Assembly (NCBI GenBank): GCA_002021875.1
Contig: CP018627.1
Span: 5,518,001 to 5,582,000 of the forward strand
Reading direction: 5' to 3'
Length of the DNA stretch: 64,000 nt
From: Streptomyces hygroscopicus
GTDB taxonomy: Bacteria; Actinomycetota; Actinomycetes; Streptomycetales; Streptomycetaceae
Positions 1 through 64,000 of this stretch are shown here, in pieces (position 1 is the first letter of the stretch; the number at the start of each line of letters is the position of its first letter). Under the pieces are notes generated by a model. The model searched no databases, had not been told where the DNA came from, and was given only the letters and a program-made list of their open reading frames with translations. Both the position numbers and the translations under genes were made by a program.

Positions 1-1
1 G

Positions 2-70
2 CTGATCGCCTTCGTCCTCTTCGGCAAGCAGATTGTGGGGGGCATCATGCAGGGCGCGGTCAAGGGCTGA
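2..70 (+). CDS. Sugar ABC transporter permease, C-terminal end (partial)
   Basis: Only the last 22 codons are present. They encode a hydrophobic segment followed by a short tail ending in QGAVKG and TGA. A C-terminus of this kind (a GG-x-x-x-GAVKG tail after the last membrane helix) is typical of MalG/CebG-type inner membrane permeases of carbohydrate ABC importers. The next gene, 72 bp downstream on the same strand, is a GH1 beta-glucosidase with a CebR-like operator. By analogy with the cebEFG-bglC locus of streptomycetes, this is probably the cellobiose/cellotriose permease CebG. That identification rests mainly on context, because no diagnostic EAA loop lies inside the window. Confidence 0.65.
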   Translation: MIAFVLFGKQIVGGIMQGAVKG

Positions 71-129
71 GCGGCCCGCCACCACCACTCAGTCCTCCCT
101 CCCCGTTTCCCCCTCCCCACGACCTCGAA

Positions 130-143
130 TGGGAGCGCTTCCA
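130..143 (+). promoter_or_regulatory. CebR-like operator overlapping the bglC start codon
   Basis: The 14-mer TGGGAGCGCTTCCA differs at one position from the palindrome TGGGAGCGCTCCCA known for the LacI-family repressor CebR of Streptomyces. Its last base is the A of the ATG of the beta-glucosidase gene. Bound repressor would therefore sit on the translation initiation region and block elongation from the upstream transporter genes or from a local promoter. The match is direct sequence observation; control by CebR is inferred, because cebR itself is not in the window. Confidence 0.75.
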
Positions 144-1549
144 TGACCCTTACCTTCCCGCCCGGATTCCTGTGGGGCGCTGCCTCGGCCGCCTACCAGG
201 TCGAGGGCGCCGCCCAGGAGGACGGCCGCACCCCGTCCATCTGGGACACCTTCAGCCACACCCCCGGCAAGGTGCTCGCCGGTGACACCGGTGATGTCGC
301 CGTCGACCACTACCACCGCTTCCGCGAGGACGTCCGGCTGATGGCGGAGCTGAACCTGGCGGCGTACCGCTTCTCGGTGTCCTGGTCCCGGGTGCAGCCC
401 ACCGGCCGGGGACCGGCTGTGCAGCGCGGGCTCGACTTCTACCGCTCGCTGGTGGACGAGCTGCTGGGCGCGGGCATCCAGCCGGTGCTCACCCTCTACC
501 ACTGGGACCTCCCCCAGGAGCTGGAGAGCGCTGGCGGGTGGCCGGAGCGCGAGACCGCCGAGCGGTTCGCCGAGTACGCGGGCATCGTGGCCGAGGCGCT
601 CGGCGACCGCGTCGAGTTCTGGACCACCCTCAACGAGCCGTGGTGCAGCGCCTTCCTGGGCTATGGCTCGGGAGTGCACGCCCCGGGCCGCACCGAGCGG
701 CTGGCCCCGCTCCGCGCCGCCCACCATCTGAACCTCGCCCATGGCCTCGGCGCCCAGGCGCTGCGCGCCGCGCTCCCCGCCCGCGCCCAGATCGCCATCA
801 GCCTCAACCCGGCCGTGGTCCGGCCGCTCAGCGACAAGCCCGAGGACCTGGACGCAGCGCGGCGTATCGACGCGCTGGCCAATCGCGTCTTCACCGGGCC
901 GCTGCTGCGCGGTGCGTACCCCACCGACCTGATCAAGGACACCGCCTCGATCACCGACTGGTCGTTCGTCCGGGACGGAGATCTGGCCGTCATCAAGCAC
1001 CCCCTCGACGCGCTGGGCATCAACTACTACACACCGTCATTGGTAGCAGCGGGCACCGACAACGAGGGCTCGCCCGCCCGCCACGACGGCCACGGCGCCA
1101 GCACCCACTCCCCCTGGCCGGGCTCGGAGCAGGTGGCCTTCCACCAGACGCCGGGCGAGCGCACCGAGATGGGCTGGACGATCGACCCGACCGGACTGCA
1201 CGACCTGCTGATGCGCTACAGCCGTGAGGCGCCGGGCGTACCGCTGTACATCACCGAGAACGGCGCCGCGTTCGACGACAAGCCGGACGCGGAGGGCGCG
1301 GTCCACGACCCGCGGCGGATCGACTACCTCCGGGACCATCTGGCCGTCGCTCACCAGGCCATCGCGGACGGCGCCGATCTGCGCGGCTATTTCCTGTGGT
1401 CGCTGATGGACAACTTCGAATGGGCGTACGGCTACAGCAAGCGCTTCGGCGCGGTCTACGTCGACTATCAGACGCAGGCCCGGGTGCCGAAGTCCAGCGC
1501 CCGCTGGTATGCCCAGGTGGCCCGCACCGGAGAGCTTCCGGCGGCGTAG
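143..1549 (+). CDS. bglC: GH1 beta-glucosidase
   Basis: This 468-residue protein is full length for glycoside hydrolase family 1 and hydrolyses beta-glucosides such as cellobiose in the cytoplasm. It opens with the family signature [18 protein letters not shown]. The acid/base glutamate lies in TLNEPW (Glu about 165) and the nucleophile in [10 protein letters not shown] (Glu about 372). The W-S-L-M-D-N-F-E-W motif that contacts the substrate is near residue 420. There is no signal peptide, as expected for an enzyme acting on imported cellodextrins. It follows a sugar permease end and carries a CebR-like operator across its start codon, so cellobiose induction is likely. In Streptomyces this position is held by bglC; the symbol is given on that basis. 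Confidence 0.9.
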
Positions 1550-1558
1550 CGGACCCGC

Positions 1559-1600
1559 GTCCGCGGCGCCGCCCGCCGGGGGGCGGGCGGCGCCGCGGAC
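1559..1600 (+). terminator. Rho-independent-type terminator after bglC
   Basis: A perfect 19-bp inverted repeat (1559-1577 and 1582-1600) closes on a GGGG tetraloop 10 bp after the stop codon of the beta-glucosidase gene. Stems of this strength without a U-tract are common terminators in streptomycetes. It probably ends the ceb-bglC transcript. Confidence 0.85.
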
Positions 1601-1728
1601 GGCAGTCGAGGCGGGGCGCAGGGGCGCAACCGGGCCGGTGCGTTCTTCCTTCAAAGGGGTTACACCCTGATCCACCCGGCCGAAGAGAGCCGTCATCCAT
1701 GGAGAATGCCTGGTAAACCCATTGAGAC

Positions 1729-3411
1729 ATGAGAGCATTTCCGGAGCGCCGACAGAGGTTCCGCAATGAGGGATCCGGTCGGCGCGCGCCCGCCGGAAAA
1801 GGTGAGGCCCTCGCCGACTGGTTGGACGGTCGGGTGGGCCTCTTCAAGATGGGCAAGGCCAATCTGCGCAAGGTCTTCCCCGACCACTGGACCTTCCTGA
1901 TCGGCGAGATCGCCCTCTACACGTTCGTCATCATCATTCTGACCGGGGTCTATCTGACCCTGTTCTTCAAACCGGCGATGAACGAGGTGGTCTACCACGG
2001 CCGGTGGACGCCGCTGAACGGCATCCGCATGTCGCAGGCTTTCGAGTCCACACTGGACATCAGCTTCGATGTGCGCGGCGGGCTGCTGATGCGGCAGGTC
2101 CACCACTGGGCGGCGATCGTCTTCATCGCCAGCATGCTCGCCCATATGATGCGGACGTTCTTCAACGGCGTCTTCCGCAAACCCCGTGAGATCAACTGGC
2201 TCTCCGGCGCCGCTCTGCTGTTTCTCGGGATGTTCGACGGCTTCATGGGCTATTCACTGCCCGACGATCTGCTGTCCGGCACCGGTCTGCGCTTCATGGA
2301 AGGCGCGATCCTGTCGATCCCGATCGTCGGCACCTATCTGTCGTTCTTCTTCTTCGGCGGTCAATTCCCGGGAACCGACATCGTGCCACGGCTGTTCACC
2401 GTGCACGTACTGCTGATTCCGGGCATCATGCTCGGGCTGCTGGCGCTCCATATGATCCTGCTCGTCTACCACAAGCACACGCATCTCCCGGGGCCCGGCA
2501 GAAGGAACATGAATATCGTGGGGCCGCCCCTGTGGCCGGTCTATGTGGCCAAGTCCGGCGGTTTCTTCTTCCTGGTCTTCGGCGTCACCACGCTGATGTC
2601 GGCCATCGCCCAGATCAACCCGGTGTGGGCCTATGGCCCCTACCGGCCCGACCAGGTGTCCACCGACGCCCAGCCCGACTGGTACATGGGCTATTCCGAA
2701 GGGCTGATCCGGCTGATGCCGGGCTGGGAGATCAATCTCTGGGGCCACACTCTGGTACTCGGGGTGCTGATCCCGTTCCTGATCTTCCCCACGGTGCTGC
2801 TGGTCATCTGGTTCTATCCATTCCTGGAGGCATGGATCACCGGGGACAGGCGCGAGCACCATCTGAACCAGCGCCCGCGCAACGCCCCGACCCGCACCGC
2901 CTTCGGCACCGCCTGGATGGCCCTCTACGCGGTCCTGCTGGCGGGCGGCGGCAACGACCTCATCGCCACCCACTTCGATCTGTCGATCAACGCGATCACC
3001 TGGACCTGCCGGATCGGCTTCTTCGTGGCGCCGGTCGTGGTCTTCGTCATCACCAAGCGGATCTGTCTCGGCCTCCAGCGCAAGGACCGGGAGCTGCTGC
3101 TGCACGGCCGCGAGACCGGCATCATCGAGCGGCTGCCGCACGGCGAGTTCGTCGAAGTGCACGAGCCACTGTCGGCGGCGGAGAAGTACACGCTGACCGC
3201 GTACGAACAGTACGAGCCGCTGGAGCTGCCACCGACGGTCGACGAGGCCGGGGTCGCCCGCAAGCTCTCCTTCATGGAGCGGCTGCGCGTCTCGCTGTCC
3301 CGGAGCTACTTCGGTATCGACGGCCAGATCGCCAAGCCCACGAAGGAGCAGGTGGCGGAGCACGAGGAGCACGAGGAGGAGGAGAGGGCCGAGGAGCCCC
3401 AGCGCCCCTAG
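1729..3411 (+). CDS. Stand-alone cytochrome b subunit (QcrB paralogue)
   Basis: This 560-residue polytopic protein has the actinobacterial cytochrome b layout of the menaquinol:cytochrome c oxidoreductase. The N-terminal stretch from FPDHWTFLIGEIALY enters the first helix. One haem-ligand helix carries the VHHWAA motif and a second His-x13-His pair lies around the VHVLLIPG region. The quinol-site motif is PDWYMGYSEG. The long charged C-terminal tail (E-E-H-E-E-H-E-E-E) is typical of actinobacterial QcrB. No qcrA, qcrC or cta genes adjoin it, so it is an orphan paralogue rather than the main bc1 operon copy. The ATG at 1729 is the only plausible early start but has no convincing ribosome binding site. 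Confidence 0.85.
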   Translation: MRAFPERRQRFRNEGSGRRAPAGKGEALADWLDGRVGLFKMGKANLRKVFPDHWTFLIGEIALYTFVIIILTGVYLTLFFKPAMNEVVYHGRWTPLNGIRMSQAFESTLDISFDVRGGLLMRQVHHWAAIVFIASMLAHMMRTFFNGVFRKPREINWLSGAALLFLGMFDGFMGYSLPDDLLSGTGLRFMEGAILSIPIVGTYLSFFFFGGQFPGTDIVPRLFTVHVLLIPGIMLGLLALHMILLVYHKHTHLPGPGRRNMNIVGPPLWPVYVAKSGGFFFLVFGVTTLMSAIAQINPVWAYGPYRPDQVSTDAQPDWYMGYSEGLIRLMPGWEINLWGHTLVLGVLIPFLIFPTVLLVIWFYPFLEAWITGDRREHHLNQRPRNAPTRTAFGTAWMALYAVLLAGGGNDLIATHFDLSINAITWTCRIGFFVAPVVVFVITKRICLGLQRKDRELLLHGRETGIIERLPHGEFVEVHEPLSAAEKYTLTAYEQYEPLELPPTVDEAGVARKLSFMERLRVSLSRSYFGIDGQIAKPTKEQVAEHEEHEEEERAEEPQRP

Positions 3412-3416
3412 CTCCC

Positions 3417-4090
3417 TTATGGGAAGCGGATCCTGACCGAGAGGCCGCCGCCCGGGTTGGCGTCCGCGGTGGCCTCGGCGCCGTGGGCGCGCGCGATGGA
3501 CGCGACGATGGACAGGCCGAGTCCGGCGCCTTCCCCGGCGGTGTGCGCGCGCTCGTTCAGACGGCGGAACGGTTCGAAGAGCCGGGGGACCGTGTCCGCG
3601 GGGATCTCCGGGCCGGTGTTGGAAACCCGCAGCACCCGGCCGGTGAGGTCGACGCGGATGCGGCCACCCTGGTGGTTGTACGCCACCGCGTTGGCGACGA
3701 GATTACGGACCAGATGGGCGTGCAGGACCGGGTCGCCCGGAACCGTCAGCGGCTCCACGGTGGTCGTGACCGTGATCGCCTTTTCGTGGGCCTCGTCGGA
3801 GAGTCCGGCGGTGACGACCGCGACCGTCTCGTCCGTCTCGACGTGCTCGCGGCGCTGGATGCCCTGGTCGGTGGAGGCGAGCAGGAGAAGCGACTCGATG
3901 AGTCTCCCGCTGGTGTCCGCGGCCTTGATCAGCTCGGCCCGGATCCACGCCACGTGTTGGGGGTCGGCGTCGGCCAGGCCGATCTCGGCGGCGGCCCGCT
4001 GGACGGCCGGCGATGTGCGCAGCTCGTGCGCGGCGTTCGCCGCGAACCGCTGCTGGGCCGTCACCAGTTGTTCCAGCCGGTCCAGCCTCA
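3417..4090 (-). pseudogene. Sensor histidine kinase, 5'-truncated remnant
   Basis: Reading leftwards, the sequence encodes the C-terminal half of an OmpR-class sensor kinase. The dimerisation/H-box is FAANAAHELRT with the phospho-acceptor His, the N-box is LVRNLVANAVAYN, and the G-boxes end in GEGAGLGLSIVASIARAHG. Homology continues upstream of the first possible start (GTG at 4064) through LDRLEQLVTAQQR and stops abruptly near 4090, exactly where a permease fragment begins on the other strand. The sensor segment, membrane helices and HAMP domain are missing, so it cannot be a normal membrane sensor. I call it a deletion remnant; a short soluble kinase expressed from 4064 cannot be excluded. 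Confidence 0.7.
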
Positions 4091-4393
4091 GTGCTGGAGC
4101 GCCGCTACGAGATCGGCCTGCGCCGCTCCATCGGTGCGACCCGAGGTCAGATCCGAGGTCAGTTCGTCACCGAGTCGCTGCTGCTGTCCGGGCTCGGTGG
4201 TCTCGCCGGCATCTTCCTGGGCGCCGCCGCCACCGGCATCTACACGATCAGTAGCGGCGTTCCCTGGGTGATCCCGCCGTGGACGATCGGCGGCGGCTTC
4301 GGCGCCACCCTCGCCATCGGCACCCTCGCGGGCCTCTACCCAGCGGTCCGCGCCTCCCATCTGTCCCCCACCCTCGCTCTCCACGCGACCTGA
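4091..4393 (+). pseudogene. FtsX/MacB-type ABC permease, C-terminal remnant
   Basis: The frame from about 4091 starts mid-domain with VLERRYEIGLRRSIGATR, the cytoplasmic loop of FtsX/MacB-type permeases. It continues through the last membrane helices and ends with the usual LYPAVRASHLSPTLALHAT tail and TGA. About 300 N-terminal residues and any start codon belonging to the family are missing. The upstream neighbour is the equally truncated kinase in divergent orientation, so one deletion between two divergent genes explains both. Kinase/regulator/MacB-like transporter modules are a common arrangement in actinobacteria. Confidence 0.7.
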
Positions 4394-4464
4394 TCCAGGC
4401 GGCCCCGCCACGGCGAAGCCGGATGTGGGCGTGACCTGTGACGACAACCCTCAAGGCGACGGAA

Positions 4465-4509
4465 ACGGCGGGGCGCGGCGGGTGGGGGATTCCGTCCGCG
4501 CCCCGCCGT
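4465..4509 (+). terminator. Terminator hairpin after the permease remnant
   Basis: A perfect 13-bp inverted repeat (4465-4477 and 4497-4509) with a 19-nt loop lies 70 bp beyond the permease-remnant stop codon. It could stop transcription from either side, because the chitinase gene converges on it. Confidence 0.6.
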
Positions 4510-4558
4510 GTGGGGGGTGCCGTGGGGGGTGGTGATGGTGGGGCCCATGGGGCTGACA

Positions 4559-4597
4559 GGCCCCGCGGCTTATGCGGCTGACAGGCGGTGCGGGGCC
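4559..4597 (-). terminator. Hairpin downstream of the chitinase gene
   Basis: The inverted repeat GGCCCCGC (4559-4566) and GCGGGGCC (4590-4597) begins 27 bp past the stop codon of the leftward chitinase gene. The stem is short and the loop is 23 nt, so termination is plausible but not certain. Confidence 0.4.
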
Positions 4598-4624
4598 GCC
4601 CCGGTGTCAGCCGGCGTCAGCCGT

Positions 4625-5680
4625 TCAGCCGTTGTAGGCGCCGAACGCCTTGGTGAAGGCGAACTCTTCCTGGTCGATCGAGCTGCAGGTCGGCGACGCG
4701 GTGTCCTGCGGGCTGGGGCACTGCTTGTCGCGGGTCGCGGACCACATCGACAGCCAGGCCAGCCCCTTGGACTTGGCGAACTCCACCACCTGGGAGGCGT
4801 CGTCGACCTTGAATATCTCGTTCTTGACGTCGTTGACGCCGATCATCGGGGTGACCGCGACGGCCTTCCACGCCTCGTCGTCGCTCAGCTCGAGGGCGCC
4901 CTTGATCTGGCCCTGGGTCGCCGTGGCGGCGTCGATGGCGTACTGGCCCATGTCGTCGCCGAAGGAGGGTCCGTAGTCCATCGCCATGATGTTGACGGCG
5001 GAGACCTTCACCCCGTTCTTCTTGGCGTCGGCGACGAGGTCGACACCGTCCTGGGTGAGGCCGGTCGGGAGCACCGGCAGGGTGAAGGAGACGTCCAGGT
5101 CGGGGTTGTTCTGCTGCAGCTTGGCGATGGCCTGGGCGCGGCGGGTGTTGGCCTCCTTGTTCGGAAGCGCGCTGCCCTCGATGTCGAAGTCGACCTTGGT
5201 GAGCTTGAGGGTGTCCACGACCTTGCCGTAGGCGGCGGCGAGCTCGTCCGCCGAGGTGCAGGCCAGGCCCAGCTCGGAGCCGGACGCCCCGCCGAAGGAG
5301 ACCCGGACGTCGCCGCCGGCCGCCCGCAGTTGCTCGGTCTGCTTGGCCACGGCGTCGTCGCCGACCTCGGTAACGCCGCCCCACTTGGGGGTACAGCCGC
5401 CACCGGAGGTGATGAAGGCGAGGTTGAACTGCTTGACGCCGGTCTTCTCGGCGGTGCCCACCATGTCGTAGGCGGGGTAGAGCGAGGTGTCGATGTACGG
5501 GGCGAAGCCACCGCTCGCCGCCGCGGCGGCCTTCTCGGAGGCGGCGGGCTTCTCGGAGACGGTGCCCGCGTTCGCCGCCCCGCTGAGCGCGAACGCCGTG
5601 CCGCCGGCCACGACGGCGGCGACGGTCGCGCCGATCGCCTTGGTGGTCCGGCTCGCCTTGCGACGGTGCGTGCTGCTCAT
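4625..5680 (-). CDS. Secreted GH18 chitinase-like glycosidase
   Basis: The protein (351 aa) starts at ATG 5680, preceded by AGGGACCTG. A Sec-type signal peptide follows: a basic SSTHRRKASRTTK stretch, a hydrophobic core and an A-N-A cleavage region near residue 37. The mature part is a single GH18 TIM barrel with the catalytic motif KVDFDIEGS (DxxDxDxE type, acid Glu present), preceded by the conserved VRVSFGGASGSE strand. There is no chitin-binding or fibronectin domain, so it resembles compact actinobacterial GH18 enzymes annotated as chitinase or bifunctional chitinase/lysozyme. It acts outside the cell. An upstream start at 5773 would add 31 residues with no signal-peptide logic and is rejected. 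Confidence 0.85.
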   Translation of the reverse strand: MSSTHRRKASRTTKAIGATVAAVVAGGTAFALSGAANAGTVSEKPAASEKAAAAASGGFAPYIDTSLYPAYDMVGTAEKTGVKQFNLAFITSGGGCTPKWGGVTEVGDDAVAKQTEQLRAAGGDVRVSFGGASGSELGLACTSADELAAAYGKVVDTLKLTKVDFDIEGSALPNKEANTRRAQAIAKLQQNNPDLDVSFTLPVLPTGLTQDGVDLVADAKKNGVKVSAVNIMAMDYGPSFGDDMGQYAIDAATATQGQIKGALELSDDEAWKAVAVTPMIGVNDVKNEIFKVDDASQVVEFAKSKGLAWLSMWSATRDKQCPSPQDTASPTCSSIDQEEFAFTKAFGAYNG

Positions 5681-5762
5681 CAGGTCCCTGCCTTCGCTGT
5701 GCGGATGTGGGGGGTGATGGTGCGGGCGCCACGCTAGCGAGGGGAAGTCGGACAAACGGCAG

Positions 5763-5785
5763 GATCCGTGCACCGGCCACGGATC
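5763..5785. promoter_or_regulatory. 8-bp inverted repeat between the kinase operon and the chitinase gene
   Basis: GATCCGTG (5763-5770) and CACGGATC (5778-5785) form a perfect palindrome with a 7-nt spacer. It lies 34 bp beyond the end of the leftward kinase gene and about 83 bp upstream of the chitinase start. It may be a weak terminator for the two-component operon or an operator for the chitinase; the sequence does not decide between them. Confidence 0.35.
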
Positions 5786-5818
5786 TTATGGCTGCCTTAA
5801 GGAACCCATCGGCGGCGA

Positions 5819-7213
5819 TTAATGCTCCGCGGGCTCCTTGGGCCGAGTGCGGCCCCGGGTCTTCCGCTTACGGCCGCGCCGCCGCTGCCGCGGGTCCGCC
5901 GAGCCGCCGCCGTTCAGCGAGAGCCACACCCGTACCTCGGTGCCGCCCAGCACCGACCGCCCGATCCGCAGATCGCCACCCGTGGACTCCGCGACCCGGC
6001 GCACGATGTCCAGGCCGAGGCCGGTCGAGCCGGGGCCGCCGTCGCCATGGCCACGGCGGAGCGCCGCGTCCGGGTCGGCGATGCCGGGGCCCGCGTCGGA
6101 GACCAGGATGATCACACTGTCCTCGCCGTTGTGGACGTCGACCGCGAGCGCCGTCCCCTCGGGCGTGTGCCGGAAGACATTGCCGAGCAGGGCGTCCAGC
6201 GCGGCGCCGAGTTCGGGGCGGGCCACCGGCACCCGTACGGTCCGGTCGACCCCGGCCAGCCGCACCGTACGGTCCTCGTCCTCGGCGAGCGCGGACCAGA
6301 ACTCCATCCGGTCCCGGATCACCTCGGAGGCGTCACAGCCGGATGGGGTGTGCGTCTTCTGCTGGCGCGCGGTGCGGATGATCTGGTCGACCTCGCCCTC
6401 CAACTGGGCGACGGCGGCCCGGGTCTGGTCGGCCGCCGGTCCCTCGCCCAGCGAAGCGGCGTTCAAGCGCAGCACGGTGAGCGGCGTACGGAGCCGGTGG
6501 GAGAGGTCGGCGGCCAGCTCACGCTCACCGGCCAGGAGCTGGACCACCTGGTCGGCCATGGAGTTGAACGCGGCGGCGGCCGCCCGGAGTTCGGCCGGGC
6601 CGTCCTCCGGGACCCGCACCCCGAGCTCGCCATGGCCCAGGTCGTGGGCGGCGTCGGCGAGCCGCCCGGCCGGACGCACCAGCCGGGTGCCGAGCCGGTC
6701 GGCGGTGGCGACCGCGCCGACGATCAACGCGAGGCCGACGCCCGCCAGCACCAGCCAGGACGTCGTCACCCCGCTGGTGACCACCCCACGCGGGACATAC
6801 ACCTCCACGACCGCGACCTGACCGCTGCTCAGCGCGGTCGGCTGGAGCAGTGCGTAGCCCCCGGGGGCAGTGGACACCGAGGCGCGGCCCAGCCGCCGCG
6901 CGGTGGCCAGCTCGCCCTTGGCGGCACGGCTCTTGCCGAGGTCGTAGCCGCTCCCCCGCTCGCCCGGCTCATCGGGGACATGCACCGCCATCCGGCCGTC
7001 CCCGCCCGCCTGGGTGCTGGCGACCGCGCGCTGCAGCCACGCCCGCTCGGTGGTGATGGCGAGCGCCGGGCCGATGGTGGCGGCCTGCCGCTCGGCGTCG
7101 GCGAACGCACGGTCCCGGGCCAGTTCCTTGACGACGAGGCCGAGCGGTACGGCGAAGGCGACCGCCACCATCGCGGTGACCGCCAGGCAGACCTTGACCA
7201 GGGCCCATCTCAC
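5819..7213 (-). CDS. Membrane sensor histidine kinase
   Basis: This 464-residue protein is a full-length OmpR-class sensor. A first membrane helix spans about residues 5-28, an extracytoplasmic domain about 30-150, and a second helix about 150-172. A HAMP linker follows, then the dimerisation domain with ELAADLSHRLRTPLTVLRLN (phospho-acceptor His). The ATPase domain carries an N-box in ALDALLGNVFRHTP and a G-box in STGLGLDIVRRV. It starts with GTG at 7213, overlapping the TGA of the response-regulator gene by four bases, which means translational coupling. The signal is unknown. Its basic C-terminus (RRRGRKRKTRGRTRP) is unusual and rich in Arg/Lys. Confidence 0.9.
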   Translation of the reverse strand: MRWALVKVCLAVTAMVAVAFAVPLGLVVKELARDRAFADAERQAATIGPALAITTERAWLQRAVASTQAGGDGRMAVHVPDEPGERGSGYDLGKSRAAKGELATARRLGRASVSTAPGGYALLQPTALSSGQVAVVEVYVPRGVVTSGVTTSWLVLAGVGLALIVGAVATADRLGTRLVRPAGRLADAAHDLGHGELGVRVPEDGPAELRAAAAAFNSMADQVVQLLAGERELAADLSHRLRTPLTVLRLNAASLGEGPAADQTRAAVAQLEGEVDQIIRTARQQKTHTPSGCDASEVIRDRMEFWSALAEDEDRTVRLAGVDRTVRVPVARPELGAALDALLGNVFRHTPEGTALAVDVHNGEDSVIILVSDAGPGIADPDAALRRGHGDGGPGSTGLGLDIVRRVAESTGGDLRIGRSVLGGTEVRVWLSLNGGGSADPRQRRRGRKRKTRGRTRPKEPAEH

Positions 7214-7923
7214 GTGGGCTCCGCCGGGGGCTCCAGTTTGACGCCGACCCCGCGCAGCGTATGGAGATAGCGCGGCCGGGCGGCCGTCTCGCCCAGCTTG
7301 CGGCGCAGCCAGGACAGATGGACGTCTATCGTCTGGTCGTCCCCGTACGCCTGCCGCCAGACCTCGGCGAGGAGCTCCCTGCGCGGCACCACGACGCCGG
7401 GCCGCCCGGCGAGATAGGCCAGCAGATCGAATTCCCGCCGGGTCAGATCGAGCGTCACCCCGTCCAACTGGGCCTGGCGGCGCAGCGGATCGACGGCAAG
7501 ACCGCCGACCCGGAGCACCGCCGGGGGCGCCGCCACACCGCCCGGCTCGCCCGCCCCGCCGCCGCGGACGCGGCGCAGAACGGCGGTCATCCGGGCGGAG
7601 AGATGCGCCACGGAGAACGGCTTGACCAGGTAGTCGTCGGCACCGTCGTTGAGCAGCCGGACGATCTCGCCCTCGTCGTCACGGGCGGTGGCCACGATGA
7701 CCGGCACATCGGTGATGCCGCGCAGCATCTTGAGCGCCTCCGCCCCGTCCAGATCAGGCAGGCCGAGGTCAAGGATGACGACGTCGAATCCGATCTGTGC
7801 CACCTCGCGCAACGCCTCCAGGGCGGTGCCGACGCTGCGCACGGTATGGGACGCCTCGGTCAACTGCCGTATGAGGGCTGAGCGTACGAACTGGTCGTCC
7901 TCGACCACGAGCACACTTGCCAT
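7210..7923 (-). CDS. OmpR/PhoB-family response regulator
   Basis: The 237-residue protein starts at ATG 7923 with MASVLVVEDDQF, giving the acidic DD pocket of a receiver domain. The phospho-acceptor Asp lies in VVILDLGLPDLDG and the conserved Lys in DYLVKPF. The C-terminal winged helix (about residues 135-235) has the typical DLTRREFDLLAYLA and LRRKLGE segments. It is the first gene of the pair and overlaps the kinase by GTGA. A longer in-frame extension up to 8142 adds only low-complexity sequence and is rejected. The divergent membrane protein starts only 33 bp away, so the two promoters must overlap and autoregulation through this gap is plausible. Confidence 0.9.
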   Translation of the reverse strand: MASVLVVEDDQFVRSALIRQLTEASHTVRSVGTALEALREVAQIGFDVVILDLGLPDLDGAEALKMLRGITDVPVIVATARDDEGEIVRLLNDGADDYLVKPFSVAHLSARMTAVLRRVRGGGAGEPGGVAAPPAVLRVGGLAVDPLRRQAQLDGVTLDLTRREFDLLAYLAGRPGVVVPRRELLAEVWRQAYGDDQTIDVHLSWLRRKLGETAARPRYLHTLRGVGVKLEPPAEPT

Positions 7924-7956
7924 GAGCGGCACCGTACGCCATTCGGGTGAGGCAAG

Positions 7957-8541
7957 ATGGGGAAGATGCGAAGAGGTCTGGTCCAATGTCTGGCGTGGGT
8001 CCTCGCGACCGGCGCCGCGGTCACGCTGTCGTGGTACGGCGTGCGGACCGTGCTGACCGGGACGGCCTACGATCCGCCGCGCGCACTTCCGATCGCGGAC
8101 GGCTCCCGTTCGGCGACCGGGGCCTGGTCCTCCTCGACGCACCGGCCCAAACCGCCGTCGTCCTCGGCGACTTCACCCTCTTCCCCGTCCTCGCCTTCAC
8201 GTCCCGGGGCGGACGCGGGGGCCGATGGAGACAAGGACAAGGGGTCCGGTTCTGCCGGGCGCACCCGGAAGCCGACGCAGGCGCCGACCCGGCGGGAAAC
8301 GGCGCGGCCGGAGGAGAGCGGAGAGGTGCGCAGCTATCCGGCCAAGGGCGGCCGGGCGGTCTTCGACATCCGGGCGGCGTCGGCGGATCTGGTCTCGGCC
8401 ACACCGGACGGCGGCTGGCAGATGCAGGTGTGGAAGCAGAGCGAGTGGATCCGGGTGGACTTCGTCTCCGGGGCCGACACCACCACGATCTTCTGCACCT
8501 GGCATGACGGCCCGCCGCAGGTCCGTATCGACGAGCACTGA
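7957..8541 (+). CDS. Membrane-anchored protein with Ser/Pro-rich linker, unknown function
   Basis: I do not recognise this 194-residue protein. It has one N-terminal membrane segment (about residues 8-30), probably an anchor with the rest outside. A Ser/Pro/Gly/Lys-rich linker covers about residues 45-115. A compact C-terminal domain follows (FDIRAASADLVSATPDGGWQ and a single Cys in TIFCTWHD). Such layouts are common for small streptomycete cell-surface proteins. It is divergent from the two-component regulator with only 33 bp between starts, which suggests that it is a target or partner of that system. ATG 7966 is an alternative start. Confidence 0.6.
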   Translation: MGKMRRGLVQCLAWVLATGAAVTLSWYGVRTVLTGTAYDPPRALPIADGSRSATGAWSSSTHRPKPPSSSATSPSSPSSPSRPGADAGADGDKDKGSGSAGRTRKPTQAPTRRETARPEESGEVRSYPAKGGRAVFDIRAASADLVSATPDGGWQMQVWKQSEWIRVDFVSGADTTTIFCTWHDGPPQVRIDEH

Positions 8542-8707
8542 GCGCTTCGCTGGAAGTGCCCTGACCTGCCGTCGATCGTGCGCGGCGGCGGCGTGGCCGG
8601 TCCCACGCGGCGGAGCCGCACATCGACACAGCCCCGCCCCCCCTTCAGGGCGCCTTTCGCACCGCGGCCGACTTCCGCCGGTCCACTGAGGCCGTGCTGG
8701 TCTCCGG

Positions 8708-9598
8708 TCAGGTGAAGACGGCGGGCGGCGGGGCCGGGGAAGGGGCGGCGGTCGCGTCGGTGACCGGGGCCGCGCCACCGGTGAAGTCCGCGAGCCCGCG
8801 CCCGTGTTCGACCCGGGCGGGGTGCGGATCTCCGGCGGCCCGGCGGGTGAGCTCGGCCAGCGGCAGGTCACGGTCGGCGGTCAGCAGCACGGCATTGCCG
8901 AAGCGGCGGCCGCGCAGCAGGGCGGGGTCGGCGGTCAGACACACCTGGCCGAACGCGGCGCGGGCGGTGGCGATCTGGGCCTTCAGATGGGCCAGCGGCG
9001 GACCGTCGGCGAGATTCGCGGCGTACCACCCGTCCGGGCGCAGGGCGCGCCGCACCTCGGCCAGGAACTCCACACTGGTGAGATGGGCGGGCGTACGGGC
9101 CCCGCTGAAGACATCCGCGATGATCAGATCCGCCCAGCCGTCGGGCACCTTGGCGAGCCCGGCCCGGGCGTCGGCGCCGCGCACCCGTATCCGATCGCCG
9201 GGGTCCAGCGGCAGCTCACCGCGGACGAACTGGACGAGCGGGGCGTCGATCTCGATGATCTGCTGGGTGGAACGGGGGCGGGTCGCCGCTATATAGCGGG
9301 CGAGCGTGAAGGCGCCGCCGCCCAGATGGACCGCGTGCAGCGGACGGCCGGGAGGGGCGACGAGATCGGCGACATGGCCGAATCTGCGCTGGTACTCGAA
9401 GTCGAGATACGCGGGGTCGTCGAGATCCACATGCGACTGCGGCTTGCCGTCGAGCAGCAGCGTCCAGCCGCGTGGCCGGTCCCGGTCCGGCACGAGCTCG
9501 GCGAGCCCCCCGTCGACGGATGCGGTGACCGGCTCGGGGCTGCGCCCCCGCGCCGCTCCGCGCCCGCGCGCGGCTCGCTTGTTCGTGCCTTTCGCCAT
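8708..9598 (-). CDS. Spermidine-synthase-like SAM-dependent methyltransferase-fold protein
   Basis: Starting at ATG 9598 (MAKGTNKRAARG), the protein has 296 residues. After a basic N-terminus it shows a Rossmann-type domain of the spermidine synthase/putrescine aminopropyltransferase superfamily. The SAM-binding glycine motif is HAVHLGGGAFTLARY, the acidic residue after beta-2 is IIEIDAPL, and WADLIIADVFSGA is the catalytic-loop equivalent. The polyamine-binding residues of true SpeE are not obvious, so polyamine synthesis is unproven. Actinobacteria carry many such fused or solo paralogues of unknown substrate. The C-terminus is Pro/Ala rich. The gene stands alone. Confidence 0.7.
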   Translation of the reverse strand: MAKGTNKRAARGRGAARGRSPEPVTASVDGGLAELVPDRDRPRGWTLLLDGKPQSHVDLDDPAYLDFEYQRRFGHVADLVAPPGRPLHAVHLGGGAFTLARYIAATRPRSTQQIIEIDAPLVQFVRGELPLDPGDRIRVRGADARAGLAKVPDGWADLIIADVFSGARTPAHLTSVEFLAEVRRALRPDGWYAANLADGPPLAHLKAQIATARAAFGQVCLTADPALLRGRRFGNAVLLTADRDLPLAELTRRAAGDPHPARVEHGRGLADFTGGAAPVTDATAAPSPAPPPAVFT

Positions 9599-9672
9599 GT
9601 GTCCCAGTATGCGGCGGACCACTGACAGCCGGTCGCCGGCAGGAAGGGGCGGATGGTCACCGCCTCACCGCC

Positions 9673-10215
9673 TCACTGGCAGCGGTCGACGGCCTCGATC
9701 GTGCGGGCCGCCTCGCCGAGCGCCGCCCGGAGCTCGGCGGGGTCGGTGGCGACCGTGTACGCCGCGTCGGGCGGCACCAGCCAGCCGGTGCCGATGCCGG
9801 GCGGCGCGTCGTCCCCGGCCGCTCCGGCTTCGATGTCTCCGGCTTCGGTGTCTCCGTGGGCTGCGTCTCCGGGCGGGATGTCCCCGGCTCGGGTCTCTGC
9901 GGATTGGGTGTCCGCGGATTGGGGGTCTCCGGCTTCGGCGGGGGTGCCGGTGCCGGAGCCGATATTTATCCGGATCCCACGCCCGGATGTCTGGGTACAC
10001 GCCGAGCCCGGCAGATCCCAGCCGTCCGCCGTTCCGGGCGGCACCAGGAAGCCGAGAGTGTCGCCGGCGTTGTCATGCAGGACGGGACCAAGGCCGTCAC
10101 ACGCACGACGCAGGATGTCCACCGCCTCCAGCCCCTGGCGGGCGGGCACGGTGACGAGATCGCAGTCCTGGCGCTGGGGGTGCTGGGCAGTCGTCCGCGA
10201 GCGGCTGATGTCCAC
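9673..10215 (-). CDS. Streptomycete-type hypothetical protein paired with an XRE regulator
   Basis: No characterised family is recognised. The 180-residue product has two ordered parts separated by a repetitive Gly/Asp/Ala linker rich in AGDI/AGD units (about residues 85-135). The N-terminal part contains CDLVTVPARQGLEAVDILRR and the motif LGFLVPPGTADGWDLPGSAC; the C-terminal part repeats the theme in GWLVPPDAA. The likely start is GTG 10215, which has GGGAGG five bases upstream; ATG 10233 is an alternative. It is divergent from an XRE/TPR regulator across a 205-bp gap, a head-to-head arrangement suggesting shared control. Confidence 0.6.
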   Translation of the reverse strand: MDISRSRTTAQHPQRQDCDLVTVPARQGLEAVDILRRACDGLGPVLHDNAGDTLGFLVPPGTADGWDLPGSACTQTSGRGIRINIGSGTGTPAEAGDPQSADTQSAETRAGDIPPGDAAHGDTEAGDIEAGAAGDDAPPGIGTGWLVPPDAAYTVATDPAELRAALGEAARTIEAVDRCQ

Positions 10216-10420
10216 TCCGGCCTCCCTCTTCATCGGGTCGCACCTGATTCAACGCGCGGCGGTGTCAACGGCTACGGCCGAATGCCGCCGTAAAGGATGG
10301 CAGTTCATGGCAGATCATGGGCGAGATGTAACGTTTGCCGGAAATCTCCGAGTGTCGGAGATCTCGCAGCCGGTACGGTTCTCCCCCGCCCACCTGGCAT
10401 CACCAAGGGAGAGGCACAGC

Positions 10421-11866
10421 ATGACGCCGCTTCCGGAGCCCCCGCCTCCCCGGCCGAACACCGCGTTCCGCCGACTGCGCGGACAGCTCTCGCCCGCGGA
10501 GTTCGCGGCATCCGTGCGCCGCGCGGCCCGAGAGATCGGCGAGCAGGTCTCCTGCGACGCCCGCTATATCGGCCGTGTCGAGTCGGGGGCGATCCGCTGC
10601 CCCAACTACGCCTACGAGCGGGTCTTCCGCCATATGTTCCCCGGCCGCACCCTTACGGATCTCGGCTTCGCCTCCCGTGAGTCGGTGCGCGGCCACCAGG
10701 CCCGCGGCCCCGCGGGCCCTCCCGTACCCCTGACCGTGCCCGTATCGCTCCCCGGCCCGCGCCCCGGGCCTTCCGAGCCCCAGGACAAGGGGACCGTCGA
10801 CATCTTCGAGGAGAGCGAACTGCTACGGCGCTCGTTCATGGCCGGTGGGGCGGCGGCCGCCGCCGTGGCCGCCGCGCCCCGGGCCGGGACGCCGCCCCGG
10901 CGGACGGGGCGACGGGTAGGAGAGGCCGAGGCCGCCGCCGTGGAGGAGGCCGTACGGCGGATCCGGGTACTGGACGACCAGCACGGCGCCGATCCCCTCT
11001 ATGCGCACACCGCCAAACCGCTGAGCGCCGCCTACGCGCTGCTCGACGCGGGCGGCTACAGCCGCTCGATCGCCGAGCGGCTCTTCGCGGGCGCCGGTGA
11101 ACTGGCCATCTCGGTGGGCTGGCTGGCCCATGACTCCGGGCGGCTGTCCGACGCACGGTCCCACTACGCCGAGGCCCTGGCCACCGCCCGGGTTTCCGGC
11201 GACGCCGCCCTCGAGACGCACGCGTTCTGCAACACCGCCTTCCTCGCCCGCGACGCCGGGCGCCCCCGCGAGGCCGTACGGGCGGCGCAGGCGGCCCAGC
11301 GGGTCGCCGAGCGGCTCGCCTCGCCACGGCTGCTGTCGCTGCTCGCGCTGCGCGAGGCCGGGGGGCTCGCCTGGCTGCCCGACCGGGGCGGCTGTGAGCG
11401 GGCGCTGCTGCGCGCCCGGACACAGTTCGGGCGCGGGCCCTGCGACGCCGACCCCGAGTGGATGAGCTTCTTCGGGGAGGCCGAACTGGAGGGGCTGGAG
11501 GCGCAGTGCTGGTCGGCGCTCGGCGACTGGAAGCGCGCCGCGGAGCACGCCCGGCGCGCGGTCGCCCTCCAGAACCCGCACTTCACGCGCAATATCGCGC
11601 TGTTCACCACGGAGTTGGCGAGCGATCTGGTGGCCGGGGGCGCGCCGGACGCCGCCGCCGCCGCGGCCGGCCGGGCCCTGGGCCTGCTGGACCAGGTGAA
11701 GTCGTCGCGGATCCGCCGGATGCTCGACGACACGGCCCGGATACTGCGTCCTTACGGTCGCGATGAGGCGGTCGCGGACTTCCTCGACCGCCATGAGGCG
11801 ACCGTCACCCGTCCCGAGGCGGCCGTCACCCACCCTGAGGCGGCCGGCCGCGCCTGCCCGGTCTGA
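10421..11866 (+). CDS. XRE-type regulator with TPR-like sensor region
   Basis: The 481-residue protein starts at ATG 10421. An N-terminal helix-turn-helix region (about residues 15-75, with LSPAEFAASVRRAA and RYIGRVESGAIRCPNYAYERV) is followed by a Pro-rich linker. A hydrophobic stretch after an R-R-S-F-M motif (about 138-155) then mimics a Tat signal. The C-terminal 300 residues are helical repeats of the TPR/SARP-sensor type (DARSHYAEALATAR, LGDWKRAAEHARRAV). Such HTH-TPR proteins are abundant in Streptomyces and are thought to respond to small molecules or peptides. The Tat-like segment inside a DNA-binding protein is odd and may be a membrane contact or chance. The divergent hypothetical gene is its likely partner. 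Confidence 0.75.
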   Translation: MTPLPEPPPPRPNTAFRRLRGQLSPAEFAASVRRAAREIGEQVSCDARYIGRVESGAIRCPNYAYERVFRHMFPGRTLTDLGFASRESVRGHQARGPAGPPVPLTVPVSLPGPRPGPSEPQDKGTVDIFEESELLRRSFMAGGAAAAAVAAAPRAGTPPRRTGRRVGEAEAAAVEEAVRRIRVLDDQHGADPLYAHTAKPLSAAYALLDAGGYSRSIAERLFAGAGELAISVGWLAHDSGRLSDARSHYAEALATARVSGDAALETHAFCNTAFLARDAGRPREAVRAAQAAQRVAERLASPRLLSLLALREAGGLAWLPDRGGCERALLRARTQFGRGPCDADPEWMSFFGEAELEGLEAQCWSALGDWKRAAEHARRAVALQNPHFTRNIALFTTELASDLVAGGAPDAAAAAAGRALGLLDQVKSSRIRRMLDDTARILRPYGRDEAVADFLDRHEATVTRPEAAVTHPEAAGRACPV

Positions 11867-11880
11867 CGCCGGTTCGGCTC

Positions 11881-12474
11881 TCAGTCGAGATGGCCGGTGT
11901 CGTTCCAGCGCTCGATGGCGGGTTCGCCGTAGGCCCAGCCGAGCACCGACAGGGACGTCGGATCGAGCCGGATACGGGCGGCGAAGGAGGCGTCATGGCC
12001 GAGCCAACGGGCGCCCAGCGTCCGCAGGATGTGGCCGTGTGCGAAGACCAGCACATCGCGGTCGGCCGAGCGCGCCCACTCCACGACCTCGTCGGCCCGC
12101 GCCGCGATCGAGGCGATCGACTCGCCCTCGGGCACCCCGTCGCGCCAGATGAGCCAGTCGGGCCGGGTGGCCTTGATCTCGGCGGGGGTCATCCCCTCGT
12201 ACGCGCCGTAGTCCCACTCCAGGAGCGCGTCCCACTCCCGCGCCCGGTCGCCGAAGCCGGCCAGCCCGCAGGTCTCCTTCGCCCGCGACAGCGGGCTGGT
12301 GCGCACCTCGACGTCCGGAAGGCCCGCCCAGGGGCCGTGATGCAGTCGCTCGCCGAGCAGCTTGGCACCGCGCCGCCCCTCGTCCAGCAGCGGGATGTCC
12401 GTACGGCCGGTGTGCTTCCCGGAGAGCGACCACCGCGTCTGTCCGTGCCGGGCCAGGAGGATGCGTGGGGGCAT
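11881..12474 (-). CDS. Histidine phosphatase family protein
   Basis: At 197 residues this is the usual size for a small cofactor-independent phosphoglycerate mutase/phosphatase. It begins [15 protein letters not shown] with the phospho-acceptor His in the RHG motif. [11 protein letters not shown] supplies the second Arg, the catalytic Glu is in [10 protein letters not shown], and the second His is in [11 protein letters not shown]. Substrate cannot be deduced; related proteins include broad phosphatases and CobC-like or mycothiol-linked enzymes. It is cytoplasmic and monocistronic, converging with the XRE gene (14-bp gap). Confidence 0.9.
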
Positions 12475-12783
12475 GGGTACTGCCTTCTTTCACCGGTTTC
12501 GCACCGCCGCGGCGCCGTGCGCCATTACACGCCGCTGCCTGCGGTTTCATGCACTCTTCGGGACCGGCACATGGCCGATCGCCATCCCTCCATCATCGCG
12601 CATGTGATCGGCGGGCAACCTCCGGGTCACTCCTGGCGTCTTCCAGTCTGCGCGCGGGTCCGCCAGGGGGTTCCGACAGTGGGCGCCGCTCGCGGACGGG
12701 GGCGGTGCGTTGGTCGCTTCGCCTACACCGTACGGTTGACCGCGCGCCTTCTTGTGGCCGCCCGAACTTTGGAGAGCGTCCGA
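12475..12783. other. Intergenic region, no gene seen
   Basis: This 309-bp gap separates two divergent genes, the histidine phosphatase and the PAP2 protein. It should contain both promoters. A TTGACC hexamer occurs at about 12736 on the plus strand, but no good -10 follows at proper spacing. I see no RNA gene, repeat or hairpin. Confidence 0.5.
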
Positions 12784-13809
12784 ATGCCCCATACGGTGCC
12801 CCGTGCCGGAGCAGCACAGGGCAGTCGGCCCCGTTGGTGGACCGAACTGCCGCTCATAGCGGTGGTGTACGCCGCCTACTCGGCCGGTCGGCTGCTGGCC
12901 CGCGGCGACGTGTCCAGCGCCGTCGATCATGGTCTGGCGATCCTCCATTTCGAACAGCGTCTGAACATCGACTTCGAGTCGCCGCTGAACGATCTGTTCA
13001 CGGCCCACGCGGTGATAGGCATACCGGCGGACTTCGCCTACGCCTCGCTGCACTACGTCCTGACCCCCGCGATCCTGATATGGATGTGGAAGCGCCGTAA
13101 GGCGTCGGACTACCGCTTTCTGCGCACCTGGCTGCTGGTCTCCACGATCATCGGGCTCATCGGCTTCACGCTGCTGCCGACCTGCCCGCCGCGGCTTCTG
13201 GAGGGGAGCCACGGTTTCGTCGACACCATGGCGCAGTACAGGTCGTACGGCTGGTGGGGCGGGGACGCCAGCGCACCGCGCGGACTGGGCGGGCTGACCA
13301 ACCAGTACGCGGCGATGCCCAGCCTCCACGTGGGATGGGCGCTGTGGTGCGGGGTCGCCCTGTGGCGGCACGGACGCTCGACGTGGACCAAGATCGGCGC
13401 GGTCGGCTATCCACTGGCGATCACGCTCGTGGTGATGGGCACCGCCAACCACTACTTCCTGGACGCTGCCGCCGGCGCCGCCACCATGGGGCTCGGGGCG
13501 CTGCTGACGGTCCCCGCGCTGCGGCTCACGGAGTCGCTGCGCACCCGCCTGCGCCCGGCCCGCGAGACCGTCGCCGCCTCCCGAAACGCGGGTGTGCCCG
13601 CGAATGTCGGTGACAAGTGCGAGACTTCGGCGCGTGAACGGGAACGGATCCCCCGACAGCAGGGCAGGGGCGCGGACAGGCAACGCACCGACGGTGCCGC
13701 GGATGACGGCGGCCGGGGAGCCGGTGCCAGTGCCGGAGGCGGCCGGGAAGCCACTGCGAGCGGCCCGGCCCCCGCGGCAGGTGACGGGGCTACGGCAGCG
13801 GCTCGCTGA
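12784..13809 (+). CDS. PAP2-superfamily membrane phosphatase (inositol phosphorylceramide synthase-like)
   Basis: From ATG 12784 (GGAG eight bases upstream) the product has 341 residues. It is polytopic with about six helices. Phosphatase motifs include LPTCPPRLL, the central MPSLHVGWALWCG with its His, and the C-terminal NHYFLDAAAGA with the second His, the arrangement of PAP2_3/Aur1-type enzymes acting on lipid phosphates at the membrane. After about residue 255 the sequence turns into a hydrophilic low-complexity tail that overlaps the first 176 bases of the next gene in another frame. Such a tail suggests readthrough of a lost stop codon or a recently extended C-terminus. Confidence 0.8.
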   Translation: MPHTVPRAGAAQGSRPRWWTELPLIAVVYAAYSAGRLLARGDVSSAVDHGLAILHFEQRLNIDFESPLNDLFTAHAVIGIPADFAYASLHYVLTPAILIWMWKRRKASDYRFLRTWLLVSTIIGLIGFTLLPTCPPRLLEGSHGFVDTMAQYRSYGWWGGDASAPRGLGGLTNQYAAMPSLHVGWALWCGVALWRHGRSTWTKIGAVGYPLAITLVVMGTANHYFLDAAAGAATMGLGALLTVPALRLTESLRTRLRPARETVAASRNAGVPANVGDKCETSARERERIPRQQGRGADRQRTDGAADDGGRGAGASAGGGREATASGPAPAAGDGATAAAR

Positions 13810-15142
13810 GCTGCGCGGCCCGGCCACCGTTCCGCATCCGATGGACGCCCGCGCGCTGGCGGCGCTGGCCGCCAACCCGGGCTGCCGCCGCCGCGCGCTG
13901 CTGGACGGGGCCGGGGTCGACAAGGGCGCGCTGGCGTCGGCGCTGGGGGCTCCCGCGAACTTCGGCCAGTCGCAGTTCGCGCATCAGCGCGGCAACTCCT
14001 TCGAGGCCCGGGTCAAGGCCGACGGCGGCGCGGATCTGGTGCGGCTGCTGCACGAGCGGCTGCGTGACGGCTCGGAGGCGCCGGGTCCCGGCGCCGTCGC
14101 GACCCCCGATCTGACCGCGCCCGGGCCGCAGGGCCGCACGGCCCGTACGGCGCTCGCGCTGCGCGAGGCCACGGAGGCGGGGCGCTGGGCGCTGCTGGAC
14201 CATCCGATGGTGAGCCTGGACGTCGCGGGCTCGCCCGCCTTCCTGGAGCCGGACGCGGTCGTGGTCCACCCCGACGGGTCGTGGACGGTCGTGGAGATCA
14301 AGTCCTTCCCCATGGTGGACGGCTCCGCCGACCCGGCCAAGGTGGGTGCGGCCGCCCGCCAGTCGGCGGTCTACACCCTGGCCCTGGAGCGGGTGGCGTC
14401 GATGATCCGCCGACCGCCGGAGGACGGGGGCGACACGGCGGACGCGGCAGACGCCGTGGACGCCGTGGCCGTGGAGACGGCGAGCGCGGCGAAGACGGCT
14501 GAGGCGGCCGGGGGAGCTGAAACGGCGGGTCCGGTGGCCCCGGCGGAGGCGGCAGCCTCGGCTGACCCGGCCGGAACGGCGGCGCGGGAGCGCCCGGTGA
14601 CCCCGGCGGAGGCCGCTTTGCGGGCCCGGGTGCGGCATCACGTGCTGCTCGTCTGCCCCAAGGACTTCTCCAACCTGCCGACCGCCGAAATGGTCGACGT
14701 GCGCAAGCAGCTCGCGGTCACCCGGCGGCAGCTGGACCGGCTGACCCGGATCGAGGAGATCGCCGCCGCCCTCCCCGAGGGCACCACCTTCGACCTCCGG
14801 CTCACCGACGACGGCCGGACCCCGACCCGGCCGGTCGAGGAGCTGACGGCCGCCGTCGAGGCGGTGGACGCGGCGTACGCCCCGGAGTGCCTGTCCACGT
14901 GCGAGCTGGCCGCCCACTGCCGGACACGGTCCCGCGCGGCGGGCCGGGTCGAGGCGCTGGGCCGTGGCGTCCGGGGCGAGCTGGGCGGGCTCACCACCAT
15001 GGACGCCGTCCTTACGGCCGCCATGGAACGCCCCGCCGACGACGCCCCCACCGGCGACCCCACCGTGGATGCCCTGCGCCGCGCGGCGGCCCTGCGCGCC
15101 GAGGCACTCGCGTCCCACCCCGAGGCGGTGGCATGTCGCTGA
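13634..15142 (+). CDS. PD-(D/E)XK RecB/Cas4-like nuclease with Fe-S cysteine set
   Basis: About 502 residues if read from GTG 13634; ATG 13703 is an alternative. The core shows the nuclease signature FLEPDAVVVHPDGSWTVVEIKSF, i.e. an Asp followed by E-x-K. One Cys lies near the N-terminus (NPGCRRRALL) and a C-x3-C-x5-C group (ECLSTCELAAHC) near the C-terminus. This is the iron-sulphur staple arrangement known from AddB, Cas4 and Dna2 nucleases. A low-complexity Ala/Glu/Thr insertion (about residues 270-325) interrupts the fold. It heads a coupled operon with an unknown protein and an SF1 helicase, so DNA end processing is the likely role. The 5' end overlaps the PAP2 gene, making the exact start uncertain. 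Confidence 0.75.
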   Translation: MNGNGSPDSRAGARTGNAPTVPRMTAAGEPVPVPEAAGKPLRAARPPRQVTGLRQRLAELRGPATVPHPMDARALAALAANPGCRRRALLDGAGVDKGALASALGAPANFGQSQFAHQRGNSFEARVKADGGADLVRLLHERLRDGSEAPGPGAVATPDLTAPGPQGRTARTALALREATEAGRWALLDHPMVSLDVAGSPAFLEPDAVVVHPDGSWTVVEIKSFPMVDGSADPAKVGAAARQSAVYTLALERVASMIRRPPEDGGDTADAADAVDAVAVETASAAKTAEAAGGAETAGPVAPAEAAASADPAGTAARERPVTPAEAALRARVRHHVLLVCPKDFSNLPTAEMVDVRKQLAVTRRQLDRLTRIEEIAAALPEGTTFDLRLTDDGRTPTRPVEELTAAVEAVDAAYAPECLSTCELAAHCRTRSRAAGRVEALGRGVRGELGGLTTMDAVLTAAMERPADDAPTGDPTVDALRRAAALRAEALASHPEAVACR

Positions 15143-16794
15143 TCACCACCCTGGCCCGGATGGAGGCGGTCCGGGAGGGGCGGGCCCAGCCCCTGACCAC
15201 CGTGCGCCACCGCCATCTGTCGGAGCGTCCGCTGGCGTTCGTCCCGCTCACCACCGCCGGTGAGGCGGGGGCGCCGCTCGGGGCGCTGGTGGGCACCGAC
15301 CGGGACGCGCCGCGGCTGCTGATCGTGGCCCAGCCGCGCGACCGCGACCTGCGGTTCGCGTTCCTCGCCGCGCTCGCGGAGGAGATCCAGCCGTATCTGG
15401 ACTCGTACGCGGACGAGGTCGAGCTGGAGGAGCGCAAGGAGACCGATCCGGAGACCGGTAAGAAGGTGCCGGTCCAGGTCGAGCTGTGCGAGGACGCGCC
15501 GCAGCTCCTGGTGCCCAGCGCCGCGGGCGTGGCGTTCGTCCGGCTGCTGGGCCGGTCGATGCGGTTCCGGCGGACCGCCGAGCAGGACCCGGAGACGCCC
15601 TTCCCGGCGCCCGCGCGGGTGCCGCTGCTCGGCCGCTGGCTGACCCACTACGGGGAGCGGTCGCGGGTGCCCGGCTCGTCTCTGCTGCTGTCGCTCACCG
15701 AGCTGCTGAGCCGTCACTGGGCGACCGGGCAGAGCAACCTGGAGGATCAGCACCTGGGCTCGCTGCTGGCCTGGATCGACCCCCCGGAGGACGTACCGGG
15801 GGCGGAGGCGGCGCTGCGGGCGGAGTCGGAGCGGGACGAGGACGGCCAGTTGCGCTGCCCGCCCGCCGGCCCGGCCACCGACCCCGCCTTCGACAACAAG
15901 CTGCTGGCACCGGCGATGTCCCGCTACGACGCGGCGCGTGCCGAGACGTCCCAGGGCATCGCCGGGGGCGAGGCGCGGCTGCGGCTCGCCGAGGCGGAGC
16001 TGCGCGGGCTGATCGAGTCGCAGCTACGGCCCACCTGGGACGCGCTGTGGCACGGGGTGGATCTGCTGCGCGCCCTCCCGGAGGGCGCGCGGGTGGCGGA
16101 CCGCTGGAAGCGGGACCGCTGGTCCTACACCGGCCACCGGGACCGGGTCCGGGCCGGGGAGCCGCCGCAGCCCAAGCGGGACGACGCGGTGACGGCGGCG
16201 CAGAAGCTCGCCGCGCGCGAGACCGCGCAGGCCCAGCTGGACGCCCATGAGGCGCTGGACGATCCGCTGGTCATGGCGGGGCGGCGGCTGGCCGGTGAGG
16301 CGTTCGCGGGCGAGGTGATCGATGTGGAGATGGCCTGGTCGGACGCGAAGGTGCCACGCCCGCGCCCGCTGGTCACGGTCCGCACCGAGGACCGTCCGCA
16401 TCTGGCCGAGCGGGTCAAGCTGCACCGGGTCATGGCCGACGGCAAGGCGCAGAGCGGGGAGTTCGCCGGTTTCGCGGACACCGACGCGCCTGGTGAAGCC
16501 GTCGAGTCCGACGGCATCGACGAGGCGGACGCTTCGGGCGCCGCGGAGGACCCGGCCCGCGCGCTGGTGGTGCGGCTGACCGGCGGGATGGGCCGGGGCA
16601 AGCAGCCGGAGCCGGGCTCGGTGCCCGAGAAGGGCGACCGGGTGTGCTGGACGCTGTTCGAGCACGCCCCGCGCGGCGGCCCGGAGCTGCCCGACGCGGA
16701 GAGCACTCCGTGGACCCATGGCGGCCCGCCGGACGCCGCCGCGCCCGCTCAGGGCCCCGAGCCCGACCCGATGACCGAGGAGGACTATCTGTGA
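15133..16794 (+). CDS. Unknown protein between nuclease and helicase
   Basis: The 553-residue product starts at ATG 15133 (GAGG upstream) and overlaps the nuclease gene by 10 bp. I recognise no family. It is acidic and soluble, without signal peptide or membrane helix. Visible segments are an N-terminal region with RHRHLSERPLAFVPLTTAGE, a helical middle (LLSRHWATGQSNLEDQHLG), a coiled-coil-prone stretch near residues 290-320, and a C-terminal beta-rich part (ALVVRLTGGMGRGK, KGDRVCWTLFEH). In large single-chain nuclease-helicases the region before helicase motif I forms stalk and barrel domains; this protein could be that part as a separate subunit. That is inference from position only. Confidence 0.65.
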   Translation: MSLITTLARMEAVREGRAQPLTTVRHRHLSERPLAFVPLTTAGEAGAPLGALVGTDRDAPRLLIVAQPRDRDLRFAFLAALAEEIQPYLDSYADEVELEERKETDPETGKKVPVQVELCEDAPQLLVPSAAGVAFVRLLGRSMRFRRTAEQDPETPFPAPARVPLLGRWLTHYGERSRVPGSSLLLSLTELLSRHWATGQSNLEDQHLGSLLAWIDPPEDVPGAEAALRAESERDEDGQLRCPPAGPATDPAFDNKLLAPAMSRYDAARAETSQGIAGGEARLRLAEAELRGLIESQLRPTWDALWHGVDLLRALPEGARVADRWKRDRWSYTGHRDRVRAGEPPQPKRDDAVTAAQKLAARETAQAQLDAHEALDDPLVMAGRRLAGEAFAGEVIDVEMAWSDAKVPRPRPLVTVRTEDRPHLAERVKLHRVMADGKAQSGEFAGFADTDAPGEAVESDGIDEADASGAAEDPARALVVRLTGGMGRGKQPEPGSVPEKGDRVCWTLFEHAPRGGPELPDAESTPWTHGGPPDAAAPAQGPEPDPMTEEDYL

Positions 16795-18176
16795 TCGGCG
16801 CGGACCCGGCCGCCGCCGCGGCCCACCCGGGCCGTGCCCGAGCGGGCGAGCCGTTCGACCCGTCGGCCGCGGCGGCGCGCGCGACCGAGGCGATCCTGCG
16901 GGACACGCTGCACGGAGCGGACCGCGGCGTCGTCGTGGACTCCCCGCCCGGTGCGGGCAAGTCGACACTCGTGGTGCGGGCGGCGCGGGAGCTGGCCGCC
17001 GCCGGGCGGCCGCTGATGGTGGTCGCGCAGACCAACGCCCAGGTGGACGATCTGGTGGACCGGCTGGCCACGGCGGACCCCGACCTGCCGGTGGGGCGGC
17101 TGCACAGCAGCGATCCGCATCCGTACGACCCGGTGCTCGACGGTCATGCGTCGGTCCGCGCCTCCGCGAAGATCGCCGACCTCGCCGGGCTCGACATCGT
17201 CGTCTCCACGGCCGCGAAGTGGGCGCACATCAAGAACGTCGAGCCATGGCGGCACGCGATCGTGGACGAGGCGTACCAGATGCGCTCCGACGCGCTGCTG
17301 GCGGTCGCCGGGCTGTTCGAGCGGGCGCTGTTCGTGGGCGACCCGGGGCAGCTCGACCCGTTCAGCGTGGTGGGCGCCGACCAGTGGGCGGGGCTTTCGT
17401 ACGACCCGTCGGCGAGCGCGGTCACCACCCTGCTCGCGCACAATCCGCGGCTTCCGCAGCACCGGCTGCCGGTCTCCTGGCGGCTGCCGGCCTCGGCCGC
17501 GCCGCTGGTCTCGGACGCGTTCTATCCGTACACGCCCTTCCGCAGCGGCACCGGCCACGGCGAGCGGCGGCTGAGCTTCGGGGTGGCCTCCGACGGCTCC
17601 GGGCCGGACCGGGTGCTGGACGAGGCCGCCGCGTCCGGCTGGGGCCTGCTGGAGCTGCCCGCCCGGCGCACCCCGCGCACCGACCCGGAGGCGGTGGCGG
17701 CCGTGGCCCAGGTGGTGCGGCGACTGCTGGACCGGGGCGCGGTGGCGGTCAGCGAGCGGTCCGACGAACCGCTGCCGGTCGCGGCGGACCGGATCGCGGT
17801 GGGCACGGCCCACCGGGACCAGGCGGCGGCGGTCCGGGCTGCGCTGACGGGGCTCGGGGTCTCCGGCGTCACCGTCGACACCGCCAATCGACTCCAAGGG
17901 CGTGAGTTCGAGGTCACGGTCGTTCTGCACCCGCTGTCGGGGCGGCCGGACGCCACGGCCTTCCATCTGGAGACGGGCCGGCTGTGTGTGCTGGCGTCGC
18001 GGCACCGGCAGGCGTGTGTGGTGGTGTGCCGGGCGGGGGTGGCCGAGCTGCTGGACGAGCATCCGTCCACGGAGCCGGTGCAACTGGGCGTCACCGTGAA
18101 GTTCCCTGATGGCTGGGAGGCCAACCACGCGGTGCTGGCGCATCTGGCCGAGCACCGCGTGACATGGCGGCCGTAA
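16791..18176 (+). CDS. SF1 (Dna2/Upf1-like) helicase
   Basis: GTG 16791 overlaps the preceding TGA by four bases; the product has 461 residues. Superfamily 1 motifs appear in order: Walker A VVDSPPGAGKSTLVV (residues about 47-61), Ia MVVAQTNAQVDDLV, II AIVDEAYQM, III FVGDPGQLDPF, IV around AVGTAHRDQ, V TVDTANRLQGREFEVTVV and VI LASRHRQACVVV with the arginine finger. DEAY rather than DEAS/T and the GDPGQLDP form place it with Dna2/Upf1-type SF1B helicases. The 1B/1C inserts seem absent or minimal. With the Fe-S nuclease two genes upstream it looks like a split Dna2-type machine. Confidence 0.85.
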   Translation: MIGADPAAAAAHPGRARAGEPFDPSAAAARATEAILRDTLHGADRGVVVDSPPGAGKSTLVVRAARELAAAGRPLMVVAQTNAQVDDLVDRLATADPDLPVGRLHSSDPHPYDPVLDGHASVRASAKIADLAGLDIVVSTAAKWAHIKNVEPWRHAIVDEAYQMRSDALLAVAGLFERALFVGDPGQLDPFSVVGADQWAGLSYDPSASAVTTLLAHNPRLPQHRLPVSWRLPASAAPLVSDAFYPYTPFRSGTGHGERRLSFGVASDGSGPDRVLDEAAASGWGLLELPARRTPRTDPEAVAAVAQVVRRLLDRGAVAVSERSDEPLPVAADRIAVGTAHRDQAAAVRAALTGLGVSGVTVDTANRLQGREFEVTVVLHPLSGRPDATAFHLETGRLCVLASRHRQACVVVCRAGVAELLDEHPSTEPVQLGVTVKFPDGWEANHAVLAHLAEHRVTWRP

Positions 18177-18335
18177 GGGCGCGTTGGCGGCGGCCATGGC
18201 TGGCGTGAGGGCATGTCGGCGGCGGCCGTAAGGCTGTGTCGGCGGCAGCCGTAAGGCCGTAACGGCGTGTCGGCGGCGGCCGTAAGGGCTTGTCGTCGGC
18301 GGTCGTAACGGCGTGTCGGCGGCGGCCGTAAGGGC
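18171..18335. repeat. Imperfect tandem repeats built on GGCGGCGGCCGTAAGGG
   Basis: Directly after the helicase stop codon the sequence repeats a TGTCGGCGGCGGCCGTAAGGGC-type unit several times. Five exact copies of the octamer CCGTAAGG lie at 18171, 18226, 18249, 18280 and 18326. The first copy overlaps the helicase stop codon, so the array may have arisen by duplication of the gene's 3' end. The remainder of the 350-bp gap up to 18526 contains no gene that I can support. Confidence 0.75.
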
Positions 18336-18526
18336 TACGCGTCACCGGCGGCCGTACGGTGCGTCACCAGGGGCGACGGTCCGGCCATGGTTCAGGGGGC
18401 GGCGGGGTGGGGAGAGACCCCAGGTCGGCGGCGTACGGCGGGGGCGCCCTTGCCCTACGCGCGACAATGGAGACAACAGGACCACCGCGAACCGTAGGTG
18501 CCTCACGACCCAGGAGGAGAGATCAC

Positions 18527-18892
18527 ATGCCCGAGCCGGATGCGGCTCAAGGCCGGCACGGCTCCGCGCCCCGGCGGCTGAAACCAGCGCCCTTGCTCTT
18601 CGAACCGGCCGCCGCCGCCTCGGACGAGGCGCACTTCTTCGACCTGGAGTCGATCGAGGACCCGCGTGAGCTGCTGTCCCGCTCGACGGAGCTGGTGCTG
18701 GCGTTCCGCGCGGCGACGGACCGGGCCATGGAGTTCCAGGCGATGGCGGCCGCCCAGCTCGCCGACCCGAGGCGGTTCGATCGGCTGACTCCCGCCGTGA
18801 TCGCCGAGCGTGCCGAGTGGACCGAGGACTACGCCAAGAAGATGGTCGAGTTCGGCCGTGAGCTGATGCGGAGCGGCGAGGTGCCGGACTGA
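18527..18892 (+). CDS. Small conserved-type hypothetical protein
   Basis: The 121-residue product starts at ATG 18527 behind a strong GGAGGAGAG site. It is cytoplasmic and mostly helical. A basic N-terminus is followed by PLLFEPAAAASDEAHFFDLESIEDPRE and a long amphipathic helix region (LLSRSTELVLAFRAATDRAMEFQAMAAAQL). It ends in acidic/basic helices (RAEWTEDYAKKMVEFGRELM). I do not recognise the family. The gene is monocistronic, separated by repeats from the helicase operon and by 114 bp from the next gene. Confidence 0.65.
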   Translation: MPEPDAAQGRHGSAPRRLKPAPLLFEPAAAASDEAHFFDLESIEDPRELLSRSTELVLAFRAATDRAMEFQAMAAAQLADPRRFDRLTPAVIAERAEWTEDYAKKMVEFGRELMRSGEVPD

Positions 18893-19006
18893 CGGCAGGC
18901 GTGAGCCTGGGGCATATGCGGGCGGAAGATACCCGATGCCGACACCCGATGTCCCGGTTTCGCCTCATCTCTCTACACCGTCATCGCCGACGGTAAAGGT
19001 GGAAAC

Positions 19007-19648
19007 ATGACCAGAACGCCGCAGGACGCACTCCACACCGCCGCCTATGTCACCCCGGCGGGCGCGGACTGGCTCGCCTCGGCCAGCGCCTCGCCGCGCG
19101 GTGTGCAGGCCCTGTGGGCCGGAGCCCCGACCGCGGCGGTGACGCTGCCGTGCGGTACGGCGTTCGACGTCATCAGCATGGACGCGCTCTTCGGCCGCCG
19201 GGTGGTGGGCCGGTTATGGACCGACGGCCCCGGCACCGGGCCGGTCGCGGCCCGGTGCGGCCGCGTCATGCTCTTCGCCACCCCGGGCACCGCCCAGCGG
19301 CTGCCGGCGCTGCTCGGCTGGGAGGAGTGGGGCGCGACCGCTCCCCCACTGCTCTGCTACGGGCGGGGCGACGCGGTGACCGTGCCGCCACTGTTCCCAC
19401 CGGACCCCGATCCGCCGGAGGCGGCGCCCCTGGAGCGCGACGCCCGGGAGACCGGGAACCATGAGCCCGGCGCCCGGGAGTGCGCCCCGGTGCCGTCGCC
19501 GCGCTGGCTGGTCGCGCCCGATGTCCGCAAGCCCTGGCTGCCCGGTCCCGAGGTGCTGCTGTGGGCCTGTGTGAGGGCGGCCCGCGCCGCCGGTTGTGAT
19601 CTTGTCGGCACGGCTGTGACCAGCACACCCGCCGTCTTTCCGGGCTGA
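19007..19648 (+). CDS. Degenerate PrimPol-like protein, hypothetical
   Basis: The 213-residue product starts at ATG 19007 with AAAGGTGG upstream. The order of segments (AAYVTPAGADWLAS, GAPTAAVTLPCGTAFDVISMD, then GPVAARCGRVMLFATPGT, PPLLCYGRGDAVTVPP and a C-terminal PWLPGPEVLLWACVRAA) recalls the bifunctional primase/polymerase fold as found in short actinobacterial homologues. However, the catalytic acidic pair and His of active PrimPols are not evident. It is likely non-enzymatic or has lost activity. It lies just upstream of a tRNA-Lys gene, a common site for mobile elements, although nothing else mobile is visible. Confidence 0.5.
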   Translation: MTRTPQDALHTAAYVTPAGADWLASASASPRGVQALWAGAPTAAVTLPCGTAFDVISMDALFGRRVVGRLWTDGPGTGPVAARCGRVMLFATPGTAQRLPALLGWEEWGATAPPLLCYGRGDAVTVPPLFPPDPDPPEAAPLERDARETGNHEPGARECAPVPSPRWLVAPDVRKPWLPGPEVLLWACVRAARAAGCDLVGTAVTSTPAVFPG

Positions 19649-19695
19649 AAGTTATCGATTTTCGCTCCGTGGCGTCCGGGTGCTAAGGTCTCCTA

Positions 19696-19780
19696 CGTCA
19701 GCAGGCGCCGCTAGCTCAGTTGGTTAGAGCAGCTGACTCTTAATCAGCGGGTCCGGGGTTCGAGTCCCTGGCGGCGCACA
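19696..19780. repeat. 85-bp direct repeat, copy 1 (contains tRNA-Lys)
   Basis: This segment is identical to 51900-51984. It includes nine bases upstream of the tRNA (CGTCAGCAG), the whole tRNA-Lys gene and two bases after it. Sequence diverges immediately on both sides. The two copies are in direct orientation and about 32.2 kb apart. Confidence 0.9.
19705..19778 (+). tRNA. tRNA-Lys (anticodon CTT), copy 1
   Basis: The 74-nt gene folds as a standard cloverleaf: acceptor GCGCCGC/GCGGCGC, D-arm GCTC/GAGC, anticodon stem CTGA/TCAG with loop CTCTTAA (anticodon CTT, reading AAG) and T-loop TTCGAGT. The discriminator base is A and CCA is not encoded. A second identical gene lies at 51909. Confidence 0.95.
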
Positions 19781-19787
19781 GACAGCC

Positions 19788-19817
19788 AAAGGCCCCTCAC
19801 TTCGGTGAGGGGCCTTT
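19788..19817. terminator. Bidirectional terminator with TTCG tetraloop
   Basis: A perfect 13-bp stem (19788-19800 and 19805-19817) closes on TTCG and is flanked by A3 and T3. It ends the rightward tRNA transcript and the leftward glycosyltransferase transcript. Confidence 0.9.
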
Positions 19818-19832
19818 CGCGTACGACGACCC

Positions 19833-21089
19833 TCACGTCGCCGGGCCCGTGAGCCGGGTGACCGCCAGCACCGCCTTGTCCGGGCCGGGCATCGCCAGCG
19901 CCTCCCGCCGCAGGGCGTGCGCCGCCGCGGCGTACGAGGGCTGTTCCAGCAGTGTGAACAGGTCCAGGGCCAGCCGACCGCCCGCCGCCCGCGCCCCGTG
20001 CCGCGTGCCGTCGAGGGCGTCGGCGGGCAGATACATCCCGGCGCCCGCCCGGGCCAGCCGCGCCCCGTTCAGCTGCTGCTCGAGGCGGGGCGCGACGACC
20101 AGCTGCGGCACCCCGGCCGTGGCGGCGGCCAGCACCGCCGCGCCCCCGCCCTGGTGGAGCAGGGCCCGGCAGCCCGGCAGCACCCGGTGCAGCGGCCCGG
20201 CGGGCGGCCGCCCCTCGGCGGCGCTGCCGACCCGGACGACCTCCACGCCCCGCGCCTCGGCGGCCCACAGTGCGGCCCTTACGGCGTCCGGCGGGCCACT
20301 GGCGTCGTCCCACGCCGCGCACACCCGCACCGGCCCGGAGCGCCTCGGGCCGCCCGGCCCGCGCCGCCCGTTCGACGCGGTGACCTGGCGCGCGGGGTAC
20401 GGCCCGGCGCGGCGGGCCTCGTAAGGCGACGGCGCCTCATGCGGCGACGACCCATCCTGCGGAACGAGGCGCACCGGCATCCGCCGCGCCCGCGAGGGCA
20501 GTGCGAGGCTCGGCGGGCAGGGGTCGAGCCAGAGGTCGGGCTCGCGCGCCGGGTCGGCGCCGTAACGCCGCATCAGCCGGGCGTAGCCGGGCAGCGGCGG
20601 GCCTTCGAGCCGCTGCCGGTCCAGCCGCAGCACGGCCGCGCTCCCCCACAGCTGACCGATCGCGGGCACCCCCAGCGCCCCCGCGGCCACCGTGCCCGCG
20701 TACGCGCTGGCGTCATGCACCACCAGCTCCGGCTGCCAGCAGCGGGCGAAGGCCACCAGACCCTGGGCCATCGCCTCGGCGATCCGCACCTGCCGATCGC
20801 CCAACGCGCGCAGCACGCCGTGCTGCTCCGCGGTGAGCGCGGCGGGCCGCACCGGCCAGTCCGTCGGCCAGACGCCGCGCGGGCGCCGCGTCGCGTCCGG
20901 TGCCCTGACCACCGCCACGGGCAGGGCACCGATCTGCACCGGCACCAGGCCGGTCCGGGCGACGGCCGCCGCGCACTCGGACGGCACCGCGACCCGCACC
21001 TGGTGCCCGGCTCCGAGCAGGGCGCGCGCCAGCGGCACCATGGGAACGAGATGGGCGCCCGAGGCCCAGGTCGTGAAGAGGACGCGCAC
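19833..21089 (-). CDS. GT1-type (MGT-like) glycosyltransferase
   Basis: The 418-residue protein starts at GTG 21089 behind GGGAGGTGAACC. It has the GT-B two-domain layout of antibiotic glycosyltransferases. The N-terminal acceptor domain begins MRVLFTTWASGAHLVPMVPLARAL, and the C-terminal nucleotide-sugar domain carries LLHQGGGAAVLAAATAGVPQLVV with the conserved His and glycine run, followed by EQQLNGARLARAG. Close relatives in natural-product clusters attach deoxysugars to polyketides or peptides from dTDP donors. A variable linker (about residues 205-250) is rich in Pro/Arg. It is the last gene of the leftward set of the RiPP-like locus; acceptor and sugar are unknown, and no deoxysugar genes are in the window. 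Confidence 0.8.
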   Translation of the reverse strand: MRVLFTTWASGAHLVPMVPLARALLGAGHQVRVAVPSECAAAVARTGLVPVQIGALPVAVVRAPDATRRPRGVWPTDWPVRPAALTAEQHGVLRALGDRQVRIAEAMAQGLVAFARCWQPELVVHDASAYAGTVAAGALGVPAIGQLWGSAAVLRLDRQRLEGPPLPGYARLMRRYGADPAREPDLWLDPCPPSLALPSRARRMPVRLVPQDGSSPHEAPSPYEARRAGPYPARQVTASNGRRGPGGPRRSGPVRVCAAWDDASGPPDAVRAALWAAEARGVEVVRVGSAAEGRPPAGPLHRVLPGCRALLHQGGGAAVLAAATAGVPQLVVAPRLEQQLNGARLARAGAGMYLPADALDGTRHGARAAGGRLALDLFTLLEQPSYAAAAHALRREALAMPGPDKAVLAVTRLTGPAT

Positions 21090-21181
21090 GGTTCACCTCC
21101 CGCAGAGGTTGAGCCGGCCGGACCGCCCGGTCCGGCCGATGGACATGACACCGAGCCGACCCATCGCTCCCCTCGCCGGGC

Positions 21182-21910
21182 TCAGCGGCACCCCCCGAGC
21201 GTCAGCGCTTCGCCGGTGACCGTGCCGTTGGCCGCCGAGCACAGGAAGAGGAGGGCGCGGGCGATGTCCTCGGGGGTGGCGGGCGGCCGGTCAGGCGGAG
21301 TCGGCGGCCGGTCGGGCGAGGTCGGCCCGGGGCACACGGCGTTGATCAGCACTCCATCGCCGCCCACTTCGCCCGCCAGTCCGCGGACCAGACCGTGCAG
21401 CCCGGCCCGCGCCACCGCGTGGAACTCCCCGTCGACCGCGCCGTCCGGTGCCTGCGGTGAGGCCACCAGCGCGATCCGGCCCCAGCCGCGCTTGCGCATC
21501 CCGGCGACGGCCCACTGGACGGTGCGCATAGCGGGCACGAAGCCGTCGGCGACGAGGGGCCGCCAGTGCTCCTCCGGTACGTCCTCGAACCGGGTGTGCG
21601 GATCGCGTCGCGCGCCCCGCCGCCGGGCGGCCGCCACCAGCACGTCGAGCCCGCCCCAGTGCTCCTCCACGGCGGCCACGACCCAGCGTGGCGACGCGGC
21701 GTCGTCCAGGGCGTACGGCACGGCGAAGGCCCTGCCACCGTCCGGTCCGGACAGCTCGGCGGCCAGCGCCTCGGCGGCCTCGCGGTGGTGCCGGAAGGCG
21801 AGCGCCACCCGGGCGCCCTGCTCCGCGAAGGCGCGTGCGGCGGCCCGGCCGATGGCCCCGGTGGCCCCGGTGACCAGGACCGTGCGCCCCTCCAGGCCGA
21901 GGTCCAACAT
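21182..21910 (-). CDS. SDR-fold protein lacking the catalytic Tyr and Lys
   Basis: The 242-residue product is a classical short-chain dehydrogenase by length and by the cofactor motif VTGATGAIGRAAARAF. The active-site serine remains in LVASPQAPDG, but the Y-x3-K element is replaced by GEFHAVARAGLHGLV (Phe for Tyr, Arg for Lys), and the N-N-A-G structural motif reads VAAARRRG. Conventional ketoreduction is therefore unlikely. It may bind cofactor or substrate, act as a partner subunit, or catalyse a different step. The start ATG 21910 has GAGGAGCG upstream. It lies between the glycosyltransferase and the GlxA-type regulator in the same direction. Confidence 0.8.
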   Translation of the reverse strand: MLDLGLEGRTVLVTGATGAIGRAAARAFAEQGARVALAFRHHREAAEALAAELSGPDGGRAFAVPYALDDAASPRWVVAAVEEHWGGLDVLVAAARRRGARRDPHTRFEDVPEEHWRPLVADGFVPAMRTVQWAVAGMRKRGWGRIALVASPQAPDGAVDGEFHAVARAGLHGLVRGLAGEVGGDGVLINAVCPGPTSPDRPPTPPDRPPATPEDIARALLFLCSAANGTVTGEALTLGGCR

Positions 21911-22013
21911 GGGCGCTCCTCGCGGTCGTTCCCACTGAGAAGGCCATGGTCGCCGCCGTGACTCGAGTACGCCTCGACCTGTGCCCGAGGCTGCCCAGGG
22001 GACCGCTCGGCGG

Positions 22014-22964
22014 CTATCCGGCGTTTCGCTGGAAGGCGGAGCGGTAGCTGTGCGGGCTGGTGCCGACGACGCGCTTGAAGCGGTCCCGGAAGGAGGTGGG
22101 CGAGCCGAAGCCGACCTGAGTGGCGATGCGCTCGACCGGGTGGGTGGTGGCCTCCAGCAGATACTGCGCCTGCCGGATCCGGGCGCGGTGCAGCCACTGC
22201 AGCGGGGTGGTTCCGGTGTGCTCCCGGAACCGGCGGTTGAGGGTGCGGGTGCTCATGCCGATGTGGGCGGCGATCTCGTTGAGGGTGAGGTCCCGTCCGG
22301 CGTTGTCCTCCATCCACCGCAGCAGCGGTTCGAACAGCGATCCGCGCGGTACGGGCGGCTGGTCGTGAACGATGAACTGGGCCTGCCCGCCCTCCCGTTC
22401 CAGGGGCATCACGGACAGCCGCGCGGCGTCGGCGGCCACGGCGGAGCCATGGTCGCGCCGGATCATGTGCAGACACAGATCGAGCCCGGCCGCGGCGCCC
22501 GCCGAGGTGAGGATCTGGCCGTTGTCCACATAGAGCACATCCGGGTCGACCTGGATCTTCGGATGGAGCTCGGAAAGCAGCGCACCGGCGAGCCAGTGGG
22601 TGGTGGCGCGGTGTCCGTCGAGCAGCCCGGTGGCGGCGAGGACGAAGGCTCCGGAGCAGATCGAGGCGATACGGGTGCCCCGGTCGGCGGCGTCCCGCAA
22701 CGCGTCGATCACCTCGTCGGGGACCGGAAGCAGCGCGTCGCTGCGGCCGGGCACGACGATCGTGTCGGCCTCGGCGAGCGCCTCGAGCCCGTACGGGGCC
22801 TGGAGAGCGAACACCCCGGCGTCGACGCTGGGGGCGGGGCCGCAGACCCGGACCCGGTAGGGCTCCCGGCCGTCGGGCAGCCGGGTGCGGGTGAAGACCT
22901 CGATCGGGGTGGCCAGATCGAAGGGGATGACCTGGTCCAGCGCCAGGATCACGACAGTGTGCAT
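22014..22964 (-). CDS. GlxA/FtrA-type transcriptional regulator (DJ-1/PfpI plus AraC HTH)
   Basis: The 316-residue regulator joins an N-terminal DJ-1/PfpI-like amidotransferase fold (about 1-185, beginning MHTVVILALDQVIPFDLATP, with Cys in SICSGAFVLAATGLL) to a C-terminal AraC/XylS double helix-turn-helix (about 215-316; NEIAAHIGMSTRTLNRRF and RIATQVGFGSPTSFRDRFKR). Proteins of this type regulate catabolic or secondary-metabolite genes in Streptomyces. It is oriented with the FAD monooxygenase upstream (93-bp gap) and the SDR downstream (103-bp gap), so it may be co-transcribed and local in action. Confidence 0.9.
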   Translation of the reverse strand: MHTVVILALDQVIPFDLATPIEVFTRTRLPDGREPYRVRVCGPAPSVDAGVFALQAPYGLEALAEADTIVVPGRSDALLPVPDEVIDALRDAADRGTRIASICSGAFVLAATGLLDGHRATTHWLAGALLSELHPKIQVDPDVLYVDNGQILTSAGAAAGLDLCLHMIRRDHGSAVAADAARLSVMPLEREGGQAQFIVHDQPPVPRGSLFEPLLRWMEDNAGRDLTLNEIAAHIGMSTRTLNRRFREHTGTTPLQWLHRARIRQAQYLLEATTHPVERIATQVGFGSPTSFRDRFKRVVGTSPHSYRSAFQRNAG

Positions 22965-23057
22965 GGCCTCAACTTAGGCGGTGCGGCATATGCACTCGAA
23001 GCCGGGGTGGCGATAAGTCGGCGAACTAGTGCTTTCCAGCCATCGCGCTCCGGGGTG

Positions 23058-24293
23058 TCATATCCGGCCACACACTCCGGCGTCGGCGATGCGGATCGAC
23101 GGGTTGCCGTAGGCCATGCGCTGCAGGATCTTGCGATAGAACGGCGTACGACGCAGCGCCCGCGCGAGACGGGGGCGCACCCGGGTGGTGAACGTGCCCT
23201 GCGAGAGGATCGCCCGGCTCTGCAGGGTCTGCATCCGCATCACCGCCGCGATATCGGGCCCGCGCCGCCGCTCGAACTCCGCCAGCCGCTCGGCGCTGGT
23301 GTCGCCCTCGGCCAGGGCGCGGGCCAACAGGGGGTGCAGCACCACCGCGTCCTGCACCGCGAGGTTGATGCCCTGGGCGCCGATCGGGCTGTGGGTGTGG
23401 GCGGCGTCGCCGATCAGCACCAGCCCATCGGCGACCCAGCGCTCGGCGCGTGCGGAGAAGACCTCGAGCACGCCGAGGTCGGCCGGGGTGCGGATCTGAT
23501 CGCGGATCAGCGTGGCGTACCCCGGCACGGCACGCACCAGCCGCTCCTTGACTTGGTCGAGGCCGAGGGCGGCGATATGGCCGTAGCGCCGGTGCGGCAG
23601 GGTCCAGCCGATCTGGATCCGGTTCGACCAGGAGCCGTAGACCAGCACCGGGCCGCCGCCGGCGCGGAACACCCGCACATCGCGGAGCGGCGGCTCTTCC
23701 CGGGGCGCGATGAGCGTGCACCACAGCACATCCTGGGCGAACGCGTCGGCGCGGCCCGCTCCGATGCCCGCCAGCCGCCGGATCCGCGAGAACCGGCCGT
23801 CCGCGCCGACGACGACCCGGGCTCGCACGGCACAGCGGTCCGGCGGTCCCTCGGCGATGACCCCGGCGATCCGCTCCCCCCGCCACAGCAGGGCCCCGGC
23901 CCGGCGTCCGGGCAGATAGCGGAAGCCTGGCGAGCGGCGGCAGCGGGCGAGGAGCTCATCCAGCAGATGGGGGCGCGGAACGCTCAACAGGTGGTCGTAC
24001 GGGGCCGCAAGCAGCCGGTAGTCGGCCTCCAGCAGCACTCGCTCGCCCTCGATGACCAGGAATCGGTCGTGCTCATGGGCACCGCGGGCGCGGGCGCCGG
24101 CGAGCACACCGAGCGCGTCCAACAGCGCCATCGCGCCGGGTTGGAGGATTTCGCCGCGGAACACGCGCTGATGCGCGCGGGCGCACTCCACCACGGTCAC
24201 CCGGGCCCCCGACCGCAGCATCAGCAGCGCCAGCACCAGACCGGCCGGGCCGCCGCCGACCACGCACACATCGGTGTCGATCTCGCGCGTCAT
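23058..24293 (-). CDS. FAD-dependent monooxygenase (PHBH/UbiH type)
   Basis: From ATG 24293, preceded by an ideal AGGAGGCGCG, the product has 411 residues. The FAD-binding dinucleotide motif is CVVGGGPAGLVLALLML near the N-terminus, the DG motif is RVVVGADGRFSRIRR and the third motif is GDAAHTHSPIGAQGINLAVQDA. This is the single-component aromatic hydroxylase/epoxidase fold that uses NAD(P)H and O2. In the RiPP-like locus it could hydroxylate or oxidise the modified peptide. N-oxygenation is another possibility, as proposed for flavoenzymes of other linear azole peptides, but the substrate is unknown. The start chosen removes 22 non-homologous residues. Confidence 0.85.
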   Translation of the reverse strand: MTREIDTDVCVVGGGPAGLVLALLMLRSGARVTVVECARAHQRVFRGEILQPGAMALLDALGVLAGARARGAHEHDRFLVIEGERVLLEADYRLLAAPYDHLLSVPRPHLLDELLARCRRSPGFRYLPGRRAGALLWRGERIAGVIAEGPPDRCAVRARVVVGADGRFSRIRRLAGIGAGRADAFAQDVLWCTLIAPREEPPLRDVRVFRAGGGPVLVYGSWSNRIQIGWTLPHRRYGHIAALGLDQVKERLVRAVPGYATLIRDQIRTPADLGVLEVFSARAERWVADGLVLIGDAAHTHSPIGAQGINLAVQDAVVLHPLLARALAEGDTSAERLAEFERRRGPDIAAVMRMQTLQSRAILSQGTFTTRVRPRLARALRRTPFYRKILQRMAYGNPSIRIADAGVCGRI

Positions 24294-24524
24294 CGCGCCT
24301 CCTGCTGGTCGAGCTCCAGGACATGGGCATCGGGCGCCTGTGGCATCCCCTGGACGCACTACGGCTCCGCTTGCCCGCGCGGGGGGATCGGGCAGCGGAG
24401 CCGTAGCGAGCCCGGCTGAAGGGCGGCGCCGGGCGTTCTTGGGGGGATGGTTCGCCGGACGGGGACGGCTGGTGGGGGGGCTAACGGGCTCCGGACGAGG
24501 GCGGTGTCGGGGGGCTGTGGGGGC

Positions 24525-24587
24525 TATCGGCTGTGGACTGTTGGCTATTGGCTGTGGACTGTTGGCTATTGGCTGTGGACTGTTGGT
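24525..24587. repeat. Array of nine contiguous heptamers (TRTNGRY-type) next to the SARP gene
   Basis: Three 21-bp direct repeats (24522-24542, 24543-24563, 24564-24584) resolve into consecutive 7-mers: TATCGGC, TGTGGAC, TGTTGGC, TATTGGC, TGTGGAC, TGTTGGC, TATTGGC, TGTGGAC, TGTTGGT. They abut the stop codon of the SARP gene and lie 232-294 bp upstream of the FAD monooxygenase start. SARP regulators bind heptameric direct repeats, so this is a candidate binding array, although its period has no gaps and its distance from the start codon is greater than in known SARP promoters. The rest of the 294-bp gap holds no gene that I can support. Confidence 0.8.
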
Positions 24588-25412
24588 CTATGCGGCGAAC
24601 AGGTCGAGCACCGGGCGGCGCCATTGGCCGTCCAGATCCAGATCGAGCGCCGGGTCGGAGGCGAGCACCGCCTGCTGGAGCTTCTGCAGTCGCGGCGACG
24701 GCTCCAGCCCGAGGTCCTCGACCAGTCTGGCGCGCAGCCCCTGGTAGACCTCCAGCGCTTGCCAGGGGCGGCCCGCGCGATAGAGAGCGGCCATGCACTG
24801 GGCGTGCAGCCCCTCGTGCAGCGGATGACGGGCGGTCAACTCGGTGAGCTCCGTGAGCAGCTCGGCATGGCGACCCAGCCGCAGATCGGCCTCGATACGG
24901 CGCTCCAGGACGCCGAGCCGGCTCTCCTCCAGACGGGCCAGCTCGATCTCCAGGACCGGCCCGACCTTCACATCCACCAGCGCGGGGCCGCGCCAGACGG
25001 CCAGCGCCTCGCGCAGCAGCAGGGACGCCTGGACATCGTCCCCGGCGTCCAGCGCGTCCCGCCCCGCGGCCACCAGCCGGTCGTACTCATGGATGTCCAC
25101 CGCGCCCGGCTGGGCCTCCAGCACATATCCGCCGTAGCGCGTGGCCAGGACGTCCTTGGAAGCCTGCGGGGCCTGCGGCCCGTAGGCCGTGGCCAGCCTG
25201 CGGCGCAGCTGCAGGATGTAGGTCTGCAAAGTGGTGAGCGCGCTGCGCGGCATCTGCGTGCCCCAGATTTCCTCCATAAGAGTGGGCACCGGCAGCATCT
25301 GGTTGGCGTAGACGGAAAGCAGTGCAAGGATCTGGCGCGGCTTGCCCGCGCTGGGCACGATCGACTGACCGCACGCCTCGACGCTCAGCGGCCCCAACAC
25401 CTTGATGTCCAT
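24588..25412 (-). CDS. SARP-family transcriptional activator
   Basis: The 274-residue protein is a small, two-domain SARP. An OmpR-like winged helix occupies residues about 1-95 (MDIKVLGPLSVEACGQSIVP, RQILALLSVYAN and SALTTLQTYILQLRRRL). A bacterial transcriptional activator domain with TPR-like helices fills 100-250 (VDIHEYDRLVAAGRDAL and ending GRPWQALEVYQGLRARLVEDLGLEPSP). GGAGGTACACGACC precedes ATG 25412. SARPs are cluster-situated activators of antibiotic biosynthesis. This one is divergent from the precursor-peptide gene across a 181-bp region, so it is probably the pathway-specific switch. Confidence 0.92.
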   Translation of the reverse strand: MDIKVLGPLSVEACGQSIVPSAGKPRQILALLSVYANQMLPVPTLMEEIWGTQMPRSALTTLQTYILQLRRRLATAYGPQAPQASKDVLATRYGGYVLEAQPGAVDIHEYDRLVAAGRDALDAGDDVQASLLLREALAVWRGPALVDVKVGPVLEIELARLEESRLGVLERRIEADLRLGRHAELLTELTELTARHPLHEGLHAQCMAALYRAGRPWQALEVYQGLRARLVEDLGLEPSPRLQKLQQAVLASDPALDLDLDGQWRRPVLDLFAA

Positions 25413-25593
25413 GGTCGTGTACCTCCGTCAACGGTCCGTCAAGTGCCTCCTGGCCGCGCGGCCTGCCACCGAGGCATTTAAGAGCCTCGCTTGTGGGCGA
25501 CCTGTGCGGCCAGTGCCGGAGTAACGAGCTCGATATGAGTTCCAGAGCGTCGCACCATGACAAATTCACACCCTGGCGATGAGAGAGTCCGCG
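25413..25593. promoter_or_regulatory. Divergent control region of SARP and precursor genes
   Basis: This 181-bp region must hold the promoters of the leftward SARP gene and the rightward precursor/cyclodehydratase genes. It is locally more AT-rich (for example CATTTAAGAG near 25475 and CATGACAAATTC near 25556) than the surrounding coding DNA. No heptamer array like that at 24525 is present here. Confidence 0.5.
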
Positions 25594-25872
25594 ATGACCG
25601 ATACGCCCGTCCCACATGAGTTCACGAGCCCCGCCGTCCTGGCTCGTTCCGCCGAGAACACCGAGGTCACCGGAGTCGTCGAGATCGCCGAGCGCGCCAG
25701 GATCACCCGGCGCGCCGGGGCCATCGGGACCACCGCCGGGTCCATCGGGACCGCCGCCGAGACCCTTCAGCCGCCCGCCGAGGACGACGACCTGGTCATC
25801 GAGGACCTCTCCGACGCCGCCTGGCCCATCGGCGCGCCCGCCATCTGCATCTGCACCGTCGGCGCCGAATAA
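25594..25872 (+). CDS. Putative azol(in)e RiPP precursor peptide
   Basis: The 92-residue product starts at ATG 25594, with GAGAGAG seven bases upstream. The long leader is rich in Ala/Thr/Glu. An acidic stretch, EDDDLVIEDLSDAAW, precedes the C-terminal segment PIGAPAICICTVGAE. The tail holds the only cysteines (CICT) plus a Thr, the residues that YcaO enzymes convert into thiazol(in)e and (methyl)oxazol(in)e. The acidic/hydrophobic LVIEDL stretch resembles the recognition part of such leaders. The gene lies eight bases upstream of a fused cyclodehydratase. No known RiPP core of exactly this sequence comes to mind; the core boundary is a guess between Trp and Pro or after Gly. Confidence 0.8.
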   Translation: MTDTPVPHEFTSPAVLARSAENTEVTGVVEIAERARITRRAGAIGTTAGSIGTAAETLQPPAEDDDLVIEDLSDAAWPIGAPAICICTVGAE

Positions 25873-25879
25873 CCGGCCG

Positions 25880-28255
25880 ATGACCGGCGAACTGGGCTTC
25901 ACACCACATCTGCGGGTCGAGCCGGTGCCGGGCGAGGCCGTGTATCTCGTCTCCGAGCACGGGGTCACGGCGCTGCACGGGCGGGCGATCGCCGCGCTCG
26001 CGCCGCTGCTCGACGGGTCGCGGGACCTCGCCCACATCCTCACCGAGGCCGCCGCGCCCGCCCGCGCCGCGGGTCCGCCCGGGGCGGTCCCGCCCGGCGC
26101 GGTCCCGGCCGGGCAGGCCGAGCGCGTGATCGCCCGCCTCCGCGCGGCCGGGCTGGTCTCCGAGCGCGACCACGCGTGGACCCCCGAGGAGGCGTACTGG
26201 GAGCTGGCCGGGCTGAACACCGCGGGCGGCTCCGCCCCGGCCCCCGCGCCCCAGCCCACCCGCCCCGCCGTGGCCCCGCTGGTCCTCGGCTCGGCCGACC
26301 CGGGCGAGGTGGTCCGGGCGCTGCGCGCCGCGGGGCTGAGGATCGCGGACCTGAGGACCGTGGACGGAAAGGCGGCGGACGGCGATCCGCCGGCTTCCGG
26401 GGCTACTAGCCCTCGGCGCGAGATATGTCAAATCACCCCCCGTCAACATGACGACGCAGAACTCACCCTTGTGGTGTGCGATGACTACCTCGATCCGCGG
26501 CTCGCCGCCGTGGACGCCGCGCACCGCGCCGCCGGCCGGCGCTGGCTGCCCGTCAAACCAGTGGGCACCCAGGCGTGGCTGGGCCCGTTCCTCGGCGCCC
26601 CCGACGACCCGTGCTGGGTCTGTCTGGCCGACCGGCTGTGGCGCGGACGGCAGGCCGAGGCGTATCTCCAGCACCGGCTCGGCCGCCCCGGACCGGTGCC
26701 GCGCCCGCCCGCCTCACTGCCCGCGAGCCGCGCCGCCGCGCTCCAGCTCGCCGCGCTGGAGGCCGCCAAGTGGCTGGCCGGGCACCGGCATCCGGGCCAG
26801 CGGGAGCTGCGCACCCTGGACAGCCTCACCGCCACCGTGGACCGCCATCCGCTCTCCCGCCGCCCGCAGTGCGCCGGCTGCGGCGATCCGGCGCTCGTCG
26901 CGGCCCGGATACGGGCGCCCCTGGCGCTGCCGTCGCCACGGGAGCCGCTGGCCGAAACCGGCACCGGCACCTCCCCGCGCCGGATCATGGAGCGCTACGG
27001 ACATCTGGTGGACCCCGTCACCGGGCTGGTCACCGAGATCCGGCGCGATCCGCGCGGCCCCGCCGTCCTCAACTGCTTCCACGCCCGCCACCCTTCGTAC
27101 GCGGGAGCGGGCCCCCAGAGCGGCCTGGACGCCGTAAGGGCTGGGCTGCGGGCTGCCGCCCACGGTAAGGGCCGCACCGCCGAGCAGGCGCGGGCGAGCG
27201 CGCTGTGCGAGGCCCTGGAGCACTACAGCGGCCATTTCCAGGGGGACGAGCCGCGGCAGCGCGCCCGCTACCGCGATCTGCACCCGGACGAAGTGGTGCA
27301 CCCGGACACCGTCCAGCTCTTCGACCCGCGCCAGTTCCGCGACCCTGCCCTCCCCGCGCGCCACCGGATCCGCGATCCGTTCGACGAGGGCGCGGAGCTG
27401 GACTGGACCCCGGTGTGGTCGCTCACCGCCGAGCGCCACCGGCTGCTGCCCACCGCGCTGCTGTACTACGGCGCCCCGCAGCCCCCGGGCCACCGCTGCT
27501 GCCGGGCGGACTCCAACGGCGCGGCGGCGGGCGGCACACTGGCCGACGCCGTCGTACGGGGCTTCCTGGAGCTGGTGGAGCGGGACGCGGTCGCCCTGTG
27601 GTGGTACAACCGCACCCGGCAGCCCGCCGTGGCCCTCGACGCCTTCGACGACCCGTGGCTGGCCGAAGTGCGCGCCGCCCACCGGGGGTTGCGGCGCGAG
27701 GTGTGGGCCCTGGACCTCACCACGGACTTCGGCATCCCGGTGGTCGCCGCGCTCTCCCGGCGCCTCGACAAGCCCGCGGAGGACATCACCCTCGGCTTCG
27801 GCGCCCACTTCGACCGGCACACCGCGCTGTGCCACGCCTTCGCCGAGCTGAACCAGATGCTCCCGGCGGTGGTCGAGGCCCGCGCCGACGGCGGGGGCTA
27901 CGGCGCCGCCGAGCCCGAGGCGCTGCGCTGGTTCCGCACCGCGACCGTGGCCGACCACCCGTATCTGACGCCCGACCCGGCCGCCGTACCGCCCTCGGGG
28001 ATATCCGGCCCCCCGGAGGGCGGCGCACTCGCCGCCGTAAGGGAGTTGGCGCGGCAACGCGGGATGGAGTTGCTGGTGCTGGACCAGACCCGGCCGGATG
28101 TGGGGCTGCCGGTGGCCAAGGTGCTGGCGCCCGGAATGCGCCCGCACTGGGCCCGGTTCGCGCCCGGCCGGCTCTTCGACGTCCCGGTCGCGCTCGGACG
28201 GCTGCCGGGGCCCACGCTCTACGCGGACCTCAACCCGATTCCGTTTTTCCTGTGA
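25880..28255 (+). CDS. Fused E1-like/YcaO azoline cyclodehydratase
   Basis: The 791-residue enzyme starts at ATG 25880, probably coupled to the precursor gene. The N-terminal 370 residues form the leader-binding wing (FTPHLRVEPVPGEAVYLVSE) and the E1-like part with CWVC and CAGC zinc pairs. From about residue 375 it is a YcaO domain: RIMERYGHLVDPVTGLV, the ATP-binding glutamates in ASALCEALEHYSG and GFLELVERDAVALWWYN, and a C-terminus ending NPIPFFL, like the proline-containing tail that organises the YcaO active site. This is the TruD-like single-chain organisation, which cyclodehydrates Cys/Ser/Thr using ATP. A dehydrogenase partner is not in the window. Confidence 0.88.
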   Translation: MTGELGFTPHLRVEPVPGEAVYLVSEHGVTALHGRAIAALAPLLDGSRDLAHILTEAAAPARAAGPPGAVPPGAVPAGQAERVIARLRAAGLVSERDHAWTPEEAYWELAGLNTAGGSAPAPAPQPTRPAVAPLVLGSADPGEVVRALRAAGLRIADLRTVDGKAADGDPPASGATSPRREICQITPRQHDDAELTLVVCDDYLDPRLAAVDAAHRAAGRRWLPVKPVGTQAWLGPFLGAPDDPCWVCLADRLWRGRQAEAYLQHRLGRPGPVPRPPASLPASRAAALQLAALEAAKWLAGHRHPGQRELRTLDSLTATVDRHPLSRRPQCAGCGDPALVAARIRAPLALPSPREPLAETGTGTSPRRIMERYGHLVDPVTGLVTEIRRDPRGPAVLNCFHARHPSYAGAGPQSGLDAVRAGLRAAAHGKGRTAEQARASALCEALEHYSGHFQGDEPRQRARYRDLHPDEVVHPDTVQLFDPRQFRDPALPARHRIRDPFDEGAELDWTPVWSLTAERHRLLPTALLYYGAPQPPGHRCCRADSNGAAAGGTLADAVVRGFLELVERDAVALWWYNRTRQPAVALDAFDDPWLAEVRAAHRGLRREVWALDLTTDFGIPVVAALSRRLDKPAEDITLGFGAHFDRHTALCHAFAELNQMLPAVVEARADGGGYGAAEPEALRWFRTATVADHPYLTPDPAAVPPSGISGPPEGGALAAVRELARQRGMELLVLDQTRPDVGLPVAKVLAPGMRPHWARFAPGRLFDVPVALGRLPGPTLYADLNPIPFFL

Positions 28256-28378
28256 TCCCCCGTGATAACGAGTAACTCTGCGTACACCATGAGCCTTCCA
28301 CGCGGCCTCTCCACCCCCGGCAAAGATCGGATACTCTCGGGCAAGCCGCCCAATCCGGCCCGACCATCCGGAGGACGA

Positions 28379-29659
28379 GTGCAGGGGAGCCTCTTGCCCG
28401 ACGATGCCGGGAACCACCCACCGCGCCAACACGACAATCTGGCGCCGCGCCTGGCCGTCGTCATCACGGTCCTCGTGCTGGTGGGCTACTTCGCCGTGGC
28501 CGTCACCTATGTGGTCGACGGCAATCGTTCGGGCAGGACGATCGACGCGGCGATGCTCGGGCTGGCCCTGCTGCCGATGACCGTGCTGCTCTGCCTCCAG
28601 ATGCTGCACTCCTTCCCCGGTCTCGCGCCCCAGCTCAGCGGCGCGCGCCGCTGGACGCTGACGCTCCAGGCGGTGCTGACCTTCGCCCCCTTCGCGGTCT
28701 TCAAGCACGCCTGGCTGGGCATGCCGGGCTTTCTGGCCGGTTCCTCGCTGCTGGTGCTGGCACCGGCGCTGGCGTGGCCGGCGTTCGCGGCCATCCTGCT
28801 GTGCACGGATGTGCTGCTCTTCCAGGTCGGCTTCGGCTGGGGCCAGGTCGCGTACACCTCGGTCTCCACCGCGCTGACCGGGCTGGTGGTCTTCGGGCTC
28901 TCACGGCTGTCCGGGCTGGTCTCCGAGGTGTCCCGGTCCCGGGCGGAGCTGGCCCGGCTGGCGGTCGCCCAGGAGCGGCTGCGGTTCTCCCGGGATGTGC
29001 ACGATCTGCTCGGGTACAGCCTGTCCACGATCACCCTCAAATGCGAGCTGGTGCACCGGCTGGTGCCCCGGCAGAACTCCCGTGCCCAGCAGGAGCTTTC
29101 CGAGATCCTGCAGACCTCCCGTCAGGCCCTTGCCGACGTACGGGCCGTGGCCAGCGGCTATCGCAAGATGTCGCTGTCGGCGGAGTCGGCGACGGCCCGC
29201 TCGATGCTGGCCGCGGCGGGTATCAGCGCCACGTCCGTGATCGACTGCGGGCCGCTGCCGGAGCTGGTGGACACGGTGCTGGCGAGCGTGTTGCGCGAGG
29301 GGCTGACCAATGTGCTGCGTCACAGCAAGGCCGACCACTGCGCGATCGAGGCGCGGCGCAGCGGGCACCAGGTGTGGCTGACCCTCGTGAACGACGGGGT
29401 CGGCCGGCCGTCCACGATCCTGCGCACCGACAGCACGGACGGCGGCAGCGGAATCGGCAACCTCCGGGTCCGGGTGGAGAACCTCGGCGGGCGGCTGCGC
29501 GCGGGCGTACGGCCGGACGGCTGCTTCGAGTTACGGGCGGAGCTGGATGTGTCCGTGGACGCGCCGCCGCGGAGCGGCCGGGAGCGCGGTTCGAAGGACT
29601 CGAAGGACTCGAAGGACTCGAGGGAGGAGTACGGCCCGGGGCCGGCCGTGACGGCGTGA
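28379..29659 (+). CDS. DesK-type sensor histidine kinase with a TTA codon
   Basis: GTG 28379 follows GGAGG by four bases, giving 426 residues. Several membrane helices (about residues 20-180) form the sensor, followed by a short coiled coil. The HisKA_3 motif is RFSRDVHDLLGYSLSTITLK, and an HATPase domain has GLTNVLRHS and a GSGIGNLRVRVE box. It resembles DesK/LiaS-type kinases. Leu in FELRAEL is encoded by TTA at 29531-29533, making translation dependent on the bldA tRNA. The C-terminus contains a nine-base triplication giving KDSKDSKDS. The convergent LuxR-type regulator at 29802 is the obvious partner. Confidence 0.88.
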   Translation: MQGSLLPDDAGNHPPRQHDNLAPRLAVVITVLVLVGYFAVAVTYVVDGNRSGRTIDAAMLGLALLPMTVLLCLQMLHSFPGLAPQLSGARRWTLTLQAVLTFAPFAVFKHAWLGMPGFLAGSSLLVLAPALAWPAFAAILLCTDVLLFQVGFGWGQVAYTSVSTALTGLVVFGLSRLSGLVSEVSRSRAELARLAVAQERLRFSRDVHDLLGYSLSTITLKCELVHRLVPRQNSRAQQELSEILQTSRQALADVRAVASGYRKMSLSAESATARSMLAAAGISATSVIDCGPLPELVDTVLASVLREGLTNVLRHSKADHCAIEARRSGHQVWLTLVNDGVGRPSTILRTDSTDGGSGIGNLRVRVENLGGRLRAGVRPDGCFELRAELDVSVDAPPRSGRERGSKDSKDSKDSREEYGPGPAVTA

Positions 29660-29661
29660 CG

Positions 29662-29797
29662 GGCGTGCGGGCCCGACGGGCGTGCGGGCCCGACGGGCGT
29701 GCGGGCCCGACGGGCGTGCGGGCCCGACGGGCGTGACGGGCTGACGGGCGTGACGGGCTGACGGGCGTGACGGGCTGACGGGCGTGACGGGCTGACG
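29662..29797. repeat. Eight tandem 17-bp units between kinase and regulator genes
   Basis: Four exact copies of GGCGTGCGGGCCCGACG (29662-29729) are followed by four exact copies of the related GGCGTGACGGGCTGACG (29730-29797). The block fills nearly the whole gap between two convergent genes. The first type contains the palindrome CGGGCCCG and could form repeated small hairpins; no true terminator is otherwise seen here. Confidence 0.9.
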
Positions 29798-29801
29798 CGG
29801 T

Positions 29802-30407
29802 CTACAGCCAGCCCGCCTCGCGGGCGATCCGGATGGCGTCGACCCGGTTGCGGGCGTCCAGCTTGGTCACGGCGGACGTCAGATAGTTGCGCACCGTGCC
29901 CACCGACAGAAAGAGCTTGACCGCGATCTGCGCGGACTCCTCCCCCTTCGCGGCGAACCGCAGGACCTCCAGCTCACGCGGCGTCAGCGGCTGCGGACCG
30001 TCGTCGAGGGCGGCCAGCGCGAGCTGTGGATCGATCACTCGCTCGCCCTGGGCGACGGCGCGGATGGCGTCGCTCAGCTTCTCGGGGCTGCTGTCCTTCA
30101 GCAGAAAGCCGGAGACATGGGCGGCCAGCGCCCGGCGCAGATTTCCGGGGCGGCCGAGGCTGGTGAGCATCATGGTGCGGCATTCGGGAACGGCGGTGCT
30201 CAACTCGGCCGCGGCGGTGAGCCCGTCCATACCCGGCAGATCGATATCGAGGACCGCGACATCCGGGCGGAGTTCACGGGCGCGCGGCAGGATATCGGCG
30301 CCGTTGGAGAAATCGGCCACCACCTCGATGTCCGGTTCGAACTCCAGCAGGGCGACCAATGCCTTGCGCAACATATGCATGTCTTCCGCGATCAGCACCC
30401 TGACCAT
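29802..30407 (-). CDS. LuxR/NarL-family response regulator
   Basis: The 201-residue protein has a receiver domain (MVRVLIAEDMHMLRKALVAL, acceptor Asp in VAVLDIDLPGMDGLTAA, Lys in FLLKDSSPEKL). A LuxR-type helix-turn-helix follows (LTPRELEVLRFAAKGEESAQIAVKLFLSVGTVRNYLT). The length and the short linker match DesR-type regulators. ATG 30407 has GGGGGCGGA upstream. It converges with the DesK-like kinase across the 17-bp repeat array, an unusual arrangement because such pairs are normally in one operon. Confidence 0.9.
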   Translation of the reverse strand: MVRVLIAEDMHMLRKALVALLEFEPDIEVVADFSNGADILPRARELRPDVAVLDIDLPGMDGLTAAAELSTAVPECRTMMLTSLGRPGNLRRALAAHVSGFLLKDSSPEKLSDAIRAVAQGERVIDPQLALAALDDGPQPLTPRELEVLRFAAKGEESAQIAVKLFLSVGTVRNYLTSAVTKLDARNRVDAIRIAREAGWL

Positions 30408-30546
30408 TCCGCCCCCTGTTTCCCCGCCCCGTCATCACCCGCATGCCGATTATTCCCGCGCTCTCCCAGCCCTTCCATAGATTCGCGGGCAAATACGCCC
30501 GTCGAACGCATATCTCGTTGCGCGAGCGCGACCGCGCGCCCCCGTG

Positions 30547-32190
30547 TCATGCCGCACCACCCCGGCAGGGCTCACCGACCTCCGGACCGAACTCGGCGTG
30601 CAGGGCGCGCACTTCACCTCGTAGATAGCGCTCGCGCAGCAGGGCGCGCCGCACCTTGGCGGTTCCCGCCCCGCGCACGGTGCCGGGGCGCACCAGCAGC
30701 AGCGCGCCGGTCACGACGCCGAACTCCTCCGCGATCAAGGCGCGGATCCGCGCCGCCAGCCGGGGCAGCCCGGTGCGCGCCCCGCCCGCCGTACGGACGA
30801 CCTCCTGGACGACCACCAGCGCCCCCGCGCCGGGCCCCGCGCAGAACACCCGGGCCGACCCCAGCGCCCGTGCGCAGCGCAGCAGTTCGCGCTCCACGTC
30901 CTGTGGATGCAGGGTGTGGCCGTCCACCAGGAGTGCGTCACGGACCCGGCCGGTCATCCGGAGCCGGCCGTTCACCGTAAGGCCGAGGTCACCGGTGCGC
31001 AGAAAGCCGCCCGGGCCCTCGGCGACGCGGGCGGCGAACAGCAGCGCGGTGTCCGGAGGACCGCCCCAGTGGCCGGTGGCGACGGCGGGGCCGCGCACCC
31101 AGATCTCCCCGGGCGCCCCGTCCGGCAGCCGGCGCCCGGTCAGCGGGTCCACGACGGCGAAGTCCGCGCCCGGCACCGGTGCGCGCCCCGTGGCCAGCGC
31201 CACCGGGGATCCCTCGGCCGGGACGTATCCGGCCACCAGGGTGCCCGGGCGCAGCCCCAGCGGCGCGCAGCGGTGGGGGAACGCGGCCATGGTCCCGGCC
31301 GAGACCGGCTCCCCGGCGTTCAGCGCGGTCCGCCAGCGGGAGAGGTCGAGCCCGGCCGGTGGCTCGTCGCCGAGGAGGGCGGCGCAGCGGGCGTGGAGGA
31401 TGTCGGGCGCGACGGTTTCGGTGATGCCGTGGCGGCTGATGGCCCGCAGCCAGCCGAGCGGATCGGTGCGGAACGGCTCCGCCGGAAGTGTCACGGCGGT
31501 GGCGCCCAGCCACAGCGGATGCAGCACCTGCCCGATCAGCCCGGGGGTGTGGCAACGGGGCAGCCAGCCGCCGATCCGGGAGTGGCGGTCGGTGCCGAGC
31601 GTCCGCCGCAGCCCGGCCATGGCCGCCGTAAGGCTGCCATGGGTGAGCAGGGCGCCGCGTGGGGCGGTGGCTGGCCCCGAGTCGTAGGCGAGCAGCGCGA
31701 GGCTGTCGGCGGTGGTGCGGACGGGTTGCCAGGGCGCGTCGGCGTACGCGTCGGGGCGGAGTCCGTCGACGGCGAGGCAGGTCAGACCGGCGCGGCCGAC
31801 CCGGGAGAGCCTGCGGGAGGTCTCGGTGGCGTGGGCGGTCTCGGTGAGGACGAGGTCCACGGCGGCGTCACGGACGATCGAGGCGGTGCGCTCGGTATCG
31901 GTCCGGGAGGCGGACGGCGCGGGGACGGGCACCGCGACGGCGCCCGCGTACAGACAGCCGAGCAGCGCCACCGCGGCGTGCGGACCGGGGTCCATGGCGA
32001 GCAGCACCCGGCGGCCGGCGGCGTCCCGGGCGCGCAGCCAGACGGCCACGGCGTCGGCGCGGGCGTCGAGCGCGGCGTAGGACACGCGGTGTTCGGTGCC
32101 GTCGTCGGCGGGGTGGGCGAGCGCCGTACCGTCGGCGTGCCGGAGGGCCCGTTCCTTCAGGGCCTCGGCCAGATTCGCGTGTCGCGGCAT
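30547..32190 (-). CDS. Fatty-acyl-AMP-ligase-like adenylating enzyme
   Basis: From ATG 32190 (GGGAG upstream) the product has 547 residues, the size of FAAL enzymes. These activate a carboxylic acid as acyl-AMP for transfer to an acyl carrier protein. The N-terminal domain has RVSYAALDARADAVAVWLRA. The P-loop-like A3 motif is altered to AYDSGPATAPRGALLTHG (Arg where most ligases have Lys). FLRTGDLG is the A7-type motif, and a C-terminal Lys is retained in GAGTAKVRRALLRERYL. No carrier protein or NRPS adjoins it. In the RiPP-like locus it could supply an acyl group to the peptide; it could also belong to unrelated lipid metabolism. Confidence 0.75.
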   Translation of the reverse strand: MPRHANLAEALKERALRHADGTALAHPADDGTEHRVSYAALDARADAVAVWLRARDAAGRRVLLAMDPGPHAAVALLGCLYAGAVAVPVPAPSASRTDTERTASIVRDAAVDLVLTETAHATETSRRLSRVGRAGLTCLAVDGLRPDAYADAPWQPVRTTADSLALLAYDSGPATAPRGALLTHGSLTAAMAGLRRTLGTDRHSRIGGWLPRCHTPGLIGQVLHPLWLGATAVTLPAEPFRTDPLGWLRAISRHGITETVAPDILHARCAALLGDEPPAGLDLSRWRTALNAGEPVSAGTMAAFPHRCAPLGLRPGTLVAGYVPAEGSPVALATGRAPVPGADFAVVDPLTGRRLPDGAPGEIWVRGPAVATGHWGGPPDTALLFAARVAEGPGGFLRTGDLGLTVNGRLRMTGRVRDALLVDGHTLHPQDVERELLRCARALGSARVFCAGPGAGALVVVQEVVRTAGGARTGLPRLAARIRALIAEEFGVVTGALLLVRPGTVRGAGTAKVRRALLRERYLRGEVRALHAEFGPEVGEPCRGGAA

Positions 32191-32404
32191 TCTCAACTCC
32201 CGGGCGCCCGACGTCGGAAAGGGGCCCACAGTCTCGAAGCGGCACCTCGAAGCCGACTTGATCACCGGTTATGAGCGCGCCCCGGCGATCGGCGCGGCTC
32301 CGTCAGCGGCCCGACCTGGTCATCTTCGGGGCGTCGTCAGCGGCTCGACCGGACACCGGCTCGACCGGACATCGGCGCGGCTGGACATCGGCGCGGCACC
32401 GTCA

Positions 32405-33670
32405 TCACCGCGCCCGGCGGTTGACCCGGACGGTCCAGCCCCCGTCGGCGGCGCGGCCGGCCACCGTGATCCGTACGGAGTCCTCCTTGACCGACAGGCT
32501 GTCGCCGACGCCGAGCGGGGCGTCGGCGAGTTCGGGGTAGACCGACTCGTTCCAGCAGGCGGAGGTGGCGGGGTGGCCGTCCAGCACCTGGACGGGACCG
32601 TCGCCCGACGCCTTGTCGTTGTGGACGCGGTAGACCAGCACGCCCTCGGTGCAGGTGCCCGCGTCGTTGCCACGGCCGCCGCGCGCCTCGATGGCCAGCG
32701 CGGTGGTGGGCCCGGTGCGGACCACGACCAGCCGGGTGCGGGTGTCGGCGCCGGGCCTGCCTCGCCCCATGGGCGCGGCGAGGGGCTGGAGGGTGTACCG
32801 GCGCGGACCGATGGCGCGGTCGCAGGCCACCTGGCGCGCGCCGAGCCAGCCCAGCTTCCACTTGTGCCAGCCGAACGGATCGGGTGCCATGCCGAACTGG
32901 CTTCCCATCAGATCCCAGTCGCCGACGTAGGTGTCCCATTCGGCGCTGGCGTCGGTGTCCTTCGGCCGGTGGTAGAGGTCGGGCAGGTCGAAGACATGGC
33001 CGGTCTCATGGGCCAGGACATTGCGGTCCGGCGGATGGTGTTCGAAAACAGTGACCAGACGGCGCAGATCAACACCATCGGCGCGCAGTGGCTTTTCGAA
33101 GTTGACCACTTTCGTCGCGTCGGCGTCCACACCGGGAGCATCGGGGTCGGCGACCAGATAGACGAGGTCATAGCGGCCGAAGTCGAGGTGCGGATCGGCG
33201 GACGCGATGGCGTCGCGCAGATACGCGGCGCGGCGCTTGGCGTTCCAGTCGCGCTGTATGGCGTACGCGGTGGAGCGCTGGGGCATGGTGAGCCAGCGCC
33301 GCAGTGGATGCACCCGCAGCGCGAACTTCCCGTAGGACGCCCGCTTGAAGAAGTCGGGAGTCGCGGGAATATGGTCGGCGGCCAACCGGGCCGGGGTTAC
33401 TCTGGGCTTGGCGTCCGGGAACGACAGGAAGACCATCGCCGCGTCCAATCGGCGCACCGGGCGCGGATAGCGGGAGTTCCAGGTCTCCAGGCCCTCCGAG
33501 TGGTGGGCGTCGGTACGTTCCAGGTCACAGGGTCCGCCGGGGCCGGCCGCGACAGCGGGGCCCGCCACCACGGTGGTCGCGATGAGCGCGCTCAACGAGG
33601 TCAGCAGGGCCCCGGTCCGGCGCAGCCGAGGCTGTCGGTGCACCCCCTCGGGTACCTGAGGACGCACCAT
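32405..33670 (-). CDS. Secreted zinc metalloprotease (M6-like)
   Basis: The start at ATG 33670 is preceded by GGGAGGTCGAC, giving 421 residues. A signal peptide with a basic start and hydrophobic core (TGALLTSLSALIATTVVAG) ends near A-V-A-A-G. The mature protein contains the zinc motif HETGHVFDLPDLYH (HExxH with a downstream His/Asp), then WDLMGSQFG, typical of M6/immune-inhibitor-A-type gluzincins and related Streptomyces peptidases. Four Cys are likely to form disulphides. It acts outside the cell. It could be a maturation protease of the nearby RiPP locus, but nothing in the sequence links the two. Confidence 0.8.
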   Translation of the reverse strand: MVRPQVPEGVHRQPRLRRTGALLTSLSALIATTVVAGPAVAAGPGGPCDLERTDAHHSEGLETWNSRYPRPVRRLDAAMVFLSFPDAKPRVTPARLAADHIPATPDFFKRASYGKFALRVHPLRRWLTMPQRSTAYAIQRDWNAKRRAAYLRDAIASADPHLDFGRYDLVYLVADPDAPGVDADATKVVNFEKPLRADGVDLRRLVTVFEHHPPDRNVLAHETGHVFDLPDLYHRPKDTDASAEWDTYVGDWDLMGSQFGMAPDPFGWHKWKLGWLGARQVACDRAIGPRRYTLQPLAAPMGRGRPGADTRTRLVVVRTGPTTALAIEARGGRGNDAGTCTEGVLVYRVHNDKASGDGPVQVLDGHPATSACWNESVYPELADAPLGVGDSLSVKEDSVRITVAGRAADGGWTVRVNRRAR

Positions 33671-34036
33671 GTCGACCTCCCGGGCGTAGTCCGAACACCC
33701 ACTCCACCCTGAGGTGAATTGGCGGGGTACGCCCTGTTGGGATGGGCTGGTCGAGTGAAGAGGCCGCGATCCGGGTACGTAACAGACGGTCACAATCGGT
33801 CAGAGCGGCAGTTGGCCCGCGCAGAGTCGAACAGATACGACCAAACACATTGTCAAGACGGCGGTGAGCGCGATGACGTCGATGGAACGCCCGGAGTACG
33901 AGCCCCTATGATCGGCACATGTCCAGCGGGGAATCCCCCTTCAGGCAGGAAATTACGGTCTGCCCGGCACCCGGTGTGAGACAACAAGATGCGTACGAAC
34001 AACCTGGACACAACGAACGCCACGCGGGAGCGAGCG
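33671..34036. other. Divergent intergenic region, no gene seen
   Basis: The 366-bp gap lies between the leftward protease gene and the rightward GGDEF-EAL gene. It is less GC-rich than its surroundings around 33780-33870. A TATGAT hexamer at about 33907 resembles a -10 element for the rightward gene, but no matching -35 is visible. If the GGDEF-EAL gene starts at ATG 33989, the gap is 318 bp. Confidence 0.45.
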
Positions 34037-35977
34037 GTGAGCGGAATCCCTGACGGGCAGGGCCGCGCCCTGGGCGCGACGCTGCCGACGATCACAGAGC
34101 GTGATGCTGCCCCCAGCGTCCTCCCTGTTGCGGAGGACGCCGGCGCACCTCGCCCGGCCATCGGCGCGCCGTCAGCCCCGGGCGCGCCCCCAGCCCTGGG
34201 CGCGCCCCCGACACCGGGGGCGGCTCCGACACCGGGGGCGCCCTCGGCGTCAGACACGCCCCCGGGCGCCGGCCCAACCCCGGGCCCCGCGCCCGGCGAC
34301 TACCGCGCCGCCTTCAATGTGGCGCGCCTCGCCATGGCCGTCGTCGACCGCGAGGGCAGGGTGCGCGACGCCAACCCCGCGCTCGGCGCCCTGCTCGGCA
34401 CCGATCCGGCCGTGCTGACCACCCGCAGCGCGGCGGATCTGGCCAATCTGCGCGAGGATCCGCGCACCTGGAAGGAGTACCGGGACGTCCTGGGCGGCCG
34501 TCTCGCGCGGCTGCGCCGCACCCGGCGCCTGCTGCGCGCCGACGGCCATGCCCTGTGGGCCGAGGTCACCATCGAGCCCGCGCCGGACAGCCGCAGTCTG
34601 CTGCTGTCGATGGCCGACATCAGCGATCAGCGGGATCTCCAGGGACGGCTGCGCCATCTGCAGATGCACGATCCGGTGACCCGGCTGCCCAACCGCAGCC
34701 TGTTCTTCGAGCGGATGACCTCGGCACTGGAGGCGGCCACCTACGACCACGGAGGCACCGGCCGGATCGGGCTCTGCTATCTCGACCTGGACGGTTTCAA
34801 GGCGGTCAACGACACCCTCGGCCACCGGGTCGGCGACCGGCTGCTCGGCGCGGTCGCCCAGCGGCTGACCGAATGCGCGGCGCCCGGCGGCCATCTGGTG
34901 GCGCGGCTCGGCGGGGACGAGTTCGCCCTGCTGGTCCGCAACTCCACCGGCACCGAGCAGTTGTGCGACCTCGCCCGGTCGCTGCTGGCCGCCCTGCAGG
35001 AACCGTTCGACGTGGGCGGGCAGCGGCTGTCGGTGTCGGCGAGCATCGGCGTGGTGGAGCGGCCCGCGGCCGGCACCCACACCACCTGGCTGATGCAGGC
35101 CGCGGACACCACGCTGTACTGGGCCAAGGAGGACGGCAAGGCGCGCTGGACCCTCTTCGACCCGGAGCGCAACGCCCATCGGATGACCCGGCAGGCGCTG
35201 TCCAGCACCCTGCGCCCGGCGGTCGAGCGGGACGAGTTCGTGCTCGACTACCAGCCGCTGGTGGGGCTGGGCGACGGGGTCGTCCGCGGGGTGGAGGCGC
35301 TGGTGCGCTGGGATCATCCGCAGTTCGGGCGGCTGTCGCCGAACCGGTTCATCCCGCTGGCCGAGGAGAACGGCGCGATCGTGCCGCTGGGCCGGTGGGT
35401 GCTGCGCACCGCCTGCCGCCAGGCCCGCGCCTGGCAGCTGGCCAATCCGACCCATCCGCTGGTGGTCAGCGTCAATGTGGCGGTCCGCCAGGTGTGGGAC
35501 TCCGACCTGGTCGCCGATGTCGGCACGATCCTGGCGGAGACCGGGCTGCCGCCGCATCTGCTGCAGCTGGAGCTGACCGAGTCGGCGGTGATGGGGTCGA
35601 CGGGGCGTCCGCTGCAGGCGCTGCAGCGGCTCAGCGACATGGGGGTGCCCATCGCGATCGACGACTTCGGGACGGGCTACTCCAACCTCGCCTATCTCAG
35701 CCGGCTGCCGGTCTCCACGCTCAAGCTGGACGGTTCGTTCGTCCAGGGGTTCCGGGCGGAGGAGCATCCGAATCCGGCCGACGAGACCATCGTCGAGGCG
35801 CTGGTGCAGCTCGCGCACCGGCTGGGCCTCACCGTGACGGCCGAATGCGTGGAGAGCGCCGAGCAGGCGGAGCGGCTGAGGCGGATCGGCTGCGACACGG
35901 GACAGGGGTGGTTCTACTCCCGTCCGGTGCCGCCGGACCGCATACAGACGATGATCACCTGCCCGGCGTCCGGGTAG
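34037..35977 (+). CDS. PAS-GGDEF-EAL cyclic-di-GMP signalling protein
   Basis: I favour GTG 34037 (646 aa) because GGGAG lies seven bases upstream; ATG 33989 lacks such a site. A Pro/Ala-rich tail (about 30-85) precedes a PAS domain (about 88-205). The GGDEF domain has the intact signature ARLGGDEFALL, but the inhibitory RxxD site five residues upstream is lost (P-G-G-H). The EAL domain is intact: VEALVRWDHP, LELTESAV, IDDFGTGYSNLAYL, KLDGSF and AECVES. It could therefore both make and degrade c-di-GMP. In Streptomyces such cytoplasmic proteins tune BldD-dependent development. The stop codon lies at the edge of a 166-bp inverted repeat. Confidence 0.9.
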   Translation: MSGIPDGQGRALGATLPTITERDAAPSVLPVAEDAGAPRPAIGAPSAPGAPPALGAPPTPGAAPTPGAPSASDTPPGAGPTPGPAPGDYRAAFNVARLAMAVVDREGRVRDANPALGALLGTDPAVLTTRSAADLANLREDPRTWKEYRDVLGGRLARLRRTRRLLRADGHALWAEVTIEPAPDSRSLLLSMADISDQRDLQGRLRHLQMHDPVTRLPNRSLFFERMTSALEAATYDHGGTGRIGLCYLDLDGFKAVNDTLGHRVGDRLLGAVAQRLTECAAPGGHLVARLGGDEFALLVRNSTGTEQLCDLARSLLAALQEPFDVGGQRLSVSASIGVVERPAAGTHTTWLMQAADTTLYWAKEDGKARWTLFDPERNAHRMTRQALSSTLRPAVERDEFVLDYQPLVGLGDGVVRGVEALVRWDHPQFGRLSPNRFIPLAEENGAIVPLGRWVLRTACRQARAWQLANPTHPLVVSVNVAVRQVWDSDLVADVGTILAETGLPPHLLQLELTESAVMGSTGRPLQALQRLSDMGVPIAIDDFGTGYSNLAYLSRLPVSTLKLDGSFVQGFRAEEHPNPADETIVEALVQLAHRLGLTVTAECVESAEQAERLRRIGCDTGQGWFYSRPVPPDRIQTMITCPASG

Positions 35978-36141
35978 GCCCTGTCCGGTGGATCTTCGTG
36001 GATCAGCCCGCGGCGTCTGGTGCGGTGCATCGCAAGGCGGAGGGTCGTCCTCGTACCGGGTCGTACTCGGACGATCCCGACAACGCAGCGAGGCGCCGTG
36101 CCAGGCGTCGCGGGCCCGCGAAGATCCACCGGACAGGGCCT
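35976..36141. mobile_element. 166-bp MITE-like element with 23-bp perfect terminal inverted repeats
   Basis: AGGCCCTGTCCGGTGGATCT continues to 35998 and is mirrored exactly by 36119-36141. Inside, GGGTCGTCC near 36044 and GGACGATCC near 36069 form a second nested inverted repeat, so the element can fold into one long hairpin. It encodes nothing and fits exactly between two convergent genes, its left end lying inside the TAG of the GGDEF-EAL gene. I see no clear target duplication. It may be a non-autonomous transposon remnant that now acts as a bidirectional terminator. Confidence 0.7.
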
Positions 36142-36145
36142 GGGG

Positions 36146-37273
36146 CTACGCCTCCGTCTGCGCCGTCGGGAGATCGTAGGCATCCGCGATCAGCTCGTAC
36201 GAGCGCAGACGGGCGTCACGGCCGTGCGCATTGGCCGTGATCTTGATTTCGTCCACTCCGGTGCGCTTGATCAGCCCGTCGAGCCCCTCGCGGACCTGGT
36301 CCGGGGTGCCGTATTCGACGTTGGCGAGCCAGCTGTTGATGAAGTCGCGCTCGATCTCGTTGAACTCGTACGCCTCGGCCTCCTCGGGCGTCGGCACCAG
36401 GCCGGGGCGGCCGGTGCGCAGCCGGACCATGGCCAGGGCGCCGGTGAGCACCTGCCGGTGGGCCTCCTTCTCGTCCTCGGCGGCGAAGGCCGAGACGCCG
36501 ATCGAGGCGTACGGCCGGTCCAGCGCGGCGGACGGCCGGAAGGTCTCGCGGTAGAGGTCGAGCGCGGGGACGGTGTTGGCCGCGGAGAAGTGGTGGGCGA
36601 AGGAGAACGGCAGACCGAGCATCCCGGCGAGCCGGGCGCTGAATCCACTGGAGCCCAGCAGCCAGATCGAGGGCCGGTCGGCGGACTGGACCCCGCCGGG
36701 CACGGTGCCCTGCACCGGCCCCGGCACCGCGTGGATACGGGCGTAGCGGTGGCCGTCGGGGAAGTCGTCGTCGAGGAATCGGGTCAGCTCGGCGAGCTGC
36801 TGGGGGAAGTCGTCGGCGCCCTCGCGCAGCCGGTCGGTGCGGCGCAGGGCGGCGGCCGTGGCCCCGTCGGTGCCGGGCGCGCGGCCGAGGCCGAGGTCCA
36901 CCCGGCCGGGGGCGAGCGCCTCCAGGGTGCCGAACTGCTCGGCGATGACCAGCGGGGCGTGGTTGGGGAGCATCACCCCGCCGGAGCCCAGCCGGATCCG
37001 CTCGGTGTACGCGGCGAGATGGGCGAGGATCACCGCCGGGGAGGTGCTGGCGACCCCGGGCATGGAGTGGTGCTCGGCGACCCAGAAGCGGTGGAAGCCC
37101 CGGCGCTCGGTGAGCCGGGCGAGCTCGGTGGTGGTCCGCAGCGCCTCGGCGGCCGTCACCCCGCTGCCGACGGTCGCGAGGTCCAGCACCGACAGGGGCA
37201 CCGGTGCGCTGCCGAGGGGCCGGGCCCGGATGGTGTCGTGCTGGTCGTCTCGCCGGTCCTGCTCATCGGCCAC
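36146..37273 (-). CDS. LLM-class flavin-dependent oxidoreductase
   Basis: GTG 37273 lies nine bases after GGAGG and gives 375 residues. The protein is a luciferase-like TIM barrel. It carries [19 protein letters not shown] near the start, the strongly conserved [21 protein letters not shown] segment, [17 protein letters not shown], and [20 protein letters not shown]. It belongs to the group often annotated as an MsnO8-type or alkanal-monooxygenase-like oxidoreductase. It uses reduced FMN or F420; the substrate is unknown. It converges with the GGDEF-EAL gene across the inverted-repeat element. Confidence 0.88.
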
Positions 37274-37435
37274 GGTGGCCCGCCTCCCTGGTCGCACTGC
37301 GGTGCGCGTACGTCTGTCCGGGTACGCCTCTACGTCTACCGCCTGCATTCAACCGGAGAAAGGCTCCGCTTTATTCCCAGCCGCTGCTTCCCCGCCGCTG
37401 CACCCCGCCGCTGTCTCCCCGCCCCCGCATATGGC

Positions 37436-37478
37436 CGGGTCCGCCGCCACCTGGGGAGGAGGTGTGGCGGCGGACCCG
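37436..37478 (-). terminator. Terminator after the phospholipase gene
   Basis: A perfect 15-bp inverted repeat (37436-37450 and 37464-37478) with a 13-nt loop lies 32 bp beyond the stop codon of the leftward phospholipase C-like gene. Confidence 0.8.
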
Positions 37479-37509
37479 ACGGCGGTGTGCCGTGCTCGCG
37501 CGGACGGGC

Positions 37510-39384
37510 CTAGCCCGCGGTCCGCACGGTGCGGCGGCGGTGGATGGCCAGTGCCGTACCGGCACCGCCGAGCACCAGCACACCCGCCGTGAGGCCGATG
37601 GGCAGGGCGGCGGAGGTGCCCCGGTCGTCGGCGAGACGCCGGGTGGTCAGCGCGTTGGCGGCCGCCGCGTTCACGATCGGGGCGTGGGCGGCCAGTGCGG
37701 AGGTCGTGTAGTGACCGGCCTTGTGGACCGACGCGACCGAGCCGTCGGACTTCAGCAGCACCTGGGTGTTGTTGGGGTGGCGGAAGTCGAACAGCCCGGA
37801 GAGGGAGTTCGCCCGGCTGTCGAAGGAGGCGTCACCGATCCGGCCGGTGTGCCAGTTGTCCTCGATGAAGCGGGTGACCGAAGTCTGCTCGGTCTGGGTG
37901 TGGTCGACCTTGTTGGCCTTGCTGAAGGGGGAGATCACCAGCAGCGGCTGCCGGGGGCCGGGGCCGCAGCGGTCCTGGTAGCCGGCCGCGGGCTCGGGGC
38001 CGGACTGGCAGGCGGGGCTGTCGGTGGCCTTGCCGTTGGAGCCGGCGGTCTTGTCCTTCGAACCGTTGAGCGGCTTGGCGTAGGCGTGGTCGTACCAGCC
38101 GTCGCTGTCGTCGTACGCGACGACGACCGCGGTGTCCTTCCACTGCGGCGACTTCTGGATCGCGTTGATCTGCTTGACCAGGAAGTGCTGCTCGTCGATC
38201 GGGTCGGAGTAGGCGGCGTGGCCGTCCTGGTACTCGGCGGCCTTCAGGAAGCTGACGGCCGGCAGATGGCCCGTCTTGAGCGCCGCGTCGAAGTCGGTGA
38301 GGTCGTAGTTGTGGTTGGCCTGACCGCTCCGGCCGATCTCCCGCACATTCTTCGGCGGGAGGTGATGCGGGTTGGCCGTGGACTTGTAGTACTGGAACGG
38401 CGCGTGGTGCGGGCTGTAGTCCACCGACTCGGCGCCGCCGACGTTCTTATGGGTGGTGCCGGAGCACTTGGCGTAGTGGTCCTGCTCGCCGTCCCAGGCG
38501 GTGCTGGGCCGGAAGCCGCCCTGGAACCAGCCCCAGGTCACGCCCTTGGCGTTGAGCAGATCACCGAGGTTCCTGCCCTGCATACGGGCCAGGGCGTTCG
38601 CGCTGGTGTGGTCCTTGTTGGCGCAGTCGTCGAAGGCCGGATCCGGGTCGTTGATCATCGTGCCGACGCCCTTGGCATCCGGCGAGGCCACTGTGTACGC
38701 GTCCGGCTTGTCGGTCTGCTGGGGGTTCTCGGTGGAGGACTTGGGGTCGGTGGAGATCACGCCGTGGGTCTGGCCCGAGATCAGCTCCAGCGCTCCGGGG
38801 GTGGAGGGACCGTAGGCCGAGCTGAAGGAACGGTCGCTCATCGCATAGTGCTGGGCGTAGTTCCACAGGCCGGTGACGGTGTTGCCGTCGTAGTAGTCCA
38901 TCACCAGGCCGGGCTCGCCGAACAGCCCGGTGCACTTGCTGACCTCGGTGTTCTCCACGAATTTATCGGCCTTGCCGCCATTGGCCGCGTACTGCTCGGG
39001 ACCGTAGGAGTGGTTCTGGTCGCAGGTCATGGCCTGGTCACTGGCCAGCCGCTTGGGCTTGTAGAGATTGGGGTTCTTCTTCAGCAGCCCGGCGTGCGCC
39101 AGGGTGTCGATGTTCTTGGGTGTGTGCTTGGACGGCGTGAACTTCGTGCCGTCCGTGTTCGCCGCCTTCGGGTACGTGCCGAAGTAGTGGTCGAACGAGA
39201 TGTTCTCGTCGAAGATCACCACCACATGCTTCACCGGGGTCGCGGTGTCGCCGCCCTTGGCGGGCGCGGCCCATGCGGGGGCCACCCCGCCCACGGTCGC
39301 CAGGGCCGCGGCGCCGGCCAGGGCACCCCAACGCGCTACCCGGCCACGCCGTCGGCCGCCTTCGGATCCTGCCGTGCCGCCCAT
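37510..39384 (-). CDS. Secreted phospholipase C/acid phosphatase-type phosphoesterase with C-terminal anchor
   Basis: ATG 39384 (GGAGG six bases upstream) yields 624 residues. A signal peptide (RRRGRVARWGALAGAAALA to A-W-A) leads into a PF04185-type phosphoesterase domain. Its hallmark motif is VKHVVVIFDENISFDHYFGTYP, with an active-site Thr/Ser equivalent near YGPSTPGALELISGQTHG, and metal ligands in VVVAYDDSDGWYDH and WHTGRIGD. The C-terminus ends with a transmembrane helix (LPIGLTAGVLVLGGAG) and basic residues, so the enzyme is probably tethered to the outer face of the membrane. Family members hydrolyse phospholipids or phosphate esters and are often Pho-regulated; no PHO box was found by eye. 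Confidence 0.88.
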   Translation of the reverse strand: MGGTAGSEGGRRRGRVARWGALAGAAALATVGGVAPAWAAPAKGGDTATPVKHVVVIFDENISFDHYFGTYPKAANTDGTKFTPSKHTPKNIDTLAHAGLLKKNPNLYKPKRLASDQAMTCDQNHSYGPEQYAANGGKADKFVENTEVSKCTGLFGEPGLVMDYYDGNTVTGLWNYAQHYAMSDRSFSSAYGPSTPGALELISGQTHGVISTDPKSSTENPQQTDKPDAYTVASPDAKGVGTMINDPDPAFDDCANKDHTSANALARMQGRNLGDLLNAKGVTWGWFQGGFRPSTAWDGEQDHYAKCSGTTHKNVGGAESVDYSPHHAPFQYYKSTANPHHLPPKNVREIGRSGQANHNYDLTDFDAALKTGHLPAVSFLKAAEYQDGHAAYSDPIDEQHFLVKQINAIQKSPQWKDTAVVVAYDDSDGWYDHAYAKPLNGSKDKTAGSNGKATDSPACQSGPEPAAGYQDRCGPGPRQPLLVISPFSKANKVDHTQTEQTSVTRFIEDNWHTGRIGDASFDSRANSLSGLFDFRHPNNTQVLLKSDGSVASVHKAGHYTTSALAAHAPIVNAAAANALTTRRLADDRGTSAALPIGLTAGVLVLGGAGTALAIHRRRTVRTAG

Positions 39385-39540
39385 GCCATGCCTCCACACG
39401 ATTCGCGATTCACGCCTGCGCCTGATCCTGTGCCGCGGGCAGGACTCTCCGATGGAATCCATGGAGGCGGCCGAGTGAATAGAGGGTCAGAAGAATCCAA
39501 GGAACTCTTGAGGTGTTCTTGACCGGAAGGTGGGGCGGTG

Positions 39541-40761
39541 TCAGGACAGAAGGGTCCGTCCCAGCCAGTCGGAGCGGTCCTGCACACCGGGAAGCGCGAA
39601 GAAGTAGCCGCCACCGAAGGGGGTGATGTAGTCCACCAGCGGCTCCCCCGCCAGACGCTTCTGCACGGTTTCGAACTGACGCACGAGATCCTGCTGATAG
39701 CAGCAGAACAGCAGCCCCATGTCCAAGTTGCCGTTGGCGTCCATGCCCCGGTCGTAGTTGTAGGCACGGCGGAGTATGCGCTGATCCTCGGTCCGGGCGG
39801 TGCGCGGATTGGCCATCCGTATATGGCTGTCCAGCGGGATGATGTCGCCCTTGGGGTCCTGTGCGTAGCGCGGGGTGTCGAACTCGTGCTGACCGTCCAG
39901 CGGGGCGCCCGAGTCCCGGTTGCGACCGAACATGCGCTCCTGCTCGCTGATCGAGACCCGGTCCCAGAACTCCACCAGCATCCGGATCAGCCGGATCACC
40001 TGATAGCTGCCGCCGGTCGTCCAGGCCGGCTCCGCGGAGTGGGCGCCCACCCACACCAGACGGTCCATCGCACGGGCGTCATCGGTGTCCGGGTTGGCGG
40101 TGCCGTCCTTGAACCCCATGTGGTTGCGCGGGGTGCCGGACGGGCGCGGCGGGCTGACGAAGCCGTCGACGCGCCAGCGGATCTGCAGCGCGCCCCGGGT
40201 GTGCCGGGCGATATCGCGCAGCGCGTGCAGCACCGTGTCCGTGCTGTCGGCGCAGAGCTGAAGGCTCAGATCGCCATGGCACCAGTCGGGGTCGAGATCG
40301 TCGTCGGGGAAGGACCTCATCGCGGTCAGCCGCCGGGGCTTGCGGTCCCGCAGTCCGTACCGCTCGTCGAAGAGCGAGGCGCCCACGCCGACCGTCGCGG
40401 TCAGCCGGTCGGCGGCCACCTGGGAGCCCAGGGTGCCGGAGTCGGCGGGCGGCGCGGTGATCCCGACCGGGTCGGGGGTGCCTCCGGTGGTGAGAAAACG
40501 ACACCGCTCGGTGAGCGTACGGAAGGCGTCGGCCAGCTCCTCGCGCCCCTCGGCCATGGCGTCGAAGGCGATGAGGGCGGTGGCCCGCTGGGGCGGGGTG
40601 AGGATGCCGGCCTGATGGGCGCCGTGGAAGGGCACGCGGGTGGGCTTCTTCTCCCGCTCCCCCTCCTTCGCGGCCGCCGTACCCCCGGCCACGCCCGCCA
40701 CCGCGCCGACCGTGCCCGCGGCCGCACCCAGCAGAAAGCCCCTGCGCAGCACCTCGCTCAC
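39541..40761 (-). CDS. efeB: Dyp-type peroxidase EfeB (Tat-exported)
   Basis: GTG 40761 overlaps the efeO stop codon (GTGA) and gives 406 residues. A twin-arginine signal ([19 protein letters not shown]) is followed by the dye-decolorising peroxidase fold. The distal-site motif is [10 protein letters not shown] with the catalytic Asp, the proximal region includes [13 protein letters not shown] with [12 protein letters not shown], and [11 protein letters not shown] lies near the end. EfeB binds haem b outside the cytoplasm and works with EfeO in ferrous iron uptake by oxidising Fe(II). The downstream position usually taken by the permease EfeU holds an unrelated gene. Confidence 0.93.
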
Positions 40762-42005
40762 CGGGTCCTCCGCACATCCATCAGCGCCGCCACCTGCGCC
40801 AGCCGTTCCACCAGCGCGCCCGCGTCCGCGTTGAGCCGCTGGCGGTCGGTGCGGCTCAGCCGGTCCAGCGGGGTCCAGCGGTCCCCGTGGTGCGCGCGCT
40901 CCACGGTCCGCTCGGTGCGGTCCAGATCGCTCTTCAGCTCGGGCAGCCACGGGGCACGGGGCTTCAGCAGCGGCTCCAGCCGGGTCAGCACGGCCCGGGT
41001 GCCGTCGAGGTTGGCCCGCGCGGTGGCCACATTGGTGCCGCTGCCGTAGTCGGTGCGGCCGGTCAGCTCGAACTGCACGGTGTTCTCCATGATTTCGTGC
41101 GCCCGCAGGCCCAGGTCGGCCGGGTCCATCCGCTCCTGCGGCCAGTGGTCCCGCAGCCCTCGGACGTCCTTGACGAGCCGGTCGGCGACCGGGTGCAGGG
41201 AACTCGCGGACTGGCCGTGCCACAGGCCGTACTCGAGGCGGTGGAATCCGGTGAAGTCCGGGTCATGGACCCCGCCGGACAGCCCCGCCGTGGTGCCGTT
41301 GATGGCCCCGTCGGCGTCGCCGAAGGCACCATAGGCGGCGCCCATCCGCTCGTACACCAGATGGGCGGGCAGCCAGGCCGCACGGGCCGTGGCCAGATCA
41401 CCGCAGCGGATGGCCGAGCGCAGCGCGTCCGTGCGCCGCACCAGCTCGTCCATCCGGCCCGTCACCCACTTCTGGTAGGCGATGGTGGGCGGGATCAGAT
41501 CCTGCTGGCCGACCGGAACCGCGGCCGGTCCACCGCCCCGCGCCGGTCCGGGGACGGTGACGGTGGGTCCGGTGACCGCGTCCACCTCCTCGGGCAGGCA
41601 GACGAAGGCGTAGGAGCCGCCGCCGAGCGTGACGCTCAGCGGTCTGCTGGTGCCGGGGCCCAGGCCCTCCACCTCTCCGTAGACGGCGCCGTTCGCCGGA
41701 TCGGTGAGATAGACCTCGGCCGGTCTGCTGGAGGTGTTCCGCAGATCGAAGACCTGCTTGCCACGGGTGGCATCGGTCCAGCCACGGCCGCAGCCGCCCT
41801 CGGACACCTCGACGGAGGTGTGCCGAAGCCCGTCCGATGCCTTCGCGGACGCGCTTCCGCTCGCGGAGGGGTTCGCACGAGGGCCGTCCGAGGAGTCTCC
41901 GCCGACCGCCAGCACGCCGATTCCGACGGCCGCGGCCACCGTCACCGCACCGGCGACCAGCAGATGACGTGCCGGCGGGACCGGGGAGAGATGTTGGCGA
42001 CGCAC
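40758..42005 (-). CDS. efeO: Iron uptake protein EfeO (cupredoxin plus M75 imelysin-like domain)
   Basis: Starting at GTG 42005, the 415-residue protein has an N-terminal membrane/signal segment ([23 protein letters not shown]). A cupredoxin-like domain (about 60-145, with [12 protein letters not shown] and FVCLPEE) precedes the M75/imelysin domain, whose HxxE motif is [11 protein letters not shown]. This is the EfeO layout; the protein binds iron at the outer face of the membrane for the EfeUOB transporter. It is the first gene of a two-gene efeO-efeB operon with GTGA overlap. EfeU (an FTR1-type permease) is not nearby. Confidence 0.92.
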
Positions 42006-42145
42006 GGCTGCATGCTAGGCGCAGTCCGATAAGCGGAATGCCATGATGGCGAAAGAGCGACATGGAATTCCGCCGGGATTCAGCTCCCCGTCACCGGCCT
42101 TCTCGGCCACCGTGCCGCGCCCCTCCGCGGCCGGACCACCCGCCG

Positions 42146-42901
42146 CTATCCGCCGCTCCGGGCGAAGAGCGTGCCCAGCCGGTCATGGACCGGATCGCGG
42201 CCCAGCAGCCGCAGCCCCTCCCAGACCGTGACCTGGTTGGCCGTGAGCACCGGCTTGCCCAGCTCCGCCTCCAGATCCGGAATCCAGGCGGCGGTGTGCA
42301 GGGCGGTGTCCGGCAGGAGCACCGCCTGGGCCTCGGGGTGGTCCCCGGCGCGGGCCAGCTCCAGCACCTCTTCCCGGCCCCAGGTGCCGACCTCCGCGGC
42401 CGTGATGATCCCGCTGCCGCGCATCGCGACCACCTCGGCGCCCGCCGCCTTCAAAAATGCCCTGAAGTGGTCGGCGACATCCTCCGGATAGGTGGCGGCG
42501 ATGGCCACCCGCTCGGCGCCGAGCGCCTGCACCGCGTGGGCGAAGGCGAAGGAGGTGCTGGAGGCGGGCAAGCCGGCCGTCTCGCTCAGCTCGCGCACCT
42601 GCTCATGGGCGCCCTCCCAGCCGAAGACGAAGCTGGCGCTGGTGCAGGCCCAGACCACGGCCCGGGCACCGCGCTCGGCGAGCTCGGCGACCCCGGCCGC
42701 GAGACGGGCCGCGGAACCCATCTCCAGCAGGGCGTCCACCCGATGGGCGTCCTCACCGATGTCGGTATGGACCAGGGGAAGCCGGATATCGCCGCTGTCG
42801 CCACCGAGCATGCCTTCCAGGCGGGGGTATTCGTCCTCGGCGGAGTATCCGGGGTAGAGAAAGCCGACCGTGTCCGGGGCCGGGCGCGTCGAGTCCACCA
42901 T
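42146..42901 (-). CDS. Asp/Glu racemase-fold (maleate isomerase-like) protein with a missing second Cys
   Basis: ATG 42901 with AGGAGG upstream gives 251 residues. The fold is that of maleate isomerase/Asp-Glu racemase/arylmalonate decarboxylase: VGFLYPGYSAEDEYPRLEG, the first catalytic Cys in AVVWACTSASFVFG, and the C-terminal KPVLTANQVTVWEGLRLLG. The second Cys position, which reads ISCTNLPTYD in the neighbouring paralogue, is LLPDTALHTA here (Asp for Cys). A one-Cys enzyme cannot perform the usual two-base racemisation and may catalyse isomerisation, decarboxylation or lysis. It follows the second paralogue in the same direction with a 205-bp gap. Confidence 0.8.
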   Translation of the reverse strand: MVDSTRPAPDTVGFLYPGYSAEDEYPRLEGMLGGDSGDIRLPLVHTDIGEDAHRVDALLEMGSAARLAAGVAELAERGARAVVWACTSASFVFGWEGAHEQVRELSETAGLPASSTSFAFAHAVQALGAERVAIAATYPEDVADHFRAFLKAAGAEVVAMRGSGIITAAEVGTWGREEVLELARAGDHPEAQAVLLPDTALHTAAWIPDLEAELGKPVLTANQVTVWEGLRLLGRDPVHDRLGTLFARSGG

Positions 42902-43031
42902 GACTGCCTCCTTACTGGCGGCCCCCGTGAGCGCCGCCCCCTGCTGCACTGCTGTTACTTCTCCTACACCGCGGAGGCCCGGCGGGTTCCCACCCGCCGG
43001 ACGACTCCCCTCGCGCAGGTGACGGGTCTGC

Positions 43032-43130
43032 CCTCCACGCCGGCGGCGGACCTGCCCGTCACACCGGCGACAGGCCCGCCCCTCAGTCCGGCGACGGGCC
43101 GCCCCGCTACACCGGCGACGGGCCGCCCGA
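43032..43130. repeat. Short degenerate repeats at the 3' end of the second racemase gene
   Basis: Units of about 24 bp built on ACACCGGCGACGGGCCGCCC recur four to five times with changes, spanning the stop codon of the downstream-reading racemase gene (43107) and the gap after it. No coding potential is supported. Confidence 0.5.
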
Positions 43131-44129
43131 ATCGTCGAGGTAGGGGCCCTCGCCGAGACCGGATCCAAAGCCCGGGTCGAGCCCGTCGGCCGGATCGCCG
43201 TCCAGCCCGGGCGACGCCGCCCCGGCCAGCGCCGCCTCCGGCTCGTCCACCACGGTCTCGACCGACTCCACGGCCTCGATCACCGATTCGACGACGGGGT
43301 CCGTCACCGGGAGCGGGCGGCTCATCGGCGACACCGACATCCCCGCCGGACCGGACCGGGCGGCCGGGTCCATCAGCGCCTGGTACGGCCCGACGGCCGG
43401 TGCGCCGATCGCCCGCAGCGCCGCCCACATCGTGACCTGGTTCGCGGACAGCACGGGCATCCGCAGCTCCGCCTCGAGCTGCGGAATCACATCGTAGGTC
43501 GGCAGATTGGTGCAGCTGATGAAGAGCGCGTCGGTCGCCCCGACCACCGCCTGCCGGGCCATGTCGACCACGTCGCGGTACGGCACCTTCCAGATGTGCC
43601 GGGTCAGGCCGAGATACGCCCGTCCGGTGACGGTCATCCCGCCCTCGGCGAGATACTCCTCGAGCGAATCGGTGACCGACCGGGTGTACGGCGTCACCAC
43701 CGCGATCCGCCGGGCGCCGATCTCCCGCAGCGCCTCCAGGAGCGCGCCCGAGGTGGTCAGCGACGGGATCTCACCCGCCTGGGACATGGCCGCGCACATC
43801 GCGCGCTCACCGGCCACACCGCCGACGAAGCTGCCCGAGGTGCAGGCGTACGCCACCACTTCCGGTGCGACGGCCGCCAGTGCCTGCACCGCGTCGTGCA
43901 AGGTCTCGTGTTCGCTCACGAGCCGGGCCAGGTCGAGGCTGACCTCGACGGGTACGAACGGGGTACGGGTGAGGTGCAGGGAGACCTCATCGGGTACCCA
44001 GCGCCATAGTTCACGATCGAGTGCGAAGTCGAACGGTGCCACCACACCCACACCGCGCTGCGGCTGTGGGCCACCCAGAAAAGAGACGTCCAAAGCGAGC
44101 CCCAATACGGAACGGAGGGACTGGACCAT
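43107..44129 (-). CDS. Asp/Glu racemase-fold (maleate isomerase/EutA-like) enzyme
   Basis: The 340-residue product contains a complete family domain in residues about 20-235. VGVVAPFDFALDRELWRWVP begins it, catalytic Cys-1 lies in VVAYACTSGSFVGG and Cys-2 in ALFISCTNLPTYDVIPQLE, and MPVLSANQVTMWAALRAIG ends it. EutA of ectoine utilisation and maleate cis-trans isomerases belong here. About 100 extra C-terminal residues are acidic, Val/Glu/Gly-rich and low complexity (SVIEAVESVETVVDEPEAAL), not part of the fold. No good ribosome binding site precedes ATG 44129, so the true start may be slightly internal. The gene is divergent from the dehydrogenase-amidase pair. Confidence 0.8.
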   Translation of the reverse strand: MVQSLRSVLGLALDVSFLGGPQPQRGVGVVAPFDFALDRELWRWVPDEVSLHLTRTPFVPVEVSLDLARLVSEHETLHDAVQALAAVAPEVVAYACTSGSFVGGVAGERAMCAAMSQAGEIPSLTTSGALLEALREIGARRIAVVTPYTRSVTDSLEEYLAEGGMTVTGRAYLGLTRHIWKVPYRDVVDMARQAVVGATDALFISCTNLPTYDVIPQLEAELRMPVLSANQVTMWAALRAIGAPAVGPYQALMDPAARSGPAGMSVSPMSRPLPVTDPVVESVIEAVESVETVVDEPEAALAGAASPGLDGDPADGLDPGFGSGLGEGPYLDDSGGPSPV

Positions 44130-44193
44130 TGGCCAGAGGTTGCGATGGAGAGAGACCGGCCTACTGCCGGGGACGCCGGGACAGATACCGTTG

Positions 44194-44223
44194 TTGACGA
44201 CGGTAGTTTCCGCTGCCTAGCGT
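44194..44223 (+). promoter_or_regulatory. Candidate vegetative-type promoter for the dehydrogenase-amidase genes
   Basis: TTGACG (44194-44199) and TAGCGT (44218-44223) are separated by 18 bp and fit the streptomycete HrdB pattern TTGAC-N17-18-TAGNNT. The start point would be near 44230, about 70 bp before the ATG at 44302. Confidence 0.55.
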
Positions 44224-44278
44224 GGTCAATCCTCAAACTGAGGCGCCTGCCCCCTCCTTCTTCAGGCAAACCCATCCA

Positions 44279-44295
44279 CGTTTCGAAACGGTTTC
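44279..44295. promoter_or_regulatory. Overlapping palindromes before the dehydrogenase gene
   Basis: CGTTTCGAAACG (44279-44290) is a perfect palindrome and overlaps GAAACGGTTTC (44285-44295). They sit 6-22 bp before the start codon and downstream of the candidate promoter, a position suited to repression. The IclR-type regulator at the end of the island is the natural candidate to bind here; this is inference. Confidence 0.45.
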
Positions 44296-44301
44296 CCGCC
44301 T

Positions 44302-45249
44302 ATGTCCGAAAGCACAGTTGTCGTCTTCGGCGACCAGCCGCCGGTCCACCTGGACCGGGTGGCCGATCGGGCGAAGGTGCTCGTCTGCGACGAGCATTCA
44401 CTCCCCCAGGCGCTCCCTGCCGCGGATGTGCTCCTGGTCTGGGATTTCACCTCCGACGCGGTCCGCGACGCCTGGCCGGGCGAGGGCCCCCGGCCGGCCT
44501 GGGTCCATACCGCGAGCGCGGGGGTCGACCGGCTGCTCTGTCCCGAACTCGTCGCATCCGACACGGTGTTGACCAATGCCCGAGGGGTCTTCGAGCAGCC
44601 GATCGCCGAGTATGTGGCCGGCCTGGTGATCTCCATGGCCAAGGACTTCCACGGAACCTGGGAGCTGCAGCGGCAGCGCCGCTGGCAGCACCGGGAGACG
44701 ATGCGGCTGGCCGGTACGCGCGCCGTGGTCGTGGGCGCGGGCCCCATCGGCCGGGCGATCGACTCCACCCTGGCCTCGCTCGGCGTGGTGGTCGACCTGG
44801 TCGGCCGCACCGCGCGGCAGGGCGTGCGCGGCGGCGGCGAGCTGCCCGAGCTGCTTCCCTCGGCCGACTGGGTGGTGTGCGCGGCGCCGCTCACCGACGC
44901 CACCCGCGGCATGTTCGACCGGACGATCTTCGACCGGATGAAGTCCACCGCCCGGTTCATCAACGTCGGCCGCGGTCCCCTGGTCGTCGAGAAGGACCTT
45001 ACGGCGGCCCTGGTGGCCCGCCGGATCGGCGGCGCGGCCCTGGACGTCTTCGAACACGAGCCGCTGGCCTCGAACGATCCCCTGTGGGACGTGCCGGGGC
45101 TGTTCATCTCGCCCCATATGAGCGGCGACACGGTCGGGTGGCGCGACCATCTGGCCGACCAGTTCCAGGACAACTACGAGCGCTGGTGCGCGGGCGAGCC
45201 ACTGCTCAACATCGTCGACAAACGCCTCGGGTACGTACCGGTGGACTGA
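44302..45249 (+). CDS. D-2-hydroxyacid dehydrogenase family protein
   Basis: The 315-residue protein shows the NAD-binding motif VVVGAGPIGRAIDSTLASLG in the centre. The catalytic triad of the family follows: Arg in FINVGRGPLV, Glu in LDVFEHEPL and His in FISPHMSG. The N-terminal substrate domain carries TASAGVDRLL. It would interconvert a 2-oxoacid and a D-2-hydroxyacid with NAD(P)H. It lies 25 bp upstream of an amidase gene in the same operon and next to racemase-fold enzymes, so it probably handles the carbon skeleton released from an imported amide or amino-acid derivative. The start codon has no strong ribosome binding site. Confidence 0.88.
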   Translation: MSESTVVVFGDQPPVHLDRVADRAKVLVCDEHSLPQALPAADVLLVWDFTSDAVRDAWPGEGPRPAWVHTASAGVDRLLCPELVASDTVLTNARGVFEQPIAEYVAGLVISMAKDFHGTWELQRQRRWQHRETMRLAGTRAVVVGAGPIGRAIDSTLASLGVVVDLVGRTARQGVRGGGELPELLPSADWVVCAAPLTDATRGMFDRTIFDRMKSTARFINVGRGPLVVEKDLTAALVARRIGGAALDVFEHEPLASNDPLWDVPGLFISPHMSGDTVGWRDHLADQFQDNYERWCAGEPLLNIVDKRLGYVPVD

Positions 45250-45274
45250 TCGCACGACCTGAACGGAGAGCCGG

Positions 45275-46690
45275 ATGACGGACATTCACAACCTGACAGC
45301 CGTTCAACTCATCGAGCGCTATGCCTCCGGTGAGCTCTCCCCGGTCGAGGCGACCCGTGCCGTCCTCGACCGGATCGAGCAGATACAGCCGGAGGTGAAC
45401 GCCTTCAGCCGGGTGGACGCCGAGGGCGCGCTGCGGCAGGCGGAGGAGTCCGCCGAGCGGTGGCGGCGCGGGGCCCCCGCGGGCCTGGTGGACGGCGTCC
45501 CGGTGTCGGTGAAGGACATCCTGCTGCTGCGCGGCGCGCCCACGCTGCGCGGTTCGCGGACCGTACGGCCCGAGGGCCGGGCGTGGGACGAGGACGCGCC
45601 CTCGGTGGCGCGGCTGCGCGAGCACGGCGCGGTGTTCGTGGGGAAGACGACCACCCCGGAGTTCGGCTGGAAGGGCGTCACCGACAGCCCGGTCTACGGG
45701 GTCACCGGCAATCCGTACGACCCTCAGCGGACCGCGGGCGGCTCCAGTGGCGGCAGCGCGGCAGCGGTCGCGCTGGGCGCGGGTCCGCTGAGCCTGGGGA
45801 CGGACGGCGGGGGTTCGGTCCGTATCCCGGCGGCCTTCTGCGGCATCTTCGCGTTGAAACCCACCTATGGGAGGGTTCCGCTCTATCCGGCGAGCGCGTT
45901 CGGCACGCTGGCCCATGTGGGGCCGATGACCCGGGACGCGGCGGACGCGGCGCTGCTGATGGATGTGATCTCCGGTCCGGACTGGCGCGACTGGTCCCAG
46001 TTGGCGCCCTCCGGGGGCGGCTTCCAGGAGGCGCTCGCCCCCGGCGGGGGCGGCGTGGACGGGCTGCGGGTGGCCTACAGCCCCTCGCTCGGCGGTGCGG
46101 CAGCCGTCGACCCGGAGGTGGCCGCGGCGGTGCGGCGGGCGGTGGATCTGCTGGCGGAGCTGGGCGCGGTGGTCGAGGAGATCGACCCGGGGTTCGAGGA
46201 TCCGGTGGAGGCGTTCCACACGCTGTGGTTCAGCGGCGCGGCCCGGGTGGTGCAGCCGCTGGGGGCGGAGGACTGGGAGCTGCTGGATCCGGGGCTGCGC
46301 GAAATCTGCGCCCAGGGGGCGTCGTACAGCGCGCTGGACTATCTGGCGGCCGTGGATGTGCGGATGGCCCTGGGCCATGCGATGGGGCGGTTCCACTCCG
46401 CGTACGACCTGCTGGTCACCCCGACACTGCCGATCACCGCGTTCGAGGCGGGGGTCGAGGTGCCCAAGGGATCGGAGCACACCCGGTGGACGGGCTGGAC
46501 GCCGTTCACCTACCCGTTCAACCTGACCCAGCAGCCCGCGGCATCGGTGCCGTGCGGCCTGAGCGGCGCGGGTCTGCCGATCGGGGTGCAGCTGGTGGGC
46601 GCGCGCCACGCGGACGCGCTGGTGCTGCGGGCGGCGCACGCGCTGTTCGAGGCGGGGCTGGCGGACGGAGTGCGCCCCGCGGCGGCCTGA
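45275..46690 (+). CDS. Amidase (amidase-signature family)
   Basis: The 471-residue enzyme starts at ATG 45275 behind GGAGAG. The catalytic Lys is in DGVPVSVKDILLL, the cis-Ser in the amidase signature RTAGGSSGGSAAAVALG and the nucleophile Ser in TDGGGSVRIPAAFCG, giving a complete Ser-cisSer-Lys triad. The C-terminal part with FTYPFNLTQQPAASVPCGL is typical of Glu-tRNA amidotransferase A-like amidases of catabolic function (no GatBC nearby). It hydrolyses a carboxamide to acid plus ammonia in the cytoplasm. It is co-transcribed with the dehydrogenase and ends at a strong hairpin. Confidence 0.92.
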   Translation: MTDIHNLTAVQLIERYASGELSPVEATRAVLDRIEQIQPEVNAFSRVDAEGALRQAEESAERWRRGAPAGLVDGVPVSVKDILLLRGAPTLRGSRTVRPEGRAWDEDAPSVARLREHGAVFVGKTTTPEFGWKGVTDSPVYGVTGNPYDPQRTAGGSSGGSAAAVALGAGPLSLGTDGGGSVRIPAAFCGIFALKPTYGRVPLYPASAFGTLAHVGPMTRDAADAALLMDVISGPDWRDWSQLAPSGGGFQEALAPGGGGVDGLRVAYSPSLGGAAAVDPEVAAAVRRAVDLLAELGAVVEEIDPGFEDPVEAFHTLWFSGAARVVQPLGAEDWELLDPGLREICAQGASYSALDYLAAVDVRMALGHAMGRFHSAYDLLVTPTLPITAFEAGVEVPKGSEHTRWTGWTPFTYPFNLTQQPAASVPCGLSGAGLPIGVQLVGARHADALVLRAAHALFEAGLADGVRPAAA

Positions 46691-46694
46691 GACG

Positions 46695-46735
46695 CGCGTC
46701 CGGGCCCGGGGCGAAGCCGCCCCGGGCCGGACGCG
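46695..46735 (+). terminator. Terminator after the amidase gene
   Basis: A long stem, CGCGTCCGGGCCCGGGGCG against CGCCCCGGGCCGGACGCG with one bulged base and an AAGC loop, begins five bases after the amidase stop codon. It separates the rightward operon from the repeat array and the leftward DUF3830 gene. Confidence 0.85.
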
Positions 46736-46739
46736 TGCG

Positions 46740-47092
46740 CTACGCCGGGCGGAAACCCATGGTCTCCGCCCAGCGAAAGCTGAAGCTCTCCGCCCGGCGG
46801 AAACCGACGGCCCCGCCTGGCGGAAACCGAGAGCTACGCCGGGCGGAGACCGACGGCGCCCCCGCCCGGCGGAAACCAAGAGCTACGCCCGGCGGAAACC
46901 GACGGCCCCGCCCGGCGGAGACCGAGAGCTACGCCGGGCGGAGACCGACGGCGCCCCCGCCCGGCGGAAACCAAGAGCTACGCCTGGCGGAGACCGACGG
47001 CCCCGCCCGGCGGAAGCCGAGAGCTACGCCTGGCGGAGACCGACGGCCCCCGCCCGGCGGAAACCGAGAGCTACGCCCGGCGGAAGCTGAGG
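46740..47092. repeat. Tandem repeats derived from the 3' end of the DUF3830 gene
   Basis: About fifteen imperfect units of 20-25 bp of the type CGGCGGAAACCGAGAGCTACG or CGGCGGAGACCGACGGC fill the interval. Read leftwards, many units repeat the terminal codons of the neighbouring gene (Ser-Phe-Arg-Arg-Ala-stop, TTCCGCCGGGCGTAG). The array therefore looks like serial duplication of that gene's last codons and stop. Higher-order units of about 42 and 84 bp recur. Spacers are too similar and too short for a CRISPR. Confidence 0.85.
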
Positions 47093-47580
47093 GTCTCCCC
47101 CAGCGCCCCGGCGCGCCACAGGTCCTGGCAGGCGTCGGCCATCCGGTCGAGGCCGTCGACGACCGAGCCCCAGACGATCCCGGGCACCCAGCCCGCGTCG
47201 CCGTTGATCAGCAGGTTGTTCCGCTCGTAGAAGAGCGCCAGGTCGACGACCTGCTGCCGCCCCTGGTGCTTGGCGTCGGTCTCGTATCCGTACGACTTGG
47301 TCCCGAGCTGGGTGTCCGTGAAGGTGAAATAACACAGGTCACCGGGGATCGGGGTGATCGTCGGGTTCTCCAGGGGCGGCTCCTCGGGTGCGAAGGGCGG
47401 CAGCAGCGCGTAGATCTCATTGCGCGCGTACTTCGCGTGATATACGTCACCCCCCAGCGGCAGTGCGTTCCACACCGCCTCGCAGGTGATCGGCGCACGC
47501 TCGTCGAGGAGCTTGGCCGTGCAGCTCACCCCGCGCTTCTCGAGCGAGACCTCGATGAACCGGTCGGCTCGGTCAACCAT
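47071..47580 (-). CDS. DUF3830 family protein (cyclophilin-like fold)
   Basis: The 169-residue product starts at ATG 47580, with GGAGGAAAG upstream. It matches the DUF3830 pattern: an N-terminal strand pair (FIEVSLEKRGVSCTAKLLDERAP), a central VYHAKYARNEIYALLPPF segment, and GDLCYFTFTDTQLGT. Proteins of this family are often encoded beside Ehu-like importers and Asp/Glu racemases; no activity is established. It is divergent from the ehuB-type gene (168-bp gap). Its last codons are the apparent source of the adjacent repeat array. Confidence 0.8.
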   Translation of the reverse strand: MVDRADRFIEVSLEKRGVSCTAKLLDERAPITCEAVWNALPLGGDVYHAKYARNEIYALLPPFAPEEPPLENPTITPIPGDLCYFTFTDTQLGTKSYGYETDAKHQGRQQVVDLALFYERNNLLINGDAGWVPGIVWGSVVDGLDRMADACQDLWRAGALGETLSFRRA

Positions 47581-47748
47581 CGACTTTCCTCCAGGTCGCT
47601 TCGGAACCAGTCCTGCTGTAGGGGCCTACCCAGGCATCGGCTATATCAAGGGCCGGAAACAGCCTGCATATATTTGCCGGAGTCGGGTAGCCGCGCGCCC
47701 ATGGCTCCACCACGTGAGAAAGACACCGATAGCAGAGAAATAGCGAAA

Positions 47749-48624
47749 ATGGGCCCAAGCCGCCGCTCTCTTCTCGCCGGCGGCGCGGCCCTGGGTCTGC
47801 TGGGCGCGGTCGGCTGCAGCCGGGTGTCCGGCTCCGGCGCCGAGGACGGGGGCAATCTGCTGGAGCGACTGCGGTCGCAAGGCACGGTCCGACTGGGAAT
47901 AGCGGGGGAGATCCCATTCGGCTATATCGACAAGAACGGCGAGTTCACCGGCGAGGCGCCGGAGATCGCGAAGGTCATCTTCAAGCGGCTGGGAGTGGCC
48001 AAGGTCCAGCCGGTGCCGACCGAGTTCGGCTCGCTGATCCCGGGCCTTCGCTCGCAGCAGTTCGACGTGGTCTCGGCGGGGATGTACATCAACCCCGACC
48101 GCTGCGCCCAGGTGATCTTCTCCGACCCCGACTACCGCATGCGTGACGCGTTCATCGTGCGCAAGGGGAACCCCAAGAACCTCCACAACTACGAGGACAT
48201 CGTCAAGCAGAAGGCCAAAATGGCCACCGGCACCGCATATGCCGAGATCGGCTATGCGGAGGCCGTCGGGATCAAGCAGAGCGACATGCTGATCCTCCCC
48301 GACCAGCTCGCCGGGCTGCTGGCCGTGGAACAGGGCCGGGCCGATGTCTTCGCGGGCACGACCGTGACCGTCCACAACGTGGTGAAGCAGCGGAACAGCC
48401 AACGGGCCGAGGCCACCGAGCCGTTCCAGGCGTACGTCGACGGCAAACCGGACATCGGCGCCGGCGGCTTCGCCTTCCGGCCGGAGGAGACCAAGCTCCG
48501 GGACGCCTTCAATGTCGAGCTGCACAAGATGAAGAAGAGCGGCGAGCTGTTGCGCATCGTGCGGCCCTTTGGCTTCACCAAGGAAGAGATGACCGATCTG
48601 ACCGCCAAGGAGCTGTGCTCATGA
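47749..48624 (+). CDS. ehuB: ABC transporter substrate-binding lipoprotein, EhuB-like
   Basis: ATG 47749 gives 291 residues; ATG 47701 would add 16. A Tat/lipoprotein-type leader, RRSLLAGGAALGLLGAVGC, ends in a lipobox Cys. The mature protein is a polar amino-acid binding protein of the EhuB group: VRLGIAGEIPFGYIDKNGEF, PEIAKVIFKRLGV, the long signature GLRSQQFDVVSAGMYINPDR, and FIVRKGNPKNLHNYEDI. EhuB proteins bind ectoine/hydroxyectoine. The enzyme set beside it is not the usual ectoine-degradation set, so the ligand may differ. It heads ehuBCDA with an ATGA overlap. Confidence 0.85.
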   Translation: MGPSRRSLLAGGAALGLLGAVGCSRVSGSGAEDGGNLLERLRSQGTVRLGIAGEIPFGYIDKNGEFTGEAPEIAKVIFKRLGVAKVQPVPTEFGSLIPGLRSQQFDVVSAGMYINPDRCAQVIFSDPDYRMRDAFIVRKGNPKNLHNYEDIVKQKAKMATGTAYAEIGYAEAVGIKQSDMLILPDQLAGLLAVEQGRADVFAGTTVTVHNVVKQRNSQRAEATEPFQAYVDGKPDIGAGGFAFRPEETKLRDAFNVELHKMKKSGELLRIVRPFGFTKEEMTDLTAKELCS

Positions 48625-49370
48625 CGGCCGGACTGTGGGAAAACTGGCTTCTTCCGGGCATCTGGATCACCATCCAGCTGACCCTGTTCAGCGCGGTCTT
48701 CGCGACCGCCGTGGCGTTCGGCATCGGGATCGCCCGCACCTCCCGGCTGTGGATCGTCCGCTTTCTGACCGGCTTCTATGTGGAGATCTTCCGCGGCACC
48801 TCGGCCCTGGTGCTGATGTTCTGGCTGTTCTTCGTGATGCCGCTGGCCTTCGGGTATCAGCTGGTGTCGATGTGGGCGGCGGTGCTGGCGCTGGGCCTCA
48901 CCTACGGGGCGTACGGCTCGGAGATCGTGCGCGGCGCGATCGCCTCGGTGGCCCCGGCGCAGCGTGAGGCGGCCATCGCGCTCAGCTTCACCCCCGCACA
49001 GCGGATGCGCCGGGTGATCCTGCCGCAGGCGATCCCGGAGATGATCCCGCCCTTCAACAATCTGCTGATCGAGCTGTTGAAGGCGACCGCCCTGGTCTCC
49101 GCGGTGAGCGTCGCCGACATCACCTTCGCCGCGCAGCTCTCGCGGCTGGCGACCGGCGACAGCCTGGAGATCTACGCGATCATCCTGGTCCTCTACTTCG
49201 CGTTGGCCTTCGTCCTCACCCGGCTGATGCGGCTGCTGGAACGGCGCGCCAAGGCGGGCATCGGCCAGGCTCCGGTGAAGTCCGACAAGGGCCCGCTGAT
49301 CACCCGGAAGCTGTCCGCGCGCCAGGAGTCCGAGCAGTCGTCCAACATCATCACGGGAGGTGCCCAGTGA
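48621..49370 (+). CDS. ehuC: ABC transporter permease, EhuC-like
   Basis: ATG 48621 overlaps the ehuB stop (ATGA), with AAGGAG upstream; 249 residues. It is a HisM/GlnP-type permease with about five helices (WITIQLTLFSAVFATAVAFGIG at the start). The EAA-type loop for ATPase contact is APAQREAAIALSFTPAQRM with PQAIPEMIPPFNNLLIELLK. A hydrophilic C-terminal tail (KSDKGPLITRKLSARQESE) is longer than in most homologues. It pairs with EhuD to form the membrane channel. Confidence 0.88.
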   Translation: MTAGLWENWLLPGIWITIQLTLFSAVFATAVAFGIGIARTSRLWIVRFLTGFYVEIFRGTSALVLMFWLFFVMPLAFGYQLVSMWAAVLALGLTYGAYGSEIVRGAIASVAPAQREAAIALSFTPAQRMRRVILPQAIPEMIPPFNNLLIELLKATALVSAVSVADITFAAQLSRLATGDSLEIYAIILVLYFALAFVLTRLMRLLERRAKAGIGQAPVKSDKGPLITRKLSARQESEQSSNIITGGAQ

Positions 49371-50017
49371 CCTGGAACTGGGATGTGGCCAAGGACTTCC
49401 TCCCGGAGCTGGGCCGCGGACTGCTGATCACCCTGGAGGCGACCGCGCTGGGCTCGGTCCTGGCGTTCGCGCTCGGCCTGGTGTGGGCGATGGCCTTCCG
49501 CTCGCCGACCCGCTTCGTCCGCTGGCCGGTGGCGGCGGTCGTGGAGTTCATTCGCAACACCCCGCTGCTGGTGCAGCTCTTCTTCTTCTACTACGTGCTG
49601 CCGACCTGGGACATCAAGTTCTCGGCGCTCACCACCGGGGTGATCGCGCTCGGTCTGCACTACTCGACGTACACCGCCGAGGTCTACCGGGCCGGTATCG
49701 ACGGTGTGCCCAAGGGGCAGTGGGAGGCGGCGACCGCGCTCAGCCTCTCCCGCAGCCGTACCTGGACCGCGGTGATCCTGCCGCAGGCCATCCGCCGGGT
49801 GGTGCCCGCCCTGGGCAACTACGTCATCGCGATGCTGAAGGACTCCCCGATGCTCGCGCTGATCGGCGTCGTCGACATGCTGCAGAAGGCGCGCGCGGAA
49901 GGCGCGTCGTCCTTCCAGTACATCGAGCCCTACACGATGGTCGGCATCGCCTTCATCGTCATCGCCTATCCGGCTTCCCTTCTGATGCGAGCCCTGGAGC
50001 GTCGTCTTGGCCACTGA
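49367..50017 (+). CDS. ehuD: ABC transporter permease, EhuD-like
   Basis: GTG 49367 overlaps the preceding TGA and has GGAGGTG upstream; 216 residues. The His/Glu/Gln/Arg/opine permease signature is clear: FIRNTPLLVQLFFFYYVLP, LGLHYSTYTAEVYRAGID, and the ATPase contact loop PKGQWEAATALSLSRSRTW followed by ILPQAIRRVVPALGNYVIAM. It is the partner of EhuC. Confidence 0.9.
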   Translation: MTWNWDVAKDFLPELGRGLLITLEATALGSVLAFALGLVWAMAFRSPTRFVRWPVAAVVEFIRNTPLLVQLFFFYYVLPTWDIKFSALTTGVIALGLHYSTYTAEVYRAGIDGVPKGQWEAATALSLSRSRTWTAVILPQAIRRVVPALGNYVIAMLKDSPMLALIGVVDMLQKARAEGASSFQYIEPYTMVGIAFIVIAYPASLLMRALERRLGH

Positions 50018-50810
50018 AACCGACCACACGAATCCTGCCGTGGACGGCAGTGAACTGATCCGCTTCGACCAGGTGACCAAGCGCTTCGGCAGCAATACGG
50101 TCCTGGACAACCTCGACTTCTCGGTGTCCTCCGGCAAGCACGTCACCCTGATCGGCCCCTCGGGGTCGGGCAAGACCACGATCCTGCGGCTGTTGATGAC
50201 GCTGATCAAACCGGACGAGGGCACGATCAAGGTCGACGGCGACTACCTCACCCATGAGGACAGAGGCGGCTCGCTGGTCCCGGCAGGTGAGAAGCACACC
50301 CGCGAGGTGCGCAAGAAAATCGGAATGGTCTTCCAGCAGTTCAACCTCTTCCCCAATATGCGGGTGCTGCGGAACATCACCGAGGCCCCGGTGCATGTGC
50401 TCGGCCTGAGCAAGGACGAGGCCGAGACCCGCGCCCGGGAGCTGCTCGACCTGGTCGGGCTCGGCGACAAGTGCGACGCGTACCCGACGCAGCTGTCCGG
50501 CGGGCAGCAGCAGCGGGTGGCGATCGCCCGGGCGCTGGCGATGCGGCCGCAGGTGATGCTGCTGGACGAGGTGACCTCGGCGCTGGACCCGGAGCTGGTG
50601 GCCGGGGTGCTGGATGTGCTGCGCGACATCGCTCATACGACGGACATCACCATGCTGTGCGTCACGCATGAGATGAACTTCGCCCGGGACATCTCCGACG
50701 ATGTGCTGATGTTCGACGCGGGCCGGGTCATCGAGTCCGGGCCGCCGGAGAAGATCTTCACCGAGCCGGAGCACGAGCGGACGAGGGAGTTCCTGAGCGC
50801 GGTTCTCTAG
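50007..50810 (+). CDS. ehuA: ABC transporter ATPase, EhuA-like
   Basis: Translation starts at TTG 50007, inside the last codons of ehuD, behind GGAGCG. The 267-residue protein has Walker A in LIGPSGSGKTTILRLL, the Q-loop in MVFQQFNLFPNM, the signature LSGGQQQRVAIARALA, Walker B with catalytic Glu in VMLLDEVTSALDPE and the switch His in LCVTHEM. It powers the amino-acid-type importer formed with EhuB, C and D. The insertion around EDRGGSLVPAGEKHTREVRKK is typical of the EhuA group. Confidence 0.92.
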   Translation: MATETDHTNPAVDGSELIRFDQVTKRFGSNTVLDNLDFSVSSGKHVTLIGPSGSGKTTILRLLMTLIKPDEGTIKVDGDYLTHEDRGGSLVPAGEKHTREVRKKIGMVFQQFNLFPNMRVLRNITEAPVHVLGLSKDEAETRARELLDLVGLGDKCDAYPTQLSGGQQQRVAIARALAMRPQVMLLDEVTSALDPELVAGVLDVLRDIAHTTDITMLCVTHEMNFARDISDDVLMFDAGRVIESGPPEKIFTEPEHERTREFLSAVL

Positions 50811-50855
50811 ATCATCCGTCCCCTGCCAGGTAGATCACCCGGCCCCTGTCGGCAC

Positions 50856-50882
50856 TGCCCCCGCGACCCATCCGCGGGGGCA
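50856..50882 (+). terminator. Terminator after ehuA
   Basis: A perfect 10-bp stem (50856-50865 and 50873-50882) with a 7-nt loop lies 46 bp after the ehuA stop codon, ending the importer operon before the IclR gene. Confidence 0.75.
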
Positions 50883-51022
50883 TGCCTATGTCATATGCCG
50901 TGGATATACGCCCCTGCTGGCCGGGGTGCGGCACCTCGGCAATATCCTCAACAGCCGATCCGGATAAGGCCCTTGGCGGTTATCGTGATACAAAGCCACG
51001 CCAACCTGCGAGGGGGGAAATC

Positions 51023-51784
51023 GTGGCGCTCAGGCCCGAGCCGACCGCACCGTTCCACTCGGTGCAGCACGCCCTCCGGATCCTGGAGGTGGTCGCCAAA
51101 CACTCGTCCGGCGTCAGCGACATCATGATCGCCCGGGAGACCCGGCTGCCGGCCCACCAGCTCGCCGATCTGCTGCTGATGCTGCGCCGCGAAGGTTATG
51201 TGGAGCAGATCGCCGACGGCGCCTATGTCGGCGGCATCTCCCTGACCCTGCTGGGGTCCGCCGGCCCCGGCCACGGCCATGCCGTCCAGGACAAGCTCCA
51301 GCGCTCCCTCACCGCACTGCGCGACTCGGTGGGCGCGGCGGTCTATCTCAGCCGCTACGTGGACGGCGAAATCAAGATCACGCAGTATGCGGACGGACCG
51401 CGGACGCCCAAGGTCAACGAGTGGGTGGACTTCCGCTCCGCCGCCCATGCGATGGCGCTCGGCAAATGCCTGCTCACCCAGCTCGACCACGACAGCCGCC
51501 GCGATCATCTCTCCCGCCACAAGACGGTGCGGCTCACCTCCCGGACCACCACCAACGAAAGGGTGCTGTTCCGCAAGCTGGACAGCCAGCCCGCCACTGT
51601 CCCCGTCCTTGACCTGCAGGAATACGCGATCGGCACGGTCTGCGCGGCGGTTCCGGTCAGCGCCGGCCGCTCGGTGGGCTGTCTGGCCCTCTCCCTCCCC
51701 CTGGCCCACGCCCACCGGCTGCGCCAGGCCGCGGACGCCCTCAACCGTGAGGCGGCCCCGATGCTGCTCTCCCTCTCCATCTGA
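51023..51784 (+). CDS. IclR-family transcriptional regulator
   Basis: GTG 51023 follows GGGGGGA and gives 253 residues. The N-terminal winged helix (FHSVQHALRILEVVAKHS, then a recognition region RLPAHQLADLLLMLRREGYV) and the C-terminal effector domain (AAHAMALGKCLLTQL, LDLQEYAIGTVCAAVPV and VGCLALSLPLAH) are canonical. IclR proteins control catabolic operons in response to the substrate or an intermediate. Its position next to ehuBCDA and the amidase/racemase genes makes it the likely regulator of the island; the palindromes at 44279 are a possible target. A longer frame to 50882 has no homology. Confidence 0.88.
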   Translation: MALRPEPTAPFHSVQHALRILEVVAKHSSGVSDIMIARETRLPAHQLADLLLMLRREGYVEQIADGAYVGGISLTLLGSAGPGHGHAVQDKLQRSLTALRDSVGAAVYLSRYVDGEIKITQYADGPRTPKVNEWVDFRSAAHAMALGKCLLTQLDHDSRRDHLSRHKTVRLTSRTTTNERVLFRKLDSQPATVPVLDLQEYAIGTVCAAVPVSAGRSVGCLALSLPLAHAHRLRQAADALNREAAPMLLSLSI

Positions 51785-51899
51785 GCGCGGATCCCGGCCC
51801 CGGCTGGTCCCGGAGGGAGCCCCGGCCGCTCGGAGGGCTCCGCTATGCCCCGGAGAGCGTTGGTCAAAACCACCCTCCCGGACCAGGTAGTATTTACGT

Positions 51900-51984
51900 C
51901 GTCAGCAGGCGCCGCTAGCTCAGTTGGTTAGAGCAGCTGACTCTTAATCAGCGGGTCCGGGGTTCGAGTCCCTGGCGGCGCACA
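51900..51984. repeat. 85-bp direct repeat, copy 2 (contains tRNA-Lys)
   Basis: Identical to 19696-19780, including the nine bases before the tRNA and two after. Flanks differ immediately beyond these limits. Confidence 0.9.
51909..51982 (+). tRNA. tRNA-Lys (anticodon CTT), copy 2
   Basis: Same 74-nt sequence and fold as the gene at 19705, with anticodon CTT and no encoded CCA. A TAGTAT hexamer at 51888-51893 is a probable -10 element. It lies 124 bp after the IclR gene and ends before a strong hairpin. Confidence 0.95.
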
Positions 51985-51995
51985 ACTGATCAAGC

Positions 51996-52030
51996 GAATG
52001 GCCCGGGTGTGCAAGAACCCCGGGCCATTC
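51996..52030. terminator. Bidirectional terminator after tRNA-Lys copy 2
   Basis: A perfect 12-bp stem (51996-52007 and 52019-52030) with an 11-nt loop serves the tRNA from the left and overlaps the stop codon of the leftward DUF2277 gene. Confidence 0.85.
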
Positions 52031-52247
52031 AGCGTACTGCCCCGCCTCGCACCTCGAGCGAGTCCAGCAGCTCGCCCGTGGCGGCGGCGATCGCCTCGAC
52101 GGCCTTGTCGAATGCCTCCGCGTTATGCGCGGCCGGCCGGCGGAAGCCGGAGATCTTGCGGACGTACTGCAGCGCCGCGGCGCGCATATCGTCCTCGGTG
52201 ACCGCTTCGGCGTACGGCGGGCGGAGTGTCTTGATGGATCTGCACAT
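52029..52247 (-). CDS. DUF2277 family small protein
   Basis: The 72-residue product has the family pattern: MCRSIKTLRPPYAEAVTEDD at the start, the helix EDDMRAAALQYVRKISG, and a second helix with AFDKAVEAIAAATGELLDSL. Function is unknown. The Cys at position 2 is conserved in the family. It is cytoplasmic and monocistronic, ending in the bidirectional hairpin. Confidence 0.85.
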   Translation of the reverse strand: MCRSIKTLRPPYAEAVTEDDMRAAALQYVRKISGFRRPAAHNAEAFDKAVEAIAAATGELLDSLEVRGGAVR

Positions 52248-52280
52248 ACTGACGACGGTACGCCGGGGGTCCGACAGTCC

Positions 52281-53135
52281 CTAGGCCGTGGCGGCGCCGC
52301 CGAGGACGAACGAGCGGATCAGGTCGGCCAGCGGCCCCGGCTGGTCCTCGGGGATCAGTGTGTAGCTGTCGGGGATCTCCACCAGGCTGCCGCGGGGAAG
52401 CAGACCGGCCAGGCGCAGGCCGTGCTCGGGGGGCATGACGCGGTCCTCGGACGCCCAGGCCACCAGGGCGGGGCGGTCGAAGGTGCGCAGCGCGTCGGCC
52501 CAGCGGAGCAGCTCGTCCACCGGTGGCACCCCCAGGACGTATTTCCGCAGGTCACGGCGGATCTCCGGGGAGGTCCACAGCGGCTGGAACCAGGCGTCCA
52601 TCACCTTTCGGTCCACCGGGCGCTTGGTCATCCATCCCCAGGTGATCGGAAGCCGCCGCAGGGGCTCCACCTTCAGCAGCTTGAAGGCGGCGTTGAGCCC
52701 ACCCGGCAGCTTCGCGGCCATCCGCAGATTCCGGCCGGGCAGCCCCGGCGGGAAGTTCTCGAACGCCTCGCAGGAGGTGATCACCAGTCGGCCGATGCGC
52801 TGGGTGCGGCCGTCGGCGATCAGCGCCTGCGCACCGCCCCAGTCGTTCATGGCCAGCGTGACGTCCGTAAGGTCGAGCCGTTCCAGGAACTCGGCGACCA
52901 GCCGGGCCACCCCGAGCACCGACAGATCCGCGTCGGGCCGCATCGCACGGCGGTGTCCGCCCAGGGGGAGGGTGGGGACGACACAGCGGATGCCGGGGCT
53001 CAGCGCGGCGACCACATCGCGCCACAGGGAGCCGTTCATGGCGACGCCGTGCAGCAGGACCGCGACGGGCCCCTCGCCTCCCGTGTCCTCGTACTCGACG
53101 GTGCCTGCCGAGAGTTCCACCTCGAGATGCGGCAT
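52281..53135 (-). CDS. Alpha/beta hydrolase with non-canonical active site
   Basis: The 284-residue protein has the alpha/beta-hydrolase fold of the haloalkane dehalogenase/epoxide hydrolase branch: oxyanion motif VLLHGVAMNGSLW and the nucleophile elbow TLAMNDWGGAQAL (Asp). The acid is probably in ASEDRVMPP. Where the catalytic His normally stands (G-H-x-x-x-E-x-x-P), the sequence reads DSYTLIPEDQPGP, so the His is replaced. Similar sequences are known to me in actinobacterial hydrolases of unknown activity. Cytoplasmic; monocistronic. Confidence 0.8.
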   Translation of the reverse strand: MPHLEVELSAGTVEYEDTGGEGPVAVLLHGVAMNGSLWRDVVAALSPGIRCVVPTLPLGGHRRAMRPDADLSVLGVARLVAEFLERLDLTDVTLAMNDWGGAQALIADGRTQRIGRLVITSCEAFENFPPGLPGRNLRMAAKLPGGLNAAFKLLKVEPLRRLPITWGWMTKRPVDRKVMDAWFQPLWTSPEIRRDLRKYVLGVPPVDELLRWADALRTFDRPALVAWASEDRVMPPEHGLRLAGLLPRGSLVEIPDSYTLIPEDQPGPLADLIRSFVLGGAATA

Positions 53136-53158
53136 GGCGCCGACTGTACCGGGACCGA

Positions 53159-53977
53159 TCAGCCCAGAGGCAGACCGGCCACGGTGACCACCGGCCGCGC
53201 CGGGCCGCCGGGCGCGGCCTCGTCCCGTACGGCCACCGCGGCGTGGTAGCCGGGCGGTGCGTCGATGTCGGCGAAGGCCCAGCCGCTGGGGCCGGAGGGC
53301 GCGTCGGCGGGGGCCAGCCCCTCGGCGAGACCGACATGGTGGGCGCTGATCCCGCCCGGCAGCCCGGTGCCGATGCCCTTGAGGTACGCCTCCTTACGGA
53401 CCCAGCAGCCCAGGAACGCCTCCGCCCGCAGCTCCTCCGGAAGCGCGTCGATCGCCGCCCGCTCCTCCGGGTGCAACTGCCCGATCAGCCCGGTCAGCCG
53501 GGTCCCGGTGCGCTCGGGGTCCCGCTCCTCGACATCGGCGCCCACGGGCGCCCCGGCGACGGCGCACAGGGCGGCGTCCCCGGAGTGGGAGAGGGAGAAG
53601 TGCAGCGAGTCCTCGCCCGTGAGGGCCGGGCGGCCGTGCGGCTTGTCGCAGTCCGGCATTCCGCAGGTCTCCCGGACGAACTCGACCTCGCCCGGGGCGA
53701 TGCCGAGATAGCCGCCGAGCAGCGTCCGCAGCCCCACATGCGAGGTCACATAGCGCTCGCGCAGCAGGTCGGTCCGCAGCCTCGCCGCGCGCTCGCGCTC
53801 CCGCTCGTCCAGCATGCCCTCCGCGACGGCGGCGGCAGCGGCGGCGGACGGCGGGATCCGCAGCAGCCATACGGCCACCTCACCGGGGCCGGGACGGTCT
53901 CCGGGGCCGGGCAGGGCGCCGACCGGGGCCCATCGCCGGGGCTCTCGTGCGGGCTGAACCGGGCTGGTGAAGGACAC
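53159..53977 (-). CDS. Sfp-type 4'-phosphopantetheinyl transferase
   Basis: GTG 53977 gives 272 residues. The ppant-transferase motifs are present: LHFSLSHSGDAALCAVAG (CoA-binding Ser/His), VGADVEERDP (magnesium ligands Asp and Glu) and CWVRKEAYLKGIGTGL (catalytic W-x-x-K-E-A-x-x-K). Such enzymes activate carrier proteins of PKS, NRPS and FAS systems by transferring phosphopantetheine from CoA. The ACP of the FAS/PKS-like operon about 7 kb to the right is a possible client. The long Pro/Gly/Ala N-terminus is not conserved. Confidence 0.9.
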   Translation of the reverse strand: MSFTSPVQPAREPRRWAPVGALPGPGDRPGPGEVAVWLLRIPPSAAAAAAVAEGMLDERERERAARLRTDLLRERYVTSHVGLRTLLGGYLGIAPGEVEFVRETCGMPDCDKPHGRPALTGEDSLHFSLSHSGDAALCAVAGAPVGADVEERDPERTGTRLTGLIGQLHPEERAAIDALPEELRAEAFLGCWVRKEAYLKGIGTGLPGGISAHHVGLAEGLAPADAPSGPSGWAFADIDAPPGYHAAVAVRDEAAPGGPARPVVTVAGLPLG

Positions 53978-54254
53978 TGTTCCGCTTCCCCCGTGCTATC
54001 GGCCGATGATGCGCTCGCTGTGGACGTACTGACGGTACAGCGGCGCGCGCGGCGCGCCGTGGGCGCCCCGCCGTCCGAACGCGCCGCCACGACCCGTTCC
54101 CGCGCCCCCAACGCCCTTGCCTCGCGGCGGCGTTGCGAATCACGGACACCCGGTGACTTCGGCCACGTTCACCTCCCGGCCGACGCGGTCACCCGCCCAT
54201 CCGCACTACGATCGCGCACGTCCGGGCACGAGCGGTGATAGGGGTTTGACGACC

Positions 54255-55166
54255 ATGGCGACGGGATTCCTGGCCAAGGCGGCCTCGGCGGTGACCCTCC
54301 CGGTGGCACCGTTGTACGGCGCTTTCCTCTCGTACATGATCTACCACCCGCCCCGCAGGCCACATCACAAGAAGCCCGCCGACTTGGGGCTGACCAGCAC
54401 GGATGTCAACGTTCCGCTGAACGGTCAGCGGGGGCGTGGACTGCATGTCTGGCTCATCCCCGGCGACACCGAGCGGGTCGTGGTCCTCGGACACGGCCTG
54501 GGGCTGAGCAAGTCCGCGAGCCTGGCGCAGGCGCGGCTGCTCAGCGAGGCCGGCTACACGGTCGCGATGTTCGACCACCGCAACCACGGTAAGAGCGTCG
54601 CGGACCGGGCGGGCTGGGGCATGAGCGACCGTCACACCGACGATGTGGTCGCCGTGGTGCGGCATATGCGCTCGATGGACGAGTACGCCACGGCTCGCAT
54701 CGCGATCTACGGCTTCTCCATCTCGACCTTCCCCTCCTTCTACATGCTCAAGAGGGAGGACTGCCCGGTCGACGCGGTGATCTTCGACAGCGGTCCGGCG
54801 CTGGAGCTGGCCCCGCTGTTCCGCAACTTCGTCGCGGCCGGCGGCGTTCCCATCCCCGGCCCGCTGGGCACCGGCCCCTCCCGCGCGGTCGTGGAGACGG
54901 TCGCCTCGTCGGCCGCCGTGGCGATGCTGCGGGTGCAGTGGCCGCCGCCGCTCGGGGGCGCGTACGAGCGCACCCCGATGCTCTTTCTGACCGGTGAGCT
55001 CGACACCATGATCCCCGCGTCCGGGGTGCGGGCGCTGGCCGAGCGCTATCCGCTGGCCGAGGTGCACACCCTGCCGGACACCGAGCATCTGCAGGGGATC
55101 AAGACCCAGCCGGAGACCTACGCGGAGACCGTTCTGGGCTTCCTGGAGCGGACGCTCAAGGACTGA
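54255..55166 (+). CDS. Alpha/beta hydrolase, paralogue A
   Basis: ATG 54255 gives 303 residues. An N-terminal hydrophobic segment (AVTLPVAPLYGAFLSYMIYHPP) precedes an alpha/beta-hydrolase domain: VVVLGHGLGLSKS (oxyanion), VAMFDHRNHGKS, the nucleophile region IAIYGFSISTFPSFY (Ser), acid in FLTGELDTMIP and His in LPDTEHLQGIK. It shares order and many residues with the leftward gene at 57081 (FDHRNHG, YGFSxS, FDSGP/CDSGP). The two flank the acyl-CoA carboxylase gene in opposite directions. The substrate is unknown; thioesterase or lipase activity is possible. Confidence 0.8.
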   Translation: MATGFLAKAASAVTLPVAPLYGAFLSYMIYHPPRRPHHKKPADLGLTSTDVNVPLNGQRGRGLHVWLIPGDTERVVVLGHGLGLSKSASLAQARLLSEAGYTVAMFDHRNHGKSVADRAGWGMSDRHTDDVVAVVRHMRSMDEYATARIAIYGFSISTFPSFYMLKREDCPVDAVIFDSGPALELAPLFRNFVAAGGVPIPGPLGTGPSRAVVETVASSAAVAMLRVQWPPPLGGAYERTPMLFLTGELDTMIPASGVRALAERYPLAEVHTLPDTEHLQGIKTQPETYAETVLGFLERTLKD

Positions 55167-55223
55167 GCGCAAGGGCCGGCCTCAAAGACTGACCTTGAGG
55201 ACCGGCCTCAAGGACTGAACGTG

Positions 55224-55251
55224 ACGGCGGGCCCCGCTCGGAGCCCGCCGT
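55224..55251. terminator. Bidirectional terminator between hydrolase and carboxylase genes
   Basis: A 9-bp perfect inverted repeat (ACGGCGGGC at 55224-55232 and GCCCGCCGT at 55243-55251) lies between two convergent genes. Just before it, an imperfect repeat of GACCGGCCTCAAGGACTGA copies the end of the hydrolase gene. Confidence 0.65.
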
Positions 55252-55271
55252 AAGGCTGCCATGGCGGCGGG

Positions 55272-57026
55272 TCAGTCCTTGAGTTCGCAGATCACGGCGC
55301 CCGCGCTGACCGAGGCGCCGACGTCCGCGTTCAGGCTCTTGACGATGCCGCCGCGGTGGGCGTTGAGGGGCTGTTCCATCTTCATGGCCTCCAGGACGAC
55401 GATGAGGTCGCCCTCGGCCACGGTGTCGCCCTCGTTGACGGCGACCTTGACGATGGTGCCCTGCATGGGGGAGGCCAGGGCGTCGCCGGAGGCGGCTGAG
55501 CCGGACTTCTTGACCGCCTTGCGCTTCGGCTTCTTGGTCCCCGGGGCCTCCCCGGGCGACACTGCCAGGCCGAGGACCGCCGGAAGCGAGATCTCCAGCC
55601 GCTTGCCGCCGACCTCGACCACGACCGTCTCACGGGCGGTGGGCTCGTCGGCCTCGTCCATCCCCGTCGGAGCGAAGGGGGTGATGGTGTTGTTGAACTC
55701 GGTCTCGATCCAGCGGGTGTGGATCGTGAACGGCTCGCTGGTGAACGCCGGGTCCACCACTACCGCCTGGTGGAACGGGATCGCGGTGGCCATGCCCTCG
55801 ACCTGGAACTCGGCCAGCGCGCGGGCGGCGCGCTGGAGGGCCTGGGTGCGGGTGGCGCCGGTGACGATCAGCTTGGCCAGCAGCGAGTCCCACGCCGGGC
55901 CGATGACGCTGCCGGACTCCACGCCCGCGTCCAGCCGGACACCGGGCCCGGCGGGCGGGACGAAGGAGGTCACCGTGCCGGGGGCGGGCAGGAAGTTGCG
56001 GCCCGGGTCCTCGCCGTTGATGCGGAACTCGAAGGAGTGGCCCCGCATCTGCGGGTCGTCGTAGCCGATGGCCTCGCCGTCGGCGATGCGGAACATCTCG
56101 CGGACCAGGTCGATGCCGGTGACCTCCTCGGTGACCGGGTGCTCCACCTGGAGACGGGTGTTGACCTCGAGGAAGGAGATGGTGCCGTCGTTGCCGACCA
56201 GGAACTCCACCGTCCCCGCCCCCACGTAGCCCGCCTCCTTGAGGATGGCTTTGGAGGCGGCGTAGAGCTGGTCGTTCTGTTCCTGGGTCAGGAAGGGGGC
56301 CGGGGCCTCTTCGACGAGCTTTTGGTGGCGGCGCTGGAGGGAGCAGTCACGGGTGGAGACGACCACGACGTTGCCGTGGGTGTCGGCCAGGCACTGGGTC
56401 TCCACATGGCGGGGCTTGTCCAGGTAGCGCTCGACGAAGCACTCTCCGCGGCCGAAGGCCGCGACGGCCTCGCGGACGGCGGAGTCGTAGAGCTCGGGGA
56501 CTTCTTCCATGGTGCGGGCGACCTTCAGGCCGCGGCCGCCGCCGCCGAAGGCGGCTTTGATGGCGATGGGCAGGCCGTGCTGTTCGGCGAAGGCCACGAC
56601 CTCGTCCGCGCCGGAGACCGGGTCGGGGGTGCCGGCGACCAGGGGGGCGCCGGCGCGCTGGGCGATGTGGCGGGCGGCGACTTTGTCGCCCAGGTCGCGG
56701 ATGGCGTGCGGCGGGGGGCCGATCCAGGTCAGGCCCGCGTCCAGGACGGCCTGGGCGAATTCGGCGTTCTCGGAGAGGAATCCGTAGCCGGGGTGGATGG
56801 CGTCGGCGCCGGATTCGGCGGCCGCGGCCAGGACTTTGGCCTGGTCGAGATAGCTGGCCGCCGGGGTGTCACCGCCCAGCGCATAGGCTTCATCGGCCGC
56901 GCGCACATGCACAGCGTCCCGGTCCGGATCGGCGTAGACGGCTACGCTCGCGATCCCGGCATCCCGGCAGGCACGGGCAACACGGACAGCGATCTCGCCA
57001 CGGTTGGCGATGAGCACCTTTTGCAT
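55272..57026 (-). CDS. accA: Acetyl/propionyl-CoA carboxylase alpha chain (biotin carboxylase plus BCCP)
   Basis: The 584-residue protein has the full actinobacterial AccA layout. A biotin carboxylase domain ([37 protein letters not shown]-grasp glycine loop [12 protein letters not shown] and [27 protein letters not shown]) is followed by a linker. A C-terminal biotinyl domain has the biotin-accepting Lys in [12 protein letters not shown]. It carboxylates biotin with ATP and bicarbonate and passes CO2 to a beta chain, yielding malonyl- or methylmalonyl-CoA. The beta subunit is not in the window. Its neighbours are the paralogous hydrolases and, further left, a PPTase. Confidence 0.95.
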
Positions 57027-57080
57027 GCTCTCTCTTCCCTCTTCCGAAAAGTTCCGTCCCGAGAGGGACGGTCAAGGTTG

Positions 57081-58010
57081 CTACCCCAGGGCCCGCTCAA
57101 GGAAATCCAGCACCACGCTCGCGTAGCCTTCGGGATCGGTCTCCAGCCCGAGCAGATGCTCGGCTCCCGGCAGGACGTGCGTCTCGGCCTGGGCATAGCG
57201 CTCGGCCAGCGCGTCCACCGAGGACGGGGGCACGATCGCATCGTGCTCGCCCGACATGAACAACAGGGGGATCTTGGCGAACTTGCCCGTCGCGGGCGGG
57301 GGCCACTCGGCCCGGAGCATCGCCGGGCCCACCGCGCACAGCGTCCGCGCCACCACCGAACGGGCCGGTTCGCCCTTCAGCAGGGCGGGCAGCGGCAGCG
57401 CCTCCGCCTCCAGGAACTTGCGCAGCAGCGGCGGGACATCGTGCCCCGGCCCGCTGTCGCACACCAGCGCGTCAAGTTCGAATCCGTCGTGCGTCAGCGC
57501 CCACATGGACGAGAAGCACGAGAACGAGAAGCCGTAGAAGGCTATCCGCGCCGTGCCGTACCCCCGCTGGTCGCGCAGATGGGACACCACGGCGGTGACA
57601 TCGCTCGCGAACCGGTCGCCGAGCCCGAACAGCGCCCGGTCGTCGCTGCTGGCCCCGTGGTTGCGGTGGTCGAACAGGCAGACGGTGTATCCGGCGTCGT
57701 GCAGGAACTTGGCGTGGCGGAGGCTGTGGTCCTTCGCCGTGGCCATGCTGTGGCCGAGCACCACCACCTTCTCGGGGGACGCCGGGCACAGCCAGGTGTC
57801 CAGGTGCTTCCGCGGCGCGAAGGGCACCTTCAGCTCCGTACAGGGCAGCCCGTGGTCCCGTGGGTGCTCCCGCTGTTCCCGGCGCCGCGGATGGAAGGCC
57901 AGATACGCCAGCGTGGCCCCGTACAGCGGGGCGATCGGCAGGGCCGCGGCCGAGAGGGCGCGGGCTCCCAGGGAGGGGGAGCGCGCCGACGTCTGGCGTG
58001 GCTCGGGCAT
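57081..58010 (-). CDS. Alpha/beta hydrolase, paralogue B
   Basis: ATG 58010 has GGAGG six bases upstream; 309 residues. The hydrophobic N-terminus ALPIAPLYGATLAYLAFHPRR matches paralogue A, followed by VVVLGHSMATAKD, FDHRNHGASS, the nucleophile elbow IAFYGFSFSCFSSMW (Ser), CDSGPGHDVPP, acid in FMSGEHDAIVPPSS and His in LPGAEHLLGLE. It is the first gene upstream of accA in the same direction but separated by 54 bp, so co-transcription is possible. Upstream sequence to 58493 in the same frame is non-homologous. Confidence 0.8.
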   Translation of the reverse strand: MPEPRQTSARSPSLGARALSAAALPIAPLYGATLAYLAFHPRRREQREHPRDHGLPCTELKVPFAPRKHLDTWLCPASPEKVVVLGHSMATAKDHSLRHAKFLHDAGYTVCLFDHRNHGASSDDRALFGLGDRFASDVTAVVSHLRDQRGYGTARIAFYGFSFSCFSSMWALTHDGFELDALVCDSGPGHDVPPLLRKFLEAEALPLPALLKGEPARSVVARTLCAVGPAMLRAEWPPPATGKFAKIPLLFMSGEHDAIVPPSSVDALAERYAQAETHVLPGAEHLLGLETDPEGYASVVLDFLERALG

Positions 58011-58167
58011 CTGCGTCCTCCAGGAGGGGGAGTGTCCGTCGGCGGTCAGGGCGTTCTCGTCTCGGTCGCGGCGGGCAGTGGACGGGCGGTCGGGACGGGC
58101 GGGTGGACGGCGGTCGGGACGGGCGGTGGACGGGCGACAACGTGTGAACGAGCGGGCGGGCGAAGAG

Positions 58168-58923
58168 TCAGCCACAGCCTCCGGCATGGCCCGGATCGGC
58201 CGACCGGGCGGCGGCGAAGTCGGTGTCCGAGGGCACGGCGGCGGGCGTGTCCCGGGGGCGGGGGCCGGATCGGTCACCGGAGCCCGTGCCCGGCCCGGAG
58301 CCGGAGCGGACCGCGCCGACGAAGGCCGGCAGCCGGTCCACGCCCCAGAACTTGTCATAACCATGGGTGAAGAACGGCACGCCGAACGCCCCGGCGTCGC
58401 TGAGCGCGAGCAGGGCCTGGAGTCCACGGCCGCCGCGCAGCTCCTCGTCATCGGCCGCTGCCGCCGCCCGGCCGGCCGGAAGCCCCAGCTCACCGGCGAT
58501 GGCCGCGATGGTCGTACGGTCGCAGATGTCGCGGCCCTCCTGCCAGCGCGCCCGGTAGACGCGCTCGATGTAGGCGGGGCCGAGCCCCCCGTCCAGCGCC
58601 AGGAAGTACGGCAGATGCGGCACCTCCCAGACCGGGTCTTGATCCACCGGCCAGTTGACCGCGAGGCCGCGGTCGGTCGTCAGCCGGCGCACATCCTGGA
58701 GGATATAGAGATGCTTCTCCCGGGACATCGCCGTATACGGAAAGTGATGGCGTTGTTCGGCCATACGGCGCTCACCATCCGCGTCCGGTTCCCACCACGG
58801 GTGCCATTCCACCGCCTGTGCGACATCCGGATAGCGGTCCATCAGATCACGGTAGGCGATCCAGCTGTACGGGCTGCGGAAATTGAAATAGAAGCGCGGT
58901 ACTTTGCTGCGCTTGGCTGCCAC
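58168..58923 (-). CDS. DsbA/HCCA-isomerase-fold protein without CxxC
   Basis: GTG 58923 (GAGGGGG upstream) gives 251 residues; ATG 58965 is an alternative. The thioredoxin-like fold of 2-hydroxychromene-2-carboxylate isomerase/DsbA is indicated by VPRFYFNFRSPYSWIAYRDL, with Ser in the place of the redox cysteines, and by the C-terminal GAFGVPFFTHGYDKFWGVDRL. It is therefore an isomerase-type rather than a disulphide enzyme. It ends the FAS/PKS-like operon, 96 bp after the ketoreductase. Related proteins occur in highly reducing type II PKS clusters where a polyene is isomerised; that role here is speculative. The C-terminal 50 residues are low complexity. Confidence 0.7.
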   Translation of the reverse strand: MAAKRSKVPRFYFNFRSPYSWIAYRDLMDRYPDVAQAVEWHPWWEPDADGERRMAEQRHHFPYTAMSREKHLYILQDVRRLTTDRGLAVNWPVDQDPVWEVPHLPYFLALDGGLGPAYIERVYRARWQEGRDICDRTTIAAIAGELGLPAGRAAAAADDEELRGGRGLQALLALSDAGAFGVPFFTHGYDKFWGVDRLPAFVGAVRSGSGPGTGSGDRSGPRPRDTPAAVPSDTDFAAARSADPGHAGGCG

Positions 58924-59019
58924 GTCCGTACCCCCTCGCTCGTCCGTCTCGTGCCTGACGCTCATTGAGCGGCCCTCAACCGGCGAACACCGCTCGAACA
59001 AAGGTGCCGACGGTGCCCG

Positions 59020-59805
59020 TCAGAGGACGATGCCGCCGTCGACCTGGAACACCGCACCGGTCACATACTCCGCCCCGACCAGGTACGCGACCATGTCGGC
59101 GACCTCCTCCGGACGGCCGAAGCGACGCAGCGGGATGCTCTGCTCCGCCTCCTTGCGCACCCGGTCGGAAAGCTCCGCCGTCATATCGGTCTCGACGAAG
59201 CCGGGCGCCACCACATTGGCCCGTATGCCGTACCGTCCGACCTCCTTGGCGAGCGACTTGGTGAAGCCGATGATCCCCGCTTTGGAGGCCGCGTAATTGC
59301 TCTGGGTCGCATTGCCGTGGACACCGGCGACCGACGAAATGTTGATGACGCATCCGGACTTGCGTTTCATCATTCCGAACACCACGGAACGGCACAGGTG
59401 ATAAGTGCCGTCCAGGTTGACCTCCAGGACGTCCCGCCACTCCTCGTCCTTCATCAGCAGCAGCGGATTGTCCCGGGTGATCCCGGCGGAGGTGACCGCG
59501 ACGTCGACCGGGCCGAGCGACTCCTCGGCGAAGGCGACCAGTTCGCGCACCGCGCCCGCGTCGCGGACGTCCGCCTGCCGGCCGATCACCCGTCCGCCGC
59601 CGTGCCGCGCCGCCTCCTCCTCCAGCTCACGGGCGGCATCGGGGCTGGAGTGATGGCAGAACGCCACGTCGAAGCCGTCCCGGGCCAGCCGCAGCACGGT
59701 GGACCGGCCTATGCCGCGGGAACCGCCGGAGACCAGCGCGACGCGCGGCGTCGGCTCCTTGTCACCGGATGCGCGGCCCGTGTCGTCGGATATTCGGTCG
59801 GACAT
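59020..59805 (-). CDS. 3-oxoacyl-ACP reductase (FabG-like ketoreductase)
   Basis: The 261-residue SDR has the NADPH motif ALVSGGSRGIGRSTVLRLA and the N-A-G equivalent TSAGITRDNPLLLMKDEEW. Its intact catalytic set includes Ser in INISSVAGVHGNATQSN and Tyr/Lys in NYAASKAGIIGFTKSLA. NVVAPGFVETDMTAEL and ITRDNPL are hallmarks of true FabG enzymes. It reduces beta-ketoacyl-ACP to the D-3-hydroxyacyl form. The extra 20 N-terminal residues are acidic and not conserved. It is encoded within the FAS/PKS-like operon. Confidence 0.93.
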   Translation of the reverse strand: MSDRISDDTGRASGDKEPTPRVALVSGGSRGIGRSTVLRLARDGFDVAFCHHSSPDAARELEEEAARHGGGRVIGRQADVRDAGAVRELVAFAEESLGPVDVAVTSAGITRDNPLLLMKDEEWRDVLEVNLDGTYHLCRSVVFGMMKRKSGCVINISSVAGVHGNATQSNYAASKAGIIGFTKSLAKEVGRYGIRANVVAPGFVETDMTAELSDRVRKEAEQSIPLRRFGRPEEVADMVAYLVGAEYVTGAVFQVDGGIVL

Positions 59806-59838
59806 ACGGTGAGGTCCTTCTCCCGGAGGTGGTGTCGG

Positions 59839-60450
59839 TCAGAGGGGGTCGGGCACAGGGGGGTCGGGCACGGGCGGCGCGGCCACCGGCGGCCCGGCCA
59901 CCGGCGGGTCGGCCACCGGCGGGTCGGTCGCGGGCGGGCCGGTCACAGGTGAGGCGGTCAGGGGCGGGGCGGGCACGGGCGGGGCGTCCAGGTCGGAGGC
60001 CGGGCGCATGGTCATCGTCAGCCGCCCGACGGTGAGGACGGTCTCCTTCCCGACCAGGCTCTCGCCCTCGAAGACGAAGGTCTCGCCGACCTGGCGGGCC
60101 AACCGCACATGATGCTCCACCACATCGCCCGGCACCACCGGGCGGTGGAACTCGGCGTCGGTGATCCCGCCGAGCAGCATCGCCTTGCCCTTGCGTACGT
60201 CGGGATTGGGCCGGTCCCAGGCCACCAGCACCCCGGCCACATGGCACCAGGACTCGATGAGCACCGTCCACGGATAGTGGTAGTCCTCCTCGGACGCGGT
60301 GTCCGGCATCCCCTCGTACCAGGGCTCATTGCAGGTGACCGCCTTCAGCCCACGGGCCCGCTCGCCCGGCACCAGCTCGGTGACCCGGTCGACCAGCAGC
60401 ATGGGGTAGCGGTGCGGCAGCACCCGCTTGATCTCATCGACACTGATCAT
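59839..60450 (-). CDS. FabZ-like hot-dog dehydratase with a repetitive Pro tail
   Basis: ATG 60450 overlaps the preceding stop (ATGA); 203 residues. The N-terminal MISVDEIKRVLPHRYPMLLVDRV is the FabZ/FabA-type opening with catalytic His, followed by WTVLIESWCHVAGVL with the central-helix Glu and KGKAMLLGGITDAEFHRPVVPGD. The last 40 residues are made of PPVADPPVAGPP-type units encoded by 15-bp repeats (59840-59990) and lie outside the fold. It probably dehydrates 3-hydroxyacyl-ACP together with the smaller paralogue upstream. Confidence 0.85.
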   Translation of the reverse strand: MISVDEIKRVLPHRYPMLLVDRVTELVPGERARGLKAVTCNEPWYEGMPDTASEEDYHYPWTVLIESWCHVAGVLVAWDRPNPDVRKGKAMLLGGITDAEFHRPVVPGDVVEHHVRLARQVGETFVFEGESLVGKETVLTVGRLTMTMRPASDLDAPPVPAPPLTASPVTGPPATDPPVADPPVAGPPVAAPPVPDPPVPDPL

Positions 60451-60908
60451 CCGGCGTCCGCTCCTCGGCCCTGGCCTCTCCACTCCCCTGCCCCGGCCTC
60501 CGCGCCCTGGGCGTCCCGGTTCTCGAAGCGCAGCCTTATCTGCGCGGCGGGTCCGCGCCCGGTGGCCGCCGAAGCCCGGCAGCGCACCGCCCCGTCCTTG
60601 CGCGACCAGACGTATTCGCTGGTCAGCTCGTCTCCGGGGTAGACCGGGCTGAGGAAGCGGGAGGACTCGACGGCCGCCAGGACCCAGCGCCCGCCCGGTT
60701 CGCGCTCCGGCAGCGTGGCGAGGGCACCGCGCTGGACGTACTCCACGACACATACGCCGGGGAAGATGGCGAACCCCGGGAAGTGCCCGGCGAACACCTT
60801 CTCCGACGCGCCGACCACGGCCACGCACCGGGCGGGCCGCTCACCGGGGACGCCGGGGTCCACGACCTCCACGGTGCCGTCGACCGGTCCGCACGCGGCC
60901 GCCGTCAT
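60447..60908 (-). CDS. Second hot-dog dehydratase-like protein
   Basis: The 153-residue product is a FabZ-type hot-dog protein: KVFAGHFPGFAIFPGVCVVEYVQRGAL carries the G-H-F-P signature His, and FLSPVYPGDEL is the second conserved strand. The central catalytic Glu appears in VVEYVQ. It may form a heterodimer with the neighbouring dehydratase, as in two-subunit hydratases. It starts one base after the ACP stop codon and overlaps the next gene by four bases, so the three are translated together. Confidence 0.8.
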   Translation of the reverse strand: MTAAACGPVDGTVEVVDPGVPGERPARCVAVVGASEKVFAGHFPGFAIFPGVCVVEYVQRGALATLPEREPGGRWVLAAVESSRFLSPVYPGDELTSEYVWSRKDGAVRCRASAATGRGPAAQIRLRFENRDAQGAEAGAGEWRGQGRGADAG

Positions 60909-60909
60909 C

Positions 60910-61164
60910 TCACTTCTCCAGCTTCGAGGCGAGCAGGTCGTGCACCTTGCGGAGCGTGGTGATGTCCTTCATCTCCCGCTCCTCCAGCTTCACCGAGTAC
61001 TTCTTCTCCAGGACGACCATGACCTCGAGGGCCATCAGGGAGTCCACGCCCAGCGTCTTGACGAAGTCGGCGTCGTCGGTGACGTCCTCCTCGTCCACAT
61101 CGAGCACATCCGCGACGAAGGTGCGCAGTTCGTCCATGTCCAGGGCGGCGATGGCGTCGGCCAT
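60910..61164 (-). CDS. Acyl carrier protein
   Basis: ATG 61164 gives 84 residues, standard for a type II ACP. The phosphopantetheine attachment Ser is in TLGVDSLMALEVMVVLE, and the preceding helix AFVADVLDVDEEDV type and acidic pI fit the family. A discrete ACP with its own acyltransferase, dehydratases and ketoreductase identifies this as a dedicated type II synthase rather than the housekeeping fab operon. The PPTase at 53159 could activate it. Confidence 0.93.
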   Translation of the reverse strand: MADAIAALDMDELRTFVADVLDVDEEDVTDDADFVKTLGVDSLMALEVMVVLEKKYSVKLEEREMKDITTLRKVHDLLASKLEK

Positions 61165-61198
61165 GCGGGGGTCTCCTTCCGCTCTCAAAGTGTGAGGC

Positions 61199-62251
61199 TC
61201 AGCGGGGTTCGGGGGTTCCGGGTGTTCCGGAGTTTCCGGGGGTTCCGGGGGTTCCGGAGCTTTCGGGGGTTTCAGGGGTTTCGGGGGTGGTGAGCTTGGC
61301 GAGGGCGGCGGCCGACTCGACCGGGACGGTGAGCGCGCCCTTCGCGATCCGGCGGATCATGCCGGTCAGTTGGCGCCCGGGGCCAAGCTCCACGAACCGG
61401 GTGCAGCCCAGTTCATCGGCGAGCGTGCGGACGCTCTCCTCCCAGCGCACCGGGCTGGTGAGCTGGTTCAGTTCGAGCTCCCGCCAGCGCTCGCCGCTCG
61501 CGTACGGGCGGGCGTCCACGTTGGCGACGACCGGGAGGTGCTCGGGGGCGAATCGCACGGCGGCCAGGGCCTCGCGCACGTCGTCGGCGGCCGAGGCCAT
61601 CAGCGGGCTGTGGAAGGCGCCGCCGACGGCGAGCCGGATCACCTTGCCCTCGCTCTCGACGGCCAGTTCGGCGAGCCGGTCCACGGCCTCGGCGGTGCCC
61701 GAGAGCACGATGGCGCCGGGTGCGTTGACATTGGCGATCCAGACCTGGCCGCCGTCCTCCTGGACCCGGGCGACCAGCGCCTCCACGGTCTCGGGGCCGA
61801 GCCGCACCACGGCGGCCATGGTGCCGGGCGACCGCTCGGCGCACGCGCGCATGGCCCGGCCGCGGGCGGCGACGAGGCGGGCGGTGCCGGCGAGCGGCAG
61901 GGCCCCGGCGGCGTGCAGCGCGGTGTACTCGCCCAGGCTGTGCCCGGCGCAGGCCACCACCCCGCCCAGCAGCCCGGCGGCCTCCGCCTCGCGGTGGGCG
62001 AGCACCTCGGTGGTGAAGACGGCGATCTGGGCGAGATCGGTGCGGCGCAGCGTCTCGTCGTCGGCCTTCAGCAGGAGTTCCTCGACGTCGATACCGGTGT
62101 ACTCCGATACCTCGGCCACCAGCGCCCAGGAGGCGGTGTCCCGCCACGCCTGGCCCATGCCCGCCTTCTGGGCGCCCTGCCCGGGGAAGACCAGCGCCGT
62201 ACGGGGCGCCTCTCCGTCGGGAGCGCCGCCCGTCATCTCTCGGTCCGTCAT
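61199..62251 (-). CDS. Malonyl-CoA:ACP transacylase (FabD-like)
   Basis: ATG 62251 (AAGGAG nine bases upstream) gives 350 residues; GTG 62293, overlapping the upstream stop as GTGA, would add 14. It carries ALVFPGQGAQKAGMG, the nucleophile Ser in CAGHSLGEYTALHAAG, Arg in ARGRAMRACAE, and the GAFHSPLM motif with His; H-S-P at this position is typical of malonyl-specific enzymes. It loads the extender onto ACP. The C-terminal 35 residues are Thr/Pro/Glu/Gly repeats (TPETPETPE, GTPGTPG) encoded by 9-bp repeats at 61203-61290. Confidence 0.92.
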   Translation of the reverse strand: MTDREMTGGAPDGEAPRTALVFPGQGAQKAGMGQAWRDTASWALVAEVSEYTGIDVEELLLKADDETLRRTDLAQIAVFTTEVLAHREAEAAGLLGGVVACAGHSLGEYTALHAAGALPLAGTARLVAARGRAMRACAERSPGTMAAVVRLGPETVEALVARVQEDGGQVWIANVNAPGAIVLSGTAEAVDRLAELAVESEGKVIRLAVGGAFHSPLMASAADDVREALAAVRFAPEHLPVVANVDARPYASGERWRELELNQLTSPVRWEESVRTLADELGCTRFVELGPGRQLTGMIRRIAKGALTVPVESAAALAKLTTPETPETPESSGTPGTPGNSGTPGTPEPR

Positions 62252-62289
62252 CTCAACCAGCTCCTTCAGCTCAGGGGGCGACCGGCCCG

Positions 62290-63408
62290 TCACCGGATCC
62301 GCAGCAGGGCCGCGCCGACCACGCCGTCCCGGTCCACGGTGGTGACCAGGGCGGTATCGCCCGAGGCGATCTCCTTGCGCTCGGCGAGCGCCAGGACGGC
62401 GGCGATCTGGAAGGCCGCCGCCGCGGCGCAGGTGTCCCCGACGGTGTCGGCGGCCGTGATCCGCGGCGGCTCCGCACCCCCGAGGGCATCAGCGAGGGCG
62501 GCGCGCTCGGCCTCCCCCTCGGCGCCGGGGGCGCCGGAGTCGGCGACGGCGCTCAGCTCGCCGGGGGTCACGCCGGTGCGGTCCAGCAGCCGGCCGATCG
62601 CCTCGGCGAGCACCGTACGGGCCTGCTTCGCGTCCGCCGCGCAGCCGAACTCCAGGCCCAGGACCTCGGCGAGCCCCTTACGGCCGTGTTCGCGCGCCGA
62701 GGCGTCGGGCTCCAGCAGCCACACGGCCGCGCCCTCCCCGAGGACGGCGGCGCTGTCCTCGTCGGCCCGGGCGTGCCACTCCAGCCAGGCGCGGGCGGAG
62801 GAGAACTCCTCGACCGCCCCGCACAGCACGGCCTGGGCCCGTCCGGCGCGCTGCAGCCGCAGCGCGTACCGGAGGGCGAGCAGTCCGGTGGCGCGGCCGC
62901 CCGCGATGGTGGTGTTGGGGCCCCTGAGCCCGTGCCAGATGGCGGACTGACCGGCCGCGCAGTTCATCACGGTGTTGGGGAACCGGGCCGGGTCCACGTA
63001 GAAGGGCTTCTTACCCACCAGCGAGTCCCGGGTGAAGTCCATGATGCTCTGGGCGGAGCCGGTGCTGGTGCCGAGCGCCAGGCCGGTCTCCTCGCCCACC
63101 CCCGGCAGCCGCTCGGCCTCCTCGTGTTCCCGCTCCCCGGTCAGCAGATGGCGGATCGCGGTGACGGCCAGTCCGGTGGCCCGGTCCATGGAGCGGGTGC
63201 CCTTACGGCCGAGGATCTGCCGGATGTGGAAGTCGGGCACGAGGCTCGCCTCGCGGAACGGCACCGACCACTCCTCGGGGTCCAGCGGACGGCCGGCCGC
63301 ACGGCCGGACCGCAGGGCCGCGGTGAAGTCGGCCCCGCGCAGTCCCAGGGGCGATACGGCGGTCCAGGCCGAGATGACCGGGGCTGCCCCGCCGGGGGCG
63401 TTGACCAT
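62290..63408 (-). CDS. Ketosynthase-like protein without catalytic Cys (chain-length-factor-like)
   Basis: The 372-residue protein has the beta-ketoacyl synthase fold: ISAWTAVSPLGLRGADFTAAL at the start, PNTVMNCAAGQSAIWHGLRGPN, and AADTVGDTCAAAAAFQIAAVLAL near the end. In the active-site strand the usual T-A-C-A-T-G reads AGGRATG (Arg for Cys), and the first catalytic His (H-G-T-G-T) reads DSGAPGAEG. It therefore cannot condense by itself and is likely a CLF/KS-beta partner or a decarboxylase-type scaffold. The active ketosynthase is not in the window and may lie beyond its right edge. Confidence 0.85.
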   Translation of the reverse strand: MVNAPGGAAPVISAWTAVSPLGLRGADFTAALRSGRAAGRPLDPEEWSVPFREASLVPDFHIRQILGRKGTRSMDRATGLAVTAIRHLLTGEREHEEAERLPGVGEETGLALGTSTGSAQSIMDFTRDSLVGKKPFYVDPARFPNTVMNCAAGQSAIWHGLRGPNTTIAGGRATGLLALRYALRLQRAGRAQAVLCGAVEEFSSARAWLEWHARADEDSAAVLGEGAAVWLLEPDASAREHGRKGLAEVLGLEFGCAADAKQARTVLAEAIGRLLDRTGVTPGELSAVADSGAPGAEGEAERAALADALGGAEPPRITAADTVGDTCAAAAAFQIAAVLALAERKEIASGDTALVTTVDRDGVVGAALLRIR

Positions 63409-63458
63409 GGGTTCGGGTACTCCTTCGGTAGAGGCCCGGGGGCCGTGGGAGGGGCGGG

Positions 63459-63854
63459 TCACAGGAACCACACCTGTTCGTAGGAGGGCCAGCGCGCCGC
63501 GAGGTCGTCGCCCTCGATGACGCGTACGCCGGGCAGCAGCCGCTCGGCGGCGGTACGGCCGAGCGCGGCCAGGCCGTCCTCCTCGACCAGCACGGTCACC
63601 CCGGCGGCCAGCAGCTTCGCCACGGAGGCCGGTGGATGGGGCAGGGTGTCCAGGGTGTGGTTGCCCAGGCGCAGCGAGGGCCGCGGGCCCGTGTCGAGGG
63701 CGTAGCCGACGGCGGGGCCGCGCAGCGCCACATCGCAGCCGCCGCTCTGCCGGTGCAGATCGGGCACGCAGTACAGCACGTCGGCGTACTGGGTCTCGAT
63801 CGAGCCCCGGTACGCCTTCTCCACGATCACCAGCCAGCGCGCCTGGTCGCCCAT
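63459..63854 (-). CDS. DsrE-like small protein in the FAS/PKS-like operon
   Basis: The 131-residue product begins MGDQARWLVIVEKAYRGSIE. Its alpha/beta pattern is reminiscent of DsrE/DsrF proteins (DVLYCVPDLHRQSGGCDVALRGPAVGYAL, later VTVLVEEDGLAALG). The match is by pattern only. Two Cys are present. It lies three bases after the previous gene and 50 bp before the ketosynthase-like gene in the same direction, so it belongs to the operon. A role in sulphur transfer or as a small structural partner is possible but unproven. Confidence 0.55.
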   Translation of the reverse strand: MGDQARWLVIVEKAYRGSIETQYADVLYCVPDLHRQSGGCDVALRGPAVGYALDTGPRPSLRLGNHTLDTLPHPPASVAKLLAAGVTVLVEEDGLAALGRTAAERLLPGVRVIEGDDLAARWPSYEQVWFL

Positions 63855-63857
63855 GGC

Positions 63858-64000
63858 TCAGCACACCCCCATGAGCAGGCTCTTGTCCGCCGCGTTCACA
63901 TGCTCGGCGAAGACGAAGGGGGCCCGCGTGCGCACCTGCGGAATCTGGTCGGCGGCGCCCCGCTCCTCGGCGCAGTAGCGGCACACGTACCAGTACAGCC
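63858..64000 (-). CDS. Unknown protein, C-terminal end (partial, runs off the window)
   Basis: Only the last 46 codons are in the window. They encode a C-x-x-C pair (VCRYCAEERG) and a terminal AEHVNAADKSLLMGVC before TGA. The tail resembles other small DsrE-type proteins and may be a second subunit of the downstream DsrE-like protein, from which it is separated by three bases. The 5' end lies beyond base 64000. Confidence 0.6.
   Translation of the reverse strand, partial: LYWYVCRYCAEERGAADQIPQVRTRAPFVFAEHVNAADKSLLMGVC

What the first reader, a model, noticed from the sequence alone, without database searches (positions are those of the whole stretch)
25413..28255. Cryptic azol(in)e RiPP locus with an unfamiliar CICT core
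A 92-residue peptide with an acidic leader end and a C-terminal PAICICTVGAE lies eight bases before a fused E1-like/YcaO cyclodehydratase. A SARP, FAD monooxygenase, glycosyltransferase, degenerate SDR and FAAL-like enzyme are close by. No SagB-type dehydrogenase, leader protease or transporter is present, so the product may stay at the azoline stage or be oxidised by the flavoenzyme. The combination of a SARP with FAAL and YcaO enzymes is not one I recognise from described RiPP classes.
Basis: partly seen in the sequence, partly recalled or inferred. Interest (0 to 1): 0.82.

Follow-up and report, generated by a model that had tools for sequence, protein, structure and literature searches.

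The report
Azoline peptide locus from shrunken cluster
A soil Streptomyces carries a tiny peptide gene next to an enzyme that should fold its cysteines into sulfur rings; relatives suggest that the pair belongs to a larger, apparently undescribed family that travels with the same regulators and sometimes sits inside aromatic-antibiotic gene clusters.

Summary
A 92-aa peptide (25594-25872) ending PAICICTVGAE lies 7 bases before a 791-aa TruD-like fused cyclodehydratase, the only YcaO found in the 12-Mb genome. Forty homologues share a length-variable leader middle and an invariant DDLVIE..LS/ICICT end. The odd mix of neighbours is best read as a shrunken cluster: S. sparsogenes and strain NBS 14/10, sharing the right-flank gene and ICICT core, have KSalpha/KSbeta, cyclase, PPTase-like and FAAL genes; intermediates keep fragments. 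FAAL is broken or absent in 8 of 13 clade loci, YcaO whole in 12 of 13; but intact FAAL copies look constrained. No SagB was found in the genome, so the product should stay at the azoline stage. Most likely a regulated linear azoline peptide, a new variant of the TOMM class. Signal or polyketide-hybrid roles stay open.

The parts
25594..25872 (+). Precursor peptide, 92 aa (97 aa if ATG 25579 is used)
25792..25809 (+). Leader motif LVIEDL (inside EDDDLVIEDLSD), shared across the wider precursor family
   Evidence: role inferred
25843..25869 (+). Predicted core ICICTVGAE: Cys codons 25846-25848 and 25852-25854, Thr 25855-25857
   Evidence: cleavage site not known
25880..28255 (+). Fused TruD/LynD-type cyclodehydratase: N-terminal part with a sub-threshold winged-helix match (aa 8-55), E1-like part aa 220-384, YcaO part aa 429-754
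24588..25412 (-). Small SARP regulator, 274 aa, divergent from the precursor; dN/dS 0.03-0.08 against 15 of 16 clade or sister loci (0.16 for L065)
25413..25593 (.). Shared SARP/precursor upstream region with conserved blocks; direct repeat CCGTCAA-4-CCGTCAA (25425-25442), candidate SARP site
   Evidence: one clade only, weak
28379..29659 (+). Membrane histidine kinase (HisKA_3), co-inherited with the YcaO
29802..30407 (-). LuxR/NarL-type response regulator, presumed partner of the kinase
30547..32265 (-). FAAL-like AMP-binding enzyme, likely left over from the ancestral PKS cluster; open here, broken or absent in 8 of 13 clade loci
23058..24290 (-). PF01494 FAD-dependent monooxygenase (start corrected), clade-specific accessory
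22014..22964 (-). DJ-1/PfpI-AraC regulator, clade-specific accessory
21182..21910 (-). Short-chain dehydrogenase, clade-specific accessory
19833..21089 (-). EryCIII-like glycosyltransferase, clade-specific accessory and probable left edge of the locus

Best explanation
The locus encodes a linear azoline RiPP. Inferred steps: the SARP and the adjacent HK/RR pair switch on the operon; the N-terminal leader-binding part of the fused enzyme holds the DDLVIEDL motif of the precursor; the YcaO part then uses ATP to cyclise Cys85 and Cys87 (perhaps Thr88) of ICICT, which lie at a near-constant distance beyond the motif. With no SagB found in the genome the rings stay azolines. Leader removal and export must use enzymes coded elsewhere. 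Evolutionarily, the unit is what remains of a larger SARP-controlled cluster that also held a type II polyketide synthase, cyclase, phosphopantetheinyl transferase and FAAL; the FAAL beside it is dispensable to the peptide unit. Shown by sequence: enzyme family, precursor family, constant partners, the graded gene content. Inferred: the chemistry, docking, direction of change (loss), and that the peptide is a product in its own right.
For: Enzyme: (TruD/LynD alignment including GKG..QARASALCEALEHYSG, SNGxAAGxTL..ELVERD, DQTRPDxGLPVAKV and the C-terminal NPIP). Precursor: 40 homologues with indels in the leader middle and an invariant end; core variants ICICTVGAE, ICICTFSGE, ICICTISVG, ICICTADD; motif followed by Cys in 21 of 26 precursors against a mean of 0.05 in shuffles; a profile built on window-clade precursors finds G067, G082 and G093 precursors next to their YcaO. 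Partners: HK within 2 kb in 32 of 33 YcaO genomes; HK-YcaO distance correlation r=0.89 over 31 loci, 0 of 999 permutations as high. Loss series; the YcaO tree places L013/L014 (with PKS) as sister to the window clade. YcaO dN/dS 0.27-0.36, SARP 0.03-0.08 in 15 of 16 comparisons. No SagB.
Against: No chemistry is shown and no product is known. Selection does not single the peptide unit out: YcaO dN/dS (0.27-0.36) is like that of GT (0.29-0.51 within the clade) and monooxygenase (0.25-0.43, computed on 8 loci only), and the FAAL, where intact, is at 0.21-0.26 among close relatives, so it may still work in the window strain. GT, SDR and monooxygenase may tailor the peptide or something else. In the PKS-bearing relatives the PKS genes flank the peptide unit, which fits a joint product. 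No protease or transporter is linked. Loss of the PKS is inferred by parsimony; separate gain in L013/L014 is not excluded, and only their right flank was matched to the window.
Confidence: 0.64

Rival explanations
1. The modified peptide is a signal: it is released, sensed by the membrane kinase, and works through the response regulator and SARP to turn on whatever cluster lies nearby (type II PKS in some strains, other genes elsewhere).
For: HK and RR are the most constant partners while the biosynthetic genes vary. HK, RR and YcaO distances agree and the HK and YcaO trees hold the same main groups. The kinase has at least three hydrophobic stretches in its N-terminal half and no recognised sensor domain. 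Goadsporin, an azole RiPP, promotes secondary metabolism at low dose (PMC4603692 section 11).
Against: 8 of 88 YcaO-negative genomes keep a kinase of >=195 bits, with no YcaO found beside it (two of the nine loci, L090 and L098, lie on contigs under 4 kb, so a neighbour could be missed). Several of these kinases group inside YcaO-linked ones (L095, L097 and L098 are long branches of unsure place), so the kinase does not seem to depend on the peptide. No exporter or protease is linked. Regulators linked to a cluster are ordinary.
Confidence: 0.17
2. The azoline peptide is joined to an aromatic polyketide or acyl chain made by the type II PKS/FAAL genes (a RiPP-polyketide hybrid), and the window clade makes a reduced form or none.
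For: KSalpha at >=70% identity lies in 9 of the 32 other loci and in L013/L014; in L060, for example, KS genes and carboxyltransferase lie beyond the SARP, and PPTase, ACP-AT, acyl-CoA dehydrogenase and FAAL beyond the HK/RR. KS-bearing loci are in both large YcaO clades.
Against: 23 of 32 loci have no KSalpha at that level in the stretch read (10.6-19.9 kb); the window clade lacks it and keeps the peptide; no enzyme that would join the two parts was recognised among the families scanned, though I made no systematic search. I ran no chance control for the KS linkage.
Confidence: 0.14
3. A non-functional relic: the peptide unit is decaying along with the PKS.
For: FAAL, cyclase and KS genes are broken or gone in much of the clade.
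Against: ICICT invariant in 41 aligned precursors; YcaO open in 12 of 13 clade loci with dN/dS about 0.3; SARP 0.03-0.08 in 15 of 16 comparisons.
Confidence: 0.05

Closest known systems
Cyanobactin cyclodehydratases TruD and LynD
   Same: Same fused leader-binding/E1-like/YcaO architecture (TruD over residues 6-789, LynD mainly 191-789), same C-terminal NPxP ending; LynD/TruD are separate from any dehydrogenase (recalled).
   Different: No PatA/PatG-like protease among the scanned genes, no cyanobactin leader, different organism, regulators and cluster.
Goadsporin (Streptomyces)
   Same: Streptomyces linear azole RiPP with a fused cyclodehydratase and N-terminal leader (PMC5303826 passages; PMC4603692 section 11).
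   Different: Goadsporin cluster has an FMN dehydrogenase, LanB-like dehydratase parts, N-acetyltransferase and a peptidase-transporter; none found here. Core has 19 residues there, about 9 here.
NHLP/Nif11-type TOMMs
   Same: D proteins that group with those of cyanobactins, no PatA/G protease (PMC4603692 section 10); 7 of 26 precursors of the wider family match a loose nitrile-hydratase-like pattern.
   Different: The window precursor does not match that pattern; a short LVIEDL motif is the shared element instead.
SARP-controlled type II PKS clusters (actinorhodin type)
   Same: L013/L014 carry KSalpha/KSbeta, cyclase, PPTase-like gene; the KSalpha of the related locus L060, 73% identical to that of L013, is closest in the PDB to the actinorhodin KS (1tqy, 2.4e-177).
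   Different: A precursor/YcaO pair sits between the SARP and the two-component system; the window itself has no KS.

Membership tests
TOMM (azole-forming RiPP) | Cyclodehydratase: E1-like plus YcaO protein of the azoline-forming type (definition: PMC4603692 passages) | tested here: met
   TIGR03604 and TIGR03882 over cut-off, TruD/LynD alignment
TOMM (azol(in)e-forming RiPP) | Adjacent precursor with leader and Cys/Ser/Thr core | tested here: met
TOMM (azol(in)e-forming RiPP) | Azoline or azole rings on the peptide | not testable with these tools
   needs mass spectrometry
Azole-stage linear peptide (not claimed) | SagB-type dehydrogenase | tested here: not met
   no TIGR03605 match in the genome at E<=0.001; SagB matches in 10 of 32 relatives' loci, two covering only about a third of the query
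Cyanobactin | PatA/PatG-like protease and cyanobactin leader | tested here: not met
   no protease among the ten genes scanned at 19833-32265; no leader family hit
Goadsporin | LanB-like dehydratase parts, dehydrogenase and N-acetyltransferase in the cluster (PMC5303826 passages) | tested here: not met
   none among the scanned genes of the locus; no SagB in the genome
Thiopeptide | [4+2] cyclase and LanB-like dehydratases | tested here: not met
   no such gene among the scanned genes; core has one Thr and no Ser
YcaO-TfuA thioamidating system | TfuA partner (recalled) | tested here: not met
   no TfuA among the scanned genes
Type II PKS cluster | KSalpha/KSbeta pair | tested here: not met
   no match in the window locus, present in L013/L014

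The most novel reading that the evidence does not exclude
An unrecognised Streptomyces family of azoline peptides forms a portable cassette (SARP, precursor, TruD-type enzyme, membrane kinase, response regulator) in which the ring-bearing peptide is a ribosomal pheromone that the kinase senses to switch on adjacent aromatic-polyketide or other clusters; in the window lineage the cassette outlived its polyketide cluster.
Probability: 0.15. Interest if true: 0.88.

Novelty: new variant of a known kind. Interest (0 to 1): 0.6.

Why it matters
About a quarter of the sampled Streptomyces genomes (33 of 121) carry a relative of this YcaO, nearly always near the same kinase, with short Cys-bearing cores (often Cys-x-Cys) and a compact leader motif. 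I found no description of the family in the searches named. It offers small, easily made substrates for azoline enzymes, a possible marker for hybrid or co-regulated aromatic polyketide clusters, and a direct test of whether a ring-modified ribosomal peptide can act as a Streptomyces autoregulator.

Tried and rejected
1) SARP box: the 11-bp repeat CCGTCAA is perfect in the window clade, but of 23 SARP loci scanned (30 qualified, 7 near-copies dropped) the 5 with a perfect 11-bp repeat are all of that clade, and 35 of 100 shuffles of the window hold at least one site with up to 2 mismatches. Kept as a weak lead only.

2) Monooxygenase as pseudogene: in-frame stops in L004, L005, L007, L008, L009 and L066 lie before the true start; rejected. 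These six rows had dropped out of the monooxygenase dN/dS for the same reason. The same check supports the kinase start at 28379; the kinase dN/dS used the longer frame from 28262.

3) FAAL as a needed part of the pathway: rejected for the clade because of repeated loss; against this, intact copies are at dN/dS 0.21-0.26.

4) Kinase strictly dependent on the peptide: judged unlikely, since 8 YcaO-negative genomes keep a close kinase.

5) Precursor search in plasmids found nothing. NCBIfam and Pfam gave no family for the precursor.

6) The leader motif pattern was written after seeing the sequences; the profile search is the less biased check and reaches only part of the family (6 of 121 genomes). 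Not among the 26 precursors: near-copies L065, L066, L072, L073, L075, L077, L086 and the rest of the window clade; L085 and L087 gave no convincing candidate. Not matching the pattern: L062, L074, L081, L084, L089. Left out of the 13-locus clade count: L002 and L006, whose contigs end inside the YcaO. L005 has a split YcaO as well as a split FAAL, perhaps assembly errors. Four close relatives (L004, L007, L008, L010) were left out of the trees, and two short YcaO (L064, L089) out.

7) Literature: ten searches, (open-licence papers only). SARP+YcaO listed 3 papers, on ribosome structure, bottromycin regulation and producer footprinting; YcaO with type II polyketide, chain length factor or aromatic polyketide listed reviews, surveys, a database paper and genome papers, none read; two searches gave none. 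Papers seen: PMC4603692 abstract, outline, sections 10, 11, 19, 26, 27 and passages; PMC5303826 passages; PMC10676384 passages; for the rest only the listing.
Full report
OBSERVATION. The ORF ending at 25872 reads ...PPAEDDDLVIEDLSDAAWPIGAPAICICTVGAE (there PPAEDDDL is preceded by ETLQ), 92 residues from ATG 25594. Seven bases later starts a 791-residue protein that matches the SagD-type cyclodehydratase model TIGR03604 and the leader-binding model TIGR03882, both above their cut-offs, and aligns with TruD over residues 6-789 and, mainly in the E1-like and YcaO parts, with LynD and MusD. It is the only YcaO found in the 12.01-Mb single-contig genome.

THE PEPTIDE IS REAL. A protein search found 40 homologues; those that carry an organism name are Streptomyces, many of the S. 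violaceusniger group. In the alignment of 41 the leader middle varies in length and sequence, while D70-D71-L72-V73-I74-E75, L77-S78, W82 and I-C-I-C-T are invariant (numbers of the 97-aa form). In more distant relatives the core reads ICICTFSGE, ICICTFGGE, ICICTISVG, ICICTISAG, ICICTADD and ICICTFSTT. A free leader middle and a fixed end are what a RiPP precursor under selection shows.

THE WIDER FAMILY. Relatives of the YcaO at E<=1e-60 occur in 33 of 121 Streptomyces genomes drawn evenly, own genome included. I read the 32 other loci, 10.6-19.9 kb each. In one search the response regulator is found in 30 of 32 (not L069, L087), a SARP at >=58% identity in 20 of 32, a SagB match in 10 of 32 (two of them, L069 and L071, covering only about a third of the query). 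Seen from the kinase, 32 of 33 YcaO genomes have it within 2 kb of the YcaO at >=195 bits (not G062), against 8 of 88 YcaO-negative genomes, with a score gap from 195 to 164 bits. For those 8 no YcaO was found beside the kinase (two loci are on contigs under 4 kb), and several of their kinases group inside YcaO-linked ones (three of unsure place), so the YcaO has probably been lost there. Distances of YcaO, HK and RR correlate at r 0.86-0.89 over 31 loci (0 of 999 permutations), so they have largely descended together.

Upstream of these YcaO genes lie short ORFs with different cores: TCICW (L059), LCICW (L070), ICICW (L074), VCFCE (L069), LCFCL (L076), SICVV (L082). Many share a motif like LVIEDL; in 21 of 26 precursors examined it is followed by a Cys, the first lying 16-20 residues from the motif start, against a mean of 0.05 (largest 1) such precursors in shuffles (pattern written after viewing). 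A profile built from window-clade precursors alone finds precursors next to the YcaO in G067, G082 and G093, besides G000, G079 and G120, and in none of the other 115 genomes. I infer that the motif is held by the leader-binding part of the enzyme, as in other RiPP enzymes (recalled), and that the spacing places the first Cys in the YcaO active site.

A SHRUNKEN CLUSTER. L013 (Streptomyces sp. NBS 14/10) and L014 (S. sparsogenes) share with the window the right-flank gene X32405, the ICICT core, the SARP (94-95% identical) and HK/RR, and in addition have KSalpha and KSbeta, a PF04199 cyclase, a PPTase-like gene and a FAAL. Their left flank was not matched to the window. KSalpha of the related locus L060, 73% identical to that of L013, is closest in the PDB to the actinorhodin ketosynthase. 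L068, which has both window flanks, keeps a KSbeta and a FAAL; L011, L012 and L067 keep a truncated cyclase and FAAL pieces; in the window and the other clade loci searched (L003, L065, L066) neither KS nor cyclase was found. FAAL is a single open frame in the window, L004, L007, L008 and L066 but broken or absent in 8 of 13 clade loci, whereas YcaO is whole in 12 of 13. In the YcaO tree L013/L014 are sister to the window clade, and KS-bearing loci occur in both large clades. Thus the window locus most simply has lost its polyketide synthase and kept the peptide unit and its regulators. Independent gain in L013/L014 is not excluded.

Close homologues of GT, SDR, AraC and the FAD monooxygenase are confined to the window clade at this place; the monooxygenase start is corrected to 24290. 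They may tailor the peptide, or a product made elsewhere; nothing here decides.

SELECTION. Against window sequences, dN/dS is 0.03-0.08 for the SARP in 15 of 16 comparisons (0.16 for L065), 0.04-0.15 for RR, 0.27-0.36 for YcaO, 0.20-0.46 for HK, 0.29-0.51 for GT (0.81 for the L013 GT, probably no orthologue), 0.25-0.43 for the monooxygenase (8 loci) and, against my reading of it as a remnant, 0.21-0.26 for FAAL among the close relatives that keep it (0.46-0.49 against L012-L014). The SARP's constraint is striking and suggests targets beyond this locus (inference). A perfect 11-bp-spaced repeat, CCGTCAA, lies between SARP and precursor (25425-25442), but only in the window clade.

HOW IT LIKELY WORKS. 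The enzyme binds the leader motif and cyclises Cys85 and Cys87, perhaps Thr88. No SagB-type gene was found in the genome, so I expect thiazolines unless another flavoenzyme oxidises them. Leader removal and export are unassigned. Whether the peptide is the final product, a signal for the linked kinase, or in PKS-bearing relatives part of a hybrid, cannot be settled from sequence; I rank them in that order.

NOVELTY. It belongs by enzyme and precursor to the TOMM class and works like TruD/LynD, but lacks the defining features of cyanobactins, goadsporin and thiopeptides tested here. The outline, sections and passages that I read of the 2015 TOMM census (PMC4603692) describe no SARP/kinase-linked Streptomyces family, and ten literature searches listed none that I recognised; subscription papers were not searchable.

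Noticed in passing
L094, L095, L096, L097: SARP with a related HK and RR but no YcaO found nearby; L094 also has a carboxyltransferase of the PKS set.
   Followed up: partly
L081 (G101), upstream of YcaO: Precursor with three FTFCA-type repeats, suggesting several cores from one peptide.
   Followed up: no
L060, L062, L076, L083, L084, L088, L089: Precursors matching a loose nitrile-hydratase-like leader pattern before the short motif.
   Followed up: no
L069, L071, L093: Two kinase copies in tandem.
   Followed up: no
L059:10759-12330: Elongation-factor-type GTPase upstream of the precursor in L059, with relatives in L072 and L075; a CysN-like enzyme or a self-resistance gene are possible.
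   Followed up: no
window 24588-25412: SARP 97-99% identical across the window clade while the YcaO is 78-96%.
   Followed up: partly
window 33989-35977: PAS-GGDEF-EAL cyclic-di-GMP protein to the right of the locus.
   Followed up: no
window 36146-37348: Luciferase-like monooxygenase.
   Followed up: no
window 19007-19648: Small primase/polymerase-like ORF at the left flank, kept in position in most clade loci.
   Followed up: no
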